This document shows, one piece after another, positions 1 through 64,000 of a DNA stretch of 64,000 nt (positions within the stretch are counted from its first letter, which is position 1; the number at the start of each line of letters is the position of its first letter). The stretch comes from Candidatus Woesearchaeota archaeon (GTDB lineage Archaea > Nanobdellota > Nanobdellia > Woesearchaeales > JABGUJ01): NCBI GenBank assembly GCA_018646625.1, contig JABGUJ010000004.1, positions 1 through 64,000 on the forward strand, given 5' to 3'. The position numbers and the translations under genes are program-made. The notes beneath the pieces were generated by a model. That model saw only the letters and a list, made by a program, of their open reading frames with translations. It searched no databases and was not told where the DNA came from.

Positions 1-82
1 ACTTTTATCACTCCCCCCCTCACAACTTGCTTAAAGCTCGCTAGCAATCAGCGGAGAGCTATCCCGCCAGTCTAGTCTGCCC
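1..82 (-). ncRNA. probable SRP (7S) RNA, 5' Alu-domain end, cut by the window edge
   Basis: Read on the minus strand from 82, this segment is clearly richer in G+C than its surroundings and starts with GGGC exactly where a TATA-like element (101-114, minus) would place transcription. It folds into two adjacent short hairpins: GCGG (67-64) with CCGC (54-51), and TGCT (46-43) with AGCA (31-28). Their loops carry perfectly complementary pentamers, AGCTC (60-56) and GAGCT (39-35). Two side-by-side hairpins with loop-loop pairing are the known architecture of helices 3 and 4 in the archaeal SRP RNA Alu domain. The SRP assignment is inference; a structured stable RNA is better supported. The rest lies left of the window. 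Confidence 0.5.
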
Positions 83-100
83 GTTTGAGAGTATGAATGT

Positions 101-114
101 GCTTTTTTTAAAGG
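101..114 (-). promoter_or_regulatory. TATA element for the minus-strand RNA
   Basis: On the minus strand the sequence reads CCTTTAAAAAAAGC, a BRE/TATA-like element about 25 nt upstream of the GGGC at 82 that begins the structured RNA. The spacing matches archaeal promoters. Confidence 0.5.
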
Positions 115-203
115 TTTCCCCATTTAAACCCCTAAGAATTAAGAATTCTGTTCATTTAGGCAAGATGCCCGACAATTGCCCTCATCTGTCAAATCAAGAA
201 AAG

Positions 204-211
204 TATTTATA
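204..211 (+). promoter_or_regulatory. TATA box of the M20 peptidase gene
   Basis: TATTTATA lies about 75 nt before the ATG at 283, predicting a short leader starting near 235. A strong Shine-Dalgarno sequence (GGAGGG) stands just before the ATG. Confidence 0.5.
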
Positions 212-282
212 CTCCTCTATCAACCCACTGCCGTTAAGAGGTGAATAATCCTCAATAATTCTGAGGTTAATGGAGGGATACT

Positions 283-1503
283 ATGAGTATAAACTTTGAA
301 GAACTAGCTAGGGCAAGAGCTGATGATATTGTTGACTTAACGCAACGCTTGGTTGCCATTAGAACGGTAAACTACGATACGACTAATTTTCCAAATGGTG
401 GTCCTGATGGGATGGAAAGTCCTGGAGAAGAATCAAAAGTTGCAGAAGTGATTGCAGATGAATTCAGAGCGATGGGTATTGAACCACAATTTTTTGGAGA
501 ACACCCTAGACAAGATGTTGTAGGAGTTATAGGCAGACAAGAACCTGGCTACAGAAAACTTTTACTTCCGACACATTCTGATACAGTTCCATCTGGTGAA
601 GAAGCCTGGACAGAAATGGCAGATCCCTTTAAACCTGTTGTGAAAGACGGATATATCTTTGGAAGAGGATCATTTGATAACAAAGGGCCGATGGCTGCAA
701 CAATCGCTATGGCGAGAATGCTAAAACAATATGAAGATCAAATTCCTGGTGCGATCATTTTTGCTGCGGTTCACGATGAAGAAGTTGGAATGAGTGCAGG
801 ACTAACTGAACTTGTAAAATCAGGATCTATTGATGCTACTGATGCAATTATTCCTGATGTGGGAGAAGAAATGGCGAGAGTCATCATTGCGGAAAAAGAG
901 ATAATGATGCTTGACGTTATTGCAAAAGGCAAAGAGGCTCATGGTTCAACACCACAAAATGGCATTAATGCTGTAGTTGCACTTGCGGGTTATATGGCTG
1001 CACTCGATAATTATGTTCTAAGACACGAAGCAGATCCTAGATTTTCAGACGGACCGACAATAAATGTTGGCATGTTGAATGGTGGAAGTGCGCCTAATAC
1101 TGTTCCTGGATCTGCAAAAGCATCATTAGATATGCGATATCTTCCTGGCAGAACAAGACGACAAGTTCTAAGAGAACTAAGAAACCTGAGAAGAACTTAC
1201 GAAAAAGGCGGAGCAACTTTCAGACCTGTTGTCAAAATGCATATGGAATCACATTCAGTTGATCCTGATGATGATTTGGTTAAAGCAATTGTTCAATACT
1301 CTGGAGCCGATGCAATTGGTATTGGGGGAAGAACAGTTTGCGGAGCTCTGGCAAAAGCCGGGTTAACCGCTGTTGGTTGGGGTCCTGGAGAAGACAAATA
1401 TTTCCATGTTGCAGACGAGAGAATTGCAGTTCAGCAATTAGTAGATTTTGCAGCAAAGGGGTCAGAAATTGCAATGTATGTGGCTCAACAGAGAGTCCAC
1501 TAA
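283..1503 (+). CDS. M20-family zinc peptidase / deacylase
   Basis: 406 aa, the normal length for the M20 family (ArgE/DapE/CPG2-like). The di-zinc site is complete by motif: HSD around residue 98, the bridging Asp in GRGSFDNKG near 132, the catalytic HDEE near 164-167, an Asp in DVGEE near 192 and a late His in YFHVADE near 375. These enzymes hydrolyse amide bonds of N-acyl amino acids or small peptides; the substrate cannot be read from the sequence. No signal peptide is visible, so it is probably cytoplasmic. The start is fixed by GGAGGG 6 nt upstream. It is monocistronic, and a T-rich run follows the stop. Confidence 0.9.
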   Translation: MSINFEELARARADDIVDLTQRLVAIRTVNYDTTNFPNGGPDGMESPGEESKVAEVIADEFRAMGIEPQFFGEHPRQDVVGVIGRQEPGYRKLLLPTHSDTVPSGEEAWTEMADPFKPVVKDGYIFGRGSFDNKGPMAATIAMARMLKQYEDQIPGAIIFAAVHDEEVGMSAGLTELVKSGSIDATDAIIPDVGEEMARVIIAEKEIMMLDVIAKGKEAHGSTPQNGINAVVALAGYMAALDNYVLRHEADPRFSDGPTINVGMLNGGSAPNTVPGSAKASLDMRYLPGRTRRQVLRELRNLRRTYEKGGATFRPVVKMHMESHSVDPDDDLVKAIVQYSGADAIGIGGRTVCGALAKAGLTAVGWGPGEDKYFHVADERIAVQQLVDFAAKGSEIAMYVAQQRVH

Positions 1504-1532
1504 TTTTTTTCTTTTTTCTTTGTATTTTTCTT
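1504..1532 (+). terminator. T-rich terminator after the M20 gene
   Basis: Several runs of 4-7 T follow the stop codon directly. This is the usual archaeal termination signal, here between two convergent genes. Confidence 0.5.
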
Positions 1533-1542
1533 CATCAGAATA

Positions 1543-2445
1543 TCATATAAAAGTTAGTAAATACACAATTCCAAAACCAACATAACATCCTGCAGAAATA
1601 AAAGGCATTGCTGGATAAAACTTATCTTTCTTAGCTTTCATAAACAAACCAAGTAACGTCGCAGTACAACATCCGACTACAATCAACGAATAAAGAAATG
1701 CAGTCAACTTACTAAATCCGAAAGACAAGATCAAATATTCAATTACTGTCGCAGTAAATATCAAAGGAAATGCCATATCTCCTCCGCCAAGTATTGCGTG
1801 CTTAACTTTAACCTTTTTAGTCTTTTCTCCTTTCTTTGGTTTACGACCTATTTTGTAAGGAACAAACAAACCTGCAAACATCTTAGACTGAGTTTGAAAC
1901 TTTGCCATTTTAACCATATGCTTCGATTTCCACACCGCATACATATCATACAATGAGATGATTAACAACAGAACAAATGCCGACATTAGATTAATTATTG
2001 GCAAAAACACAACAACAATACCTGTATACACAAAAACCTCTGTTATATTGTGCACAAAAACATTTTGTCTAAATATTCTATAGAGAGCCAATAAAAACGC
2101 AATTGCAGCAGCAGAATAATCATTCAAATAAACACTCAACGATGTACCTATTGTCATCCATATTGCTAGAAAAAACCAAACCTTCCATGCACGAGAAAGA
2201 TTATATTTAACAAACAACAACATCAAAAGAGTACCGACAACAACCGCTAAAGTAATCCAAATAAAAGTTGTAGATTTATTCTCTATCTCGGGAGGTTCTC
2301 CCAACATTGTAGCCGAATGATCTATAAACGTATCACCATCTTTTTCACCAACAGAAATATACTTTGTAACTGTAGCTAATCCAAAAAGCTGTGTAACAAG
2401 AAATAATAACACCAGAATAAGGGTTATTTTCAATGAATGCTTCAT
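1543..2445 (-). CDS. presenilin-family intramembrane aspartyl protease (A22)
   Basis: 300 aa from the ATG at 2445. It is a polytopic membrane protein with about eight or nine hydrophobic segments. It carries all three A22 signatures: the YD motif (LYDMYAVW, Asp about 167), the GxGD motif (GGGD, Asp about 223) and a PAL-like motif (PAMP, about 278-281) before the last helix. Family members cleave transmembrane segments, such as signal-peptide remnants, inside the membrane. A basic hydrophilic loop (about 186-215) separates the two catalytic helices. The ATG at 2445 is preferred over an upstream in-frame one at 2523 because a TATA element lies 27 nt before it (leaderless). It is divergent from the RNA-binding protein at 2499 and shares that TATA element. 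Confidence 0.85.
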   Translation of the reverse strand: MKHSLKITLILVLLFLVTQLFGLATVTKYISVGEKDGDTFIDHSATMLGEPPEIENKSTTFIWITLAVVVGTLLMLLFVKYNLSRAWKVWFFLAIWMTIGTSLSVYLNDYSAAAIAFLLALYRIFRQNVFVHNITEVFVYTGIVVVFLPIINLMSAFVLLLIISLYDMYAVWKSKHMVKMAKFQTQSKMFAGLFVPYKIGRKPKKGEKTKKVKVKHAILGGGDMAFPLIFTATVIEYLILSFGFSKLTAFLYSLIVVGCCTATLLGLFMKAKKDKFYPAMPFISAGCYVGFGIVYLLTFI

Positions 2446-2468
2446 AAACCCAGAATCCCCTAATAAGA

Positions 2469-2476
2469 TATATAAA
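2469..2476. promoter_or_regulatory. single TATA element serving two divergent leaderless genes
   Basis: TATATAAA on plus reads TTTATATA on minus. Its centre (2472.5) is about 27 nt from both start codons, 2445 (minus) and 2499 (plus), the usual archaeal TATA-to-transcription-start distance. One element could therefore drive both genes. Confidence 0.6.
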
Positions 2477-2498
2477 TCTGTTGTTTTCATAGAATTCC

Positions 2499-2948
2499 AT
2501 GAAACAAATCCATAACATTGCAATATCTGTGTTCATAAAAGAAGAAGACAATAAAGAACAGTTAGAACAATCATTTCTAAAACTCATACCTTTAGATTTA
2601 AATAAAGAAAAATTAAAACCAACAAAAACTGAAGTCACAGGTCTCTCGGAAAATAAAATAAAAATCATAGAACTGAAGCTAATAAAAGAAAAACATACTA
2701 AATTATTCATAGAGCATCTAAGAACTAACTTAGACAAAGAATCAATTAATCAACTACTGGAACAAAAAGAATCAAGATTGGATAATGATCTTTGTTTCTT
2801 CTTAAGATTGGATAAAGAAGCACTATTAAATGATAAATATCAATTAACGGACGATGGAAACTGTTTCCATATAAAGATTCTAATTGCAGCATTTCCAAAG
2901 AAACGGGACGCGGCACTTGAAACCGTAAACTCTCTGTTCAAACAGTAG
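2499..2948 (+). CDS. COG1325-type RNA-binding protein (predicted exosome-associated)
   Basis: 149 aa. It matches the archaeal COG1325 family in pattern: an N-terminal strand HNIAISVFI, a central 'KIKIIELKLIK' strand, the signature FFLRLDKEALL, and a C-terminal IKILIAAFPKKRDAAL segment. The family is a small RNA-binding fold often encoded in archaeal exosome neighbourhoods. Its biochemical role is only predicted, and no exosome core gene is in this window. The ATG is leaderless, about 27 nt from the shared TATA element. TrpRS follows 35 nt downstream with its own TATA box. Confidence 0.75.
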   Translation: MKQIHNIAISVFIKEEDNKEQLEQSFLKLIPLDLNKEKLKPTKTEVTGLSENKIKIIELKLIKEKHTKLFIEHLRTNLDKESINQLLEQKESRLDNDLCFFLRLDKEALLNDKYQLTDDGNCFHIKILIAAFPKKRDAALETVNSLFKQ

Positions 2949-2953
2949 AAACC

Positions 2954-2961
2954 TTTAAATA
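2954..2961 (+). promoter_or_regulatory. TATA box of the TrpRS gene
   Basis: TTTAAATA is centred about 27 nt before the ATG at 2984, implying a leaderless transcript. Confidence 0.55.
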
Positions 2962-2983
2962 GCCAAATCCAACCATCTCATTC

Positions 2984-4069
2984 ATGACAAAAATAATTGA
3001 TCCTTGGGGAAGCGAACTAATCGAAGACTACATAAAAATCATAAAAGACTTTGGATTAGAAACTTTTGATCCTAATTTATTTCCAAAACCTAATAGAATT
3101 ATGCGAAGAGGCGTAGTTTTTGCAGGAAGAGATCTAAAACAAATATCAAAATCAATTCTAGAGAAAAAACCATTCTATGTTCTTAGTGGAATTATGCCTA
3201 GTGCAGAACGTATACACTTTGGAAACAAAATGGTTGTAGAAAACATAAGATACTTTCAAGACCAAGGCGCAAAAGCATACATCTTAGTTGCAGACATGGA
3301 AGCGGCAGCAGCAAGAGGAGTTCCACTAGACGAAGCGAAGCAAAGAGCAATGAATTTTCACATTCCTGCTTACATTGCTTTAGGATTAGATCCTAAAAAA
3401 ACAATATTCTACTTTCAATCTGAAAACAAAGATGTTTTACACATGGGTTATGAGTTTGCAAAGAAGATAACGTTAAATGAATTCAAAGCAATATACGGAA
3501 GTGCAGATCCTGGACGGATAATGTCTGCCGTAACTCAAGTGGGAGATATTCTTTATCCTCAGTTAGAAGAACGAATGCCTGGAATTATACCTGTCGGCGT
3601 AGATCAAGATCCTCACATGAGGTTAACAAGAGATGTAGTTGACAGAACTAAAGCAAAAAAATTCTTTAAACCATCAGGATTATACCATAAATACACTCCA
3701 TCTTTGAATGGAGAGGCGAAGATGTCAAAATCAAAGCCTGAAAGTTGCATTGAGTTGCCTGAAGAATTTAGCAAAGTAAAAAAGAAACTAATGAGAGCTA
3801 AAACAGGCGGACGAGATACTGTTGAAGAACAAAAAGAAAAGGGCGGAACGCCTGAAAAGTGCATGATCTTTGAATTATACAAACAACATTTGATAGAAGA
3901 TGATAAAGAACTACAGAAAATCTATGATGACTGTAAGGCTGGGAAGTTAACTTGTGGTGATGATAAGAAGCATTGCTGTGATTTAATGGAAAAATTCATG
4001 AAAGACTTTGAGAAAGGCATTGAAACAGCTAGAAATAACGTAGACAAGCTCAACTTCGTCAAGTTTTAA
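2984..4069 (+). CDS. trpS: tryptophanyl-tRNA synthetase, archaeal/eukaryotic type
   Basis: 361 aa class Ic aminoacyl-tRNA synthetase that charges tRNA-Trp. The N-terminal IDPWGS motif is typical of the archaeal/eukaryotic TrpRS branch. The HIGH-equivalent is ERIHFG (about 75-80) and the KMSKS loop is present near residue 246. GIDQDPH-type signature residues appear as GVDQDPHMRL. The length is usual for archaeal TrpRS. The C-terminus contains a Cys-rich CGDDKKHCCD segment within the anticodon-binding helical part. Leaderless start from a TATA element 27 nt upstream. Confidence 0.95.
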   Translation: MTKIIDPWGSELIEDYIKIIKDFGLETFDPNLFPKPNRIMRRGVVFAGRDLKQISKSILEKKPFYVLSGIMPSAERIHFGNKMVVENIRYFQDQGAKAYILVADMEAAAARGVPLDEAKQRAMNFHIPAYIALGLDPKKTIFYFQSENKDVLHMGYEFAKKITLNEFKAIYGSADPGRIMSAVTQVGDILYPQLEERMPGIIPVGVDQDPHMRLTRDVVDRTKAKKFFKPSGLYHKYTPSLNGEAKMSKSKPESCIELPEEFSKVKKKLMRAKTGGRDTVEEQKEKGGTPEKCMIFELYKQHLIEDDKELQKIYDDCKAGKLTCGDDKKHCCDLMEKFMKDFEKGIETARNNVDKLNFVKF

Positions 4070-4131
4070 ACAGAAAACTATTTAAATCAAGTTTATAGAT
4101 TTAAAGATAGTCATGTAGGGGTGATTGAATA

Positions 4132-4872
4132 ATGATGAAAAACTTTAGAGCCGCACCTTTATCAAGTGGTTTTACGCTCGTAAGCATTTTAGGTTTTCTA
4201 GTAACTATAATCTACACATATTTTGGAACTGTAGATTTAACTTGGGGAGTAACCTTCCTCTTAGTATTCGCAATTATGTTTATTGCGTCAGTCATATCTA
4301 TGACGGCTGCACCAGTGGAAGAAGAACTTTATCTGGATAATTTCTTTGATTATCAAAGAAAATTAAGATCTAGAAGAAAGAAAGGACCTATTCCTATGGA
4401 CGACTTCAAGTATGAAGAAGAAGCCGCAGATTATCTGACAGATTCTAATTATGCTCTGGAGAAGAAGAAGAAAGTAACTCGGAAAGCTCCAAAGCCAATC
4501 AAGAAAAGAAAAGTTGCTGTGAAGAAGAAGCCAGTTAAGAGAAAGGCTCCTGCTAAAAAGAAACCAGCTAAAAAGAAAGTAGTCAGAAAAAAACCAGCTA
4601 AGAAAGCACCAAAGCGAAAGCCGGTAAAGAGAACTACCAAGAAAAAGGCTACAAGAAGGAAGCCAGTTAAAAGAAGAGCTCCTACTAAAAAGAAAGTAGC
4701 TAAGAAAAAACCGGCAAAACGAAAGCCAGCTAAAAGAGTTGTTAAGAAGAAAGCAACAAGAAAAAAGGCTGTGAAGAGAAAACCTGTGAAGAAAAAAGTC
4801 ACTAGGAAAAAACCGGTTAGAAAAGCTGCAACTAAGAAAAAGCCTATCAGAAGGGCTAAGAAGAGGAGATAA
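4132..4872 (+). CDS. two-helix membrane protein with a histone-H1-like lysine-rich tail
   Basis: 246 aa. Two transmembrane helices (about 15-34 and 38-58) are followed by an acidic/basic linker and, from about residue 105, a low-complexity tail made almost only of K, R, A, P, T and V. The tail has recurring KKPAKK / KRKPVK-type units resembling histone H1 or bacterial AlgP/Hc1 tails. With both termini inside, the tail faces the cytoplasm, where it could bind nucleic acid. No enzymatic domain is visible. The start is supported by GGGGTGA 8 nt upstream and a TATA-like TATTTAAA near 4079. Function unknown; nucleoid anchoring is one guess. Confidence 0.75.
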   Translation: MMKNFRAAPLSSGFTLVSILGFLVTIIYTYFGTVDLTWGVTFLLVFAIMFIASVISMTAAPVEEELYLDNFFDYQRKLRSRRKKGPIPMDDFKYEEEAADYLTDSNYALEKKKKVTRKAPKPIKKRKVAVKKKPVKRKAPAKKKPAKKKVVRKKPAKKAPKRKPVKRTTKKKATRRKPVKRRAPTKKKVAKKKPAKRKPAKRVVKKKATRKKAVKRKPVKKKVTRKKPVRKAATKKKPIRRAKKRR

Positions 4873-4948
4873 TTCCTCACTTTTTCTTTATTTTTACTAT
4901 AATTTTATATACAAAAACGTTATAATCAAGAATTGAGGTGAATGTCTA

Positions 4949-5206
4949 ATGGCAAAAAAACGAGCTAAAAAAGCTGCACCTGCCGCTTCCTGTAGTACTA
5001 AAGGAGGATGTTGTTGTGGTATGAAATCATTGTGGGCACTTTTTGGAGCAGCATTATCTGCATTAGGTTTATTACTTGTTGTAGGAGGAGTTCTATTCCA
5101 AGTGAAAGCTGGATCCCTTTGGTGGGTTTTTCTAAAATACTTTATAGGCCTAGTATTATTGATGCTTGGTGCAAAGTGTAAAATGAAAGCATTCTGCTGT
5201 CATTAA
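4949..5206 (+). CDS. small cysteine-rich membrane protein with a basic N-terminus
   Basis: 85 aa. A basic start (MAKKRAKKAAP) is followed by a cysteine cluster (CSTKGGCCCG, about 15-24), two hydrophobic helices (about 27-48 and 57-75) and a C-terminal CKMKAFCCH. Cysteines at both ends of the helical hairpin could bind metal or be lipid-modified. I recognise no family. GAGGTGA about 9 nt before the ATG supports the start. A T-rich run (5208-5234) ends the unit against the convergent HerA gene. Confidence 0.7.
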   Translation: MAKKRAKKAAPAASCSTKGGCCCGMKSLWALFGAALSALGLLLVVGGVLFQVKAGSLWWVFLKYFIGLVLLMLGAKCKMKAFCCH

Positions 5207-5207
5207 T

Positions 5208-5236
5208 TTCTTATTTTTTTATTTATCTTTTTTTAC
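5208..5236. terminator. T-rich segment between convergent genes
   Basis: Runs of 3-8 T (such as TTTTTTTT at 5213-5220) lie directly after the stop of the small membrane gene and just beyond the HerA stop. They probably terminate the plus-strand transcript. Confidence 0.45.
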
Positions 5237-5241
5237 TAGAA

Positions 5242-6573
5242 CTAGTATTTAATCTCTTTTTTCTTATGTACTGCTACCGGTGCTTCACCACCATGCCAAG
5301 TAAATCTTGGACGTATTTGCATAGAATATAATTTCTCGTTGGAATCATCAAACACTATAGCTGATCCTTGAACTCGCGGCATATGGTCTATTGCTAAAGC
5401 CATACCCTCCCTCATGTAACTTTGTGTCAACAAACTTAATGCTTCAACATCCATTCTTGCAGTTATTCTATGTGAGATAACTGTATCGCTCTGTGTCATA
5501 ACGTCTGTATGAATCTTTCCTGGTTGTTGGGTGGCCAATATTAAACTAATTCCTGGTTGACGACCTTCTCTCATAATAGTCATCAAAGGCTTAGTAGCCA
5601 TGTTTCTATCTAGGCGATCTTTTGGCAAGAACTCATGAGCTTCATCTATAACTAACCAAACTAGCGGCATATCTAATTTATCTTTACTACTATCTTCCGC
5701 AGAAAAATAATGTATTGTCTCATGAACTTGCTTAAACTCTTCTTGTTTCCTTGCAAGCATTCTTTGCACAAACAGTTTCTGTGCAACCAACCCAACAATC
5801 ATATACTTAATCTTCCATCCACCAGGCATAGTTGCATAACAACTAACATCTAAGATTGTAACTTGACCTGAGCGAGCTAAATCACTTAACGGAGTTCCAT
5901 TTTCATCAAACACTCCCCAAGACTCTGTACCCAAAAACATATTCTCTGCGGCATCTTTAACCGTCTGTTCTGATCTGGTATCTGATTGTACCATCTCAAT
6001 CATATCTTTAATCGTATATCCGTCGCCTTTAACTCTACGCAAAGCATGCACTGTCCGTTCTATTAAAACACCTATCGGACTAGTTTCCAAAACTTCAAAA
6101 GTATTACACCAATCTGTGGCATCCATCTCTGATGGTTTGATTGCAAATGGATAATCAGTAGGAATTCCTTGTTCTTTGTATTCATGATAATATTTAGTTG
6201 GAGTAAAGATCTGAACGTCTAGTCCTTTTCCTCTTAAACCCCATTCAGCTAACAAATCTTCATCTTTTTTGTTTGGATACTTCATGGTCCAATATACTCC
6301 CATGGTATCTAGTAGAATGAAACTCAAGTTTTGATTAATGTGGCGCGGAAGATCTGCCATACCTTCTGCTATAACACCCATAGTGTACGATTTACCGCCA
6401 CCTCTTTTACCACAAATAAAAACAACGTGTGCTTTAGAAATATCAAGATAAACCGGATTTGAGAGAGAAATGTTTCTTCCCATAGTTACATACTGCTTAC
6501 CAACTAAAACAGTACCTTCCATGCCGAATTTTTTAAACTCTTTTTCCTTTCGACCTATTATTATCTCTCTCAT
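5242..6573 (-). CDS. HerA-like ATPase (FtsK-HerA superfamily, DUF87)
   Basis: 443 aa P-loop ATPase. An N-terminal beta-rich segment is followed by Walker A GKRGGGKS (55-62), Walker B WLVIDEAHE (306-314), the ILATQQPGKI sensor region and a C-terminal arginine-containing ITARMD segment. HerA forms a hexameric ring that pumps or unwinds DNA and in archaea works with the NurA nuclease in end resection. No nurA lies next to it here, so the role is less certain. The ATG is leaderless, 27 nt from TTTATAAT (6597-6604). Confidence 0.85.
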   Translation of the reverse strand: MREIIIGRKEKEFKKFGMEGTVLVGKQYVTMGRNISLSNPVYLDISKAHVVFICGKRGGGKSYTMGVIAEGMADLPRHINQNLSFILLDTMGVYWTMKYPNKKDEDLLAEWGLRGKGLDVQIFTPTKYYHEYKEQGIPTDYPFAIKPSEMDATDWCNTFEVLETSPIGVLIERTVHALRRVKGDGYTIKDMIEMVQSDTRSEQTVKDAAENMFLGTESWGVFDENGTPLSDLARSGQVTILDVSCYATMPGGWKIKYMIVGLVAQKLFVQRMLARKQEEFKQVHETIHYFSAEDSSKDKLDMPLVWLVIDEAHEFLPKDRLDRNMATKPLMTIMREGRQPGISLILATQQPGKIHTDVMTQSDTVISHRITARMDVEALSLLTQSYMREGMALAIDHMPRVQGSAIVFDDSNEKLYSMQIRPRFTWHGGEAPVAVHKKKEIKY

Positions 6574-6596
6574 TGCTTTTATCCACCAAATTTGCC

Positions 6597-6604
6597 ATTA
6601 TAAA
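6597..6604. promoter_or_regulatory. TATA element between divergent HerA and parvulin genes
   Basis: ATTATAAA on plus reads TTTATAAT on minus. Its centre is 27 nt from the HerA ATG (6573, minus). On plus it predicts a start near 6627, giving a ~29-nt leader with a Shine-Dalgarno sequence before the small ORF at 6656. Confidence 0.5.
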
Positions 6605-6655
6605 CCTTGTTCTAAACTCAAAAGTAGCACTAATACAATTATGAGGGGAGATACA

Positions 6656-6721
6656 ATGAAAGCTTTAAATACTATTAAATCAGCAAAAGGATACGATTTC
6701 ATATTCGAAAGGGGGTGTTAA
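6656..6721 (+). CDS. 21-residue leader-like ORF translationally coupled to the parvulin gene
   Basis: ATG preceded by GAGGGGAG (6643-6650) encodes a 21-aa peptide starting MKALNTIKSAK and ending with GC. Its stop (6719-6721) is one base before the TTG start of the parvulin, and that gene's Shine-Dalgarno (GGGGGTG, 6711-6717) lies in its last codons. The arrangement suggests translational coupling or a regulatory leader peptide. No homology is recognised. The alternative is that the parvulin leader simply contains a chance short frame, but the strong ribosome-binding site argues for translation. Confidence 0.45.
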   Translation: MKALNTIKSAKGYDFIFERGC

Positions 6722-6722
6722 A

Positions 6723-7880
6723 TTGCCAAAAAAGACTACAAAAAAACCTGCTAGAAAGGCTAAAGCTAGAAAGGCTCCAGTCAAGAAAGCAAAGAAAAAT
6801 TCTACAAAGAAACCTGCGGTTAAAAAGAAAACAACAAAGAGAAAAAAATCTGCAGTAAATATTCATAAAAGGGCTATTCCTGTTAGGGCTAAGAAGCCTG
6901 CAAAGAAAAGCTACACATCTGTACTTGTTGTAATAGTTGTGATACTGATAGTTGCAGTTGGATTAAAGTTTATTCAATCCAATTTTTCACAAGAACAAGA
7001 TACTCAACAAGAGACACAACAACAAACACAATTAATTGATCAAGAACTTTCTTTAGATGATAAGGAAGTTATTGCTACAGTCAACGGACAACCTGTTGAG
7101 ATGATGCGTTTCAAGAAGAATTTAGTTAAAATTCCTGAACAGATGAGAGCTATGGTTCCCGCTGAAGCATTCCTTAACCAATCCGTTCTTGAAGTTTTGA
7201 TGCTTAATGAAGCAGAAAGACGCGGAATAGGTGTTTCACAGGAAGAACTTGATTTATTCATGCAACAACTTTACGAGAGAACTGGTTTGAGTGAAGAAGA
7301 AATAGTGGAAAAGCTTGCTGAGAATAATATCGACATGGACTTTTTAGTTCAAGTATACAAAGACGAGCTTATAACTATGAAACTTCTTAACGAAACTGTG
7401 CTATCAAAGTTAGAAGTCACTGAAGAAGAACTATTGGCTGTTTACAATGAACAAGTAAGCGCAAGTCACATTTTGGTTGAGACTGAGCAAGAAGCATTAG
7501 ATATTGTTGTTCTTCTTGATAACGGTGGAGACTTTGCAGAACTTGCTAAAGAAAAGTCGATTGGACCTTCTGCTGAACGAGGAGGAGAACTGGGTAATTT
7601 TGGTAAAGGCCAAATGGTTCCTGAGTTCGAAAATGCTGTTTTCTCTTTAGAAATAAACGAGTACACAAGCACTCCTGTGCAAACCCAATATGGATTCCAT
7701 GTTGTCAAGAGAACTCCATTAACTACACCTTTTGAAGAGGTAAAGGAACATCTTGAACAAACGGTATTGACAGGAAAGCAAACCGAAGCGATGCAACAGT
7801 ACTCTGAATCTCTTTGGGAATCAGCAGATATAGAAATTTTAGTTGACGCAGAAGAGCTATTGGCTAGACTGTCAAACTAA
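6723..7880 (+). CDS. membrane-anchored PpiC/parvulin peptidyl-prolyl isomerase with a lysine-rich cytoplasmic tail
   Basis: 385 aa with a TTG start chosen for the GGGGGTG Shine-Dalgarno 6 nt upstream. Residues 1-62 are lysine/alanine/proline-rich (H1-like), 66-86 form one transmembrane helix, about 90-115 is Gln-rich, about 118-240 looks like a SurA-type N-terminal chaperone domain, and about 245-330 is a PpiC domain (SHILVE...GDFAELAKEKS...GGELG.F.KGQMVPEF...YGFHVVKR). The catalytic module should lie outside the cell and assist folding of exported proteins. It closely resembles the PpiC domain fused to AglB at 45695-48853. A T-rich terminator follows. Confidence 0.9.
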   Translation: MPKKTTKKPARKAKARKAPVKKAKKNSTKKPAVKKKTTKRKKSAVNIHKRAIPVRAKKPAKKSYTSVLVVIVVILIVAVGLKFIQSNFSQEQDTQQETQQQTQLIDQELSLDDKEVIATVNGQPVEMMRFKKNLVKIPEQMRAMVPAEAFLNQSVLEVLMLNEAERRGIGVSQEELDLFMQQLYERTGLSEEEIVEKLAENNIDMDFLVQVYKDELITMKLLNETVLSKLEVTEEELLAVYNEQVSASHILVETEQEALDIVVLLDNGGDFAELAKEKSIGPSAERGGELGNFGKGQMVPEFENAVFSLEINEYTSTPVQTQYGFHVVKRTPLTTPFEEVKEHLEQTVLTGKQTEAMQQYSESLWESADIEILVDAEELLARLSN

Positions 7881-7887
7881 TTTTTTA

Positions 7888-8031
7888 TTATTTTTTCTTT
7901 ATCTTTTTCTCTGCTAGTTTACTTAACAAAGTAAGCAATTCTTTACGAACTCTATACAACTCATATGCTCCAATTAAGATGGCAATCGCTATAGGTACTT
8001 GTGTCCAAAATATTGCTTGTACTGTATCCAT
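7888..8031 (-). CDS. 47-residue single-span membrane protein (third gene of the GT2 unit)
   Basis: Starts MDTVQAIFWTQVP, has one hydrophobic segment (about 11-23) and a basic C-terminus ending KKIKKK. GAGGGA precedes the ATG, and the ATG overlaps the stop of the gene upstream (TAATG at 8033-8029). Overlap, ribosome-binding site and membrane-protein composition support a real gene. Function unknown; it may assist the glycosyltransferase encoded two genes upstream. Confidence 0.65.
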   Translation of the reverse strand: MDTVQAIFWTQVPIAIAILIGAYELYRVRKELLTLLSKLAEKKIKKK

Positions 8032-8153
8032 TATAATCCCTCGCTAATCTGCTTTAAACGTAAACGTAATACTCTAAAAAATACAATCCCTACAATTGAA
8101 AGAACCAGATAAGGGATGTGAGTATAAATCAAAATACTCATAACGGTTTCCAT
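8031..8153 (-). CDS. 40-residue single-span membrane protein (second gene of the GT2 unit)
   Basis: Starts METVMSILIYTHIP, continues as one transmembrane helix (about 10-27) and ends in a basic segment (RVLRLRLKQ). Its ATG overlaps the stop of the GT2 gene (TGATG at 8155-8151), with AGGAGAG as ribosome-binding site inside the GT2 coding end. Its own stop overlaps the next start. Function unknown. Confidence 0.65.
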   Translation of the reverse strand: METVMSILIYTHIPYLVLSIVGIVFFRVLRLRLKQISEGL

Positions 8154-8914
8154 CAAAACACTCTCCTAAAAAACATAAACATCCATTCGAGAGGTTTACC
8201 AACAACCACACCACCTAACGCGGCAAAAAACAGAAACATTTTCTTAGAAAAACTAATGCTAAGACCATACACGTGACGTAAGATCCAAACATCGTAAAAA
8301 TTGTTAATTTGCAAAGAATGAATTGCCTTCAAATGAGAATATGATACATAAGGCATTACAACATTCATCTGACCAACCGATAATTCATTTCGTTTAGCTT
8401 CCAACACAATTTCTGTTTCACACTCGAAATTATTGGAAATCAAATTAAGAGATTTCAAAGCAGACAAATTAAATGCATTATACCCCGAACAAGGATCATC
8501 AATCTTATACTCTGTTGCAACTCTCAACCACCAATTAGTGAAGTTATTCAGTTTACGACGCGTCTCACTTCGCCTAATACTTCTACTGGCAACCACAATA
8601 TCATATTTTGAAAGCAGTTTAATCATTTTTGGAATATATTTGGGATCATCTTCACCATCCGCATCATGCATAATTACATATTTGAACCCTTTTTTAGCTG
8701 CATAAGCCAATCCACGCCGTAAAGTAAATCCTTTTCCCTTATTAACGCGATTTCGCAACACAGTGCATTTGCCTTTAACCAGAGGATACGTTTTATCGGT
8801 ACTACCATCATCTACCACTATTACTTCATTAGAATACTTTTTACTCCTAGTAACTACTGCAGAAATGGTCTTTTCTTCATTATATGCGCAAATTACGACC
8901 GCTACCTTCTTCAT
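8153..8914 (-). CDS. GT2 glycosyltransferase, polyprenyl-phosphate sugar synthase type
   Basis: About 253 aa. GT-A fold of the dolichol-phosphate mannose/glucose synthase type: VICAYNEEKTI, the nucleotide-binding VVDDGSTDKT, and MHDADGEDDP in place of the DxD motif. Catalytic-core residues DPCSGYNAF are also present. The C-terminus has a hydrophobic stretch (KMFLFFAALGGVVVG) that could associate with the membrane. It likely transfers a sugar from a nucleotide donor to a polyprenyl phosphate for surface glycan assembly. Start at 8914 (MKKVAV) is chosen because it is 27.5 nt from the palindromic TATA; ATG 8923 and TTG 8926 are alternatives. Two mini membrane genes follow with overlapping codons. 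Confidence 0.85.
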   Translation of the reverse strand: MKKVAVVICAYNEEKTISAVVTRSKKYSNEVIVVDDGSTDKTYPLVKGKCTVLRNRVNKGKGFTLRRGLAYAAKKGFKYVIMHDADGEDDPKYIPKMIKLLSKYDIVVASRSIRRSETRRKLNNFTNWWLRVATEYKIDDPCSGYNAFNLSALKSLNLISNNFECETEIVLEAKRNELSVGQMNVVMPYVSYSHLKAIHSLQINNFYDVWILRHVYGLSISFSKKMFLFFAALGGVVVGKPLEWMFMFFRRVF

Positions 8915-8935
8915 AGATACCATCAACTTTACTCT

Positions 8936-8947
8936 ATATTTAAATAT
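8936..8947. promoter_or_regulatory. perfect palindromic TATA shared by divergent genes
   Basis: ATATTTAAATAT is a perfect 12-bp palindrome. Its centre is 27.5 nt from the minus-strand GT2 start (8914) and 28.5 nt from the plus-strand RqcH-like start (8970). One symmetric element therefore fits both leaderless genes. Confidence 0.65.
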
Positions 8948-8969
8948 TATTATAGATTAAGGCAAGGTT

Positions 8970-10085
8970 ATGATATCCGAAATATCCTCTGTGGAACTTC
9001 ACTACTTGATTAACGAATTACAGTTCTTGGTAGATGCCAAAGTAGACCAGATATATCAGCCAGAGAAAGAGGAACTAATCTTGCAGTTTCACAAAACAGG
9101 CAAAGGTAAAGTAATCTTGAGAATAATAAGAGGAAAATATCTTTACTTGACAGAACACAAAGGAGTTAATCCTGAAAGACCGCCCGGCTATTGTACATAT
9201 TTGAGAAAAAAGATCAAAGGTATGCGGTTAAGGGAAATTAAACAAATCGGAACTGAACGAATCGTAGAACTTCTCTTTGAATCTAGGGAAGAAAAATATA
9301 AACTAATCCTAGAATTCTTCAACAAAGGAAATATCATACTAATGACTGAAGAAAATCTAATTTTGTCTCCATTAGAACTTCAGAGATGGGCTGATAGAAC
9401 GATTAGACCTAAAGTGGATTACGTGTTTGATGAGCGAATAAACCTCAAAACACTAACAACTAAACAAACAAAAACAATTATGAAAGAATCTAAACAAGAA
9501 TCATTAGTAAAGTGTTTGGCGACTGATTTTGGATTGGGCGGAACGTGGGCGGAAGAGGTTTGTTTAATATCTAGCATAGATAAGACAATAAAACCTGGCG
9601 ATGCAGACGAGGTTGAATTAACTAAAGCTATACAACTCTTATTAGGTCAAGAACTAAAGCCTAACATAGTTAGAAAAGGAGAGAAAGTAATTGATATTCT
9701 TCCTATTGATCTGAAACAACACGACAAGGATGAAAAAGAATTCAAAGCAACATTTAACGAAGCCCTAGATTCAATATTAACAGATATTAAAATTGAAAGA
9801 GCTGAGAAAGAAGCACATAAAGAATCTACAAAAGGACTATCCAAAGTACAAAAGATTATAGACTCTCAAAACAAGATAATTAAGCAACTAAATAAATCCA
9901 TTACTGAAAATCAAGAGAAGGGAGAACTAATCTACAATAACTACAAACAAATTGATGACATTCTTAATCAAATACTAAAAGCTAGAGAAACTATGTCTTG
10001 GAAAGAGATTAAAGAAAAGTTGAAAGATCATAAAATCATTAAGAACATTGACGAGAAACACGGCAAGATTTCTATCGAGATTTAA
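8970..10085 (+). CDS. RqcH/NEMF-like NFACT protein lacking the NFACT-R domain
   Basis: 371 aa. The NFACT-N domain (about 1-165; VDQIYQP, ...NPERPPGYCTYLRKKIKG) is followed by the helical HhH region and a coiled-coil arm (about 265-350). RqcH/Rqc2/NEMF proteins bind 60S/50S subunits carrying stalled peptidyl-tRNA and direct C-terminal tailing. Full-length members are usually 550-700 aa and end in an NFACT-R (DUF814) domain, which is absent: the frame stops at 10085 and antisense coding follows. The conserved NFACT-N Asp-Arg pair appears as Glu-Arg (TERIVE). NFACT-R may be a separate gene elsewhere or lost. Leaderless start from the shared TATA. Confidence 0.8.
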   Translation: MISEISSVELHYLINELQFLVDAKVDQIYQPEKEELILQFHKTGKGKVILRIIRGKYLYLTEHKGVNPERPPGYCTYLRKKIKGMRLREIKQIGTERIVELLFESREEKYKLILEFFNKGNIILMTEENLILSPLELQRWADRTIRPKVDYVFDERINLKTLTTKQTKTIMKESKQESLVKCLATDFGLGGTWAEEVCLISSIDKTIKPGDADEVELTKAIQLLLGQELKPNIVRKGEKVIDILPIDLKQHDKDEKEFKATFNEALDSILTDIKIERAEKEAHKESTKGLSKVQKIIDSQNKIIKQLNKSITENQEKGELIYNNYKQIDDILNQILKARETMSWKEIKEKLKDHKIIKNIDEKHGKISIEI

Positions 10086-11086
10086 TCAAGAGCACCTTCT
10101 GCTAATGCGGGGTACTTAAATGTGTCAAATATTAGCAGTGAATCATATTCTTTAACATTCTCTGTGAAGTTATTTCTAAAATCCATCAACAAACTTTGTA
10201 TCTCTCTCATATCATTTGCATAAACCGTCAAACCAAGATTCCATTTTCCCATTATTTTAACAGACGCGGTCGCATTTTTGTGGTTTGCAATATAACTCTC
10301 CAACGCTTTCTCTTTCTCCTCTGACATATTAACCATCTTAAACAAGAACACACACCACAGCTTCCCTAGTTTTGGTCCATCTATTGCGGTTGTATAGTGC
10401 ATTATTACTCCCGACTGTTCTAATCTTTTAATCTTATACTTAACTCCTTCGGGGGTCATGTTGACAGACGATGCAATCTCCACAAGACGAGTACGGCAAT
10501 TCTTTCCCAATATGGATATTATTTTTCTATCTTGGCTATCTAGTTTAACTGGAGAATGCGAACTGCTGTCAACACGAAACAAAAACTTATCTGGAATCTT
10601 GAAGCCTTTGATTTCTTTGAAAATTGAAGAAACCAAAAATTCCGGATGAACCTTAAATTTCTTAATCAAAGGACAAATTTCATAATCTTGTATTTTATTG
10701 CCGAACTCCTTTTCCAACAACAACATAAGAGAATTCAAGTGTTCATTATCTCTGGCAAGAATTGAAATGCGCACATCATAATTTCCAAAAGTCGTTCCAA
10801 CCCATGTAACGAACCTATTTTCGCAAAGATGATTTACAATTTCTGCTAAACTTTCTTCATTCACATGAAACAATCTCAAGTAGATATCGTATTCCTTAAT
10901 TCCTAAGAGTCTATAATTTATTCCGGTTTTGAATCCTTTAATTATTCCTGATTTCTCTAGTTTATCTAATCTATATGCTACAACATCTCTTGATAGCTTT
11001 GTAAGCTTTGCAAGCTCCGCTATGTTTAGTCTTGCATTCTTACTAAGAAGAAATAAGAGCTTCTTATCCTTAATATCTAGCTTCAT
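10082..11086 (-). CDS. tandem Lrp/AsnC regulator (two HTH-RAM units fused)
   Basis: 334 aa from the ATG at 11086, exactly 27 nt from a TATA element. Unit 1 has a winged HTH (about 5-50, LNIAELAKLTKLSRDVVAYRL) and an AsnC-ligand/RAM domain (about 60-140). Unit 2 repeats both: HTH about 185-235 (DRKIISILGKNCRTRLVEIAS) and RAM about 245-325. Standard Lrp proteins have one unit of about 150 aa, so one chain here equals a covalent dimer. Lrp proteins regulate amino-acid and metabolic genes in response to small ligands. The frame stays open to 11392 upstream, but that part is not protein-like. Its last four bases overlap the convergent RqcH-like gene. Confidence 0.85.
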   Translation of the reverse strand: MKLDIKDKKLLFLLSKNARLNIAELAKLTKLSRDVVAYRLDKLEKSGIIKGFKTGINYRLLGIKEYDIYLRLFHVNEESLAEIVNHLCENRFVTWVGTTFGNYDVRISILARDNEHLNSLMLLLEKEFGNKIQDYEICPLIKKFKVHPEFLVSSIFKEIKGFKIPDKFLFRVDSSSHSPVKLDSQDRKIISILGKNCRTRLVEIASSVNMTPEGVKYKIKRLEQSGVIMHYTTAIDGPKLGKLWCVFLFKMVNMSEEKEKALESYIANHKNATASVKIMGKWNLGLTVYANDMREIQSLLMDFRNNFTENVKEYDSLLIFDTFKYPALAEGALD

Positions 11087-11108
11087 AATGCTTGAAAAAC
11101 TGACTGAA

Positions 11109-11117
11109 TATATAAAT
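11109..11117 (-). promoter_or_regulatory. TATA box of the tandem Lrp gene
   Basis: ATTTATATA on minus is centred 27 nt before the ATG at 11086. It decides that start over the long upstream extension. Confidence 0.55.
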
Positions 11118-11192
11118 ATTTTTGTTTTTAAGGAAAATTCAACCAATTTATTTATATAATTCAACAACAAATCAATGCCTGGTGATAATAGC

Positions 11193-12134
11193 ATGGCTAA
11201 ATATTGTATAACTGGAGGAGCAGGATTTCTTGGATCGAACTTGGTTGAAGAACTTCTAAAAAGAAAACACGAAGTCGTTGTAATAGATAACTTGGCAACA
11301 GGCCGAATGTGCAACTTAAAACCCTTTCTTGACAAAATAACATTTGTACAAGGAAGCATCATAGATCTTAAACTTCTCAAGGAAACTTTCAAAGGAGTCG
11401 ATTATGTTTTACACCAAGCAGCCATACCTTCTGTACAAAAATCTGTGGAGAATCCTCAAGATTCTTTTAATGTAAATGCAACGGGCACATTAAATGTACT
11501 AATAGCTGCAAGAGACAACAACGTGAAAAAAGTTGTTTATGCTGCTTCATCTTCTGCTTATGGTGACAGAGAAGGAAAGTATAAAGTTGAAACAATGATG
11601 CCTCTGCCAATGTCTCCTTATGCTGCTGCAAAAGTTGCATCTGAACATCTTTGTCAATCTTTTGCGCAAGTTTATGGGTTGCCAACAGTTTGCTTAAGAT
11701 ATTTTAATGTTTTCGGCCCAAGACAAGATCCAACATCTCATTATTCTGCCGTTATCCCTTTATTCATAAAAGCGGTTTTAGATGACAAACAACCAACAAT
11801 ATACGGTGATGGTTTGCAAAGTAGAGACTTTACTTTCATCGCAAATAATGTCGAAGCCAATATTTTGGCAGCAGAAAATCCAGATATTAAGATGGGTGAA
11901 ACAATCAACATCGCAACAGCTCAAGCAATAAACTTGATTGATTTACTAAAACTCATAAACAAAGAACTTGGCAAAGATGTTCAACCAATATTTGAAGAAG
12001 AGCGTGCAGGTGACATAAAACATTCTCTTGCAGACATCAACAAAGCAAAAGAATTACTAAACTATGATGTTTTAGTTAATTTTGAAGATGGTTTAAAGAA
12101 AACAATAAGGTGGTATGCAGATGGCAACGAATAG
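11193..12134 (+). CDS. NAD-dependent nucleotide-sugar epimerase (SDR, UDP-GlcNAc/Glc 4-epimerase type)
   Basis: About 313 aa. Extended SDR fold: NAD-binding GGAGFLG at the N-terminus, catalytic SSSAYGD and YAAAK (YxxxK), and the substrate-side signature RYFNVFGPRQDP...SAVIPLF typical of WbpP/GalE-like UDP-sugar 4-epimerases. It supplies a hexose or HexNAc precursor for glycans. ATG 11193 is preferred over 11175 because GGTGAT lies 6 nt before it; TATA TTTATATA lies at 11150-11157. The next gene overlaps its end. Confidence 0.88.
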   Translation: MAKYCITGGAGFLGSNLVEELLKRKHEVVVIDNLATGRMCNLKPFLDKITFVQGSIIDLKLLKETFKGVDYVLHQAAIPSVQKSVENPQDSFNVNATGTLNVLIAARDNNVKKVVYAASSSAYGDREGKYKVETMMPLPMSPYAAAKVASEHLCQSFAQVYGLPTVCLRYFNVFGPRQDPTSHYSAVIPLFIKAVLDDKQPTIYGDGLQSRDFTFIANNVEANILAAENPDIKMGETINIATAQAINLIDLLKLINKELGKDVQPIFEEERAGDIKHSLADINKAKELLNYDVLVNFEDGLKKTIRWYADGNE

Positions 12135-13410
12135 AAAAATTTGTATTGTGGGTCTAGGATATGTAGGGCTGCCGTTAGCTGTGGCATTCGGAAGGAAAAC
12201 GAGAGTTATGGGTTTTGATATTAACGAAAAGAAAATCCAAGAACTAAAACAAGATCATGATTCTATGGGTGAAGTAGAGGAACAAGAACTAAAACAAACC
12301 GACATCACTTACACCGCGAATCCTGAGGATATAAGAAACACAGACTTCATTATTGTCGCAGTGCCAACACCTATTGATGCACATAATAAACCTGATTTAA
12401 CTCCAATGATAAAGGCGTCAGAAACTATTGCGAAAAACTTAGCAAAAGGCTCAATTGTTGTATTTGAAAGCACGGTTTATCCTGGAGTGACGGAAGAGAT
12501 TTGCGTTCCTGTTTTAGAGAAACATTCAAATTTGAAATGTGGCGACGATTTTAAGGTTGGGTATTCTCCTGAAAGAATAAATCCTGGGGATAAAGAACAC
12601 ACTATTGATAAGATAATAAAAATTGTCTCCGGCCAAGATGAAGAAACGCTCAACATTGTTGCGGATGTATATGAAACAATAGTAACTGCGGGAGTTCACA
12701 AAGCACCTAACATTAAGACTGCAGAGGCTGCAAAAGTAATCGAGAATATTCAAAGAGATTTAAACATCGGTTTAGTAAACGAGCTTGCATTAATATTCCA
12801 AAAAGTTGGCATTAGCACATTTGATGTGATTGAAGCTGCATCAACAAAATGGAATTTTCACAAGTATAAACCTGGTTTAGTTGGCGGACACTGTATTGGT
12901 GTAGATCCTTATTATCTTGTTTACAAAGCAGAAGAACTTGGCTATCATCCACAAATAATTACTGCGGGAAGGTCAATAAATGATAATATGCATAAAAATG
13001 TTGCAGAGCTAATAATTAAAGGATTAATTAAAGCAGGTAAGGCTGTAAAAAACTCAAAAATATTAATATTGGGCTTAACATTTAAAGAGAATATAACTGA
13101 TCCTAGAAATTCTAGAGCTAAACAACTTATTGAAGAGCTGAAAGATTATGAGGTAGATATTGTTGCGTGTGATCCTTGGCTAAATGATGAATTGGTGATG
13201 AAAGAGTTCAAAGTAGAAAACATCCCTTTCGAACGCATAAAGAAAGATATTGATGGTATTATATTGGTCACCGCACACGATGAGTTTAAAGAGATATCAT
13301 TAGAACAGTTAAAAGAAGTATGCGTAAGCGATCCTGTACTTGTGGATATTAAAGGTTTATATGACCGAAAAAACGCGAGAGATCTAGGGTTTTCATATGC
13401 TTCCTATTAA
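12121..13410 (+). CDS. UDP-N-acetyl sugar 6-dehydrogenase (UDP-ManNAcA/GalNAcA type)
   Basis: About 429 aa, the standard length. N-terminal Rossmann VGLGYVGLPLA, central dimerisation helix, the active-site loop GLVGGHCIGVDPYYL with the catalytic Cys, and a C-terminal UDP-binding domain (ILGLTFKENITDPRNS). These enzymes oxidise C6 of a UDP-HexNAc to a uronate in two NAD-dependent steps. HKYKPG before the Cys loop is typical of the WbpA/TviB/WecC branch. The start overlaps the epimerase end by about 14 nt, with GGTGG 7 nt before ATG 12121 (ATG 12115 is an alternative), so the two genes are coupled. Confidence 0.9.
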   Translation: MATNRKICIVGLGYVGLPLAVAFGRKTRVMGFDINEKKIQELKQDHDSMGEVEEQELKQTDITYTANPEDIRNTDFIIVAVPTPIDAHNKPDLTPMIKASETIAKNLAKGSIVVFESTVYPGVTEEICVPVLEKHSNLKCGDDFKVGYSPERINPGDKEHTIDKIIKIVSGQDEETLNIVADVYETIVTAGVHKAPNIKTAEAAKVIENIQRDLNIGLVNELALIFQKVGISTFDVIEAASTKWNFHKYKPGLVGGHCIGVDPYYLVYKAEELGYHPQIITAGRSINDNMHKNVAELIIKGLIKAGKAVKNSKILILGLTFKENITDPRNSRAKQLIEELKDYEVDIVACDPWLNDELVMKEFKVENIPFERIKKDIDGIILVTAHDEFKEISLEQLKEVCVSDPVLVDIKGLYDRKNARDLGFSYASY

Positions 13411-13451
13411 ACAACAATCTTTATAAATTCTGATCCTTAGAAGAAATTAAA

Positions 13452-14438
13452 ATGAAGATTCTAGTAACTGGAGGCGCGGGATATATAGGGAGTCATGCTG
13501 TTAGGAGATTAGTAACTGCGGGTTTCGAAGTCGTTGTTATAGATAATTTATCTAAGGGCCACAAGGTTGCTCTTCCTTCTGAATGTAAATTATATGTAGA
13601 AGACTTGAAAAATCAAGAAAAGATTTATGATATTCTGAGCATAGAAAAAGTTGATGCAGTAATGCACTTTTCTGCTTCCATTGAAGTTGGTGAATCTATG
13701 AAGGACCCCATTCATTTTTATGAAAACAATGTCCGAAATACAATTAATTTACTTCTTGCAATGACTCGAGCAGGAGTTAATAAAATTATTTTCTCATCTA
13801 CTGCCGCAGTTTTTGGTGATCCTGAAGAAGTTCCTATGAAGGAAGATTCTAAAAAAGCACCGACAAACGTTTATGGCCGAACAAAATTAATGATGGAAAC
13901 CATTATTAAAGATTTGGCGAGCGTAGGTAACCTTAATTATGGTATTTTAAGATACTTCAATGCTGCTGGTGCAGATGATAGTGGGGACATAGGTGAAGAT
14001 CATGATCCTGAAACACATTTAATTCCGTTAATACTACAAGTTCCCCTAAAGCAAAGGGATAAGATATTTGTATTTGGACGAGACTATCCAACTAAAGATG
14101 GGACTTGCATACGAGATTACATCCATGTAAATGATCTGGCGGATGCACATATTCTGGTACTGGAGAAGATACTGGATGCTAAAGTTAACTGTGAATATAA
14201 TTTGGGTTCTGGCAACGGATATTCCGTGAACGAAGTAATTGCGATGTGTGAAGAAGTAGTTGGTATGCCTATCAATACTGAAGAGGCTCCTAGAAGGGCA
14301 GGGGATGCTCCAATTCTTGTTGCTGATCCTTCGTTACTAAAAAAAGAATTAGGTTGGGAACAAAAATACAATTTAAGAAAAATAATATCTTCTTCTTGGA
14401 AATGGCATAAATCTCATCCTAGAGGATATAATATTTAG
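13452..14438 (+). CDS. galE: UDP-glucose 4-epimerase
   Basis: 328 aa extended SDR. GGAGYIGSH at the N-terminus, SSTAAVFGDP with YGRTK (catalytic Tyr/Lys), RYFNAAGAD...DIGEDHDPETHLIP and the GTCIRDYIHVNDLA signature are all classic GalE. It interconverts UDP-glucose and UDP-galactose. TTTATAAA (13416-13423) lies about 32 nt before the ATG, giving a very short leader and separate transcription from the dehydrogenase. Confidence 0.93.
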   Translation: MKILVTGGAGYIGSHAVRRLVTAGFEVVVIDNLSKGHKVALPSECKLYVEDLKNQEKIYDILSIEKVDAVMHFSASIEVGESMKDPIHFYENNVRNTINLLLAMTRAGVNKIIFSSTAAVFGDPEEVPMKEDSKKAPTNVYGRTKLMMETIIKDLASVGNLNYGILRYFNAAGADDSGDIGEDHDPETHLIPLILQVPLKQRDKIFVFGRDYPTKDGTCIRDYIHVNDLADAHILVLEKILDAKVNCEYNLGSGNGYSVNEVIAMCEEVVGMPINTEEAPRRAGDAPILVADPSLLKKELGWEQKYNLRKIISSSWKWHKSHPRGYNI

Positions 14439-14449
14439 AATTTAACAAG

Positions 14450-15310
14450 ATGAATTTTTTCCTAAATAGATACAAAGAGTTTGGGCAAACTATTGATCCC
14501 GAAGAATGTCAACTTAAAACTTCAATTAGAGTGAACAATCTTAAGATTGATGACAAAACCCTAGTAAAAAGATTAAAACAACGAAAGATAACGCTCGCCA
14601 AAATCCCTTGGCTAGATCATGGGTATTATTCTGAATCTGAATTCTCTGCGGGGTCAACACAAGAATATCTACAAGGATACTACTATGTTCAAGAAGCTGC
14701 TGCGCAAGTACCTGCAATGATTCTTAATCCTGATAAAGATGATGTTGTCTTAGACATGTGTGCCGCACCTGGAGGAAAGACATGTCAACTTGCACAGTAT
14801 ATGGATAATAAAGGAACTTTGATTGCATTAGATAATAACAAGCCAAGATTGGCATCTTTGAAGAACAACCTAGAACGATTGGGTATTGCTAATACATTAA
14901 TCTATAATCTTGATGCAAAATATATTGATTCTCTAGATGTAAAGTTTGACAAGATTTTGCTTGATGCGCCTTGCTCTGGAAACTTCTGTACAGACAGAAA
15001 TTGGTTTGGCAAGCGTACTATTGAAGGTGTTAAGCAAAAGGCTAAGCAGCAAAAAGACTTGCTTAAAGCGGCCGTATCTGCTCTAAAACCTGCAGGAGAG
15101 TTGGTTTATTCAACATGCTCGCTAGAACCTGAAGAGAACGAAGAAGTGATAGAATGGGCATTAGAGACTCTTGGTATAGAACTATTGCCCGTTGAATTAG
15201 ATGCAGGAAGTCCAGGATTGACGCAGAAAACCTCTAAATGCCTTCGTTTTTGGCCAAATAAGGATAAAACTGAAGGATTCTTTCTAGCAAAGCTTAAGAA
15301 ACTAGTATAG
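14450..15310 (+). CDS. NOL1/NOP2/Sun-family RNA m5C methyltransferase
   Basis: 286 aa. SAM-binding DMCAAPGGKT (about 100-109), motif IV DAPCSGNF (about 171) and motif VI STCSLEPEENE (about 222) carry the two catalytic cysteines of Nsun/RsmB/Trm4 enzymes. The family methylates C5 of cytosine in tRNA or rRNA. The N-terminal RNA-binding part is short, and no PUA domain is fused. It lies 11 nt after galE and may be cotranscribed. It is convergent with the 5S rRNA gene. Confidence 0.9.
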   Translation: MNFFLNRYKEFGQTIDPEECQLKTSIRVNNLKIDDKTLVKRLKQRKITLAKIPWLDHGYYSESEFSAGSTQEYLQGYYYVQEAAAQVPAMILNPDKDDVVLDMCAAPGGKTCQLAQYMDNKGTLIALDNNKPRLASLKNNLERLGIANTLIYNLDAKYIDSLDVKFDKILLDAPCSGNFCTDRNWFGKRTIEGVKQKAKQQKDLLKAAVSALKPAGELVYSTCSLEPEENEEVIEWALETLGIELLPVELDAGSPGLTQKTSKCLRFWPNKDKTEGFFLAKLKKLV

Positions 15311-15312
15311 TG

Positions 15313-15327
15313 GAATTAAAAAAGAAA
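15313..15327 (-). terminator. oligo-T terminator of the 5S gene
   Basis: The minus strand reads CTTTCTTTTTTAA immediately after the helix-I 3' strand, a typical archaeal terminator. Confidence 0.55.
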
Positions 15328-15442
15328 GGAACGGCTTCATGAGCTTCCCGCACATAAGTGCAGTACCACAGCACGACGCAGACCTGCTTGACTTCCGTGT
15401 TCGAAATGGGAACGGGTAGGACCAGGCCACTCTGGCCGTTCA
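15328..15442 (-). rRNA. rrf: 5S ribosomal RNA
   Basis: On the minus strand the ends pair as helix I (GAACGGC with GCCGTTC). The internal region carries the universal loop-B/C block CCCATTTCGAACACGGAAG followed by TCAAGC. About 115 nt, and G+C-rich against an AT-rich background. A TATA element lies about 28 nt upstream (15467-15476) and an oligo-T terminator follows. It is not linked to 16S or 23S genes here, as in many archaea with dispersed rRNA genes. End positions are accurate to a base or two. Confidence 0.95.
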
Positions 15443-15466
15443 CAGAGTCAGAGATTTAACAACTCA

Positions 15467-15476
15467 TATTTATAAC
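15467..15476 (-). promoter_or_regulatory. TATA box of the 5S rRNA gene
   Basis: GTTATAAATA on minus is centred about 28 nt upstream of the predicted 5S 5' end. Confidence 0.55.
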
Positions 15477-15551
15477 TTTCTTATCTGTATTATCTATATT
15501 CAACGAGCAATTTATAAATTGTATATTTAAGCATTATTTTAGTCATTGAAA

Positions 15552-17096
15552 ATGAAAAAAAAGAATAGAAATTTGAAAAGTCTGAAGGAGCTTACTCAGG
15601 CTGCAGGCGTTTTTCTCATTTTCTCAGTTGTGAGTTACTTTATTTTATTTTTCTTTAGACTTTTAGCTGCAAGATATTTCGGAGCTGAAGATTTTGGTTT
15701 ATTTTCTTTAGCGGAGACAATACTATTAGTTGTTGTTTTATTTGTTTCATTGGGAATTCCTAGCGGTATTGCAAGGTATATTCCTCATTATTTGTACAAA
15801 AAGGAATTAGGAAAACTGAAAGGTTATTTGTATTTTATAGTATCAATTCCTCTTATTTTTTCTTTTATTGTTGCATTTTTTATCTGGATTTATTCTAAAC
15901 AGATCACTATATTCTTGGGTTACCCTGTCATATTTGAGACTATACTGAAGATCATCGCAATCGCGTTGCCTTTCAAAATAATCATGAGTTTGCTAAGAAA
16001 GATTTTTGTGGCTAGAAAATTAGTAATATATAAGCTCATATCTTACAGCGTGGTTGAAGTAGGTTTTCTCTTTCTTAGTATTCTAGTAATTATGTTTTTC
16101 AAACTATCTATACTCTGGCTTATAGTGGCCATGTTATTTTCTATTTTGTTAACGACGGCCTATTGTGGTTATGAGTATAAAATCAGGGTAAAATGGAACT
16201 TGCCTGCTAAGAGAAAATATGAACTCAAATCCTGGTTATACTTTTCTCTTCCATTACTTTTCTCAGGGATTTTTGCTTATTTTGTTAGATGGTCTGATAA
16301 CTTAATGATTGGTAAGTTTATGGACCCAACCGACTTAGGCATATACAGTGTAGCATTTTCTCTAGCGGCATTCTTAACATTTTTTCAACAATCCTTTTCA
16401 CTTCTTTTTATTCCTTTGATTTCAGAAGCAAAGGCCAAAAAGAAAGACGATGAGATTTCTTTTCTTTTTAAGAAGTCTGCGGCATGGATCTTTGGTTTGA
16501 GTTTTCCTATCTTTCTAGTTATGGTTGTATTTTCTAAACAGATACTAAATTTGCTATATGGTGCCGATTATGTTGGTGGGGCATTACCATTAATTATAAT
16601 TGCGTTTGGTATGCTGATAAATCTAGGGACTGGGTTAGGTAGCAAAATACTAATACTTCATAAAAAAACAATGTATTTGTTTTTGATTAATTGCTTCTTT
16701 GCACTGTTTAACATTGCTTTGAACATTATATTAATACCAATTATGGGTATTGTGGGTGCTGCGATAGCTAGCGCTACTACTCTGGCTCTGATAAATCTTT
16801 CATTTTTATGGGTGGCGAGAAGATATGAGAAACTTAACCTAGATCTAGTATCTAATTTTAAATTTATAATTGCAGGTATAGTTTCTGTTTTTCTGGCTAG
16901 TAGATTGTCATTATTGCCCATTAACGAAATAGTTCTTCTATTTTTATCGGGAGTGTCTTACGTTGTCTTATATTTGATTTTGCTATTGATGTTCAGAACT
17001 TTTAAAAAGGAAGATTTTCAAATGCTACTCTGGATGGAAAAGAAGTTTAAGATAAATCTGGATCCCCTGAAAAAGATAGTTAAGAAGTTCTATTGA
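15552..17096 (+). CDS. polysaccharide/lipid-linked oligosaccharide flippase (Wzx-like, MVF/MOP superfamily)
   Basis: About 514 aa with roughly 14 hydrophobic helices. The first 30 residues start basic (MKKKNRNLK), followed by the typical Wzx N-terminus (FRLLAARYFGAEDFGLFSLAE). Motif GIPSGIARYIPHY and mid-protein RWSDNLMIGKFMDPTDLGIYSVAF are characteristic of the polysaccharide_synt/MurJ-type fold. It probably flips a lipid-linked glycan across the membrane for AglB or for surface polysaccharide. ATG 15552 is 26 nt from a TATA-like TATATTTA; a TTG two codons earlier is less likely. Confidence 0.9.
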   Translation: MKKKNRNLKSLKELTQAAGVFLIFSVVSYFILFFFRLLAARYFGAEDFGLFSLAETILLVVVLFVSLGIPSGIARYIPHYLYKKELGKLKGYLYFIVSIPLIFSFIVAFFIWIYSKQITIFLGYPVIFETILKIIAIALPFKIIMSLLRKIFVARKLVIYKLISYSVVEVGFLFLSILVIMFFKLSILWLIVAMLFSILLTTAYCGYEYKIRVKWNLPAKRKYELKSWLYFSLPLLFSGIFAYFVRWSDNLMIGKFMDPTDLGIYSVAFSLAAFLTFFQQSFSLLFIPLISEAKAKKKDDEISFLFKKSAAWIFGLSFPIFLVMVVFSKQILNLLYGADYVGGALPLIIIAFGMLINLGTGLGSKILILHKKTMYLFLINCFFALFNIALNIILIPIMGIVGAAIASATTLALINLSFLWVARRYEKLNLDLVSNFKFIIAGIVSVFLASRLSLLPINEIVLLFLSGVSYVVLYLILLLMFRTFKKEDFQMLLWMEKKFKINLDPLKKIVKKFY

Positions 17097-17121
17097 ACAC
17101 AAAATTCTTAGAAAAAATAAA

Positions 17122-18429
17122 TTAGTTGTAATGTTCTGGATTATTCTTCTTAGCAATTACCCTCATAACTTCTCTAAACACTCCATCGATACTGTCGGTT
17201 CTGATTGGGTGTCCTCCAAATTTGGCTACCTGCTTTCTAAATATATCTTGATCTCTCTTAAGCTCGTCAGGAGTTAAATGATCTTGCTTTCTTGCATATA
17301 TTTTTTTAGGATCATTATGAAGAAAAAAGAGTATGTCGGGTTTCATGTATAGGTAATCAGTAAAAAGCATCATAGGTTTAAACCATTTTTTCTGAACTTT
17401 GATATCCCAAATGTATCTATCAGTTAAAAGATAATTATATTTAAACTTTTTAGGTATTAATTTTGTAAACAACATACAATAATAACGGAATATATACATA
17501 ACATCTCTTGGAACAATCTTGATCTTATTCAACAGTCTGCCGGAAAAGCTTTTTCTTCTGATAAGAGACTTACTTCCTTTACAGACTTTCTTAATCACTT
17601 TGATATTTACCCATCGACCCATATAGACTTTAACACACTTTTTGTTCTTTTTTAGAGCGTTATACGTGGCATCGACGATCGTAGTTTTCCCACTACCATC
17701 TACTCCTATGAATGTTATTAGTTGATGAGGTCGAGAGAATCTTTTATACACTGTTTTATAAAAAACGTGTCCGAGTATATGGAAGACAAAAGATGGATGT
17801 TTAATCAGTGCAGCAAAGGTCCACCATCTTCTTAGTTCGGCGATCTTTCCAAAAGAACCTTTTTCAATCAGTTTAACCATTTTATTAGATTTTCTACCAA
17901 GAATCTCTTTGCTTCTATTACAAAAGTAATCTTTAGCATCATTGTTCTTCCAGAGATCTTTAACTTCAGATATTTTGTATTCAGAATAAGTTTTCCCCCC
18001 CAGTATTCCGTGTAGGAATAGATCTTTGTAAATCATTATCAGAAGCTGATGGCGCGGATCCATAACATAAATCCCATTTATTTTAACTCTAGCTGAGAAC
18101 ATATCCTTTGTATCAATATATCTTGATCTTTCAAAGCGATCTATCTGAACATCAAAAATAGGATACTCTGGGTTCAAATAATTAAAGTAAGTGATTTTTC
18201 TTGTTCGCTTTAATATTTTATTAAGAGTGATGTACCCATGTCGGTAGAGTAATTTACTCAACTTTTTAATATCAGTTCTAGGCACCACTAAATCAATATC
18301 GTCATTCTTTTTACGCTTTCCTGGAAGAACAATATCAAAGAGGTACTCTTTACTTCTAGGATATATGTACTTAACGTCTTTGTTCAATTCTTTGAATATC
18401 TTGGAAATTTTTGTATTGAGATCATTCAT
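17122..18429 (-). CDS. nucleotidyltransferase-like domain fused to a thymidylate-kinase-like P-loop domain
   Basis: 435 aa. Residues about 20-190 look like an NTase-fold sugar/nucleotidyl transferase (KKNDDIDLVVPRTDIKKL, with DIDLVV in place of the DxD motif). About 235-430 is a TMPK-like kinase: P-loop FIGVDGSGKTT (about 238-248), DRYIWD and a LID-like RKQDHL region. Such kinase domains occur in surface-polysaccharide loci and are not housekeeping Tmk. Substrate unknown; a phosphorylated glycan or sugar is likely. It overlaps the upstream kinase gene by 4 nt and ends a four-gene unit (21626 to 17122). Confidence 0.7.
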   Translation of the reverse strand: MNDLNTKISKIFKELNKDVKYIYPRSKEYLFDIVLPGKRKKNDDIDLVVPRTDIKKLSKLLYRHGYITLNKILKRTRKITYFNYLNPEYPIFDVQIDRFERSRYIDTKDMFSARVKINGIYVMDPRHQLLIMIYKDLFLHGILGGKTYSEYKISEVKDLWKNNDAKDYFCNRSKEILGRKSNKMVKLIEKGSFGKIAELRRWWTFAALIKHPSFVFHILGHVFYKTVYKRFSRPHQLITFIGVDGSGKTTIVDATYNALKKNKKCVKVYMGRWVNIKVIKKVCKGSKSLIRRKSFSGRLLNKIKIVPRDVMYIFRYYCMLFTKLIPKKFKYNYLLTDRYIWDIKVQKKWFKPMMLFTDYLYMKPDILFFLHNDPKKIYARKQDHLTPDELKRDQDIFRKQVAKFGGHPIRTDSIDGVFREVMRVIAKKNNPEHYN

Positions 18430-19073
18430 TTTAATCTTCTCACCAATTGGCTAATCTTCGCCTTTAAATCTTTATCTTTTGCAGATAAGATTAATTTTTC
18501 GAAGTCTTTTTCTCCATCTTTTATATCCTGCAACGGCTGGATTCCACCTATATCGATTAGGTAATATTTATTATTTTTCACAATAATATTACGGCAAGCA
18601 AAGTCACGGCAATGATATCCTTTCTTATGCAGTTCTCTTATGGTTTCTATGAGTTTGACAATGGCTTCTTTATTAAAGTTACTTATGTCTAATGATTCAG
18701 TGCCTTCAATATATTTATACATAACATAATCCTTTGTTGCCTTTATACACAAGTTGAATTCACCTAACAAATTGTTTTGGATAACGTGTTCAATATGCAT
18801 AAATCTTCTATTAAGAGGAATCGTCTGGTCAGGCTTTAGTGAGTTTATTACGTTCTGCCTGTGTTCGATAAGAAAATTACTTTTTTTTAAGAAATACATC
18901 CTATTATCGATCTTTATTAGATATTTGTTAAGCGATCCACTACCTTTATTGAATATACTGCATTCAGAATATTTAAATTTCAGAATCATACACTCTACTC
19001 TTCTTGATACACAAACTATTAAAAACGCAAGAAATTTTTTGTAGATACCAACAATCTTCTTTTTGAGACTCAT
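18426..19073 (-). CDS. small Kdo/LPS-kinase-like protein kinase fold (HRD type)
   Basis: 215 aa. Kinase-like fold with a hinge-like DYVMYKYIEG, catalytic loop HCRDFACRN (equivalent to HRDxxxxN; Asp and Asn present) and metal-binding LIDIGG (DxG). Resembles WaaP/KdkA/RIO-type small kinases, which phosphorylate sugars of envelope glycans. The N-lobe is reduced, with a KYLIKIDNRMYFLKKS strand that may supply the ATP Lys. GGTGA precedes the ATG. It lies 22 nt after a GT4 gene and overlaps the TMPK-fusion gene by 4 nt. Confidence 0.72.
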   Translation of the reverse strand: MSLKKKIVGIYKKFLAFLIVCVSRRVECMILKFKYSECSIFNKGSGSLNKYLIKIDNRMYFLKKSNFLIEHRQNVINSLKPDQTIPLNRRFMHIEHVIQNNLLGEFNLCIKATKDYVMYKYIEGTESLDISNFNKEAIVKLIETIRELHKKGYHCRDFACRNIIVKNNKYYLIDIGGIQPLQDIKDGEKDFEKLILSAKDKDLKAKISQLVRRLK

Positions 19074-19095
19074 TTTTCACCGGCATAATCACGTA

Positions 19096-20421
19096 TTAAT
19101 ACTTTTCAAGCTTAATATTAATATATTTCAAACTTTTTCTGAGCAACAGATAGCCCTTTTCTAAACCTTTCCACAATGTTTCTCGAATTTTATAATTGGT
19201 ATGTTCAAAAAAACCCACTTTATTGGCTTCCAAAGCAATCTGTGCTCTTTTCCAATATTCCGAGATATATTCTCTAGATTCTTTCTTTGAAGGAAGTATC
19301 TTCAAATCTTCAAACTTTTGTAGCTTAGATATTCTTTTTTCTTTTCTTAATATATTATAGAATATTTTGGCCATTGTTTTTGCACCAATCTTCGCATCGT
19401 ATAGTGTTTTAACTTTTTCAGAACCATTTTCTCCAAGAGATTTGAGATCTTTCTTACTCTTACTATCTAGAAACGAAATAACTGATGACGGATATATGCA
19501 ATATGCGCCATTTTTTTCATGATCGACTAATTCTATTTGAGAATCGCCAATATATTTCAGAATTTTCTTCTTCCTTATAGACTTCTTATAATCGGAGATT
19601 ACTGGAATATTAAAGCAAAAAGATTCGGCAATCACGTTACCAAAAGTTTCACCTAATTCTGAGGTTTGCCAGAAAACATCAATAGATTTATAGAACGACG
19701 CAATATCGTGGAGATCTGACATTTCCGGTAAGAATAAAATATTACTTAGCATTTTTTTAGATAGGATAATTTTTAGAAAATATCTATGTAATAGAGGCAT
19801 TCCAACAAATATGAATCCGTACTCATATTTCTTTTTCCTTTGAAGGATTTGTATCGTACGGATGATAAGATAATCCCATTTTGATGGTTCGCTTCTTGCA
19901 ATACGCCCAATTATTGTTTTTATTCCTTTTTTTTCAAAGAATTTTCTATAGGATGCGGGAGAACTCTTTTTAAGATCTTTCCACAATTTAAAATCTATAG
20001 GGTTGTAAACAACATGAGAATTTGCATTTTCTTTATAGAGTTGAGAAATTCTTACAAATTCAGTTTTACTAATTATAAGATTGGAAACGCGAGGATCTTC
20101 AGTAAGTTTTCTAGTAAAGACAACATTAGATAGCAGATGTGTCTGACTCTTAATAATTTCACATGATTCTTGATTTAGCTTTCCGGGATAAAAGAAATCA
20201 ATATCTTTAGATTTTATGAACTGAGAAAGATCATTTTTCTTGATTCTATAATTTCCGGATTTATCTTTCTTAATCCCTTTAGATTCTTCATCAATATACA
20301 CAAAGCATTTATTAAAATATTTAGAATCTAGATTTCTATACCAAATACCATATTTTCGGTTTCCTCCGCCAATACCCTTATCGGGCGCCGATATCACAAT
20401 ATTAATTTTGTCTTTTTTCAT
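19096..20421 (-). CDS. GT4-type glycosyltransferase
   Basis: 441 aa, GT-B fold. N-terminal NIVISAPDKGIGGGNRKY (glycine-rich acceptor loop), a mid-region IIGRIARSEPSKWD (start of the donor domain), FLPEMSDLHDIASFYKSIDVFWQTSELGETFGNVIAESF (donor-binding E-x7-E-type region) and IPVISDYK. It transfers a sugar from a nucleotide donor in surface glycan synthesis. The C-terminal ~80 residues form an extra helical segment. The start overlaps the upstream GT4 gene by 4 nt. Confidence 0.8.
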   Translation of the reverse strand: MKKDKINIVISAPDKGIGGGNRKYGIWYRNLDSKYFNKCFVYIDEESKGIKKDKSGNYRIKKNDLSQFIKSKDIDFFYPGKLNQESCEIIKSQTHLLSNVVFTRKLTEDPRVSNLIISKTEFVRISQLYKENANSHVVYNPIDFKLWKDLKKSSPASYRKFFEKKGIKTIIGRIARSEPSKWDYLIIRTIQILQRKKKYEYGFIFVGMPLLHRYFLKIILSKKMLSNILFLPEMSDLHDIASFYKSIDVFWQTSELGETFGNVIAESFCFNIPVISDYKKSIRKKKILKYIGDSQIELVDHEKNGAYCIYPSSVISFLDSKSKKDLKSLGENGSEKVKTLYDAKIGAKTMAKIFYNILRKEKRISKLQKFEDLKILPSKKESREYISEYWKRAQIALEANKVGFFEHTNYKIRETLWKGLEKGYLLLRKSLKYINIKLEKY

Positions 20422-21626
20422 TTTGAATCTTTCTCACAAAAAGATTTTTCTATAAATCCATAAAACTGTTTAGCGATTGAATCAACACCATACTTTTCTT
20501 GGATAAGTTTCTGAGATAGTTTTCCAAAAAGGTCTCTTTTCTTCTTTTCACGTAGTTGCAATATTTTTTTTGCAAGATCTATGTGGTCCGCAGTTTTAAA
20601 TATATACCCATTTTTGTTATTATCGACGTAATCAACAGCACCGCAAGTGTCTGAGACAATAACTGGTAGGCCACAAGCCATCGCTTCAGGAACTACCATA
20701 CCAATTGCTTCATTATAACTAGGAAGAACAAGTATGTCGTGAGAACAGTAGACTTTATTTATCTCAGAATATGGAACTCTGTTCAAAAATTTAACTTCAT
20801 TTGTCAAATTTAACGATATAATACTAGACTCAATATTTTCTTTAAGAGGTCCAGAGCCTAAAATCCCCAATTCAAATTTAACATCCGGATAATTAGTTTT
20901 GAGGTGATGCAACGCATTAAGCAAATCATTATGTCTTTTATATGAGATTAAACGAGCAACGATTAGTAACTTAATTATCTTATTTCTGTCTCTCTTTACT
21001 TTTACTTTCTTAAAAATCTCGGTATCGACACCAGCCAGGAGAGTATGGATTTTTGATTTATTAGTAACGGGGAAATATTGTTTTCCAAATTCCTCACCTT
21101 TGCGTGTCCAAGAAAGAATAAACCTTGATTGCTCAAACATTTTCTTGAGAATTTTGAATGTAAGTTTCACAAGAAACTTTGCAAAAGGATCTTTGGGGAA
21201 TTGTTTTATTTCTGTATTCAGAATTAATGGCGTGTTAGTTTTCTTGCAGTGCCAAGCGGCTTGCCATGTAGCTGGGCGATAATATACATTGGCAGCAACA
21301 ACATCGGGATCATATTTTTTTAGAAACTTCCCCATTCCTTTAAAATAGGTTAATGATGTTATCTCTGTATCTCTCTTACCTATGAGAAATCTTAATATGA
21401 CAATAGGAACAAAAATGAGGCGGAAGATTTTCTGATATTTTTTCAAATACTGGACTTTGAATTTTACCCCCTTCATTCTTTCTTTTTGTTCGTTACCTAC
21501 GATCATAGTAAATTCAATTTCAGGGTACAATTTGGTGAGTGAATTAAAAATATTAACATAGATTATATTAGGAAATTGAACTATCCATGCAACTTTTTTA
21601 GTTATTTTATGATTGTTTGAGACCAT
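20418..21626 (-). CDS. GT4 family glycosyltransferase
   Basis: 402 aa, GT-B fold. The donor domain starts at KLLIVARLISYKRHNDLL and continues with LGILGSGPLKENIE, VKFLNRVPYSEINKVY, and the EAIGMVVPEAMACGLPVIVSD retaining-GT signature. First gene of a four-gene minus-strand unit; TATA-like elements lie in the 91-bp gap upstream (21661-21668, 21685-21693), so it has its own promoter separate from the RtcB-like unit. Confidence 0.88.
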   Translation of the reverse strand: MVSNNHKITKKVAWIVQFPNIIYVNIFNSLTKLYPEIEFTMIVGNEQKERMKGVKFKVQYLKKYQKIFRLIFVPIVILRFLIGKRDTEITSLTYFKGMGKFLKKYDPDVVAANVYYRPATWQAAWHCKKTNTPLILNTEIKQFPKDPFAKFLVKLTFKILKKMFEQSRFILSWTRKGEEFGKQYFPVTNKSKIHTLLAGVDTEIFKKVKVKRDRNKIIKLLIVARLISYKRHNDLLNALHHLKTNYPDVKFELGILGSGPLKENIESSIISLNLTNEVKFLNRVPYSEINKVYCSHDILVLPSYNEAIGMVVPEAMACGLPVIVSDTCGAVDYVDNNKNGYIFKTADHIDLAKKILQLREKKKRDLFGKLSQKLIQEKYGVDSIAKQFYGFIEKSFCEKDSK

Positions 21627-21660
21627 TTTCTAGAGATTCATTGTGCTTTTTTGTTATGAG

Positions 21661-21693
21661 CTTAAATACTTAACAACCATTTATAAATACTTT
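21661..21693 (-). promoter_or_regulatory. promoter region of the GT4-kinase unit
   Basis: Two TATA-like elements on the minus strand, TATTTATAAA and TATTTAAG, lie 35-67 nt before the ATG at 21626. They make this gap the likely start of the downstream four-gene transcript. Confidence 0.4.
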
Positions 21694-21717
21694 CATTGTA
21701 TTGTGGAGACGTTCTTA

Positions 21718-22551
21718 TTATCTAAATAAAGTCCATCTTAGAACATATATGGCCTTTAGTAATTGATATTTTAGGCTTTTTTCCCTGCAATTCAAAAGAT
21801 CATATATTCTGTATTTTTTCATATAATATTTCAATAATTCTTCATTTGGAAAACTTTGTAAAAGAAGATTTTTAATTTTTTTGAGGAAGAAAAAATCATA
21901 CTTATAAAACCTCATAATTCCGCAACTGAACATCGATTCTATCAGTTTACCAAGATCAAGGTATATCGAGCTCTTTAAATTATATGAATAATCTATAAGG
22001 TACAATCTCTTTTTTTTATCTATAAGTATATTTTCAAGCTTAAGATTTCCGTGTATGACTTGCTTATCTTTAATCTGCTTTTCTTTGGGATTAAATCTTA
22101 GTAGCATATCGTTATTTTTATCAAAGAACTTGCGCATCACAAAGTCATAATCTGTAAAATTTGTAGATTTAACTCTTTTTAATTCATTGTAATAATCTCT
22201 CAAACCTTTGAATAGCATATCAAATACTTCAACCAAATTGTTTTTGTTCGACAACAGAATGTTTCTCTCTCTCATATATTTAATTAGATTAACTCCATCA
22301 ACATATTCCATACATAATATGTTTGTTTTCTCGTCAAAAAAGAATGCTTTGGGACACCCCAGAGTCTTATTCTTTTTTAACAAATTGTAATTTAAACATT
22401 GGTTATCGTATTCTGATTTCACATCAACTTTCTCATCATATTTTTTGATTAGAATATTATTATTCACAAAAATTTTAGAATGAGGACAAGACTCGAGTAA
22501 TCTGAATCTATTATTCTTAAAGTCATTCAATATCTTTTGTCTCGATATCAC
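21718..22551 (-). CDS. kinase-fold protein with HGN in place of the catalytic HGD (possible pseudokinase)
   Basis: 277 aa. APH/ChoK-like fold: N-lobe KIFVNNNILIKKYDEKVD with a candidate ATP Lys, hinge ILCMEYVDG, catalytic-loop HGNLKLENIL and metal-binding LIDYSY. In this fold the loop is normally HGDxxxxN; here the catalytic Asp is Asn, while the later Asn and the DxG-equivalent Asp remain. It may be inactive, a binding or scaffold protein, or use an altered mechanism. The ATG overlaps the stop of the RtcB-like gene by 4 nt, and it ends that unit. Confidence 0.7.
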   Translation of the reverse strand: MISRQKILNDFKNNRFRLLESCPHSKIFVNNNILIKKYDEKVDVKSEYDNQCLNYNLLKKNKTLGCPKAFFFDEKTNILCMEYVDGVNLIKYMRERNILLSNKNNLVEVFDMLFKGLRDYYNELKRVKSTNFTDYDFVMRKFFDKNNDMLLRFNPKEKQIKDKQVIHGNLKLENILIDKKKRLYLIDYSYNLKSSIYLDLGKLIESMFSCGIMRFYKYDFFFLKKIKNLLLQSFPNEELLKYYMKKYRIYDLLNCREKSLKYQLLKAIYVLRWTLFR

Positions 22552-23921
22552 TTTAAACTCGCTTTTGGTTTGAATCTAGCAACAATTTTGAAATATCCTT
22601 TTTTCTCATATTCTTTTAGTTTTTTGTGAGTGATCTCTGAATTCTCAAGCGTTTCGTAACTATATTGAATTTCTTTAGTTTTTATCCATCTTCTTCTGCG
22701 AAATTTCATCATAGTCTCTTTTAATTGTAGTTTACTATCGTCCTCCTTGAGAAGAATACCTAACCCGTGATCCATAAAATAGTCAAATTCACTTAGCTTC
22801 TTTCCCGCCTTACAAAGGTATGAATAATTAGTATAGTTTCCTGGAAGTATAAATAGATCTCCTTCACCTTTAAGCCAACAAGCATTTTTTGTGTAATAAA
22901 GTCCATCCTTTTCATCCAATATTGAATTATGAGATTTGTCCAGCACCAAATCATATTGAAAGTCGGTTTTTATAACTTTCTTTAAAGATCTTATTATCTT
23001 ATCATAAGTAATATATCTCCAGGAATAACCTAGATTCAGCGCAGCCGTCTCAGCCATCAGAAAATCTCTACCGTTCTTTGAATTATATTCTAGTCCTATC
23101 TGGTAGTCTTTGTTTCTAAATAATAAGTTTGAATTTTTTATTAAGAACCTCAAACCATATCTTTTTAGATTAAATGCGACCTTTTTCAAGAAAACAAATC
23201 TTGGTCCAACCACAGTAGAGTACAATATCTTTAAGAGTTTGTAATTAATATTACAGTAAAAACTAGATACATTATCGCCCAAATATCCCGTGCCTAAATG
23301 AACCATAAATAACACATCATTTTTCTTCAGGTCAGATGATTTATCATATATTTCATCAACAATTTGCATCTCAACAAAGTGATTGCCTCCGCCATTTTTC
23401 CCAATTTCTCTATAAGTTCCACCATATAATGATTTAGGAATGGTATCTAAAATAACTCTACGATCTATATTCTTGTTCCTAAAAAGATTTCCTTCCCTTT
23501 CAAAAGCTTTTTTTTCTAATTTAAAGTATCTTTCTGGAATTGCATCTATGCCTTTCAGTAGAATTTCATCAAGTTCTTCGCGAGTTATTTCATCCTTGCC
23601 TATTAATCTACCCAACTGAGAAAGGGTCGTTACTCTATCTATCTCCTTAAAAAGATCATATTGTTTGTCTTTCAATTCACTGAATTTAATATTTGTACGC
23701 ATAAGACCCATACCACAATTCATTGAAAGGCTTGAATAATATGGGTAAATTACTTTTTTGTTGGTTTTCACGGCAACACTACAGGGATTATTTTTTCCTT
23801 TTAGGTGAGGTTCCATAAGAAAGAATATCTTTTCTATATTTTTATTTTTTAAAATTACATCTGTTGCTTTCTTTAACTCGCCCGTTATCATCCCTTTGTT
23901 CATAAATTTTCTTTTGTTCAT
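22548..23921 (-). CDS. divergent RtcB-like protein in a glycan locus
   Basis: 457 aa, aligned by eye with RtcB (GTP-dependent RNA ligase) over nearly its whole length. RtcB metal and guanylylation residues seem kept: Cys in MNCGM (Cys98), NHFVE (Asn202/His203/Glu206), MVHLG (His234), SHN (His329/Asn330), DHGLG (His404, the GMP-linked His) and a last-residue Lys matching Lys480. Lost or changed: Asp95 (DINCG becomes SMNCG), the SGSR loop (LGTG) and RKGA (TKNA); the large insertion before the LIPGS segment is shortened. RtcB numbers follow Pyrococcus RtcB. It sits between a methyltransferase and kinase-like genes, not near RNA genes. A role in joining phosphorylated glycans is speculation. Confidence 0.75.
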   Translation of the reverse strand: MNKRKFMNKGMITGELKKATDVILKNKNIEKIFFLMEPHLKGKNNPCSVAVKTNKKVIYPYYSSLSMNCGMGLMRTNIKFSELKDKQYDLFKEIDRVTTLSQLGRLIGKDEITREELDEILLKGIDAIPERYFKLEKKAFEREGNLFRNKNIDRRVILDTIPKSLYGGTYREIGKNGGGNHFVEMQIVDEIYDKSSDLKKNDVLFMVHLGTGYLGDNVSSFYCNINYKLLKILYSTVVGPRFVFLKKVAFNLKRYGLRFLIKNSNLLFRNKDYQIGLEYNSKNGRDFLMAETAALNLGYSWRYITYDKIIRSLKKVIKTDFQYDLVLDKSHNSILDEKDGLYYTKNACWLKGEGDLFILPGNYTNYSYLCKAGKKLSEFDYFMDHGLGILLKEDDSKLQLKETMMKFRRRRWIKTKEIQYSYETLENSEITHKKLKEYEKKGYFKIVARFKPKASLK

Positions 23922-23939
23922 TTTTTTCTCGCATTATTT

Positions 23940-24944
23940 TCATTTTATCTTTTTCATAATCACAAAAAGAGTCGCACCCTTGGTAGGATACTTTTGTTTG
24001 AGAAAAGAGGAATACCAATTTATAAATTTGTTCTTTTTACGTACATCACATAAATGATTATAGGTTTCTAGGTGATCGATCGTATAATTGTGCAAATATT
24101 TAGAAATAAGTTCATTAACATCAACACCTCGTTCTTTATGATGTCCGCCTGCGGTTGGAGACTGAATATCTATGATTTCAATTAATTGCTTGACAGAGAG
24201 AGGATTTTCTATTATTCCTTTTTCGACTAGTTTTTTATTCACTTGATCGTACAATTTATTTTCTTCTTTAAGTCCGCTGCTTAACAACCCGTAACATCTT
24301 CTTGCAAATTCATATAATCCTATTTTTCTTAATATTGCCGCAACAGTTTGAACAGGATAAAAGAGAGAATAGATGAATCTAAAATTATTCCACAAAACTC
24401 TATGATTGTAGAACGGTTTATTTGGTTCATGTCCAATAATAAGTTTTCCACCAACCTTTAAGACGCGATCAATTTCTCTAAAGAATACATTGAAATTAGG
24501 TATGTGATGAACTACTGCGTTCATCATTACATAGTCTGTGGATTCGGCTTTAAGATCAATCTTAGTGCCGTTAAGTTTAAGATATTCAAAATTGCATTTG
24601 AATTTCTTCTCGGATACATTGATTTCGCAGGCATCTAATATTGTTTGAGATAGATCTGAACAGATAAAAAGATCCTTTTTCTTAAAAAATTTAGCAATTT
24701 GAAGAGGCACAAAACCAGTGCCTGAACCCAAATCTAACACCGTTATTTTTCTGGTTAATTTTCCAAACAGTGTTTTTCCAATTTTTCCCCAGCGCTTTTG
24801 TTCATCTTCTAGTATTTCTGGATGTTTATTATGATACTTACTACCTTCTATGTCGTGAAAGATTTCATTTACCTTTAAAACGAGATTGGTACTGTATTTC
24901 ATTTTCTTAATCCTCTTGCTGCCATTATGAACTAATTTATTCAT
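23940..24944 (-). CDS. SAM-dependent methyltransferase
   Basis: 334 aa class I methyltransferase. Motif I is VLDLGSGTGFVPL (about 74-86), the acidic strand-2 residue is in ICSDLS, and post-motifs AVVHHIPNF and LKVGGKLIIGHE follow the Methyltransf_11 pattern. The C-terminal ~130 residues are helical and may set the substrate. It overlaps the upstream kinase-like gene by 8 nt and precedes the RtcB-like gene by 18 nt, so the three are cotranscribed. The acceptor is unknown. Confidence 0.85.
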   Translation of the reverse strand: MNKLVHNGSKRIKKMKYSTNLVLKVNEIFHDIEGSKYHNKHPEILEDEQKRWGKIGKTLFGKLTRKITVLDLGSGTGFVPLQIAKFFKKKDLFICSDLSQTILDACEINVSEKKFKCNFEYLKLNGTKIDLKAESTDYVMMNAVVHHIPNFNVFFREIDRVLKVGGKLIIGHEPNKPFYNHRVLWNNFRFIYSLFYPVQTVAAILRKIGLYEFARRCYGLLSSGLKEENKLYDQVNKKLVEKGIIENPLSVKQLIEIIDIQSPTAGGHHKERGVDVNELISKYLHNYTIDHLETYNHLCDVRKKNKFINWYSSFLKQKYPTKGATLFVIMKKIK

Positions 24945-25824
24945 ACACTTTTATCTTTTCACTCTTAATTCGCTTAATTAATATAGTTAAGTAAATATTA
25001 ACGGGGAATTTCTTAAGAACATAAATTAATTTACGAGTCTTATACGTTCTTTCTTTTTTTAATATTTCAATTAATTTGTTTTTCATCCTGGCCTTACTTA
25101 CTGGAAACTTTGAATTAGCAACATAGCCTTTGAAGAACGATGTCTCAAGAGCTTTTAGCCCTTTTTTTGATAATATGATTCTTAAGATGAAGTTATATGG
25201 ATAAAAATTACGGGCAAACACTGCTAAGTCAAAATAGATACTTCCTTTCTGAAATGCGGGATCAAAGAGAAACATCTTATCTTTTTCAACGAACATCATA
25301 TTGTGGCCGCACAGATCTCCGAATAACTGAGTAATGGTTTCTTCTTTGACAGTTTTATGCCGATATTTTGTGTGGAATGCTGCAAGAAATTCTCCAAGTT
25401 CGAAAAATGTTCTTTTAAGCGACTTATTAAAGTAAAACTTGTTACAGTTCTCTACAAGATGTTTGCAAAACGAAGTTCCCTCAACATATTTCTGGATGAG
25501 TATTTTTTCTTTCAAATCCTTGGCTATTACATTTGGAGTAGTGATTTCTTTACTTCTAATCTTGTTTAATAAGTCTATAGTTTTTGTTTCTTCGATAAAT
25601 CTACTCTTGGCGGTGAACTTCCATTGATAATTCATATTTTTTTTAACAATAAACTTCTTTATGAAATACTTCTTGTTTTTTGTTGTCAGAGTATATGAGT
25701 CTGCGGCGTAACCTTCGTGATGAAGTTTAAACGTCACAATATCTTCATCTTTAATTCTAAGTAATTCTTTTATTCTCTTAATCAGTTCCGCTTTATTATT
25801 CCTATTCATTTGCTTGGAGTTCAC
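24937..25824 (-). CDS. APH-like kinase (first gene of the RtcB-like unit)
   Basis: 295 aa with a GTG start preceded by AGGTGATG. Phosphotransferase fold: N-lobe YFIKKFIVKK, hinge ILIQKYVEG, catalytic loop FGDLCGHN (HGDxxxxN with the His replaced by Phe, Asp and Asn kept) and metal-binding LFDPAF. It likely phosphorylates a small molecule or sugar. It leads the unit kinase / methyltransferase / RtcB-like / pseudokinase and is divergent from the Lrp regulator at 26025 across a 200-bp gap with several TATA-like elements. Confidence 0.72.
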   Translation of the reverse strand: MNSKQMNRNNKAELIKRIKELLRIKDEDIVTFKLHHEGYAADSYTLTTKNKKYFIKKFIVKKNMNYQWKFTAKSRFIEETKTIDLLNKIRSKEITTPNVIAKDLKEKILIQKYVEGTSFCKHLVENCNKFYFNKSLKRTFFELGEFLAAFHTKYRHKTVKEETITQLFGDLCGHNMMFVEKDKMFLFDPAFQKGSIYFDLAVFARNFYPYNFILRIILSKKGLKALETSFFKGYVANSKFPVSKARMKNKLIEILKKERTYKTRKLIYVLKKFPVNIYLTILIKRIKSEKIKVYE

Positions 25825-25926
25825 AAATCATCACCTATTGAGGAAATAATTTTTTTCTGGTATTAAAAAATTGCTACAACTATAATTTATAAGTAGTTGG
25901 GTGATATTAAAGCCACTATTTAAATC

Positions 25927-25960
25927 ATTAAGATATCTTAATCGATCTTAAATTTTAAGA
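25927..25960. promoter_or_regulatory. palindromic operators upstream of the Lrp/nonulosonate operon
   Basis: 25927-25942 is a perfect 16-bp palindrome, ATTAAGATATCTTAAT. 25946-25960 is a near-perfect one, TCTTAAATTTTAAGA. Both contain the TTAAGA half-site, which also recurs at 26018-26036. The spacing and the adjacent Lrp gene suggest autoregulation. Confidence 0.55.
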
Positions 25961-25990
25961 CGATACGCGATAATTGCCTTAAAAAACCAA

Positions 25991-25999
25991 AATATTTAA
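25991..25999 (+). promoter_or_regulatory. TATA box of the Lrp/nonulosonate operon
   Basis: ATATTTAAATATT is near-palindromic and about 28 nt before the ATG at 26025, implying a leaderless start. Confidence 0.55.
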
Positions 26000-26017
26000 A
26001 TATTATGCGGTCTTTTT

Positions 26018-26036
26018 TAAGATTATGGCGATCTTA
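26018..26036. promoter_or_regulatory. operator-like inverted repeat over the Lrp start codon
   Basis: TAAGAT (26018-26023) and ATCTTA (26031-26036) flank the ATG at 26025. Same half-site as the two palindromes 60-90 bp upstream; binding here would block transcription initiation of the leaderless mRNA. Confidence 0.5.
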
Positions 26037-26504
26037 GATGAAAAAAACTGTATGATCCTCAACCTCCTGCAAGAGGATTGTAGGATGTCCCTGACTGACA
26101 TGGCAAGGCGTGTGAATCTTTCTGTAGATTCTGTTAGAAAACGGCTGAAAAAACTGGAGGAACAAATTTATTTTTACCCTAAAGTACAGATAAGGCCTAG
26201 GATGCTTGGTTTTCCCAATATTGTGGATGTGAAGATAAAGCTGCGTGACTATGATGACAAAAAACTCAAACAATTTATTGATTATACTGTTAGTCATCCG
26301 CGTATAGCTGAAGTATTCTCGCTTTCAGGAGAATGGGATTTTACTTTAGTGATTATTTCTAAGGATCACGAAGATTTGGGAGAAATTACTGATGAGATAA
26401 GAAATAAGTTTGGAGCGATCATTACAGAATGGTCTGAGTCATTAACCAAAAAAGCATACAAATTTGAGGCATATGATGTCCTTAAGTTAAAGGGACACCA
26501 ATAA
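26025..26504 (+). CDS. Lrp/AsnC family transcriptional regulator
   Basis: 159 aa, the typical single-unit length. Winged HTH (about 5-55: ILNLLQEDCRMSLTDMARRVNLSVDSVRKRL) and a RAM/AsnC ligand domain (about 65-150: VKIKLRDYDDKKL...FSLSGEWDFTLVIISKDHEDL). It stands 15 bp before the CMP-sugar synthetase gene, as the first gene of the nonulosonate operon. The repeated TTAAGAT palindromes around its promoter suggest it regulates itself and this operon. Confidence 0.88.
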   Translation: MAILDEKNCMILNLLQEDCRMSLTDMARRVNLSVDSVRKRLKKLEEQIYFYPKVQIRPRMLGFPNIVDVKIKLRDYDDKKLKQFIDYTVSHPRIAEVFSLSGEWDFTLVIISKDHEDLGEITDEIRNKFGAIITEWSESLTKKAYKFEAYDVLKLKGHQ

Positions 26505-26519
26505 GACGGGTGAATTAAG

Positions 26520-27227
26520 ATGTACAATGGAAAGAAGATAATCGCCATAATACCTGCAAGAGGCGGATCAAAAAGAATTCCTAAAAAGAACGTTAAATTA
26601 TTGTGCGGGGAACCTCTTATCTCCTATACAATTAAGTGTGCTCTTTGTTCAAAATATATTGACAAAACCTATGTATCTTCGGATAGTGAAGATGTTCTAA
26701 ACATAAGTAAACATTTTGAAGTGGGTATCATAAAGAGGCCACCCGAATATGCTACCGATAAAGCAAAAAGCATTGATGTTATGAAACATGTATTATCATA
26801 TATACAAACTGAAGAGAACAACAACCCTGACATTGTTATCTTATTACAGCCCACGTCGCCTTTAAGAACGTCAGAAAAAGTTGATGATGCAATTAAGATA
26901 TTTGTCGATAATGGGGCTGATCGGGTGTTGTCCGTTACCAAAAGGCACATAGGTACTGAGTGGATTTTGAAAAAAGATCAGAACCAGCTCAAATTCAAGT
27001 TTGAGAACAATTTTGATAAAATAAGATCCCAAGATCAAGATGAGACTTATGAGATAAATGGGTCCATTCACCTTTTTTCGAGAGATGTGATTCTTAACTC
27101 GAAAAATTATGGGTGGGGGGATAAAGTATTTCCTATATGTATAGGTAAACTGGAAGCAGTAGATATAGATGATATGGACGATTTTTTAATTGCCGAAGCA
27201 TTGATGAAACGTAACAAAAGATCATAA
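26520..27227 (+). CDS. neuA: CMP-nonulosonate (acylneuraminate) cytidylyltransferase
   Basis: 235 aa. N-terminal IIPARGGSKRIPKKN pyrophosphorylase loop and LLQPTSPLR are diagnostic of NeuA/LegF/PseF enzymes. It activates sialic, legionaminic or pseudaminic acid with CTP for transfer. GGGTGA precedes the ATG, and the stop is 1 nt from the next start. Confidence 0.92.
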   Translation: MYNGKKIIAIIPARGGSKRIPKKNVKLLCGEPLISYTIKCALCSKYIDKTYVSSDSEDVLNISKHFEVGIIKRPPEYATDKAKSIDVMKHVLSYIQTEENNNPDIVILLQPTSPLRTSEKVDDAIKIFVDNGADRVLSVTKRHIGTEWILKKDQNQLKFKFENNFDKIRSQDQDETYEINGSIHLFSRDVILNSKNYGWGDKVFPICIGKLEAVDIDDMDDFLIAEALMKRNKRS

Positions 27228-27228
27228 A

Positions 27229-29211
27229 ATGAAAAAAGAAATTACTATCGAATCGAAAAAAATTGGAGAGATGAATTCTTGTTTTATAATAGCGGAAGCG
27301 GGTGTTAATCACAACGGAAGTTTTGCAACTGCAAAGAAATTAGTTGATGCGGCCGCAGACGCGGGAGCAGATGCCGTAAAATTTCAAACATATACTACTG
27401 AGAAACTAGTTACAAAGAATGTTGAAATGGCGGATTATCAAAAAGAGAATTTGAAAACAGATGGTAAACAAGTAGAGATGCTCAAAAATTTGGAATTGAG
27501 TTTAGATGATTTCAAGAGACTTAAACAATACTGTGATGGAAAGAATATTATCTTTCTATCCACACCCCATACAGAAGATGTGGTTGACTTTCTGGATACA
27601 ATTATGCCTGCTTACAAAATTAGCTCCGGAGACTTAACAAATCTGCCCTATTTAGAGAAACTCGCGAAGAAGAATAAGCCAATACTGCTAAGTACGGGTG
27701 CATCAACGCTTGATGAGGTGGAAGAAGCTGTTGATTTAATTAGTAAATCAAATTCCAACCTTATTTTATTACATTGCACTGTTAGCTATCCTTGTAAACG
27801 AGAAGATGTGAACTTGAGAGCAATGACGACTATGCATCAAAAGTTCGAGATTCCGACAGGTTATTCCGACCATACAGAAGGAATAAATATTCCTCTGATG
27901 GCCGTTAAATTAGGGGCTACAGTCATTGAAAAGCATTTTACTTTAGATAAAAACATGGACGGTCCAGATCATAAAATATCTTTAGATCCTTCTGAATTAA
28001 AAGAAATGGTTGAAAAAATAAGAAACAACGTTTTTCCAGAAGATGATGAGGTGGTTATGGGATCAAAAGATAAAAAGCCAACTGAATATGAAATTAACCT
28101 TAGAAAAATTGTTAGAAAAAGTATAGTAGCAAAACAAAATATTCGCAGCGGGGTCAGACTCACTGAAGATATGTTCGAGATAAAAAGACCTGGAACCGGA
28201 TTGGCTCCAAAAGAATTAAAGAACATATTAGGGCGAGAAGCACTAACAACTATTTCTGAAGGGGAATTAATAAGTAAATCTCAATTAAAGAAAAGAGTTT
28301 TGATCACCGGGGGCGCAGGGTTTATAGGGAGTTTCTTGATGAAAGAATTGGGAGTGAAGTATGATTTCATTTCATTAAGTTTGGATAATGGAAATGTAAA
28401 AACTGAGTTGAATGCTGAGTTTATTGATGGGAGTATACTTAACGAAGACATATTAAGAAAAGCCACGGAGAATATAGATGTAATACTTCACTTAGCGGGT
28501 GGTGGCGGCGAGGCCAGTTGTTTGAAAGATCCTGGGATGTCTGTTAAAGTCAATCTGCTCGGAACACAACTACTTATAAAATATGCAAAACTCAACAAAG
28601 TATCCAGAATAATATTTCCTTCAAGCATATATGCGTATACTACCTGTAAAGAGAAAAACTTACCTCTTAAAGAGAAGGACAAACTAGAACCCGATACATT
28701 TTATGGTAGTATAAAGGCTTCTTGTGAGGAAATGCTGCTAAACTCGGAAGTTAATTATGTTATATTTAGACTCGCGAATATTTATGGTGTGGGAAATAAG
28801 AATCATACTCGAGTTGGGGGTGCGGTTGGAAATTTTGTTAATGCCGTTGTGGACAACTCAGATATTACGGTATTTAACAAAGGGACAAACATAATTGACT
28901 ATCTCAATATATCCGATTTGATAATTCCATTTGAAAAAGCCATTAACGGGGAGTTGGATAATAATGTTTACAATCTAGGGGGTGGTTCACCCATTTCCAT
29001 ACTAAATCTGGCCGAATTAATTATAGAACTTGCGAGAAATAATAATCTAGATTACAAAAAGAACATTATTATGAAAATGAATGAATTGCCTACGTTGGCA
29101 GACTTATGGTTGGATATATCAAAAGCTGAGCGAGATTTTGATTGGAGACCACAAGTAGATTTTGAACGGGGTTTAAAAGACATGCTGAATTTTAAGAGGG
29201 GATTACGATGA
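27229..29211 (+). CDS. NeuB nonulosonate synthase fused to an SDR nucleotide-sugar epimerase/dehydratase
   Basis: 660 aa. Residues 1-265 are the NeuB TIM barrel (FIIAEAGVNHNG, VKFQTY, HCTVSYPC, GYSDHT, EKHFTLD). About 290-350 is the SAF antifreeze-like domain (KSIVAKQNIRSG...ITLxGR-type LGREAL). From about 355 a complete extended SDR begins (VLITGGAGFIG, SSIYAYTT, YGSIKA, NIYGVGN). NeuB condenses phosphoenolpyruvate with a HexNAc-type sugar. The SDR could make or modify the substrate sugar. NeuB enzymes are normally about 340-350 aa, so this is a fusion, with no stop between the domains. It overlaps the next gene by 4 nt. Confidence 0.9.
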   Translation: MKKEITIESKKIGEMNSCFIIAEAGVNHNGSFATAKKLVDAAADAGADAVKFQTYTTEKLVTKNVEMADYQKENLKTDGKQVEMLKNLELSLDDFKRLKQYCDGKNIIFLSTPHTEDVVDFLDTIMPAYKISSGDLTNLPYLEKLAKKNKPILLSTGASTLDEVEEAVDLISKSNSNLILLHCTVSYPCKREDVNLRAMTTMHQKFEIPTGYSDHTEGINIPLMAVKLGATVIEKHFTLDKNMDGPDHKISLDPSELKEMVEKIRNNVFPEDDEVVMGSKDKKPTEYEINLRKIVRKSIVAKQNIRSGVRLTEDMFEIKRPGTGLAPKELKNILGREALTTISEGELISKSQLKKRVLITGGAGFIGSFLMKELGVKYDFISLSLDNGNVKTELNAEFIDGSILNEDILRKATENIDVILHLAGGGGEASCLKDPGMSVKVNLLGTQLLIKYAKLNKVSRIIFPSSIYAYTTCKEKNLPLKEKDKLEPDTFYGSIKASCEEMLLNSEVNYVIFRLANIYGVGNKNHTRVGGAVGNFVNAVVDNSDITVFNKGTNIIDYLNISDLIIPFEKAINGELDNNVYNLGGGSPISILNLAELIIELARNNNLDYKKNIIMKMNELPTLADLWLDISKAERDFDWRPQVDFERGLKDMLNFKRGLR

Positions 29212-29897
29212 AAGTATGTATGCAACAACCTCAGTATATGCCCTACATTGGTTTTTTTCACAAATTAATGCTCAGCGATACTTGTGTCATTCTGGATGAT
29301 GTACAATATAGCAAAAATGACTTTTTTAATAGAAATAAAATAAAAACGGCTCAGGGGTGGTGCTGGCTGACAATACCTGTGGTTGCTAAGAATACTACTC
29401 TGATAAAAGATGTGAAAATAAACAACAGCATGAGCTGGAGAGAAAAACATTTTAAATCTATATTGTCAAACTATAAAAAAGCACCCTTCTTTGATGAACA
29501 CATAAATTTCTTTGAGAGTTTGTATAAAAAAGAATGGTCGGATTTGACTGACTTAAATATGGGAATAATTAATTACATTTGTGAACAGTTGGAGATTTCC
29601 ATTAAATTCATAAGATCTTCTAGCCTGGGTGTATTATCTACTAAGACCGAGAGATTGATAGATATATGTAAAAAACTCGATGCCGATACTTACATTTCAG
29701 GAACAGGCGCTAAGAATTATATGAAAGATGAACTTTTCAAAGAGAACAAAATTGAACTCTTTTATCAAGATTTTGAACATCCTATCTATGATCAAAGATT
29801 TGGAGATTTTGAACAGTTTATGTCGGCGATTGATTTGCTTTTCAACAAAGGCCATAAGAGTATTGAAATAATTAAAAATTCGGGGAGGGGATCCTAA
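29208..29897 (+). CDS. WbqC-like family protein
   Basis: 229 aa. N-terminal QQPQYMPYIGFFHKL, the LDDVQYSKNDFFNRNKIK segment and SGTGAKNYM are the family's hallmarks. WbqC-like proteins occur in O-antigen and nonulosonate loci, where they are thought to modify amino sugars; the reaction is not established. Overlaps neighbours by 4 nt and 1 nt. Confidence 0.85.
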   Translation: MKVCMQQPQYMPYIGFFHKLMLSDTCVILDDVQYSKNDFFNRNKIKTAQGWCWLTIPVVAKNTTLIKDVKINNSMSWREKHFKSILSNYKKAPFFDEHINFFESLYKKEWSDLTDLNMGIINYICEQLEISIKFIRSSSLGVLSTKTERLIDICKKLDADTYISGTGAKNYMKDELFKENKIELFYQDFEHPIYDQRFGDFEQFMSAIDLLFNKGHKSIEIIKNSGRGS

Positions 29898-30532
29898 TGA
29901 AAGTTTTAGTAATATGTGCGCATCCTGATGATGAAGTAATTGGATGCGGGGGAACAATTGCCAAGCACACCAAAGATGGAGATGAGGTATATGTGTGCAT
30001 AGTTAGTGAAGGGGTCTCTGGACAATATGATCATGAAGGGATGATAGAAGAACGAAGAAAACATGCCAATGAGGTGCAGAAGTTACTGAATATAAAGAAA
30101 TACTTTTTCTTTGATTTTCCTGATGTTAAACTAGACACAATACCTCAATTGGAGATTAACAAAACAATTGAGTCTGTAATTCAGCAAGTAAAGCCGGATA
30201 TTGTATATACTCATGATGGTAATGATTTGAATTCTGATCACCAAATTGTATCTAATTCAACTCTTGTTGCATGCAGACCTTTACGAGCCAAATTTATTAA
30301 AAAAATATTATTTTACGAGATTTTTGGATCCACCAAACAGTTTAATCCAAATTATTATGTAGATTTAACAGATGATTTTGATAAAAAACTAACTGCCTTA
30401 TCAAAATATGAAACAGAGGTAGATGCACAAACAAGATCCTTAGAGACGATACGAAAACTAGCGGCCTTCAGGGGTTGTGAGATCAACACATCTCTTGCAG
30501 AGGCATTTAGGATTTTCAGAGAGATAAAATGA
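29897..30532 (+). CDS. PIG-L/LmbE family N-deacetylase
   Basis: 211 aa. Zinc-site motif AHPDDEVIGCGG at the N-terminus, and DLNSDHQIV carrying the third ligand His. The family removes acetyl groups from GlcNAc-containing substrates. In this operon it could free an amino group on the nonulosonate or its precursor for a new acyl or amidino substituent. Start and stop overlap the neighbouring genes. Confidence 0.88.
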   Translation: MKVLVICAHPDDEVIGCGGTIAKHTKDGDEVYVCIVSEGVSGQYDHEGMIEERRKHANEVQKLLNIKKYFFFDFPDVKLDTIPQLEINKTIESVIQQVKPDIVYTHDGNDLNSDHQIVSNSTLVACRPLRAKFIKKILFYEIFGSTKQFNPNYYVDLTDDFDKKLTALSKYETEVDAQTRSLETIRKLAAFRGCEINTSLAEAFRIFREIK

Positions 30533-31674
30533 TGAGAAAAATTGTTGTAGTAACCGGTTCTAGAGCGGAGTATGGGTTATTAAAACCTGTCATGCTTAGA
30601 ATTAAAGAACACCACGACGCTGAACTAGTTGTGATAGCGACAGGTATGCATATGATGAGATCTAAGGGCAATACCATTGACGAAATTAAGAAGGATTTTT
30701 CAATTGGGGCTGAAGTTGATATGGGGATGGCAGACGACCAAGCACAAACTTTGATTAGATCACTCGGGATAGGAATAGAAAAGTTAGTTGAAGTGTTAGC
30801 AAGGATAAAGCCTGATATTGTATTAGTTCTGGGAGATAGAAATGAAGCTCTTGCAGCGGCTATAACTGCATCACAATTGATGATTCCTGTGGCTCACATT
30901 CACGGAGGGGACTTGACGAACAGTGGTACCATTGACGAATCAATAAGATATGCCATTACTGATTTCAGTCATATACATTTTGCGGCAACAGAAAAAAGTG
31001 CCGAAAGATTGAAAAAAGTAGGTGAGGAGCAATGGAGGATACATGTGACCGGATCTCCAGCTATAGACGCAATTAATTCTATTAATTATATGTCGCGGGA
31101 AGAGATCATGGATAAGTTTAATTTAGATGCAAACAAAAAATTCACCGTATTGATACATAACCCGGTTACAATAGATCCTGAGGGATCTTTTGAAGATTTA
31201 AAAGTTGAACTTGATACTTTGTCTAAGATGGATATTCAAGCTGTTATAATATATCCAAATGCGGATCGTGGTTCAGAAAGAATGATAAATTTGATTGATT
31301 CTTATGAGGACGTATCCACTTTTAAAATACACAAAAATATACCTCACAATGATTTTTTAAATCTACTTAAATATGCTGCATTTTTGATTGGAAACTCAAC
31401 ATCTGGCATAATCGAGGCTCCATCCTTAAATATTCCCGTCATAAATGTGGGGGAACGACAAACTGGAAGAGAATATTTTGGTTACGTGAAATTTATTAAA
31501 TCTGATTCCGCATGCATAAAAAAAGAAATCAATCAAATATTAGATGGGTCCTTCAGTTATCCTGAGACTAATAATCCTTATGGTGATGGATCGACTTCAG
31601 AAAAAATAGTACAAATACTAATGAACGAGAATCTTGATGGAGATATATTAAAGAAAAGGAAGTGTTTATTATGA
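30529..31674 (+). CDS. neuC: hydrolysing UDP-GlcNAc-type 2-epimerase (NeuC/LegG type)
   Basis: 381 aa. TGSRAEYGLLKPV at the N-terminus is typical of NeuC/LegG/PseG-like epimerases rather than WecB. Further motifs: VLGDRNEALAAA, HIHGGDLTNSGTIDE, SHIHFAATEKSAERL, VTGSPAIDAI and NSTSGIIEAPSL. It converts the UDP-sugar to a free 2-epimeric sugar used by NeuB. Overlaps PIG-L and NeuD genes by 4 nt. Confidence 0.92.
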   Translation: MMRKIVVVTGSRAEYGLLKPVMLRIKEHHDAELVVIATGMHMMRSKGNTIDEIKKDFSIGAEVDMGMADDQAQTLIRSLGIGIEKLVEVLARIKPDIVLVLGDRNEALAAAITASQLMIPVAHIHGGDLTNSGTIDESIRYAITDFSHIHFAATEKSAERLKKVGEEQWRIHVTGSPAIDAINSINYMSREEIMDKFNLDANKKFTVLIHNPVTIDPEGSFEDLKVELDTLSKMDIQAVIIYPNADRGSERMINLIDSYEDVSTFKIHKNIPHNDFLNLLKYAAFLIGNSTSGIIEAPSLNIPVINVGERQTGREYFGYVKFIKSDSACIKKEINQILDGSFSYPETNNPYGDGSTSEKIVQILMNENLDGDILKKRKCLL

Positions 31675-32309
31675 CGCGTATTATGGTGATCGGGGCCGGG
31701 GGGCAAGCAAAAGTAACATTGGATTACTTAGAATCTAGCAAAAGCCAAGTTATTGGTTTGTTAGATGATGATGTTTCTCTGAAAGGACAAAAAGTAAATG
31801 GAATAAGCGTGTTGGGTGCAATAAGAGACATAGTGAAATTTAAGACTGAATTTGATGAATGTATGGTATCTTTCGGCGATAATAAATTAAGATGTGAAAC
31901 TGTAAGTCTTGTTAAAGAACTGCTGCCAGAAATTAAATTTGCATCGATAATTCATCCAACAGCATTTGTTTCAAAAAGGGCGTCAATAGGGGACGGATCT
32001 ATAATTGGCATAGGTGCCATGGTTTGTACAAATACAAAAATTGGGGAGCATAATATAATTAATGACGGTGCCATTATTGAGCATGACTGCGTTCTAGATG
32101 ATTTTGTTAATGTTGCACCCGGAGCTAAACTAGCCAGCACCATTAATATTGGGGAAAAAACATTTATAGGACTTGGAGCTTGCATAATCGAAGATTTGAA
32201 AATTGGTAAAAATAGCATTATAGGAGCAGGTGCGGTAGTATTGAAAAATATTCCTGATGGTGTACTCGCGGTTGGGATACCTGCAGAGGTAAAGAAGAAA
32301 AATGGTTGA
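31671..32309 (+). CDS. NeuD/PglD-type sugar O/N-acyltransferase (left-handed beta helix)
   Basis: About 212 aa. N-terminal PglD-like domain (MVIGAGGQAKVTLDYL, VIGLLDDD), then hexapeptide repeats with the catalytic EHDCVLDDFVNVAPGA. It acetylates an amino or hydroxyl group using acetyl-CoA, which fits the LegH or NeuD step. ATG 31671 overlaps the NeuC stop (ATGA); a GTG three codons earlier is less likely. Confidence 0.88.
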   Translation: MTRIMVIGAGGQAKVTLDYLESSKSQVIGLLDDDVSLKGQKVNGISVLGAIRDIVKFKTEFDECMVSFGDNKLRCETVSLVKELLPEIKFASIIHPTAFVSKRASIGDGSIIGIGAMVCTNTKIGEHNIINDGAIIEHDCVLDDFVNVAPGAKLASTINIGEKTFIGLGACIIEDLKIGKNSIIGAGAVVLKNIPDGVLAVGIPAEVKKKNG

Positions 32310-33435
32310 ATCATCTAAGACAGAAAAAGACAAATTTATACCCATTGCAAGACCTGATTTGCCTGATATGGGGGATATTAAAGAAGATATTGAGACAATA
32401 CTTAAGTCAGGGATGATAACGAATTACGAATTTGTAAGACGATTTGAGAAGAAAATAGCTGAATTTCTTAATGTAAAATATGCTGCTTGTGTTTCGAGTG
32501 GCACTAGTGCGCTAATGTTAGCAGCAAAAGCCCTTGACTTAAAGGGTGAAGTTATCGTACCTAGCTTTACATTCTCAGCAACAGCACATGCATTAGTGTG
32601 GTGCGGACTTAAACCAATTTTTGTTGATGCCGAAAGAGATACATTTAATATAGATATAGAAAAGGTAAAAGAAGCAATCACTCCGAGAACTTCTGCAATT
32701 GTTCCTGTACATGTTTTTGGAAATCCTTGTAAGATTGATGAACTTGAAAAGCTTTCAAAAGAAAATAATTTAAAACTTTTATTTGACTCCGCTCACGCGT
32801 TTGGCACGTCATTCAATGGAAAGAAAGTAGGTGGTTTTGGAGATGCGGAGATTTTCAGTTTAACTCCCACTAAAGTTTTAACTGCTGCAGAAGGTGGTGT
32901 TGTAACTACAAATAATAGGGAGACCTATGAACAAGTAGTGCTGGATAGAGAGTATGGAAAACAACCTAATTATGATTGTAAGACGATAGGAATCAGCGCC
33001 AGAATGGGCGAATTTAATGCAATTCTAGGAATACATAATCTTGCTAAGCTTGACGAGAATATAAAAAGAAGAAAGAAGTTATATGATTTTTATAAATCAG
33101 AATTAGAAGATGTTAAAGGGATTAGTTTTCAGAAAATAAACTCCTCGGCTCATTGTTCGATAAAAGATTTCGCGATAATCATTGATAAGAATCTTTTCGG
33201 CATTGATAGAGACGAGCTTGCTGAAGCTCTTACTGAAGAAAAAATAGGTTGGAGAAAATATTTTTATCCTCCTCTTCATAGGGAGACGGCATATGGAAAT
33301 ATGAACAACAGGGGAGACGCCCTACCAAATACTAACTTCATTTCTGATAATATTTTGAATCTTCCTTTTTTTACTGCTCTTAAAACAAATGATATAGTTA
33401 GGATCTGCAATGTGATCAAAAAATTACAACACTAG
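32302..33435 (+). CDS. DegT/DnrJ/EryC1-family sugar aminotransferase
   Basis: 377 aa, PLP fold type I. SSGTSALMLAAKAL binds phosphate, HVFGNP and LLFDSAHAFG hold the PLP Asp, and FSLTPTKVLTAAEGGVV holds the Schiff-base Lys. In legionaminate synthesis the LegC aminotransferase acts on the 4-keto sugar produced by the dehydratase encoded at 39124. Overlaps NeuD by 8 nt. Confidence 0.9.
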   Translation: MVESSKTEKDKFIPIARPDLPDMGDIKEDIETILKSGMITNYEFVRRFEKKIAEFLNVKYAACVSSGTSALMLAAKALDLKGEVIVPSFTFSATAHALVWCGLKPIFVDAERDTFNIDIEKVKEAITPRTSAIVPVHVFGNPCKIDELEKLSKENNLKLLFDSAHAFGTSFNGKKVGGFGDAEIFSLTPTKVLTAAEGGVVTTNNRETYEQVVLDREYGKQPNYDCKTIGISARMGEFNAILGIHNLAKLDENIKRRKKLYDFYKSELEDVKGISFQKINSSAHCSIKDFAIIIDKNLFGIDRDELAEALTEEKIGWRKYFYPPLHRETAYGNMNNRGDALPNTNFISDNILNLPFFTALKTNDIVRICNVIKKLQH

Positions 33436-33445
33436 GTGATAACAG

Positions 33446-34468
33446 ATGCAAAAAGAAAAAAATGAATATTTTGATGAATCACACCTGGAAAGAAGTATGC
33501 TGAAGAATATGATACCCTTAGATATCCCGTTATGTGTTTACGTTGATTTGACAAACATATGCAACTTTACTTGTCCTTGGTGTCCCACCGGAAATGGTTT
33601 ACAGACGAAATATTGTGAAAACAACGGTATAATGAATTCAAGCATTTTTAGCAAAACAATCTCTGATATGAAGGAGTTTACAACGAAAAAAAAGAAAAAG
33701 ATTAAGGTTCTAGGATTGTTTATGATGGGTGAACCATTTTTGAACAAGAATTGTATTAACATGATAAAAATTGCTAAAGAAGCTTCTGTGGCTGAAACAC
33801 TTTTATTAACAACAAATGGGTCGTTGCTAAGCAAGGATTTGGCTCCAGAGATTTTAGATTCTGGTTTAGATACTATGGTTATTTCTATGTATGGGGAGTC
33901 CAACGAAGACTATAGAAAAGTAAGCGAATCCTGTTCATTTGATAAAGTTCTAGAAAATGCTAAGATGTTATTAGATCTTCGTGAACAAAGAGGGATGGAC
34001 ACTCCAAAGATTTGTTTGAAATTTTTTAAAAATAGTGAAAAAATAGAGGGACTAAGAGATAGATTAATGAATTGTTGCGATAAGATAATATTTGAAGAAC
34101 CATTTAATTGGAATGAACATTATACTAAGAAGACTGGAAATTTTATTTCTCCTTCAAAAGAGTCACACATAAAATACTGCAGTCAACCATGGTACGTGAT
34201 GTCTATTGTGTGGGATGGATCGGTTCTGGTTTGCTGTTCTGATTACATGTGGAAAACAATTGTTGGAAACATTAAAAACGAATCACTCCTTAATATCTGG
34301 GAAGGGGAAGGATACCTTTCATTTCGTCGCAGAATAGTTGAGGGACGTCAAAATGAGAACTTAGCTTGCAAAGGATATACTTTTTGTTATATAACTGACC
34401 AAAGAAACAATATTGATGAAGTCATAATAAACAATCCAGAAAAGGCCTTAGGCTTAAAGAACACGTAA
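33446..34468 (+). CDS. radical SAM / SPASM-type enzyme
   Basis: 340 aa. The [4Fe-4S] motif CNFTCPWC (CX3CX2C) is near residue 38. A C-terminal cysteine set (CSQPW, VCCSDY, CKGYTFC) matches a SPASM-like auxiliary cluster region, with the typical GNIKNESLLNIW segment. Its substrate is unknown; in this operon it may alter the nonulosonate carbon skeleton or side chain. Confidence 0.82.
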   Translation: MQKEKNEYFDESHLERSMLKNMIPLDIPLCVYVDLTNICNFTCPWCPTGNGLQTKYCENNGIMNSSIFSKTISDMKEFTTKKKKKIKVLGLFMMGEPFLNKNCINMIKIAKEASVAETLLLTTNGSLLSKDLAPEILDSGLDTMVISMYGESNEDYRKVSESCSFDKVLENAKMLLDLREQRGMDTPKICLKFFKNSEKIEGLRDRLMNCCDKIIFEEPFNWNEHYTKKTGNFISPSKESHIKYCSQPWYVMSIVWDGSVLVCCSDYMWKTIVGNIKNESLLNIWEGEGYLSFRRRIVEGRQNENLACKGYTFCYITDQRNNIDEVIINNPEKALGLKNT

Positions 34469-34494
34469 AGCCTACAAAACAAGGAGGATATAAA

Positions 34495-35226
34495 ATGAAA
34501 GAGGAAAATGAAGAAACAAGCAAAGAAATCGATACTCATCAAAAGAATTGGGATGAAGTTTATGCTAAACAGAACATGACTTTATGGGAGCCACAGCAAT
34601 CCATTGTGCAATTCACAGCCAGATTTGTAAAAAAAAGGATAGGCTATGATAAGTATGAAGTAAAAAGAAATGCAAATAAAATTTTAGATCTAGGGTGCGG
34701 GAACGGGGGCGCAGTTCACTTCTTTGCTAAGCAGGGATTCGAAGCCCACGGTATTGACATAAGTAAAGCAGCAATATTTGTTGCAGAGGATTATCTGAAA
34801 AAAGAAAGTCTCACAGCAAAATTTGAAATTTGCAGTTGCGATAATTTACCTTTTGAGAATAACACATTTGATGTAATTACTTGTTTTGGTGTATTGGATC
34901 ATGTTGATATGAATCTAGCTATTGGTACAATAAAAGAAGTAAAAAGGACATTGACCAACGGTGGATTATTTTTTATAACACTCTGCTCAACCAGGGCAAC
35001 ACCTTTTGGGCGGGGAGAGAAAACTGAGAGACATACGTATGTTCTTGAAGAAGGACACGAAAAGGGCGAGATACAACATTACTTTGATCTTGAAGAAATA
35101 CGTGAATTATTGGATGGCTTCAAAATAATAGATTTGAGGCATTCCACTGAGGAAGCATATGGTCAGAATAATGAGCCATTAGGTAAAAGTGCAAGGTGGT
35201 TTGTCACAGCAGAGGCAACTGAATGA
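34495..35226 (+). CDS. SAM-dependent methyltransferase
   Basis: 243 aa. Motif I ILDLGCGNGGAVHFF and acidic GIDISKAA, followed by VITCFGVLDHVD and LTNGGLFFITL. Preceded by a strong AAGGAGG. Probably O- or N-methylates the nonulosonate or a precursor, judged from its place in the operon. The stop overlaps the HisH-like start. Confidence 0.85.
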   Translation: MKEENEETSKEIDTHQKNWDEVYAKQNMTLWEPQQSIVQFTARFVKKRIGYDKYEVKRNANKILDLGCGNGGAVHFFAKQGFEAHGIDISKAAIFVAEDYLKKESLTAKFEICSCDNLPFENNTFDVITCFGVLDHVDMNLAIGTIKEVKRTLTNGGLFFITLCSTRATPFGRGEKTERHTYVLEEGHEKGEIQHYFDLEEIRELLDGFKIIDLRHSTEEAYGQNNEPLGKSARWFVTAEATE

Positions 35227-35861
35227 TCCCGAAAGATAAGATAGTTATAATTGACTATGGTTTATGTAATTTGAACTCTGTTCTTAATGCGCTTAAGTTT
35301 CTCGGGGCCAACGCAATTATCTCGCAAAATCCCGAGGATATTGCTAGCGCTGACAAACTAATACTCCCTGGTGTTGGTGCTTTTGGAGAAGCTATGAAAA
35401 ATATTAATGATTTGGGATTGAAAAAAGTTATGGACGAAGAAGTTTTAGTGAAGAAAAAACCAATATTGGGTATTTGCTTGGGTTTTCAACTTTTTGCAAA
35501 GGAATCTGAGGAAAATGGACTGTTTGAAGGATTAGGATGGATTGACAGTACCGTAAAGAAACTTAACGTGGGTCCCGAGTTTAGAATACCTCACGTAGGG
35601 TGGAATAATATTAAAGTGACCAACGAATCTTGCTTATTTGAACAAATTCCAGATGATAATTTTTACTTTGTACATTCATATGGTTATATTGATACAACTA
35701 TGAAAATAAAAACTTCTGTGTGCAGCCATGGAGTAGATTTTGTGGCGTCATTTCAAAAAGAAAACATTATTGGTACTCAATTTCATCCAGAGAAAAGCCA
35801 CGCAAGCGGACTAAGAGTACTGAAAAATTTCATAGAATATCGTGGTGAAACGAAATGTTGA
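35223..35861 (+). CDS. HisH-like glutamine amidotransferase of the amidino-sugar pathway
   Basis: 212 aa class I glutaminase. LPGVGAFGEAM oxyanion region, nucleophile in LGICLGFQLF, and FHPEKS with the catalytic His/Glu. It releases ammonia from glutamine. Together with the HisF-like partner and PP-loop amidotransferases downstream it matches the LegX/WbpG-HisH2-HisF2 set that makes acetamidino sugars, and no other his gene is in the window. Confidence 0.85.
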   Translation: MIPKDKIVIIDYGLCNLNSVLNALKFLGANAIISQNPEDIASADKLILPGVGAFGEAMKNINDLGLKKVMDEEVLVKKKPILGICLGFQLFAKESEENGLFEGLGWIDSTVKKLNVGPEFRIPHVGWNNIKVTNESCLFEQIPDDNFYFVHSYGYIDTTMKIKTSVCSHGVDFVASFQKENIIGTQFHPEKSHASGLRVLKNFIEYRGETKC

Positions 35862-36700
35862 AGAAAAGATTAATACCTTGTATAGTAATTCGCGATAACA
35901 TTATTGTTCAAAGTATTGGTTTCAGTCGATATCTTCCTGTTGGGAAGGTTGAGGTTGCTGTTGAGTTTTTCATGAAATGGGACGTAGATGAGATTATTGT
36001 TTTGGACATCACTGCAACAAGAGACGGTAGAAAACCTAATATTGATCTTATAAATTTTTTCACAGAAAAATGCTTCCTGCCGCTTACCGTTGGAGGGGGA
36101 ATAAATTCCCTTGAAGACATTCGTAACACAATTAAAGCGGGAGCAGATAAGGTGGCAATAAACACTGCTGCAATAACAAACCCTGAAATAATCCAACAAG
36201 GCGCAAGAGTCTTTGGGAGTCAAGCGATAATAGTTTCTATGGATATTAAGAAGAATTCAGAGAATAAACATGAAATTTATATTGACTCTGGAAAAAAGCC
36301 GACAGGCCTTGATCCTGTAGATTTTGCAAAAAAAGCGGCATCGCTTGGTGCTGGAGAAATATTTGTCAACTCAATTGATAGAGATGGTATGAAAAACGGA
36401 TATGATCTAGATCTGCTAAGGATGATAAGTGCTGCGGTAAATATACCTGTAATTGCTTGTGGCGGGGTTGGGAAAATGCAACATTTTGCAGAAGGAATAA
36501 TAGATGGTCGTGTATCGGCAGTCTCTGCAGCAAACATATTTCAACATATTGAACAGAGCACAATCATTGCAAAAGCGTTTATGAAAAAGGCAGGCATTGA
36601 TGTAAGGCTCATATCAAAAGCTAACTATGATGATTTTGAGTTTGATGAGTTGGGGAGAGTCTTGAAATCTCCCAAAATTGAAGAAGCGAGGTGGTATTAA
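35855..36700 (+). CDS. HisF-like ammonia-channelling barrel of the amidino-sugar pathway
   Basis: 281 aa TIM barrel. LIPCIVIRDN, VLDITATRDGRKP, PLTVGGGINS, GADKVAINT and IACGGVG preserve the HisF framework; the catalytic Asp positions of HisF appear partly changed (IVIRD for LDV(K/R)D). It probably channels ammonia from the HisH-like subunit to an amidotransferase. Overlaps both neighbours. Confidence 0.82.
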   Translation: MLKKRLIPCIVIRDNIIVQSIGFSRYLPVGKVEVAVEFFMKWDVDEIIVLDITATRDGRKPNIDLINFFTEKCFLPLTVGGGINSLEDIRNTIKAGADKVAINTAAITNPEIIQQGARVFGSQAIIVSMDIKKNSENKHEIYIDSGKKPTGLDPVDFAKKAASLGAGEIFVNSIDRDGMKNGYDLDLLRMISAAVNIPVIACGGVGKMQHFAEGIIDGRVSAVSAANIFQHIEQSTIIAKAFMKKAGIDVRLISKANYDDFEFDELGRVLKSPKIEEARWY

Positions 36701-37968
36701 TGAAATACTGTAAAAGATGTGTGTATCCTGAAACACACCCACACAACATGACTTTTGACACGGAAGGGGTTTGTAGCGGATGTAGAACACATGAAGAAAA
36801 AGATGTTATTGATTGGAACGAGCGGCTAGAAAGTTTAAAAAAACTTGCTGAGAGGTATAGAAATAAAGATGGCAGTAATTATGATTGTGTTGTACCTGTG
36901 GTAGGTGGAAAAGATAGTTATTTTATAATGCATATTGTAACGAAAATTTTGAAACTTAATCCTTTACTGGTAACATTCAACGAACAATACAATACAAAGA
37001 AAGGAATCCGTAATCTTGCTAATCTTCTTACTAAGTTTGATTGTGATCACATTCAATATACAATTGATCCTGGGTTTGCAAAAAGAATAGTTAAGGCTTC
37101 GATGAAAAAAAATGCAGATATGTATTGGCATTGTAATGCGGGTTCAAACGTCTTTCCTGTTCAAATGGCGGTAAAGTTTAATATTCCGCTCATTATCTGG
37201 GGAGCTCATCCTCTTGTTGAATCTGTTGGTATGTTTTCTCATCATGATTTCGTAGAAATGAGCCGAAAAACAAGAAAGGAACATTATGTCAGAGGACATG
37301 AGCAGCTTATAGATGATGAATATAATATTACAGAAAAAGATATGAAGATTTTTGAATACCCCTCAGATGAGGAGATTGAAAAAGTAGGTGTTAGAGGCAT
37401 ATACTTGAATAATTTTTTCAGATGGGATTCTCAGAAACAACACGAAGACATGATAAGATTATATGGTTATGAATCTGGTGAGCAAGAGCGCACCTTTAAT
37501 CCTTATGAAAATGTGCACTGTCTTTATTCTGATGGTGTTCATGATTACTTAAAATTCTTAAAATTCGGTTTTGGGCGAGCAACTGATCATGCATGTCGCG
37601 ACATAAGATTAAAAAGAATGACGCGTGAAAAGGCAATTGAATTAATCCAGAAGTATGATTACAAAAAGCCGGAAGATCTGAAAATATTTTTAGACTGGAT
37701 TGGGATGAGCGAAACGGAATTTTATGGTTGTGTAGATCCTTTCAGGGACCCAAAGGCTTGGGAAAAAGTCGAAGGTAAATGGAAACTCAAAGACCCAATT
37801 ATAGATCATGTCAAAGAGGAAGGTATTGATGATGTTAGACTTCAAAAGATCGAGGAACGAAAGTATATTCTAACAGTATCACCCGAGTCTGATGAGAAAG
37901 ATGATAAGCCATATCTTCTAGGACGTGGCTACCTAGATAAACGTAACTTTAGAGCTGTGACTGATTAG
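36700..37968 (+). CDS. PP-loop N-acetyl sugar amidotransferase (WbpG/PseA/LegX type), copy 1
   Basis: About 422 aa. N-terminal zinc-ribbon-like CKRC...CSGC, then the ATP-pyrophosphatase loop VPVVGGKDSYF (about 65-75). The family activates an N-acetyl group and replaces its oxygen with ammonia, giving acetamidino. ATG 36700 overlaps the HisF-like stop (TAATG), with GAGGTGG upstream. Compared with copy 2, it has about 50 extra C-terminal residues. Confidence 0.85.
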   Translation: MKYCKRCVYPETHPHNMTFDTEGVCSGCRTHEEKDVIDWNERLESLKKLAERYRNKDGSNYDCVVPVVGGKDSYFIMHIVTKILKLNPLLVTFNEQYNTKKGIRNLANLLTKFDCDHIQYTIDPGFAKRIVKASMKKNADMYWHCNAGSNVFPVQMAVKFNIPLIIWGAHPLVESVGMFSHHDFVEMSRKTRKEHYVRGHEQLIDDEYNITEKDMKIFEYPSDEEIEKVGVRGIYLNNFFRWDSQKQHEDMIRLYGYESGEQERTFNPYENVHCLYSDGVHDYLKFLKFGFGRATDHACRDIRLKRMTREKAIELIQKYDYKKPEDLKIFLDWIGMSETEFYGCVDPFRDPKAWEKVEGKWKLKDPIIDHVKEEGIDDVRLQKIEERKYILTVSPESDEKDDKPYLLGRGYLDKRNFRAVTD

Positions 37969-37979
37969 AGGTGCCTATA

Positions 37980-39092
37980 ATGAAATATTGCAATAAATGT
38001 GTAATGCCTGACACCAAACCAGGTGTAAAGTTAGATGAAAATGGAGTCTGTGTTGCTTGTAATAACATGGAGAATCGAAAGTCGATTGATTGGGAACAAA
38101 GAAAAAAAACACTTATAGAAATGTGTGAGAACATAAAAAAAGAAAACAAAGAACTTTATGATTGTGTTGTGGCTGTGAGTGGCGGTAAGGATAGCATTTT
38201 TCAAGTTTGGTATATGAAGGAGATCTGCAAAATGAAAGTGTTGGCGGTCTGCGTTATGCCACATCTACGTACTAGAGAAGGGATTGAGAATTTTAACAAC
38301 ATGATGAGCGAATTAGGGGTAGATACAATATCAATAACTCTTAAACCTAAAACGTTCAAGAGTGTGAGAAGAAAAGCATTCAAAGAAATTGGTGAGCCTA
38401 ATTGGACTGATCATTGTACTGTATTTGCAGGCGTTGCAAGAATTGCGTATGCCTATAAAGTTCCGCTTACTGTGTGGGGGGAAGATATTGCAGTTGAATT
38501 TGGTGGGAGAACATCAAACAAAAGAGTTTCTTCGGCAGACGGTTTAAGGGATAATGATTTAGTTAAGGGAATGGGTGTAGATAGGTGGTATGACGATGAA
38601 AATGTACAGAAGAAATTTACATTTTTTTATCACTTTCCTCCATTCGATGAGTTAAAAAAACACAAATTGAAAAGCATATATTTAGGATATTATGTTGAGT
38701 GGGATGGATATACAAATTATCTTAAGGCCAAGGATGTGGCGGGTTTTCAACCAAGACGAGCAGGACCTCTGTCTGGGAATTATCTAGATTACGACAACAT
38801 GGATGAAAAACTATGTGAGATAAATATTTGGTTAAAATACATTAAGTTTGGCTTTTGGAGGCCTACAGATCAATGTTGTTACCACATCTGGAATGGAAGA
38901 CTGGATCGTAAAGATGCAGTGAAGATCGTAAACCAACTTCAGGATGAATTTCCTATAGAGTATTTTCAAGACTTTTTGGATTTTCATAGTATAACCCAAG
39001 AAGAATTTTGGGAAGTGGTGGAAAAGTTCAGAAACAAAGAAATCTGGACGGAATTTAAAGGTGAGTGGAAGCTTAAACATCCACTTGAATAA
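37980..39092 (+). CDS. PP-loop N-acetyl sugar amidotransferase (WbpG/PseA/LegX type), copy 2
   Basis: About 370 aa. CNKC...CVAC zinc-ribbon-like start and PP-loop VAVSGGKDSIF (about 62-72), then TDHCTVFAG and the family's C-terminal KYIKFGFWRPTDQC block, also seen in copy 1 as KFLKFGFGRATDHA. Adjacent paralogue of copy 1, so two N-acetyl groups or two intermediates may be modified. GAGGTG precedes ATG 37980. Confidence 0.85.
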   Translation: MKYCNKCVMPDTKPGVKLDENGVCVACNNMENRKSIDWEQRKKTLIEMCENIKKENKELYDCVVAVSGGKDSIFQVWYMKEICKMKVLAVCVMPHLRTREGIENFNNMMSELGVDTISITLKPKTFKSVRRKAFKEIGEPNWTDHCTVFAGVARIAYAYKVPLTVWGEDIAVEFGGRTSNKRVSSADGLRDNDLVKGMGVDRWYDDENVQKKFTFFYHFPPFDELKKHKLKSIYLGYYVEWDGYTNYLKAKDVAGFQPRRAGPLSGNYLDYDNMDEKLCEINIWLKYIKFGFWRPTDQCCYHIWNGRLDRKDAVKIVNQLQDEFPIEYFQDFLDFHSITQEEFWEVVEKFRNKEIWTEFKGEWKLKHPLE

Positions 39093-39123
39093 GGTACTTT
39101 AGGTCGTGAGGAGGAAGTTAAAA

Positions 39124-40110
39124 ATGAATGATACATTCAAAGATAAGGATATTTTAATTACAGGGGGTTGTGGTTCAATAGGATCTAATATAGTTGAGCA
39201 ACTATTGAATTATGATGTTAAGAGGATAAGGGTTTTTGATAATAGTGAACCGGGACACTTTTTTTTACAACAAGATGTTAAGTCTGACAAGGTTAGACAT
39301 TTAATTGGAGATGTGAGAGATGGTGATCGATTGAGTGTCGCTATGCAGGGGGTAGATATAGTATTCCACGCCGCAGCATTGAAACATGTACCATTTTGTG
39401 AATATAATCCCTTTGAAGCTGTAAGCACTAATGTGCTTGGAACAAAGAACATAATATCTGCTGCGATAGAGAACAATGTTAAAAAAATTGTAGCTATATC
39501 AACTGATAAGGCGGTAAATCCAATTAACACAATGGGTGCTACAAAAATGCTTGCTGAGAAACTTCTTGTTAATCCACCGGGTGAGTATGATTGTCTATTT
39601 TCATCAGTCAGATTTGGAAACGTTCTTAATTCTGTTGGATCTGTTATACCTATATTCAGAGAACAGATTAAGAAGGGTGGACCATTAACTTTAACTGATG
39701 AGAACATGACCAGATTCTTTATGACTATTCCTGAAGCTGTTGAACTCGTACTAGAATCAACAAAGAACATGAAAGGCAGTGAGATTTTTGTATTGAAAAT
39801 GCCTTCGGTAAAAATAAGCGATCTTGCGGAAGTTATGATCGAGGAATTAGCGCCAAGATATAACTTTAAGCCTGAAGATATAAAAGTGCAATACATAGGG
39901 GTTAGAGCTGGAGAAAAGTTATACGAATCTCTTCTTACCGAAGAAGAATGTTCTATTACTGAAGAAAAAGACAATATGTTTGTTATATATCCAGATCCGC
40001 ATAGCAAATTCACTGGTAATGCGGTTAAACAAATAGTAACTTCAAATAATGTGAAATTATTGGACAAAAAAGAAATAAAAGAGTTATTGTATGATAAGAA
40101 AATAATTTAA
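39124..40110 (+). CDS. CapD/LegB-type UDP-HexNAc 4,6-dehydratase
   Basis: About 328 aa extended SDR. ILITGGCGSIGSN, FHAAALKHVPFCE, and ISTDKAVNPINTMGATK (TDK and MGATK signatures) place it in the FlaA1/PseB/LegB/CapD group. It makes the 4-keto-6-deoxy sugar that is aminated by the DegT enzyme. ATG 39124 is preferred because GAGGAGG precedes it. Last gene of the nonulosonate operon, convergent with the GT42-like gene (4-nt overlap). Confidence 0.88.
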   Translation: MNDTFKDKDILITGGCGSIGSNIVEQLLNYDVKRIRVFDNSEPGHFFLQQDVKSDKVRHLIGDVRDGDRLSVAMQGVDIVFHAAALKHVPFCEYNPFEAVSTNVLGTKNIISAAIENNVKKIVAISTDKAVNPINTMGATKMLAEKLLVNPPGEYDCLFSSVRFGNVLNSVGSVIPIFREQIKKGGPLTLTDENMTRFFMTIPEAVELVLESTKNMKGSEIFVLKMPSVKISDLAEVMIEELAPRYNFKPEDIKVQYIGVRAGEKLYESLLTEEECSITEEKDNMFVIYPDPHSKFTGNAVKQIVTSNNVKLLDKKEIKELLYDKKII

Positions 40111-40979
40111 CTAAATCGCCAGATATCAAGAACCTTATTTAATAATGATTTAGGATTTAATACATACATTTTTACGCCTTTTTTCTTAAATGTAGGTAAC
40201 CATTCCAATATTATTTTAATAGCAACATTGGCGGTTTGATGTTCTTCTTTACACGATTCTCCTTTAATAAGGGTGCCATTTTCTATCTGCGGCGAATCTG
40301 AATAGTTAGGAGTCCAAGGTGGAAAGCTTTCATCTTTTTTAAGCCAAAAATATCTGCTATCATACAAATCTATTCCTGCCAGAATAATTTTTTTATACCC
40401 CATTAAATAAGCGATATTTATTGATTCTTCTAATGTTGTGAACTTATGACTCACAGAATTGAAATTTTCTCCTAATTTGTTAGATAGAAATCCTTTTATG
40501 TGCGAATTTTCGAACAAAAATATTTTAGATTTTTTTTTCAAAAGACGATTATTTAATAAATAATAAGGAGCAATCATATTTTTACATATTAGGAAGGTTG
40601 TATTTTTGTATTTAACATTCTCTGATATGCCTCGTATATAGGTGGCCATCTCTCTACTTTTCTCAAAGTTTTTCCGGACATATACGGTCATTTCTCTTAC
40701 TACGTGGTAGTCAATTCTTATGGATTCGCAATTATAAAAGTTATTAAAAGCCATAGTATCGAATTTTTCTAGTTGCTTCCACTCCTTTTTCTTTATGTTA
40801 TTGATTGAATAACCGCAACCAAAGATAACTACTGTATCTGACTTTTTGCTCTTCAACAATTCACCTTCGTCTAGAACCCTATAATATTTTTCTTTCTTTA
40901 GCTTTGGCCCTAGAAAAATAAACTTCAACAAAGCAATTTTCTTGTAATAATTCTCCGTTATCAAATATTTTAAGTTCAT
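40107..40979 (-). CDS. GT42-like (CstII-type) sialyltransferase candidate
   Basis: 290 aa from ATG 40979, close to CstII length. N-terminal VVIFGCGYSIN corresponds to the GNGPS nucleotide loop. AFNNFY matches the CstII RCNQFY region, MGYKKIILAGIDLYDS matches ALGYKEIYLSGIDFY, and EEHQTANVAIK near the end aligns with the segment carrying CstII's catalytic His188. VKMYVLNPKSLLNKV matches the CstII C-terminus. Such enzymes transfer CMP-sialic-type sugars, and the CMP-nonulosonate operon lies alongside. The ATG is 29 nt from a TATA element (41004-41012); the open frame upstream to 41201 is not protein-like. A DUF115-type protein is the alternative. Confidence 0.65.
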   Translation of the reverse strand: MNLKYLITENYYKKIALLKFIFLGPKLKKEKYYRVLDEGELLKSKKSDTVVIFGCGYSINNIKKKEWKQLEKFDTMAFNNFYNCESIRIDYHVVREMTVYVRKNFEKSREMATYIRGISENVKYKNTTFLICKNMIAPYYLLNNRLLKKKSKIFLFENSHIKGFLSNKLGENFNSVSHKFTTLEESINIAYLMGYKKIILAGIDLYDSRYFWLKKDESFPPWTPNYSDSPQIENGTLIKGESCKEEHQTANVAIKIILEWLPTFKKKGVKMYVLNPKSLLNKVLDIWRFS

Positions 40980-41003
40980 TGTAATCGATAAACCTATATG
41001 CCT

Positions 41004-41012
41004 TTTATAAAT
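41004..41012 (-). promoter_or_regulatory. TATA box of the GT42-like gene
   Basis: On minus the sequence reads ATATTTATAAAAGG about 29 nt before ATG 40979. It supports the shortened start. Confidence 0.5.
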
Positions 41013-41267
41013 ATTTTCCTTTGTAATTGATTTGTAACAAGAACGCGGTATTTTCTCGATGTTTGAATGTAAATCATTGAAGCAGCAAGAGAAACATTTA
41101 TAAACACTTGGCAGGGTATAATAGCCGTAAAACCTAATATTAAACACAGTGCCTGCGATCATAGATATGTAGGGACAAAGAATGCAACAAAAAATAATCA
41201 TAAAATTTGATTTTTTGAGCTATGTATTAAAAAACAAGATAGACTCTGATAATACAATAGAAGAAGA

Positions 41268-42065
41268 ATGAAAGCGCAGTACACAAAAGATATAAAAGCA
41301 ATAATCAAGCAGAAAGACTTAAGATTATTCTGTTTATATCACAAGATTTGCTTAAAGAATTTATTATGCACTAAGATATTTCATATACCAACAAAAAAAT
41401 TTAATATGTTTGGTTTTACTGCATATTATGATAGTTTAAATGCCTTCTACGCGCAATTTGTGGAGATTTTCATTCACCATTCGTATTATTTTGAATCCAA
41501 AACAGAACGACCTTTGATTGTTGACTGTGGTGCGAATATAGGAATGTCATCGCTCTATTTCAAATATTTATATCCTGGTTCGGTTATAAAATGTTTTGAA
41601 CCATCTCCTGACTCATTTATAACATTGCGAAGAAATATGGACCGCAATAAAATAAGTAATGTACAAATACACAACAAAGCGGTAGGAAATAAGACTGGTG
41701 ACGTGGATTTTTATTTTTCAACAAAATGCAAAAGTTGTACTGGCAATTCTACTAATAAAACCAAAGTTAATTTAGCTAAACACAAAAAAATTAAGACGGG
41801 TATGGTGAAATTAAGTTCATTCAAGTTTGATATTGATTATTTAAAATTAGATATTGAAGGCGGAGAAGGGGAAGTTATAAAAGATCTGGCAGAACATAAT
41901 TTATTAGAAAAGATTAAGATAATTAATTTAGAATACCACCCTTGTGAAAATAATAGTTTATCTGAGATACTTGCCAGGTTAGAAAAAGCAAGATTTCATT
42001 ATGTAATTAAGCCAAGCCCGATAGGTAAAACATTGCTTATTGAGTGTGTGCGTCAAAATAACTGA
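41268..42065 (+). CDS. FkbM-family methyltransferase
   Basis: 265 aa. IVDCGANIGMSSLYF and KCFEPSPDSF are the FkbM SAM-binding signatures; LKLDIEGGEGEVIKDL is the family's conserved acidic block. FkbM enzymes O-methylate sugars or polyketides; in this context a glycan is likely. It is alone on the plus strand between two minus-strand groups. Confidence 0.87.
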   Translation: MKAQYTKDIKAIIKQKDLRLFCLYHKICLKNLLCTKIFHIPTKKFNMFGFTAYYDSLNAFYAQFVEIFIHHSYYFESKTERPLIVDCGANIGMSSLYFKYLYPGSVIKCFEPSPDSFITLRRNMDRNKISNVQIHNKAVGNKTGDVDFYFSTKCKSCTGNSTNKTKVNLAKHKKIKTGMVKLSSFKFDIDYLKLDIEGGEGEVIKDLAEHNLLEKIKIINLEYHPCENNSLSEILARLEKARFHYVIKPSPIGKTLLIECVRQNN

Positions 42066-42091
42066 ATTTAGCTATGGACTAGTATTCTTGT

Positions 42092-43231
42092 TTATCTAAG
42101 CCCAATTCTAAGAACTTTCGTTTTTCTTAATTTTCTCCATTCAGTAAGGTATTCTTCACTAATGACTTTCCAGTCCTTATTTTTCACAGTAAATTTTCGG
42201 ATATTGGATTTATCTTTCTTAAACTTTGGAGACTTAAAATACGAGATTATATCTTTTGCAGCCTTCTCTTTATTCTTAAAATTAATAACTTTACCGCACT
42301 TTGACTCATCTACTATGTGGCTCATATTATAGATATCTGACACAATACAAGGAAGGCCTTGACTCATTGCTTCTAAAAGAGTAAGAGGTTGTCCTTCATA
42401 AAAACTCGCTAGAATAAATGCGTCTGCGGAGCTATAATATTTTGGAAGATCTTCGTGAGGAACTCTGCCGAGAAGAGTTATGTGTTTTGCATTTTTTTCT
42501 TTAATAAACTCTTTTAATTCATTCATAAGTTCTCCATCTCCTGCCCATAAAAGAGTTATTTTGAATCCTTGTTTGTTAATTTCTTCAACAGTTTCAACAA
42601 GGCCAAAAGGATTCTTTTGATATGCAATACGTCCAACACATAAGATGACTTTTGATCCTTTAGGTATCTTGGTAGGGCATTTCTGATTCGGAATTGGTTT
42701 GAATTTTGAAGTATCAACACCGTTAGGTATGTAAACAACGTCATTATCTTTTATGCCTAATGAAACAAGCTCTGACTTGACAGCGGGGCTTATTACATTG
42801 GATGTGAATTTGTTTCTTTTATAGCAATAATGCTCAATGATTTTCATGAATTGATAATATGTTCTTACAAAAAGAGAAAAATTTTCCTTTATGTATGTCC
42901 CAGAACGTTTAACATATGTTGTATGAACTGTACTATATATTTTACTTGACTCCACCTTCCGAGTAAACAAAGGATTATGGACCCAGATTAGGTCATATTC
43001 TTGCTCATGATTATTAATATATGTCCGAGCTTTATTCCAGAAAAACAACAGTGCCAGTCCAGCAAATTTAACAATTTTAGAATCAAAATTGAATTGTATA
43101 TCTCCTGAATTAGAACTAATGACTGTACAAGAATGGCCTTTTTTCTTCAAATTCTCTACAATATAATATGCGACGTTAGCAATTCCACTTCCTTTTGGAT
43201 AATATTCTTGAGTACACACTAGTATTTTCAT
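42092..43231 (-). CDS. GT4 family glycosyltransferase
   Basis: 379 aa, GT-B fold. N-terminal ILVCTQEYYPKGSGIANVAYY acceptor loop; donor domain VILCVGRIAYQKNPFGLVE, LLWAGDGELMNEL, HITLLGRVPHEDLPKYYSSADAF and EGQPLTLLEAMSQGLPCIVSD. Last gene of the AglB operon, 2 nt after the previous GT4. Confidence 0.9.
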   Translation of the reverse strand: MKILVCTQEYYPKGSGIANVAYYIVENLKKKGHSCTVISSNSGDIQFNFDSKIVKFAGLALLFFWNKARTYINNHEQEYDLIWVHNPLFTRKVESSKIYSTVHTTYVKRSGTYIKENFSLFVRTYYQFMKIIEHYCYKRNKFTSNVISPAVKSELVSLGIKDNDVVYIPNGVDTSKFKPIPNQKCPTKIPKGSKVILCVGRIAYQKNPFGLVETVEEINKQGFKITLLWAGDGELMNELKEFIKEKNAKHITLLGRVPHEDLPKYYSSADAFILASFYEGQPLTLLEAMSQGLPCIVSDIYNMSHIVDESKCGKVINFKNKEKAAKDIISYFKSPKFKKDKSNIRKFTVKNKDWKVISEEYLTEWRKLRKTKVLRIGLR

Positions 43232-43233
43232 CT

Positions 43234-44352
43234 CTAAGCACCTCTTGAGTTGTCGTTGAAGTATTTCTGCAATACTTTTTCAATTTTAGGATAAATATTA
43301 TTCCAACCTAATTCTTTCTCTGCAAAAGTTTTTGCCTTTTTCCCCATTCTCTGTCTTAGACTTTTATTCTCTATAAGTTTTTTCAACTTATCACAAAAAT
43401 CATCAATATCAAAGGGTTTTATAGCGTAGCCGCACTCTTTTGGAATTGTATTGATAACATCTCCTACTGCGAAACTTATGGATGGTATGCCGCTAGCAGA
43501 TGCTTCCATTACCGTTCTAGGAGAACCCTCTGCATACGTAGGCAAGATGTTTATATCCGATTCAGATACAAGTTTCATACACTCTTTATGAGATACTTTT
43601 CCTTTTACAATGATATTCTTATACCTAGATGCCAACTCGTTTACCTCATCTTCCATAGGTCCATCACCTACGATAATAAAATTCCAACTGGGTGGGATGA
43701 CTTTTATTATATTTTCAAATAGTTTAACGCCTTTATTTTCTATTAATCTTCCAACAAATATAATATTTTTATTTTCTTTGCGCCATTTAGGATACTTGTC
43801 GCTGTTTAACGCATTTTTAACATAAGATAGTTTTTCGGCAGGAACTCCATACTGTTTTTTGATAACTTCGAGAGTAGGTCCTGAGTTCGAGATGGTGTGA
43901 TCAACATGTTTAAACATCAATGCACCACAAGTACGGTCATAGATAATCTTGGCTAGCTTTGTGACTGGTCCGAGAGATGCTGACGCATCTGATTCTAGGC
44001 TACCTCTATAGAAATGAACTATGGGTTTTTGGAACTTACCTATTTTTCTAAACCAAACCAAGCGACTATTCATTTCATACATATAGCTAAATAAACAAAC
44101 AACATCGCCCCATTCAACATGACTTTTTACTTTGTGCCATAGATTCAATGCAATAGGATTACGTCCTAAAAGCCTAATGGCGTAAGGAATTTCAATGACT
44201 TCAAGATCTTTATGATCAACATTCTCGTCTTTGGCCACTATTACCCGCACTGAATGTCCATGTTTCTCCAATTGCTTACAAGTATTATAACAAGATTCTG
44301 CAAGTCCCGCTGAAAATGGAAACCAATCCGGACACACCATTAATATTTTCAT
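43234..44352 (-). CDS. GT4 family glycosyltransferase
   Basis: 372 aa. CPDWFPFSAGLAESCYN acceptor loop; IIFVGRLIENKGVKLF, FIIVGDGPMEDEV, IIVKGKVSHKECMKL and EGSPRTVMEASASGIPSISF in the donor domain. Probably adds a sugar to the lipid-linked N-glycan. The ATG overlaps the preceding stop by 4 nt. Confidence 0.9.
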   Translation of the reverse strand: MKILMVCPDWFPFSAGLAESCYNTCKQLEKHGHSVRVIVAKDENVDHKDLEVIEIPYAIRLLGRNPIALNLWHKVKSHVEWGDVVCLFSYMYEMNSRLVWFRKIGKFQKPIVHFYRGSLESDASASLGPVTKLAKIIYDRTCGALMFKHVDHTISNSGPTLEVIKKQYGVPAEKLSYVKNALNSDKYPKWRKENKNIIFVGRLIENKGVKLFENIIKVIPPSWNFIIVGDGPMEDEVNELASRYKNIIVKGKVSHKECMKLVSESDINILPTYAEGSPRTVMEASASGIPSISFAVGDVINTIPKECGYAIKPFDIDDFCDKLKKLIENKSLRQRMGKKAKTFAEKELGWNNIYPKIEKVLQKYFNDNSRGA

Positions 44353-44621
44353 TTTTTAATTTTTTCCAACTTTTTCTCTACGCGATCAAGACGCTCAATT
44401 ATCTCTTTAAAGTAAGGATTTCTACTGCCACTTACTCTTGCTTCTTCTTTATGAAATCCGAACTTGTAGTCTGCATAACCTAAAAGAGATAAGATGGCAA
44501 TTGAGATTACAAAAATAGGGAAGAACCATTTGGTTATATGGACATTTAACCCATACTCTTGAAGTTTGGAAAGCATCAAGAATAATATCATTCCAGAATT
44601 CAGAAGAGAAATATAAGACAT
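44349..44621 (-). CDS. small two-helix membrane protein with a C-terminal coiled coil
   Basis: About 90 aa from ATG 44621 (MSYISLL). Hydrophobic helices at about 4-22 and 31-48, then a charged linker and a short coiled coil (YFKEIIERLDRVEKKLEKIKK). I recognise no family. It lies between DUF2304 and a GT4 gene in the AglB operon, overlapping the GT4 by 4 nt. The frame is open upstream to 44723, overlapping DUF2304 in another frame, so the start is uncertain. Confidence 0.6.
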   Translation of the reverse strand: MSYISLLNSGMILFLMLSKLQEYGLNVHITKWFFPIFVISIAILSLLGYADYKFGFHKEEARVSGSRNPYFKEIIERLDRVEKKLEKIKK

Positions 44622-44676
44622 CGACCTATTTATATTGACCTTACTCTCTGTAAAAACTCTCCTAAAACTAAGAAGA

Positions 44677-45033
44677 TTACTTATTAGTCTTTTTCCCAAT
44701 TTTAACACCTTTAATTGCAACATCTCTTACAAGATCTTCAACCTTCTTTTGAGTTTGCTTAGTAATAATGTACATCCTAAACAATATGACCGAGAATATG
44801 AGGAAACCACCAATAACAAAGAAATCTACTGTCCTTTTTATTTGCAAAGCTTCCATAACTCCATAAATTGTTTGAGGAATTGTAACCATGATCATGAAAC
44901 CTACCCAAATAATCAGCCAAACAATAAAGCCCCTCTTATCGTACTGTTCACGTTTGTAATATAGAAATGTAAAATATATCATAACCAACGCAAAAAGAAT
45001 GCCAATAAATTGTAAACCAAAAATCATACCCAT
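44677..45033 (-). CDS. DUF2304 membrane protein
   Basis: About 118 aa, three transmembrane helices (about 2-20, 33-52, 66-88) and a basic helical tail. The pattern matches DUF2304, whose genes commonly sit directly beside a GT2 of the polyprenyl-phosphate type, as here. It may anchor or assist the glycosyltransferase or move the product in the membrane. ATG 45033 overlaps the GT2 stop (TGATG). Confidence 0.75.
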   Translation of the reverse strand: MGMIFGLQFIGILFALVMIYFTFLYYKREQYDKRGFIVWLIIWVGFMIMVTIPQTIYGVMEALQIKRTVDFFVIGGFLIFSVILFRMYIITKQTQKKVEDLVRDVAIKGVKIGKKTNK

Positions 45034-45695
45034 CACCTACTTATTTTCCACCATAGTATGTGGAGTGCTATCTTGACGCCGTCAACTGCAGTGGTACCTT
45101 TATAATCGTCTGAATAAAGGGTTCTTATAAAGATTTCTTTGTATTTTAAGTTATTCTTACCTGCATTAACTATCATCTCAGATTCCATTCTGTAGTCATT
45201 TGAGGACCATCGAACTTTCTGGTATGCCGAAGATGTTAGTGCTCTGTAACCTGATTGTGTGTCTGATATGTTCATACCATAAATGAGGTTCATTAGACCA
45301 TTCAATACATAATTACCAAATCTAAACACAACAGGCATTTTCTTGCTTCTACGTCTAGAACCATAAATGATATCAACTCCTTTTAGCGCTTTAACAAAAT
45401 TTGGAATCTCTTTAGGTTCGTGTTGACCATCAGAATCCATGAATATTAGTGTTTTGGCACCATTAGCAACAGCATAGTCTGCACCAGTTTTCACTGCGGC
45501 GCCTTTACCCAAATTGACAACATGTTTTAGAGCTATTGCGCCTCCCTTTACCGCTGAAGAATAAGTTTTATCTCTAGAACCATCATCAACAACAACAATA
45601 TTAGAACAGTATTTCTTCGTATTCCTAATTACTTTAGTTATGTGTTTCTCTTCATTGTACGCAGGTATTATTACCCACAAACTCTTTTCCGACAT
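45033..45695 (-). CDS. GT2 polyprenyl-phosphate sugar synthase
   Basis: 220 aa, DPM1-like GT-A fold: IIPAYNEEKHITKV, VVDDGSRDKTY, MDSDGQHEP (DxD) and DTQSGYRAL. It lacks C-terminal membrane helices; the adjacent DUF2304 protein may supply membrane association. It probably loads a sugar onto dolichyl/polyprenyl phosphate for the N-glycan. Its ATG overlaps the AglB stop by one base. Confidence 0.9.
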   Translation of the reverse strand: MSEKSLWVIIPAYNEEKHITKVIRNTKKYCSNIVVVDDGSRDKTYSSAVKGGAIALKHVVNLGKGAAVKTGADYAVANGAKTLIFMDSDGQHEPKEIPNFVKALKGVDIIYGSRRRSKKMPVVFRFGNYVLNGLMNLIYGMNISDTQSGYRALTSSAYQKVRWSSNDYRMESEMIVNAGKNNLKYKEIFIRTLYSDDYKGTTAVDGVKIALHILWWKISR

Positions 45696-48600
45696 TATCC
45701 CAAATTAGTTGATTCTTTTGCATTGTTTAATGAGTATTGATTATTATCTTTTTTGTCTGTTAATTTTATTATGTGATATCCAAAATCAGATTTAACTGGT
45801 TCGGGAGTATAATCTCCAATCGCTTCTAGAGAAAATACTGCTTTCTCAAACTCGGGAACCATTCGCCCCCTAGTAAAAAAGCCTAGGTCTCCACCGTTAG
45901 GTCCAGTTGGACCAACTGATTTCTCTTTTGCAAGTTCTGAAAAGTCATCTCCTGAATCAAGGCGTGCAATAATTGCTTCAGCCTCCTCAGTTGTATTAAC
46001 TAATATGTGGCTTGCTCTTACTTCGATGTTGGCATCAATTTGCGCTTGAATTGCTGGCATGATTGTCATGTCTTTACAATCCCAATCAAGTTTGTAAGTG
46101 TAAATATCTAAACCAGTTACATCTACATCATGGCCGAAAGCATCATAGCACCACAATCCATGTCCTTCGTAGAAGAACATACTTGTAAACATGCTCGCTG
46201 CCAGCTCGGGAGAAATAAACATAGAGTTATATCCTCCGTTTGTTCGAGGAATTAATGCCAGACTAAATCCTGTTTTCGCTTCGCCTTGGAGTTTCTTTTC
46301 ATGTAAACCTGAAGCATCAGCGTAAACAATCGAATCAGGAACAACTTTCTGTCCATTATTTGTATTTACTGTTGCAGTCATACTCTGTAAATCAACATTG
46401 ACACTAATGGCGTTGCCTTGAACATTATTTGTACATTCCAACGAATTCTCTTTGTTACTACAACTTCGCGGATTAGATATATAACCAGGCCATCCACTTA
46501 CCCATCTATCTGCGTTGTTATTCTGTACATCAAAATAGATGTCAACTGCCTTTTCTTCATCTAATCCAAATCTGGTGATAAGAATATCAACACCGTCTGC
46601 TTTCTTTTGACCTTTTACTGCTTGGTACATTGCACCCTTTGTAAAATCCCAACTACCAAAGTGACCCCACACGCCTGCCTTTCCGACCATATCTTCGGAA
46701 GCAATCATGTAATTATCAATTAAATCATCACAATGAGAGTATTGAAGAACATCTTCGGCTTGTTTATTTGTCAAACCAATGTTTAATAATTCATCTTTCG
46801 CAACAGATCTTTCTTTTCCAATTATTGATTTTAAAGTTGTTATTGCAAGATAACTATCCTTAATCTCTGTCTCACTAGTGTAGTTCTCGAGTTTTTTGTA
46901 AGATTCTTCTTGACCACAGTTCAGCATCTTAATTATATCAACCGATTCCTTCTCAGATGATGTTTGTAAACTTCTGCCAATCCAATGGATTCTTTTACCT
47001 TGATTACCGCCATCATGTGTAACTCTTCTTTCACCCATTGCAACAAACCAATGACCAAAATCCCACCATGAGGATATGATTGCATCATTTGAACCTTCCT
47101 GAATTCTCTGTAGTGAATTATACCAGTCATCGTTAAAACTAGGTACTTCATTTATAGACACATTATATCCTGCTTTTATTGGTTGAATCAACACAAGAAT
47201 AAAGACGATGATCAAAACTATTCTTGTAATTTTATAATTAACATCCAGACTTTTATTAACTAATTTAGGCAGATACTTAACCAAAAATCCTGCACCTAAA
47301 CCAAAACTAACCGCAAATGCGGGAACCATTAGTGCACTAAATCTCAAACTGCTTGCTGCTGCAAATGTTGTTCCTCCCAACCACAACAAAAGAAGTATTC
47401 CGTGAAATGATTTATTTCCTGAAGTGTCCTTCTTAAAACAGAAGATAATTCCTACTAGTGCAATAATAAACAAAAATATAGAACCTGTGTCACCAATTGC
47501 TTTTAACCATGATGATGGATTTAGTTCCGCAACTGTAGTTAGTACATTCGGCCAAATAGTTGTAATGGCTACTTCTTTAAGAGTTAAGAATCCAAGTGGC
47601 CCGGACAACAGTGCTTGATAAAGTAATGTTAAAACATTTTTATGCCATCCATATATCATTGCACTTACGAATGAGAAAACCACGAACGACGCAAAATAAT
47701 ATCCTAATGGTTGATATACGCGTAGAACTAATTCGTTATTCTTAAGATTTTTGAATAGGTTTTTGAAATTTGTAAATTCTTTTATTACCACAAACAGGAA
47801 GTATATTCCGAACGCACCGAGAATAAAACCAAGTATGTGCCACCAACCTGTCCAAGCCATCGAAAATAATATAGTAGACAAACCTGCCAGAACTGAATAG
47901 ATTGCTTTCTTTATCTTGTGATTTTCTAGGCATGCAAATCCGATAAAACAAACAATTAATGCGGGGAACAAAGCATTGTATGGGTCTGTATCAGAGAATC
48001 CTGCAACCGTTCGTGTCATAAGTGCGCTATGCACCGCAAACAGCGAAGAACCAATCAGTGCACCAAAATCTCCGACTAGTCTTTTTGTAAATAAGTATAT
48101 TGGAATCACTGCCAATGTTATCATAATTAATGGCAAGACGAATGCGACACTTAACAGCGAAATATTTTTCCCAAACAAGTTTACAAATTTATACAATAGA
48201 ACTTCCATGAATGCTGCAAATTTAACTCCTCTTTTCTGACCAATCCTTCCATTTCTTCGATAATCCCAAGCTTCACCAGTTTCTTCATTAATACCATTAC
48301 CAAAATTTCCATGATCAACATAATTCTTAGCGTAACCATACCAAAGATACGGATCTATTGCCAACAAATACGTCTGGCCATCATCATTTTGCAAACGCGA
48401 CTTAAAAGATTCAGAGGTATCTTCAATCTGTTTTTGAATATTATCACTATTGTCAATTAGCAGTTGTTGAAATTGTTCATCAACCAACGCCGCTTTATTC
48501 GCTGGAGGCAGATTAGGATATTGTTGATTTATCTGACCTTCAATTTGATTTTGATAATAACCCTCTACAGTTTGTTCTGCCCAATTATCAGTTATAGGCA

Positions 48601-48853
48601 GATAAAATGGTTGAGCTCTAAGAAATATACTTAACGCAATAGGGATGATTATTAAGAATATAGTTCTATACTTGTAAAAGAAATTCCATATGGACTTAAG
48701 ACCAATATCTACTTCATCACTTTTGCTTTCATGATGCGTTTTCTTGGTTCTTTTTCTTTTTATGAAGTCTTTAACTTTTGATACATTAAAAGAAATATCT
48801 TCGCTCTCTTCTTTTTCTTGATGGTTATCCTTCTTTTTTTCGTGTTTGCTCAT
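45695..48853 (-). CDS. aglB: AglB/STT3 oligosaccharyltransferase with a fused C-terminal PpiC parvulin domain
   Basis: 1052 aa. A cytoplasmic charged N-terminus (1-50), about 13 membrane helices (about 60-540), then the extracellular catalytic part. STT3 motifs: DPYLWYGY (about 168, first-loop acidic), SDTDPYN (about 286, DxD-type) and WWDFG (about 596; WWDYG in most). From about 944 to 1031 there is a full PpiC domain (SHILVN...GDDFSELAKEKSVG...GGDLGFF.RGRMVPEF...FGYHIIKL), closely similar to that at 6723-7880. AglB transfers the lipid-linked glycan to Asn in NxS/T. The fusion puts a prolyl isomerase beside the glycosylation site. First gene of a six-gene operon with overlapping starts; TATA near 48898-48908. 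Confidence 0.92.
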   Translation of the reverse strand: MSKHEKKKDNHQEKEESEDISFNVSKVKDFIKRKRTKKTHHESKSDEVDIGLKSIWNFFYKYRTIFLIIIPIALSIFLRAQPFYLPITDNWAEQTVEGYYQNQIEGQINQQYPNLPPANKAALVDEQFQQLLIDNSDNIQKQIEDTSESFKSRLQNDDGQTYLLAIDPYLWYGYAKNYVDHGNFGNGINEETGEAWDYRRNGRIGQKRGVKFAAFMEVLLYKFVNLFGKNISLLSVAFVLPLIMITLAVIPIYLFTKRLVGDFGALIGSSLFAVHSALMTRTVAGFSDTDPYNALFPALIVCFIGFACLENHKIKKAIYSVLAGLSTILFSMAWTGWWHILGFILGAFGIYFLFVVIKEFTNFKNLFKNLKNNELVLRVYQPLGYYFASFVVFSFVSAMIYGWHKNVLTLLYQALLSGPLGFLTLKEVAITTIWPNVLTTVAELNPSSWLKAIGDTGSIFLFIIALVGIIFCFKKDTSGNKSFHGILLLLWLGGTTFAAASSLRFSALMVPAFAVSFGLGAGFLVKYLPKLVNKSLDVNYKITRIVLIIVFILVLIQPIKAGYNVSINEVPSFNDDWYNSLQRIQEGSNDAIISSWWDFGHWFVAMGERRVTHDGGNQGKRIHWIGRSLQTSSEKESVDIIKMLNCGQEESYKKLENYTSETEIKDSYLAITTLKSIIGKERSVAKDELLNIGLTNKQAEDVLQYSHCDDLIDNYMIASEDMVGKAGVWGHFGSWDFTKGAMYQAVKGQKKADGVDILITRFGLDEEKAVDIYFDVQNNNADRWVSGWPGYISNPRSCSNKENSLECTNNVQGNAISVNVDLQSMTATVNTNNGQKVVPDSIVYADASGLHEKKLQGEAKTGFSLALIPRTNGGYNSMFISPELAASMFTSMFFYEGHGLWCYDAFGHDVDVTGLDIYTYKLDWDCKDMTIMPAIQAQIDANIEVRASHILVNTTEEAEAIIARLDSGDDFSELAKEKSVGPTGPNGGDLGFFTRGRMVPEFEKAVFSLEAIGDYTPEPVKSDFGYHIIKLTDKKDNNQYSLNNAKESTNLG

Positions 48854-48897
48854 TTAACATCCCTCGTTAAGAATATAGCTCTCCAGAACCCTGAACT

Positions 48898-48908
48898 CTT
48901 TATAAAAC
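48898..48908 (-). promoter_or_regulatory. TATA box of the AglB operon
   Basis: GTTTTATAAAG on minus, about 50 nt before the AglB ATG, predicts a ~23-nt leader containing the ribosome-binding site CGAGGG. Confidence 0.45.
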
Positions 48909-49014
48909 TTACTTCTCCCTGGTTTGAGCAGATCTAACTACTGATGAGTGGGTACAAATAGCAAGATTTATAAGTGGGCTTGATATTTATTTTTTATTGT
49001 GAGGGTCATTCATT

Positions 49015-50148
49015 ATGAAACGAGTTTTAGCAACATCATCGCATCCTGGTGGAATTAACGCAATATTGCCTGTAATTAGACAATTGAATCAAGAAGGACA
49101 GGTAAATGTGATTTCTATTGGTCATGAATCCTCTGAGAAAATGTTGGCTGCTGCCGGAATTAGTTATCGAACACTCTCTAGCTACGGAGTTGGCACAACT
49201 TCTGAAGAAGAATTGGAACTTTTGATCGAACGAGTATCGCCTAATATTGTATTAACAGGTACGGGAGATAGTGATCGAGACGGTAAAAAGGTAATAGAGC
49301 AAACAATTGTGAGTGCTGCAAGAAATGCAGGAATAACTTCCCTGTCTGTTTTAGACGTTTGGGCAAACTATTCTCTAAGATTTAGTGATCCCTTAAACTT
49401 AGAAGAGGGGCACTTAAGGTTTCTGCCGGACAAAGTTGCTGTTATGGATGAGCTTGCAAGAAGCACTATGGTTGCAGAAGGATTCCCAATAGATCGCTTG
49501 GTTGTAACGGGCAACCCTTTTTTTGATGATCTAGTGGAGGTTGGACGAAGATTTGGATCATCCAATCGTGAAGAAGTCAGGGCAGATCTTGGAGTATCTG
49601 CCGATGCTTTGCTTTTATTGTATGCTTCGCAACCAATTGAACATCACTATGGTGACAGTCTAGGATACACGGAGAAAACTGCATTGGACGCACTTTTATC
49701 TTCATTAAATAAAACTCGAACTGGGAGGGAAGTGTCTCTTCTTGTTAAAGTACATCCTAGAGAAAATATCCCAGATCTTGAAGAAGTTGCTGAAAAATAT
49801 AGTGGAGTACATGTTTTATTTGATCAAGACTACCCCACAAGACCCACGGTTCTTGCATCGGATGTGGTATTTTCACCATTCTCGACTGTTCTTATTGAAT
49901 CAACTTATTTGCATAAACCCTCGATTAGTTTACAACCAGGATTGAGACAAAAAGACTTGCTTGTAACGAACGAACTCGGTGTGACTGTTCCAATCTATAC
50001 TTCTGAAGATTTAGATGTGGTTGTTCAGAAAGTACTTTCAGATGAATCGTATTTACGAGAGCTATCCATTAAAGGACACAAGAAAGGTTTTGTGGTAGAT
50101 GGAGACGCAACAGATAAAGTAACTTCATTGGTTTATTCTCTTCTTTAA
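49015..50148 (+). CDS. GT-B-fold protein (glycosyltransferase or 2-epimerase-like), function unassigned
   Basis: 377 aa. N-terminal VLATSSHPGGINAILPVIRQL resembles the glycine loop of GT-B proteins. The mid-part VAVMDELARSTMVAEGFPIDRLVVTGNPFFD is the typical linker seen in UDP-GlcNAc 2-epimerases and LpxB-like transferases. The C-terminal KVHPRE, VVFSPFSTVLIESTYLHKPSISLQPG is reminiscent of capsule or CDP-glycerol-type transferases. I cannot choose between these. GTGAGGG precedes the ATG; TATA TTTATAAG lies at about 48968. Confidence 0.6.
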   Translation: MKRVLATSSHPGGINAILPVIRQLNQEGQVNVISIGHESSEKMLAAAGISYRTLSSYGVGTTSEEELELLIERVSPNIVLTGTGDSDRDGKKVIEQTIVSAARNAGITSLSVLDVWANYSLRFSDPLNLEEGHLRFLPDKVAVMDELARSTMVAEGFPIDRLVVTGNPFFDDLVEVGRRFGSSNREEVRADLGVSADALLLLYASQPIEHHYGDSLGYTEKTALDALLSSLNKTRTGREVSLLVKVHPRENIPDLEEVAEKYSGVHVLFDQDYPTRPTVLASDVVFSPFSTVLIESTYLHKPSISLQPGLRQKDLLVTNELGVTVPIYTSEDLDVVVQKVLSDESYLRELSIKGHKKGFVVDGDATDKVTSLVYSLL

Positions 50149-50162
50149 TAATTTCAAAAAAA

Positions 50163-51230
50163 CTATACGAATTTTTTAGTAAACCTAAGCAATAAGGGTT
50201 TATGGAACAAAACATAAGTTGCCAACAACAGTGGCTCATCTCTTGAATACTTACCCAGAATATTTTCTCTCCCTTTACAGAAGTAATCCACTAATCCATT
50301 ATAATCTTCATCACTAAACTTATTCAAAGCTTTCCTTATTCTAAGATCTAATTTTAGCTTTCTGATCGTTGCCTTGATATTACTAGAATAACTCTTATTA
50401 TTAACAATAGAATCTGCTAATCCTTCTACGCACTTCAATCCTGGTACTAATCCGCCGCCCGTTGTGGCTTTTACTTGTCCTGCGCTATCGCCCACAAGGT
50501 ATACATTATCTTGCTCAATCTTCTGCTTTGGATTGAATATAGGAATCAATCCCCCTTGTTTGCTAGTTATCTGACTTTTCTTGACATTCAATCGTTTCAA
50601 AAAAGAATCAAACAGCAAACCGGTATTCTTTTCACTAGCCACTCCAACTTTCGCATAGTTATCATCTTCTGGAACAATCCAACCAAAAAATCCTGGCGCG
50701 ACTTCGTTGCCCAAATAAACAGAATACTCATCAACATCTACATTCATCTTTACTCTTGCCTGTGCTCCAACGCAATATCTTCTGTTATCAACACCAATGC
50801 TCTTCGCAACCGCGCTTGCAGGACCATCCGCACCTATTAGCTTATCAAACCCAACACTTTTTCCATTAATTATTGCTTTATTGTTACTTAATCTTTCAAA
50901 TTTACTTCTAAGAATATACTTTGCTCCACAATCTTCTGCTCTCTCCTTTAACCAGTTATCGAAACCGCATCTATCTATAACTAGATCATCATTTTTGATT
51001 ATTAATTCAGAACCATTCGGTGCTACAACCTTTACTCTTTTTACTTTGTTAATAACCAGATCTTTTTTTATTTTAATTACGTCGTTAATAGATTTAGTAA
51101 CTATGCCTGTGCATTGTACTGGTTCTCCAATCTTAGCTCTTGCATCATAAACTTCAATAGTCTTTCCAGCTTTAGCTAGCAACTCTGCGCAATAACTCCC
51201 CGTTGGCCCGCCGCCAATAATTGAAATCAT
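50163..51230 (-). CDS. geranylgeranyl reductase family FAD oxidoreductase
   Basis: 355 aa. FAD-binding SIIGGGPTGSYCAELLAKAGKTIEVYDAR at the N-terminus, GEPVQCTGIV and the GFFGWIVPEDDNYAKVGVA region (equivalent to the YxWxFP lipid-binding motif), GDSAGQVKATTGGGLVPGL at the FAD C-site. In archaea such enzymes saturate the isoprenoid chains of membrane lipids. It overlaps the upstream small gene by 4 nt. Confidence 0.88.
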   Translation of the reverse strand: MISIIGGGPTGSYCAELLAKAGKTIEVYDARAKIGEPVQCTGIVTKSINDVIKIKKDLVINKVKRVKVVAPNGSELIIKNDDLVIDRCGFDNWLKERAEDCGAKYILRSKFERLSNNKAIINGKSVGFDKLIGADGPASAVAKSIGVDNRRYCVGAQARVKMNVDVDEYSVYLGNEVAPGFFGWIVPEDDNYAKVGVASEKNTGLLFDSFLKRLNVKKSQITSKQGGLIPIFNPKQKIEQDNVYLVGDSAGQVKATTGGGLVPGLKCVEGLADSIVNNKSYSSNIKATIRKLKLDLRIRKALNKFSDEDYNGLVDYFCKGRENILGKYSRDEPLLLATYVLFHKPLLLRFTKKFV

Positions 51231-51640
51231 TTTTTATCCTTAAAATGCACATAATATATAGAATATCCTACTACTTCCTTACTTAGTCCTTTCTCCTCGA
51301 TCAAATACTTATACTTATCTTCAGGAGATAGATGTTTTAATTCCTTTACAATCTCTATGGTTTTTTTGATCTCATCATTAACCAAAACATCGATTGTATC
51401 TTCCACTAAATCATGTTCATACTGATAGTCCTTTAACCATTTCTTAATGTGATCTATTTTGTGTCCTTGTGAAACAAAATAATCAAAATGTTTCTTAATC
51501 TCTTTTTTTCTACCTACTAGTTTCTTTCCTTCTTTCTCTTTTTTTCTTTTATCTAGGAAGTAAATTGCTATGGCTGCTACAACTATTAGAATACTCAACT
51601 GTATTACAACATTTACAACTATTGTTCCTGTTTGAACCAT
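51227..51640 (-). CDS. small membrane-anchored helical protein
   Basis: 137 aa. One N-terminal membrane helix (about 8-28), a basic segment (KKRKKEKEGKK), then amphipathic helices (about 45-130) with the pattern 'VSQGHKIDHIKKWL' followed by 'DLVEDTIDVLV'. The same plan appears in the 84-aa protein at 51694. Leaderless: TATA TTTAAATA is 26 nt before the ATG. Function unknown; cotranscribed with the lipid reductase. Confidence 0.65.
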   Translation of the reverse strand: MVQTGTIVVNVVIQLSILIVVAAIAIYFLDKRKKEKEGKKLVGRKKEIKKHFDYFVSQGHKIDHIKKWLKDYQYEHDLVEDTIDVLVNDEIKKTIEIVKELKHLSPEDKYKYLIEEKGLSKEVVGYSIYYVHFKDKK

Positions 51641-51693
51641 TAGAAAAAAGATAATTAAAAGCTATTTAAAGAAATCGTTAAACAAAAAGAAAA

Positions 51694-51948
51694 TCATCCT
51701 AAAAGCTTTCTAACAAACCTTGGATGAACTCTGTGGCATATTAATTGGTGCTCAACTTGCTCTTTACTATATCCTAAACTCAGGAGACCTCTAACATACC
51801 CTCTCATTTTGCTAACATAATCTTTACGTCTTTTCTTTTCCTTTTCTTGCTTAAGATATACATCTAATCCATAGTATCCTATTGCAACAAAACAAATAAG
51901 AAAACCTAACAGCAAAACAACATTCGAAATTGTTAATTCATTAACCAC
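51694..51948 (-). CDS. 84-residue membrane-anchored helical protein
   Basis: GTG start preceded by AGGGGGT. One membrane helix (about 8-28), a basic stretch (KQEKEKKRRKD) and a helical pair 'LSLGYSKEQVEHQLI' and 'HPRFVRKLL'. The layout matches the N-terminal half of the neighbouring 137-aa protein, suggesting paralogy. Function unknown. Confidence 0.6.
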   Translation of the reverse strand: MVNELTISNVVLLLGFLICFVAIGYYGLDVYLKQEKEKKRRKDYVSKMRGYVRGLLSLGYSKEQVEHQLICHRVHPRFVRKLLG

Positions 51949-52049
51949 TTCTAATACCCCCTAAATCAAAAATACACAACAAATATAAAAAGTTTACTAT
52001 CATTTAGTAACGTCAAAACACCTTAATATGTTTGCGAATTCAGTGCAAT

Positions 52050-52098
52050 TAACGTCTGTGTCGGGGTTGTAGCCTCTGCACAGGTATCACTTTTTTTT
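52050..52098 (+). ncRNA. candidate small structured RNA with a T8 terminator
   Basis: A G+C-rich island in an AT-rich gap. CTGTG (52056-52060) pairs with CACAG (52079-52083), and inside it GGGG (52063-52066) pairs with CCTC (52073-52076) around a TTGTAG loop. Eight T follow at 52091-52098. A TATA-like CCTTAATATG (52021-52030) is at a suitable distance upstream. No family is recognised. Confidence 0.35.
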
Positions 52099-52116
52099 GC
52101 TACTTCGCTATAGCAA
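52097..52116. repeat. perfect inverted repeat (hairpin) before the surface-protein promoter
   Basis: TTGCTA (52097-52102) and TAGCAA (52111-52116) with an 8-nt loop. It could end a transcript or bind a regulator; it precedes the TATA box at 52129-52137. Confidence 0.45.
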
Positions 52117-52128
52117 ATAAACAGAAAC

Positions 52129-52137
52129 ATTTAAATA
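52129..52137 (+). promoter_or_regulatory. TATA box of the surface-protein gene
   Basis: ATTTAAATA lies about 95 nt before ATG 52231. It predicts an unusually long ~70-nt 5' leader for this genome, where most genes are leaderless. Confidence 0.5.
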
Positions 52138-52230
52138 TCTGGCCCAGTTTCTTAGAGGTTGTTAGGGGGGTACCGTAGGTAAGTTGCTCTTCTAGATACA
52201 CTATTCACAATCCTGAGGAGGTTGAATAAT

Positions 52231-53586
52231 ATGAAAATAAAAGCATTAACCTTAATGGTTTTGATTGTTGGCTTATTGCTAGCATCAGTCTCCGTAAGCG
52301 CGGAGAATTTTGGTTCATCCCTTGGTGTAGATATCACTAGGGTAGAAGTAAATGACGTTGTTGTAACAAACGACCAAGTAATTAGAACTCAGTTCGACAG
52401 AGGACAAGAACTTGAAATTAGAGTAACTGTTCAGTCCAATTTAACTGAGGTTGCAAGAGATGTTCAAATCGAAGCAAAGATATATGGTGATGATCACTTT
52501 GATATATCTGATTCTTCTGACACTTTTGACATCGAACCCGGTGTAGTATACACTGAGAAAATGAGGCTTCAAATTCCTGACTTAGTTGACAGGGACGATT
52601 ACAAGCTAAGAATTTTAGTTTCTGATAGATATTCTGCATTAAGTATCTTTAACTACAACTTGCAAATATCTACTGAGAAAAATAAAGTTTCTATTGAAGA
52701 TGTTGTCTTTACTCCATCAAATGATGTACAGGCAGGGAGAGCTCTTCTAGCAACTGTAAGACTTGAAAACTTTGGTGAAGAAAGAGAAGAAGGTCTAAAA
52801 GTTGAACTAGCTATACCTGAGCTTGGCGTATCCGCTGTTGACTACATTGACGAACTTGATGAAGACGACGAGATTTCAAGTGAGGAGCTATTCCTAAGAA
52901 TTCCAAGATGTACAGCAAATGGTAGATATGATGCTACTGTAACTGTCTCATACGATGATGGATTCGAAAAAGAAAGCAAGGATTACTACATCAATGTTGT
53001 CGAAGATGACGCTGCATGTGCTATGGAAGCAGGTGTTCCTACACAACCTTCCACTCCATCAACACAACCTCAACCTCCTGTTACTGAGGAAAAGACCATA
53101 ATTAATTTGGGAACTCAAACTAATGTGTTGACTAAAGGAGAAGGTGGAGCAATCTATCCTGTAACTTTAACTAACCAAGGTGCAACTGCAAAGACATACA
53201 CTCTAAGTATCTCTGGCGTTGAAACTTTTGGAACAGTAAGAGTTAGTCCAAGCAACGTAGTTGTTGTTGAACCTTACAAGTCTGAACAAGTATTTGTGTT
53301 TGTTGCCGCTAACGAAGCTGCAGCTGCTGGCGCAAAAACTTTCACTGTAACTGTAACATCTGGCGGCGAGTTATTACAAGCTATGACTCTTGCAGCAGAC
53401 GTTGTTGATTCAGCTGCATCAGCTGACGCAGACAGTGAAGCTACTACTAAAGGCTTATGGGTTGCAGTAATTGTTTTGATAGTGCTAATCGTTTTAGTTG
53501 CACTCCTTGTTGGTTTCAAGAAAATGAAATCTGGCAGAGATGGCGAAGATGACGAAGACTTAGACGCTGGTCAAACATATTACTAA
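52231..53586 (+). CDS. secreted, C-terminally membrane-anchored surface protein with Ig-like/CARDB repeats
   Basis: About 451 aa. Signal peptide (1-25, ending SVSVSA), beta-rich repeats (about 30-140, 145-260 and 285-395; the last is NEW3/CARDB-like, ITNxG-type 'YPVTLTNQGATAKTYTLSI'), a Thr/Ser/Pro linker (about 265-280), a C-terminal membrane helix (about 410-430) and an acidic tail (GEDDEDLDAG). Resembles archaeal S-layer-associated or cell-surface proteins. GAGGAGG 8 nt before ATG 52231 and a long structured leader suggest high expression. T-rich terminator follows. Confidence 0.82.
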   Translation: MKIKALTLMVLIVGLLLASVSVSAENFGSSLGVDITRVEVNDVVVTNDQVIRTQFDRGQELEIRVTVQSNLTEVARDVQIEAKIYGDDHFDISDSSDTFDIEPGVVYTEKMRLQIPDLVDRDDYKLRILVSDRYSALSIFNYNLQISTEKNKVSIEDVVFTPSNDVQAGRALLATVRLENFGEEREEGLKVELAIPELGVSAVDYIDELDEDDEISSEELFLRIPRCTANGRYDATVTVSYDDGFEKESKDYYINVVEDDAACAMEAGVPTQPSTPSTQPQPPVTEEKTIINLGTQTNVLTKGEGGAIYPVTLTNQGATAKTYTLSISGVETFGTVRVSPSNVVVVEPYKSEQVFVFVAANEAAAAGAKTFTVTVTSGGELLQAMTLAADVVDSAASADADSEATTKGLWVAVIVLIVLIVLVALLVGFKKMKSGRDGEDDEDLDAGQTYY

Positions 53587-53612
53587 TTTTTTTCTTTTTT
53601 CTCTTTTACTTT
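53587..53612 (+). terminator. T-rich terminator after the surface-protein gene
   Basis: Runs of 5-7 T directly after the stop codon, between convergent genes. Confidence 0.45.
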
Positions 53613-54360
53613 ATTCTTTTGCTATTTTCCATAAATACTCAAATTGTTTTTTGTAACTATTAGCAATAATCTTATTCTTAATCATGATAACCATTGGCTT
53701 ACCAACTATGACCATTATAGCAAAGTAGTCGCCAAACATTTCCGTTAGTGCTTCAGGAGCTAAATCGTTAGGTATAAATTTTATTTTTGTTTTGGGTAGG
53801 TCTTTTCTTTTCTCTCCTCGATCTCTGGCTTCTTCACTAAATAACATCCTTGCTGCTATTTTTTTTTGCACTCTTCTTGCTTGCCATCCTGTGAAGTATT
53901 CACCCATTACTTTGTAAGTTGACTTTGGTGTTCCAATAAGATAGAATGTATCATCTGGTTTCATCAACTCGAATATCAACTCAGAGAATCTTTTTACTCC
54001 TGACTTACCCTCAAAGATTGTTATTTCATCTTTTGTACCTGCATACTCTAACTTAGTTTGCAGCTCCGGCATTATGTTGTCTAATATTTTTTCTCGTTCA
54101 TCTATTTCTTTTCTTTTTTCATTCAACAGATCCTTCAAACTCTCAGGTTTATTTGCTAAGAAGTGCTGAGTATTATGTTTCTTGATGATTGTAACTAGTC
54201 CTTTGTCACTTAATCTCTCGAGAATGTCATATATCTTAGAATGAGATACTTTAGCTTCCTTAAGCAATGCTCCTACTGTGCACTCTCCTATTTCTAGTAA
54301 TGCCCAATATACCTTACTCTCTCCTTTCGTTAAACCTAACGATTCTAGTTCTTCTATCAT
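53611..54360 (-). CDS. TrmB family transcriptional regulator
   Basis: 249 aa. N-terminal winged HTH (about 5-70: LGLTKGESKVYWALLEIGECTVGALLKEAKVSHSKIYDIL), a short coiled coil (about 80-105) and a C-terminal phospholipase-D-like TrmB domain (about 115-245). TrmB proteins sense sugars and regulate transport or glycolytic genes. It is divergent from the solute-binding lipoprotein gene at 54437, its most likely target. An ATCCCC/GGGGAT inverted repeat covers its own transcription start. Confidence 0.88.
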   Translation of the reverse strand: MIEELESLGLTKGESKVYWALLEIGECTVGALLKEAKVSHSKIYDILERLSDKGLVTIIKKHNTQHFLANKPESLKDLLNEKRKEIDEREKILDNIMPELQTKLEYAGTKDEITIFEGKSGVKRFSELIFELMKPDDTFYLIGTPKSTYKVMGEYFTGWQARRVQKKIAARMLFSEEARDRGEKRKDLPKTKIKFIPNDLAPEALTEMFGDYFAIMVIVGKPMVIMIKNKIIANSYKKQFEYLWKIAKE

Positions 54361-54361
54361 T

Positions 54362-54382
54362 ATCCCCTTATGGTGGGGGGAT
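54362..54382. promoter_or_regulatory. inverted-repeat operator between trmB and the solute-binding gene
   Basis: ATCCCC (54362-54367) and GGGGAT (54377-54382) are separated by 9 nt. The repeat overlaps the predicted trmB start and lies next to the shared TATA element (54387-54394), so it is a candidate TrmB autoregulatory site. Confidence 0.5.
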
Positions 54383-54386
54383 TATC

Positions 54387-54394
54387 TTTATATA
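54387..54394. promoter_or_regulatory. TATA element between divergent trmB and solute-binding genes
   Basis: TTTATATA on plus, read as TATATAAA on minus. It predicts starts near 54364 (minus) and 54418 (plus), each giving short leaders. Confidence 0.45.
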
Positions 54395-54436
54395 TTTTGC
54401 GTATCTTATAGGTAGTAACGGTTTGGAGGTACTAAA

Positions 54437-55492
54437 ATGAGAATATTGGTTATAGCTTTAGCTTTATTAATAATTACGGGCTGTGGCGTATCTGGAGAGG
54501 TTGTAAAAACTGAAGATTTGCTAACAATTGGTGCTATTTTGCCATTGACTGGTCCTGCGTCTTTTGTAGGTCAAGAACATCTTAAAGGTATGGAACTAGC
54601 TGTTGATTCGGGCATTGAAATTATCTACGAAGATTCCGCTGCCAACCCTAAGAATGCAATTAACCAGTTTACTACTTTGGTAACTTTTCAAGATATTGAT
54701 GCTGCCATTGCAATCTTAACTCCTGTTGCTGAGGTTGTTGCACCTCTTGCACAACAACATGAAATTCCTCTCTTGCTAACAACAGTATCTCTTGATTCGG
54801 TAGAAGATGAGCGAGATTTTGTGTTCAGAGATTTTACAAACTCTAAACAAGATGCTGGATTAAGTGCAAAATTTGCTAGAGATCATCTTAATGCAACAAC
54901 TGCGGTTATTTTATACATCTTCGACGACTACGGTAAGTCTTACTCCGATGCATTTACTACTGAATTTGGAGGTGCTGTCAAAACATTTGGCTTTGAAAGA
55001 TCGGATGCAGATTTTAGAAGTCAATTGTTAAAAGCAAAAGCTCTAGACTCTGATGTGCTTTATGTTATTGGTTATGACAACCACATAGTTAACGTAGTGC
55101 GTCAAGCAAAAGAGCTAGAGCTCGACACAACATTCATGAGTAACTGGGTTTTAGCTTCGCCTTTAATCTTAGAAAACGCAAAAGGTGCGGTTGATGATGT
55201 ATACATAACAACTCCTGATTTTTATGTTGATACTCGGAAAGAAGTTGTTGAGTTCAAAGAACGTTTTTTCAACAAACATGGTCATTATCCTGATGCTTAT
55301 GCTGCTTTAGGATATGATGCTGTGAAAATGTTGGCGTTTGCTCATAAATCTGGAGACATCAAAGCAGGGTTGCAAGGAATCAGTGGCTACAAGTCTCTAA
55401 TGGGTGAAATGTCTGTAGATCAAGATGGCGAAATGAGCTTTCCGTTACGTTTTGCTAAAGTGGTTGATGGCTCCGTTATTAGGCTATCTTGA
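54437..55492 (+). CDS. ABC-type solute-binding lipoprotein (type I periplasmic-binding fold)
   Basis: 351 aa. Lipoprotein signal (hydrophobic 1-13 ending LIITGC, lipobox Cys at about 16). Then LTIGAILPLTGPASFVGQEHLKGMELA, the start typical of branched-chain amino-acid/Peripla_BP_6 receptors, and the two-lobe pattern VIYIFDDYGKSY...DVLYVIGYDN...DAYAALGYDAVKML. No permease or ATPase genes are adjacent, so it may be an orphan receptor. GGAGG precedes the ATG. Likely regulated by the divergent TrmB. Confidence 0.88.
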   Translation: MRILVIALALLIITGCGVSGEVVKTEDLLTIGAILPLTGPASFVGQEHLKGMELAVDSGIEIIYEDSAANPKNAINQFTTLVTFQDIDAAIAILTPVAEVVAPLAQQHEIPLLLTTVSLDSVEDERDFVFRDFTNSKQDAGLSAKFARDHLNATTAVILYIFDDYGKSYSDAFTTEFGGAVKTFGFERSDADFRSQLLKAKALDSDVLYVIGYDNHIVNVVRQAKELELDTTFMSNWVLASPLILENAKGAVDDVYITTPDFYVDTRKEVVEFKERFFNKHGHYPDAYAALGYDAVKMLAFAHKSGDIKAGLQGISGYKSLMGEMSVDQDGEMSFPLRFAKVVDGSVIRLS

Positions 55493-55646
55493 TTTCTTTT
55501 TTCTTTACTTTTAAGCTCTCCCTATTAATAAATCATGCGAATTGTCTTTTTTGTGCATCTTTTTAACTATTATATAGTAGCTAGTGCTTCGAAAGATTTA
55601 TATACGAGAGAACCATCCTTTCTACATAATTAGGGGGTTGCATAAT

Positions 55647-56603
55647 ATGGTTAATATATCAAATCTTTCTGAACTAAACGACATACTTGGTAATAGTTTT
55701 GCAAACATCAAAAAGGACATGATGGAGCTTAAGAGCTCGCAAAGAGAACAGCTTTCTGGAACTAATGAACTGTCCAGAGAAATCGATCTTTTGAAGACTA
55801 AGTTTGTAGATAACAAGGCTTTTCAAAAAGAAGTCAGAGAATTACAATCAGCTCTTCGAACACTAGACAAAAAAGCTAGTGAAAAGGATGTAAATCGTCT
55901 TGTCAAGAACATAGAAGGCATGAAAGTAAAGGATGTTGATCCAAAAGATCTTGCTTTTCAGGACGACGTTAAGGACATTCGAAAAAGCTTTGATGATCTT
56001 GTTAAGAACATGAACAAGAGACTAAATGATTTAAATAAGCAATTACAAAGCATTGAAGATTCTAAAAAGTACGTTACTAACGTTAGCAATAACTTCTCAA
56101 ATAAGATCAAGAGGGTTAATGATAACGCTAAAGACATACATGAAATCAAACTTGCAATGGCTAAACTTGGTAGAACATACGCTACTTTGAAAGAACTGGC
56201 TGAGCTTAGAAAAACTCTTCTAACTCAAGAAGAAATCCAAGCACTTATCTTACAAGCTAGCAGAAAGCTGGTTTCTAAAGAAGAAGTCAAGGTTACTCTT
56301 GAACCGTTCGTAGTTGAAGAGCAAGTTGAATCAATTTTATCTGATATAAACGTAGAATTTGACAAGTTAAAGAATAAAATGCCTACAGATGCTAATATCA
56401 AGAAGTACATCAAGAAGTACAAGCTTGATTATAATGTAGAGATAGACTCCTTAAAACGAGAAAATTCTTCCTTGAAAGAAGAATTGACTGACTTAAGGTC
56501 TCAACTTTCTGAAGTCAATAAGGTTCTAGCACAACATAAGATTGTGGATAAGAACAAGAAAGGCATCAAGAAAGGTAAAAAAGGCAAGTACGAGTTCAAG
56601 TAA
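55647..56603 (+). CDS. long coiled-coil protein
   Basis: 318 aa from ATG 55647, which has AGGGGGTTG upstream; an in-frame codon at 55584 lies before the ribosome-binding site and overlaps the TATA region (TTTATATA about 55596). Nearly the whole chain is charged coiled coil in heptads (about 10-210 and 265-305) with a basic C-terminus (KKGIKKGKKGKYEFK). No membrane helix or signal peptide. Function unknown; structural or chromosome-associated roles are possible. Confidence 0.7.
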   Translation: MVNISNLSELNDILGNSFANIKKDMMELKSSQREQLSGTNELSREIDLLKTKFVDNKAFQKEVRELQSALRTLDKKASEKDVNRLVKNIEGMKVKDVDPKDLAFQDDVKDIRKSFDDLVKNMNKRLNDLNKQLQSIEDSKKYVTNVSNNFSNKIKRVNDNAKDIHEIKLAMAKLGRTYATLKELAELRKTLLTQEEIQALILQASRKLVSKEEVKVTLEPFVVEEQVESILSDINVEFDKLKNKMPTDANIKKYIKKYKLDYNVEIDSLKRENSSLKEELTDLRSQLSEVNKVLAQHKIVDKNKKGIKKGKKGKYEFK

Positions 56604-56611
56604 TTGTTAAA

Positions 56612-56911
56612 TTATCGTTGATTTTTTTCTTTAAATTTTCTTTCCCAATAGAGGATACTCTGTCTTGTGACTTCTAATCCATACAAATCTTTGAGGTACT
56701 CAACAACTTCTGCCAGACTATAATTGTTTTCCCGCATCTTTAATGCAATTTCAATTTCATCTCGAGAATGCCTGAAACGATTGAATCCGTCATCTGGGGT
56801 AAAGAATTTGCTACATTCATTGCATTTGAAAACTTCTTTTTCTCCTGAATTGTTTTTCCTAACCGCATGTCTTTTCACATCAGGACTTTTGCATTTGCTA
56901 CATTCAATCAT
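56612..56911 (-). CDS. zinc-ribbon / HTH protein (transposase-N-terminus-like)
   Basis: 99 aa from ATG 56911, 26 nt from TATA on minus. CSKC...CNEC forms a zinc ribbon (about 4-35) followed by an HTH (about 50-95: YSLAEVVEYLKDLYGLEVTRQSILYWERKF). This combination is the N-terminal DNA-binding part of several archaeal IS transposases, but no DDE domain follows, so it is either a domesticated DNA-binding protein or a remnant. No IS ends are visible. Confidence 0.65.
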   Translation of the reverse strand: MIECSKCKSPDVKRHAVRKNNSGEKEVFKCNECSKFFTPDDGFNRFRHSRDEIEIALKMRENNYSLAEVVEYLKDLYGLEVTRQSILYWERKFKEKNQR

Positions 56912-56929
56912 TATGGTAGCAATAAACAA

Positions 56930-57214
56930 CTAATATTTAACTCCAACGTTAATTTAACACTTCATTAAAAAAAATAACAAGGTTTAAATACGGTTTTGTT
57001 TCTTCTTATAAGAATCCGTAAAGATTATGTTTATTTTTGGCGTTCGATCGAGAAAATATAGATTGAACAATGATAAAAAAGGGGTTTGATTAGACTTGAG
57101 AGAAATAAGAGGTGATTATTACATTCTTACTAGAGGCTTTGCCTCTTTCACTACTTACACTAGTTCTATCTTTGCGGAAAGTTTAACTAGAAAAAATGTT
57201 GGGGGTGACTGTCA
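56930..57214 (+). promoter_or_regulatory. promoter and leader of the giant surface-protein gene
   Basis: TTTAAATA (about 56982-56989) is a candidate TATA box; a transcript from about 57010 would have a ~200-nt leader. The leader contains a perfect hairpin AGAGGC-TTT-GCCTCT near 57133-57149 and a possible 40-codon frame (TTG 57096 to TGA 57218) that overlaps the GTG start by one shift. Nothing else coding is seen. Confidence 0.4.
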
Positions 57215-60200
57215 GTGAATATTGGCAGGTTAACCCTTCTTTTCCTTATCCTTTATTCACTATGCGTAACACCTGTGGACATTGCCTCTGCAACTGATGT
57301 TGGTAATGTTTCAAATCCTGGTTATTTCTATGGATTAAATTATCCTGTTGAAGAACCAGCTATATTGTGTTTAGATAATAATGATTGTTCTGATGATTCT
57401 TATTGTTCTGAAGGATCTTGCTTAGAATGCAATCCTTTTGATGATTCTGATGGTATTTGTTGTAATGGTGAGTTGGCCGGTGATTGTAGTCCTTCTACTG
57501 AAGATAACTGCCAAGATAATATTGATAATGACTTCGATTCTTTAACAGATTGTCTCGACGAGGATTGTGATTGGATTTATTTATCCGAATCTAATGCTTA
57601 TTGTAATTATGATGTTGAAGATTTATGTTACGATAACTTTGACAACGACGGAGATTCTCTTGTAGATTGTGATGATTCTGATTGTTCTGAAGACGCGGGT
57701 TGTGTTGAAGAAATTATTTCTCCTTATACCACTGAAGATGTCCCTTACTCTACATCTGCTGTGAATGGTGAATTATATGATTTTGAGCAATTTGACTGGT
57801 TAGGTAATGACACTTTCGAAGACGTCAGTAACAATGATTCTGCGCTTGATTTGACTGCACTTTATGCGTCTGACAACTCTTCTCATTTGTTTTTCAGAAT
57901 GACGCTTGCAAATCTATCAAACTTAACGCACGTTTGCGACGGAGGCACATTTCCCACTACCTTTGCAGATTATACTGTGTATTTAGATCTGAATGGTTCT
58001 GGTGGTTGTGATCAGTTTTGCATGCCCGACAGCGACGCACTCATTATTTTGGGATTTAATGATACTGGCGTAGATTCCTGGGGCTTGGAAAATTGGAATG
58101 GTTCTGAGTTTGTTGAAAATGAGTCGGCAACACTTCTTTACAACTTTTCATGTAATAATAATACAATAGATCTGGGAATTTCTTTGGACGATTTAGGATT
58201 TAACGAGAGCTACTTTGAATTTTCATTTATTACATCAGAAGAAGGTCCACCTATAGACGATACTAACTTATTTAATTACACGTTTGGAGAAGATCATCCT
58301 CTTGAACCTTTCTTCGATGATTTTACTGGAACCTTTATTGATCTTAATCGTTACTCTGCAATGCCTATGGGTCTTTCTGTCGATCAAGACGATATGATAA
58401 TAATGAACGGCTCTGGGGATAGTAGTATGGGCGTCTTTATTACTGAAGATGAAATAGATCATCACAGTTATTTTAGTGCAAGTGTGAATGTTAGTATTGA
58501 AAACTTTACTTCGATTGTTGGACAAAACGATACTTCGGCAAGATTGGTTGCATATGATCTTGGTGGTGACGCAATGCTTGCAGGTTGCTCGATTGACCTA
58601 AGAGACTACGGGCCTGTGTTGGCTGCTTCGAATGGCGAACAGAGCGAACAGGGATACGTCAGTACTCCTGTATCAGCAAGTTCTGGAGAACTTACTATGT
58701 ACTTTGATAATTCTACTGGCATGACTTATTGTAGTTTTGATCATGAGACTCTTAGCGTAACTAATGGTTCTAACTTAGACACTGAATTAAGATTTTCTTT
58801 AATGCTAATGACGCAAAATGAGGGGAGTAATGGAGGGGGTGTTGAAGTCAATGCAACTTTTGATGATTTATACTTTAATTACACTACTGAAGCAGAACCT
58901 GAAGAAGCCCCTTCTTCATTTAATTTTAATTCATCACACTTTTTAGGGTCCGATGTAAATGACACTTATGTAGGACTATTTGCTCATCACAATATAACTT
59001 CAGTTTACGGTGCGGATAACGGCACTCATTTTTTTGGAAGAATTGTTTTGAATGACACAGACTCTCTTGATGAATGTGGTGGGTCTTATCCATCTGGTTC
59101 TGAACAAACGGCTTATGGTTTTGTTTTTAACACAACCCCTGGCGGATTAGATGATATGGGTGAAATTGGCACTGACTACCAAGTTACAATTTACATTAAT
59201 GAAACAGCAACTCAAAAATCATTTAGTTTCTGGAACGGTTCCGAGATGGAACCTACAAACCTGGGAGACGCAAATGCAACAATTGTTTGTGGTTATGGTA
59301 TTGACTTTATGGTTAATCTAAGTCAAATTAATGCATCAGAAGAAAATGGAATTGGATTAAACCCTTTTGTTTACAACTTTACACCCCTGATGGGGCCAAT
59401 AGATGACTGGCCAGCTAATGATCCATTTTATGAATATCAATATAGTGATCAAGAAGATCAACCGTTAACAACATTTATGTTTCCGGATTTACTAGGTAAT
59501 GATACTACTGACGACTCTGCAGTTTATGCATATCAAAACATAACTGCTGCTTACGCCAGAGATGATGGAAACCAATTCTTTACTCGAGTTGTCTTTGATG
59601 ACCTATCTGATCTAGATGTGTGTGGTGGTCTGGAACCACAAGGTTCTATTTATACTTCTGTTGGCTTAGAAATCAATACAACACCTGGTGGTGTCCCAGG
59701 TGGTCAAGGCTATGAAGGTGCTGAATTTGACATTATTTTAGTGTTAAATGCTACCAGCACAAACGGACCTTATATAGGGGAGTGGAATGGATCTGATTGG
59801 GACTCTGGCAACTTTAATAACTCTCTTGATGATTATGCAGTTCTTTGTGACATGAATGCAATTGATATTGCCTTCGATGTTAGGGGATTGAATGTTTCTC
59901 CAGGTACAACAATAGATTTAGTATACTATACTTTTAATGGCTCTGCGCCTTTAGATGATTGGCCAGGCAGTAATCCTATCTACACACAATACACAACAAA
60001 ATCCCAGGAACAACCAGGTGGCCAAGGACTATACATGTTCGGTCCTCAGCATTCGCTAGGTGAAGATTTACAAGACAACGCTACTCCTGCTGTTGCAAAT
60101 ATAACTGAAGTGCTGGTGGCTGATAATGGAACAATGTTATTTACATCAATGAAATTTGATGATCTATCTGATTTATCTTATTGTGGTGGATCTTCATCTG

Positions 60201-63200
60201 CCTATTACGAGTGGGAACTTAACTATACTTCGGGAGGTTGCGACGGCAGCGAGGGTGTACTAGACGCAGATTATGATATCTATATTGAATTTAACGAAAC
60301 GGGAGGAGTTTCAGATATTGGATTTTACATTTGGAATGGCTCTGATTGGGAATACAATGCAAGCGCAGCGTATTATGTAAATTGTCCGAGTAATGTAATT
60401 GAACTAGGATTCAATCTAAGTAATACTAACTTTGCTCCGGGGCAAACCATTCAAACTGTATTCATTGCTAGCAATGATAGTTATGGTGGGCCAACCGACT
60501 TTGCACCTGATGTTGAAAACGGCGAATGGTATGATTTTAATTTAACACAACAAGGCCCTCCGGGAGGAAACACTTTATCTGGTTACGTAAAATATCCTAA
60601 TGGAACAATAATTGCAAATGTTCCTATAGATTTAGAAGATTCTTTTGGGTCGCCCCTTGCATCAACAACTACTGATGGTAGTGGCTTTTTTAAATTCCAG
60701 GAGCTATCTGAAAATGAATATTCACTAAATTTTAACGATGGTTTTAGTTCAATAGCAGGTCACACCAACTTAGAAGTAGGCGGATTTGGATCAGAAGACC
60801 TTCTTAATATAACTTCCAGTTTAGAGTTGAATGCAACTTTGTTCACCATTTCAGGTGGAATTCAGATCGAATCCGGCCCATACTACCTAGAAGATAATGT
60901 TACCGTCAATATGACTGCAACCAACAATTACGATGGAGAATTAAACGAGTGGGCTTTTAGAAACGTTTTATTATCTCAAAGCTACAGCTTCCTTGGAGTG
61001 GAAGATGGTTTGACCGTAAACTTAAGTTTTATGGAGAGTAATTATTCTTTATTCTCAACATACCTAAACTCTACTGCAATAGGTATGGATTCTCAAGTTT
61101 TCATTTATAGTGCATTTTACAAACAAGACAACAGTTTTTTTGAATTATCAACTGGAGAAAATCTAACGGGTTCAAATCAAATTGGATTCTTTAACCAATT
61201 GAATATATCTCAACAAGGTGGCAATCAAACTTACAATTTATCTGGTTACTTAAAATACCTAAACGGAACGCCAATAAATGGGGCTGGAGTTTGGATAGAA
61301 AACAACGTAACTTATGATAGTGATTATCAAGTTACGAACGCTTCAGGATACTATGAAGTAAGCAACTTAACTTCCGGTGGTTATGATATTGAACTAGCAA
61401 CTTCAGGTGTGTTTGCTAGACTAAGCAACTACGAAATAGGATCATACGAATCTGACTGGTTAATAATCACAGAGGACGTAGAATTTAATGCATCTATTTT
61501 CGATGGAGTTGTAATTAACGTAACTTTAGATCAAGAATTCTATTCTTTAGATGATTGGGTATCTGCAAATATTACTATCGATAATTATGGTCCGTATAAT
61601 ATCGTAAACTGGACACCCATGCTTCAAGGTTATGTTGAAGATGATGATGATGATGATGCATACTTCTATGAGTCGATAGAGAGCAACATCACTTTACTTC
61701 CTGGAGAACAAGTGAATTTCAGTTTAAGTTTTATGATTAACTCATCACAAATGGCTGATAACAACATCACCGAACCATACGAAATATATGCGGAGTGCAA
61801 TCTTGTAAAACAAAACAACAGTTTAGTCTCTCTATCAACAGGACAAGACATAACTATAACTGCTGAGTTCAGAGGCGAACAGGAAGTTAACGTTACTGGA
61901 GGCGGCGATCAAAACCACACTTTATCTGGTTACATAAAATATCTCAACGGTACGCCTATTGATAATGTGAGTGTTTATTTGCGTCATAACGAGACTTATG
62001 AATATTATGAAAATAATACTGATGCTTCTGGCTATTATACAATAAATAACTTACCATTTGGTGGATACAGGTTTGATGTCGAATCAGATGACGAATCAAT
62101 TGGCTCTGTATCTAATGATCTTGATGAAATTGATTCTTTAGTTATCTCAGAGAATATTGAACTTAACGCTTCTCTTCCTGCTGGTTTATTTTTTAATATC
62201 TTGACTGATAAAGGAAGTTATGCGCTTGATGATACTGCTTATGTTAATATCACTGTTTATAATTACGGAGAATTTGATTTGCACAATTGGACCATTTTTA
62301 CAGAAGGTTATGCTGAGAACGACTCTAACGATGAAACATTCTTTGAGAATCTCATTAGTGAGGACGTTACAATCTTACAAGGAGAAAACATCAGTTTCAA
62401 CTTTAGTGTTTTCTTGAATGAGACTGCAATCTCTTCTGTAACTGATGCTGAAGTTTACATTTCTCCTGTAGCTCTGAAACAGAACAATAGTCTTGTTTCC
62501 ATTTCTTCAGGTCAAGATATGGATGTTGCGGGAATTTTCTGGTATGATAAGCAACTTAACATTACAGAAGAACCTGTCTGTGGTTATTCTGGCGGAGATT
62601 GGAATATTACAACTCCAATTAACTGTTCTGATGAAGAGATTTATGTGGACGGAGATATCACCATCGTGGCGGGCGACTTAGCGACGACTAGTTTCAGCGC
62701 AGCATCGACTGCCGCATATGACTTAAGAGGTAACTCAACAGATATTGGTGAAAATTCTGAATTAGATCTTTTAGCTAATGAAGCTGGTTACACAGATGAT
62801 TGGGATCAATCAGGAAGCGGAATGGATTTTTACATTGCAATGAATGAAACCTCGAACAGAATACAAATATTAGTGAACTTATCCCCTGGCGCTATTTATA
62901 TAATTGATCTTGATCAAGACGCGAGCACAGGGTTTGTTATTGAGGATGGAAGAGGATATGACCTTTGGCTGGGAAATATGCCTGATATGGGAGTATATGG
63001 TGTTGGTGTCTCTAACTCTACTCTTGAGGATGAAGGTGATTTTGGCTGGTTCCAAAACGCAGAAGATGGAGATGTAATGAACACTTCTACAAGTTCAGAC
63101 TGGAATTTAAATTACACAGTATACATGAATAAATCCGATGACAACTTTACGATAGAATTAATAATCGACATGTACTCAACAGAAGAGTGGGCTGATAAGA

Positions 63201-64000
63201 CGGTATTTATGGCGGTTTTTGGAGAAGGAGATGATTCTGGATATACAACATTTATGAACTCATCACTTGAAGAGGGTGGGCAACTAAGTCTTGAAAACAT
63301 TACGCTTGAGATTGAAGGAAACATCTCTGCTGATGGCACTCTAATCATAAACAACTCCGAAATTGAATTCCAAGTAATAGATAATTCAACCGATTTTGTA
63401 TGTGGATCTGGCTCGGTTGTGCTGATAAATAATTCGTTGATAGGCGCAAATAACTCGGACTTTGCATTTGGATTTAAATCATACTCTCCTTCATTAACAT
63501 TACAAAACACAGAATTCTCTAGTCTTATTCAGGATTATGATTGGGGGAGTGAGGAAACATCCAGTGGTATCCATCTTGAAGAAGGTGATGCACTCATAAC
63601 TAATGTCACACTAACAGATTTTTCGGGTTGGAATTGCTTTTATGTTCAATCTGCTGGTGCGGTGTTGTCGAACTTAAATACTAGCGAGAACAGTTGCTCG
63701 CTTTATTTGAACGGAGGGGGATCATACACCGTAAGAGATAGTCACCTGAGCTCCCTTTCTCTGATGAACGGGCCTAGTAACTGTCTGATCTCTAACAATA
63801 AAATCACTTATTCCCTAAGCGTGAGTTCAAATGGAGAAACGGCTGACAATATCTTTGTGAATAATAATCTTGAGAATGCACGGTTTTTTGACATTAGTAA
63901 CACAACAAACTCAAACTATTTAATCTACAACAACTCTTTTGGGGAAGTTAGCTGGTACTTATCAAACCTTACAATAAATTCTTCATTCGGTAACACACTT
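57215..64000 (+). CDS. giant secreted N-glycosylation-rich surface protein (3' end beyond the window)
   Basis: An uninterrupted frame of 2262 codons from GTG 57215 (GGGGGTGA about 7 nt upstream) to the edge. Signal peptide about 1-28. About 55-175 is Cys/Asp-rich with DNIDNDxDSLxDC-type repeats, likely Ca-binding. About 190-1110 holds repeated beta-rich units starting with an 'xLGNDTxDDSA' pattern and ending in TPGG/FNGS motifs. Three CarboxypepD-reg-like modules beginning LSGYVKY/LSGYLKY/LSGYIKY at about residues 1120, 1342 and 1570 are each followed by a CARDB-like unit. From about 2030 there is a right-handed beta-helix-like stretch. NxS/T sequons are very dense (12 in about 150 residues near 190-340). 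Probably an adhesin or S-layer-like AglB substrate. Confidence 0.88.
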   Translation, partial: MNIGRLTLLFLILYSLCVTPVDIASATDVGNVSNPGYFYGLNYPVEEPAILCLDNNDCSDDSYCSEGSCLECNPFDDSDGICCNGELAGDCSPSTEDNCQDNIDNDFDSLTDCLDEDCDWIYLSESNAYCNYDVEDLCYDNFDNDGDSLVDCDDSDCSEDAGCVEEIISPYTTEDVPYSTSAVNGELYDFEQFDWLGNDTFEDVSNNDSALDLTALYASDNSSHLFFRMTLANLSNLTHVCDGGTFPTTFADYTVYLDLNGSGGCDQFCMPDSDALIILGFNDTGVDSWGLENWNGSEFVENESATLLYNFSCNNNTIDLGISLDDLGFNESYFEFSFITSEEGPPIDDTNLFNYTFGEDHPLEPFFDDFTGTFIDLNRYSAMPMGLSVDQDDMIIMNGSGDSSMGVFITEDEIDHHSYFSASVNVSIENFTSIVGQNDTSARLVAYDLGGDAMLAGCSIDLRDYGPVLAASNGEQSEQGYVSTPVSASSGELTMYFDNSTGMTYCSFDHETLSVTNGSNLDTELRFSLMLMTQNEGSNGGGVEVNATFDDLYFNYTTEAEPEEAPSSFNFNSSHFLGSDVNDTYVGLFAHHNITSVYGADNGTHFFGRIVLNDTDSLDECGGSYPSGSEQTAYGFVFNTTPGGLDDMGEIGTDYQVTIYINETATQKSFSFWNGSEMEPTNLGDANATIVCGYGIDFMVNLSQINASEENGIGLNPFVYNFTPLMGPIDDWPANDPFYEYQYSDQEDQPLTTFMFPDLLGNDTTDDSAVYAYQNITAAYARDDGNQFFTRVVFDDLSDLDVCGGLEPQGSIYTSVGLEINTTPGGVPGGQGYEGAEFDIILVLNATSTNGPYIGEWNGSDWDSGNFNNSLDDYAVLCDMNAIDIAFDVRGLNVSPGTTIDLVYYTFNGSAPLDDWPGSNPIYTQYTTKSQEQPGGQGLYMFGPQHSLGEDLQDNATPAVANITEVLVADNGTMLFTSMKFDDLSDLSYCGGSSSAYYEWELNYTSGGCDGSEGVLDADYDIYIEFNETGGVSDIGFYIWNGSDWEYNASAAYYVNCPSNVIELGFNLSNTNFAPGQTIQTVFIASNDSYGGPTDFAPDVENGEWYDFNLTQQGPPGGNTLSGYVKYPNGTIIANVPIDLEDSFGSPLASTTTDGSGFFKFQELSENEYSLNFNDGFSSIAGHTNLEVGGFGSEDLLNITSSLELNATLFTISGGIQIESGPYYLEDNVTVNMTATNNYDGELNEWAFRNVLLSQSYSFLGVEDGLTVNLSFMESNYSLFSTYLNSTAIGMDSQVFIYSAFYKQDNSFFELSTGENLTGSNQIGFFNQLNISQQGGNQTYNLSGYLKYLNGTPINGAGVWIENNVTYDSDYQVTNASGYYEVSNLTSGGYDIELATSGVFARLSNYEIGSYESDWLIITEDVEFNASIFDGVVINVTLDQEFYSLDDWVSANITIDNYGPYNIVNWTPMLQGYVEDDDDDDAYFYESIESNITLLPGEQVNFSLSFMINSSQMADNNITEPYEIYAECNLVKQNNSLVSLSTGQDITITAEFRGEQEVNVTGGGDQNHTLSGYIKYLNGTPIDNVSVYLRHNETYEYYENNTDASGYYTINNLPFGGYRFDVESDDESIGSVSNDLDEIDSLVISENIELNASLPAGLFFNILTDKGSYALDDTAYVNITVYNYGEFDLHNWTIFTEGYAENDSNDETFFENLISEDVTILQGENISFNFSVFLNETAISSVTDAEVYISPVALKQNNSLVSISSGQDMDVAGIFWYDKQLNITEEPVCGYSGGDWNITTPINCSDEEIYVDGDITIVAGDLATTSFSAASTAAYDLRGNSTDIGENSELDLLANEAGYTDDWDQSGSGMDFYIAMNETSNRIQILVNLSPGAIYIIDLDQDASTGFVIEDGRGYDLWLGNMPDMGVYGVGVSNSTLEDEGDFGWFQNAEDGDVMNTSTSSDWNLNYTVYMNKSDDNFTIELIIDMYSTEEWADKTVFMAVFGEGDDSGYTTFMNSSLEEGGQLSLENITLEIEGNISADGTLIINNSEIEFQVIDNSTDFVCGSGSVVLINNSLIGANNSDFAFGFKSYSPSLTLQNTEFSSLIQDYDWGSEETSSGIHLEEGDALITNVTLTDFSGWNCFYVQSAGAVLSNLNTSENSCSLYLNGGGSYTVRDSHLSSLSLMNGPSNCLISNNKITYSLSVSSNGETADNIFVNNNLENARFFDISNTTNSNYLIYNNSFGEVSWYLSNLTINSSFGNTL

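Follow-up and report, generated by a model that had tools for sequence, protein, structure and literature searches.

What does a divergent relative of the RNA ligase RtcB do among kinases and glycosyltransferases? The question is raised by a locus in Candidatus Woesearchaeota archaeon (assembly GCA_018646625.1, contig JABGUJ010000004.1, positions 1 to 64,000); this whole stretch of 64,000 nt is referred to below as the window. To our knowledge, RtcB is known only as an enzyme that processes the ends of RNA and, in vitro, also of DNA. The divergent copy is called RtcB* here, and residues are numbered as in Pyrococcus RtcB, with equivalents taken from alignment.

The operon and its surroundings

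The first-pass annotation had described an operon of kinase, methyltransferase, RtcB-like and kinase genes beside surface-glycan genes. These four genes are present on the same (minus) strand, separated by overlaps or an 18 bp gap, and the operon proves longer than described, with eight minus-strand genes running from 25824 down to 17122. The features are as follows, the eight operon genes first and in their order.

24937..25824, minus: kinase A, APH/fructosamine-kinase-like, GDL..HN..DP kept (weak Pfam Fructosamin_kin match, 4e-4)
23940..24944, minus: SAM methyltransferase (Methyltransf_11; Pfam E 7e-17)
22548..23921, minus: RtcB*, divergent RtcB-fold paralogue of 457 aa (Pfam RtcB E 2e-30, fold match, residue alignment)
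21718..22551, minus: kinase B, APH/Bud32-like, HGN replacing HGD (Pfam Pkinase 8e-5)
20418..21626, minus: GT4 glycosyltransferase (Glycos_transf_1 E 6e-38)
19096..20421, minus: GT4 glycosyltransferase (Glycos_transf_1 E 4e-10)
18426..19073, minus: WaaY/Kdo-kinase-like kinase (Pfam WaaY E 2e-5, above cut-off)
17122..18429, minus: fusion of an NTP_transf_5-like domain and a TMPK-like P-loop kinase (NTP_transf_5 3e-5 and Thymidylate_kin 1e-5, both below curated cut-offs)
15546..17096, plus: polysaccharide flippase (Polysacc_synt_3 E 1e-23)
26025..26504, plus: AsnC/Lrp-like regulator, divergent from the operon (open reading frame; HTH assigned by eye)
45695..48853, minus: AglB/STT3 oligosaccharyltransferase of the wider cluster (STT3 E 4e-27, with a C-terminal PpiC domain)
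49015..50148, plus: Glyphos_transf (TagF-like) protein of the wider cluster (Pfam E 3e-8, above cut-off)

The glycan neighbours named at first pass have Pfam matches, those of the TMPK fusion below the cut-offs: the two GT4 enzymes and the fusion lie within the operon, and the flippase outside it. The fusion also matches, at 2e-13, a TMPK profile built from kinases adjoining RtcB* elsewhere. The Glyphos_transf gene lies 25 kb from RtcB*, and its Pfam match is weak evidence of phosphotransfer.

The wider cluster also holds sialic-acid-type genes, assigned by eye. Several features of the window are of separate interest. The PpiC peptidyl-prolyl isomerase domain of AglB/STT3 forms an unusual fusion in one 1052-aa frame. 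A NeuB-like synthase and an NAD-dependent epimerase-like domain share a single 660-aa frame (27229-29211, plus; by eye). After a HisH/HisF-like pair come two N-sugar amidotransferase-like genes that are related to each other (35223-39092, plus; HisF confirmed by Pfam). A lone 5S rRNA gene (15326-15443, minus) is the sole Rfam match in the window.

The two kinases differ in their catalytic motifs. Kinase A retains the catalytic and the metal-binding Asp, and its ortholog beside RtcB* in a second genome, Candidatus Woesearchaeota JAFCDQ01 (G181), is 45% identical. Kinase B has Asn in place of the catalytic Asp, as does its ortholog in G181 (Pfam APH 2e-11). The term pseudokinase, used at first pass, is therefore fair for kinase B, where HGN replaces HGD in the ortholog too. 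Among 176 sampled genomes, kinase B was found in two, both carriers of RtcB*, and kinase A in three, two of them carriers. In the third (L159, 1-7522) the kinase A relative stands at the contig start, and an RtcB* gene upstream may be missing; it is followed by a 420-aa protein without a Pfam match, a TMPK-like kinase and GT4, methyltransferase, deacetylase and flippase-like genes. The best PDB match of kinase B is the choline kinase 4r77, at a marginal E of 0.009 that makes it a lead only. The profile of kinase A has no match in the PDB, and its structure model is of low confidence (pLDDT 53).

Fold and active site

The RtcB fold assigned at first pass is confirmed by profile search and structure prediction. 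RtcB* scores 106.8 bits against PF01139, for which the curated cut-off is 27, and all ten RtcB* members described below match this family. The AlphaFold model (pLDDT 82, pTM 0.84) has 16 PDB matches at E<0.001, all of them RtcB, including 4dwq/1uc2 at TM 0.70.

In RtcB, the ligands of Mn1, which contacts the alpha-phosphate, are C98, H234 and H329; those of Mn2, which contacts the gamma-phosphate, are D95, C98 and H203 (PMC10630183). The guanine base is contacted by F204, E206 and K480, and GMP is taken by H404 (PMC3973293). As the first-pass annotation had read from the sequence, the metal and GMP-transfer residues that it listed are present in the window protein, in which C98=C69, N202=N180, H203=H181, F204=F182, E206=E184, H234=H208, H329=H331, N330=N332, S385=S367, H404=H385 and K480=K457. 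It had also been right that Ser replaces Asp95 (S66) and that two loops are altered: HGAGRxxSR has become HGLGILLKE, and the HRKGA loop is shorter and changed. R408 is I389, and a change beyond these is D65 to E37.

The same pattern extends across the group. C98, N202, H203, F204, E206, H234, H329, H404, G405, G407 and K480 are kept in all ten members, so that the Mn1 ligands, the GMP-accepting histidine and the guanine pocket are intact in each; S385 is retained in nine. Asp95 is absent from all ten (S, S, A, R, N, N, N, N, N, G), leaving the Mn2 ligand set incomplete, whereas it is present in 25 of 25 other RtcBs and in 66 of 66 viral RtcBs. Asp95 loss as the private decay of one genome is thereby rejected. 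Because the Mn1 and GMP residues are retained and D95 is lost, RtcB* appears as a protein with its GMP-loading machinery kept and its second metal site changed. N330 is lost in eight of ten. The eight Omnitrophota members all have a changed K351 (Q, S, N or T), and seven of them retain R408. The window protein and L060 have lost more residues: R408 and R412 are both changed, and the alignment column of K351 lies within a loop that has gaps. Between H234 and N290, RtcB* members have 75-99 residues, compared with 52-57 in other RtcBs, owing to an insertion of 20-45 residues in all ten.

Set against the RtcB RNA ligases (Pyrococcus horikoshii PH1602, E. coli RtcB, human RTCB), RtcB* shares the fold, the Mn1 ligands, the GMP-linked histidine, the guanine pocket and the C-terminal lysine. 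It differs at about 20% identity in the missing Asp95, the insertion after H234, the altered HRKGA and SR loops, the missing archease partner and the location in a glycan cluster.

Relatives and distribution

Nine relatives of RtcB* were found, one in Woesearchaeota and eight in Omnitrophota. The genome samples searched hold one genome per species and are incomplete. When 371 genomes of the window's phylum were surveyed with the single protein, one ortholog came up, in G181, at 47% identity. A single-sequence scan of genome contigs found no relatives; with the two-row alignment as query, three further members (L063, L064 and L065) were recovered from 84,980 species genomes. A five-sequence profile run against 384 genomes of Omnitrophota, the phylum of L064, then added five. 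L063 is counted as Omnitrophota because the sample for its source, G525, shares genomes with that phylum. RtcB* is rare, occurring in two of the several hundred genomes sampled from the window's phylum and in 6 of the 384 Omnitrophota genomes, the query's own included.

In two maximum-likelihood trees, built with 25 and 27 other RtcBs (the second including canonical copies from eight carrier genomes), the ten RtcB* are set apart from the rest by a branch with support 100/99. Two independent traits, the loss of Asp95 and the longer H234-N290 stretch, also back a single clade. Within it, the placement of L126 is unsure, and the window protein and L060 form a fast-evolving pair on a long branch. 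Members of the clade come from two domains of life and are about 25% identical. A viral origin was considered and rejected, as no RtcB* was found in viral contigs; among the plasmid matches listed, only ordinary RtcB-level similarity was seen, with a best identity of 27%. RtcB subfamilies such as RtcB2-PrfH have been described in the literature (PMC9223846). Like RtcB*, RtcB2-PrfH and other bacterial and viral subfamilies are extra paralogues in their genomes, but the bacterial and viral RtcBs sampled here, which did not include RtcB2-PrfH by name, keep Asp95 and lie on the opposite side of the 100/99 branch.

The first-pass annotation had asked whether a second, canonical RtcB exists in the same genome, with the prospect that the divergent copy might instead be the only rtcB and its relatives have Asp95 restored. 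There are exactly two RtcB genes in the window's genome, the second of which is canonical (E 4.5e-155), has Asp95 and adjoins archease; Asp95 is restored in none of the ten RtcB*. Since this separate canonical RtcB stands beside archease, RtcB* is ruled out as the tRNA ligase of its genome. Every RtcB* carrier genome has one canonical RtcB and one archease. Archease adjoins the canonical copy in most carriers and is next to RtcB* in none of them. An operon with archease or rtcA, one mark of the RtcB RNA ligases, is not seen for RtcB*. The control canonical loci contain archease and, in the three Omnitrophota among them, a serS-like gene as well.

Genomic setting

Glycosyltransferases lie within 6 kb of RtcB* at nine of ten loci and at none of 32 other RtcB loci (Fisher P 2e-8), a comparison that is not perfectly neutral because the home-made profiles behind the counts were trained on RtcB* clusters. 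The signal holds when each locus is left out of its own profiles, and the one RtcB* locus without a glycosyltransferase is a contig of 4.5 kb. A kinase is found at most two genes from RtcB* in all ten cases and belongs to one of three folds. APH-like kinases occur in the window, L060 and L063, and HprK-like kinases in L063 and L064. HprK-like domains are also fused to GT4 in L125 (9736-11919) and L126 (10743-12986), adjacent to RtcB* or two genes away. TMPK-like genes directly adjoin RtcB* in four Omnitrophota (L065, L122, L123 and L124), and three of these, L122 to L124, share the arrangement RtcB* - TMPK - LPG_synthase_TM - PMT, with family names taken from L122. CDP-alcohol phosphotransferases occur in two clusters (L124, L126). 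In G181 the order is kinase A - RtcB* - kinase B - TagF-like - flippase, with the TagF-like (Glyphos_transf) gene directly following the cassette. The co-occurrence anticipated at first pass therefore held in part: kinases and glycosyltransferases recur with RtcB*, but the four-gene set is not intact, as the methyltransferase lies outside the cassette in G181, the one close relative.

Proposed function and alternatives

The reading favoured here, with a probability of about 0.4, is that RtcB* serves surface-glycan assembly by guanylylating a kinase-made phosphate to give X-pp-G. A neighbouring kinase would phosphorylate a hydroxyl group, whether on a sugar, a polyol, a lipid or the end of a glycan. 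RtcB* would be loaded at H385 with GMP from GTP and would pass it to that phosphate, the product being of a GDP-alcohol or GDP-sugar-like type. One of the cluster's transferases, either TagF-like or of another kind, would then move X-phosphate onto an acceptor hydroxyl; less probably, RtcB* would itself do the joining. The surface glycans concerned may be lipid-linked or protein N-glycans. GTP use, the substrate and the end point of the reaction are what we infer from residues and gene setting. Somewhere near even odds may be given to a broader claim, namely a new class of GTP-dependent activases or ligases for building glycans, with the RtcB fold, in archaea and Omnitrophota, that convert kinase-made phosphates of glycans, polyols or lipids into GDP-activated donors or phosphodiester links.

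Published work on Pyrococcus RtcB offers a precedent. The D95A variant is inactive alone, whereas together with archease it guanylylates the RNA 3'-phosphate and does not ligate (PMC3973293), and the RtcB* clade could for this reason be a phosphate guanylyltransferase. RtcB also makes stable DNA3'pp5'G caps (PMC4499129), so its activity can extend to other phosphates and end with ppG. Some points weigh against the favoured reading. The D95A enzyme needs archease, and RtcB* has none of its own; APH-like and TMPK-like kinases are also found in a glycan cluster without RtcB*, that of L159 at its contig start; and the window pair, on its long branch, has lost further residues.

Parts of the route resemble known systems. 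The LicA-LicC-LicD phosphocholine pathway, which decorates teichoic acids, proceeds by a kinase, nucleotidyl activation of the phosphate and phosphotransfer to a glycan. Its outline is like that proposed for RtcB*, and kinase B has its marginal match to a choline kinase; LicC, however, is a CTP nucleotidyltransferase of another fold, whereas the present route is proposed with GTP and the RtcB fold. Archaetidylinositol-phosphate/DIPP synthases and CDP-glycerol glycerophosphotransferases form phosphodiesters and are present in RtcB* clusters, but their folds are unrelated to RtcB* and their donors are CDP-activated. A search of titles and abstracts in the open-licence literature for RtcB together with polysaccharides or glycosyltransferases returned no relevant paper.

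It is rather unlikely that RtcB* has ceased to guanylylate and acts as a metal-dependent phosphatase or phosphodiesterase, or partners the kinases or transferases without catalysis of its own. Such a role would fit the loss of an Mn2 ligand, the loss of positions in contact with phosphate or RNA and the fast evolution of the window pair. The GMP-linked histidine, F204, E206 and K480 are nevertheless unchanged in ten of ten members, across two domains and at about 25% identity, which would be unexpected if GTP were not used.

The original proposal, that RtcB* is a true ligase in which hydroxyl attack after guanylylation yields a phosphodiester in a glycan or glycolipid, is unlikely. It draws on the same setting and retained residues, RtcB chemistry natively ends in ligation, and the clusters hold other phosphodiester-forming enzymes. 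Against this, Asp95, lost in every member, is required for ligation even with archease, and the D95A data point to guanylylation of the phosphate without final joining (PMC3973293); N330 is lost in eight of ten, and all eight Omnitrophota members have another residue in place of the charged K351.

RtcB* is very unlikely to have remained an enzyme of RNA ligation or repair, for instance of organism-specific damage, that stands in glycan clusters by coincidence. It shares its fold and most active-site residues with RNA ligases, but D95 is lost, each carrier already has a canonical RtcB, and the glycan and kinase setting recurs in ten genomes compared with 0 of 32 other RtcB loci. The joining of RNA or a nucleotide to a glycan or lipid is compatible with fold and setting, with nothing direct in its favour, and is highly improbable, since R190, R238, K351 and R412, which we take to be RNA contacts, are conserved in most RtcBs but vary in RtcB*, suggesting that its RNA site has degenerated.

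Significance

A natural clade without the full set of Mn2 ligands, found beside kinases and glycosyltransferases in two domains, suggests that His-GMP chemistry serves carbohydrate or lipid phosphates, and it offers a direct test of the role of Asp95 in RtcB. Because RtcB* recurs beside kinases in sugar-coat clusters, an RNA-joining enzyme may have been recruited for cell-surface sugars. If true, the guanylylation of glycan precursors by RtcB* would extend nucleotide-dependent phosphate activation to enzymes of a new fold.
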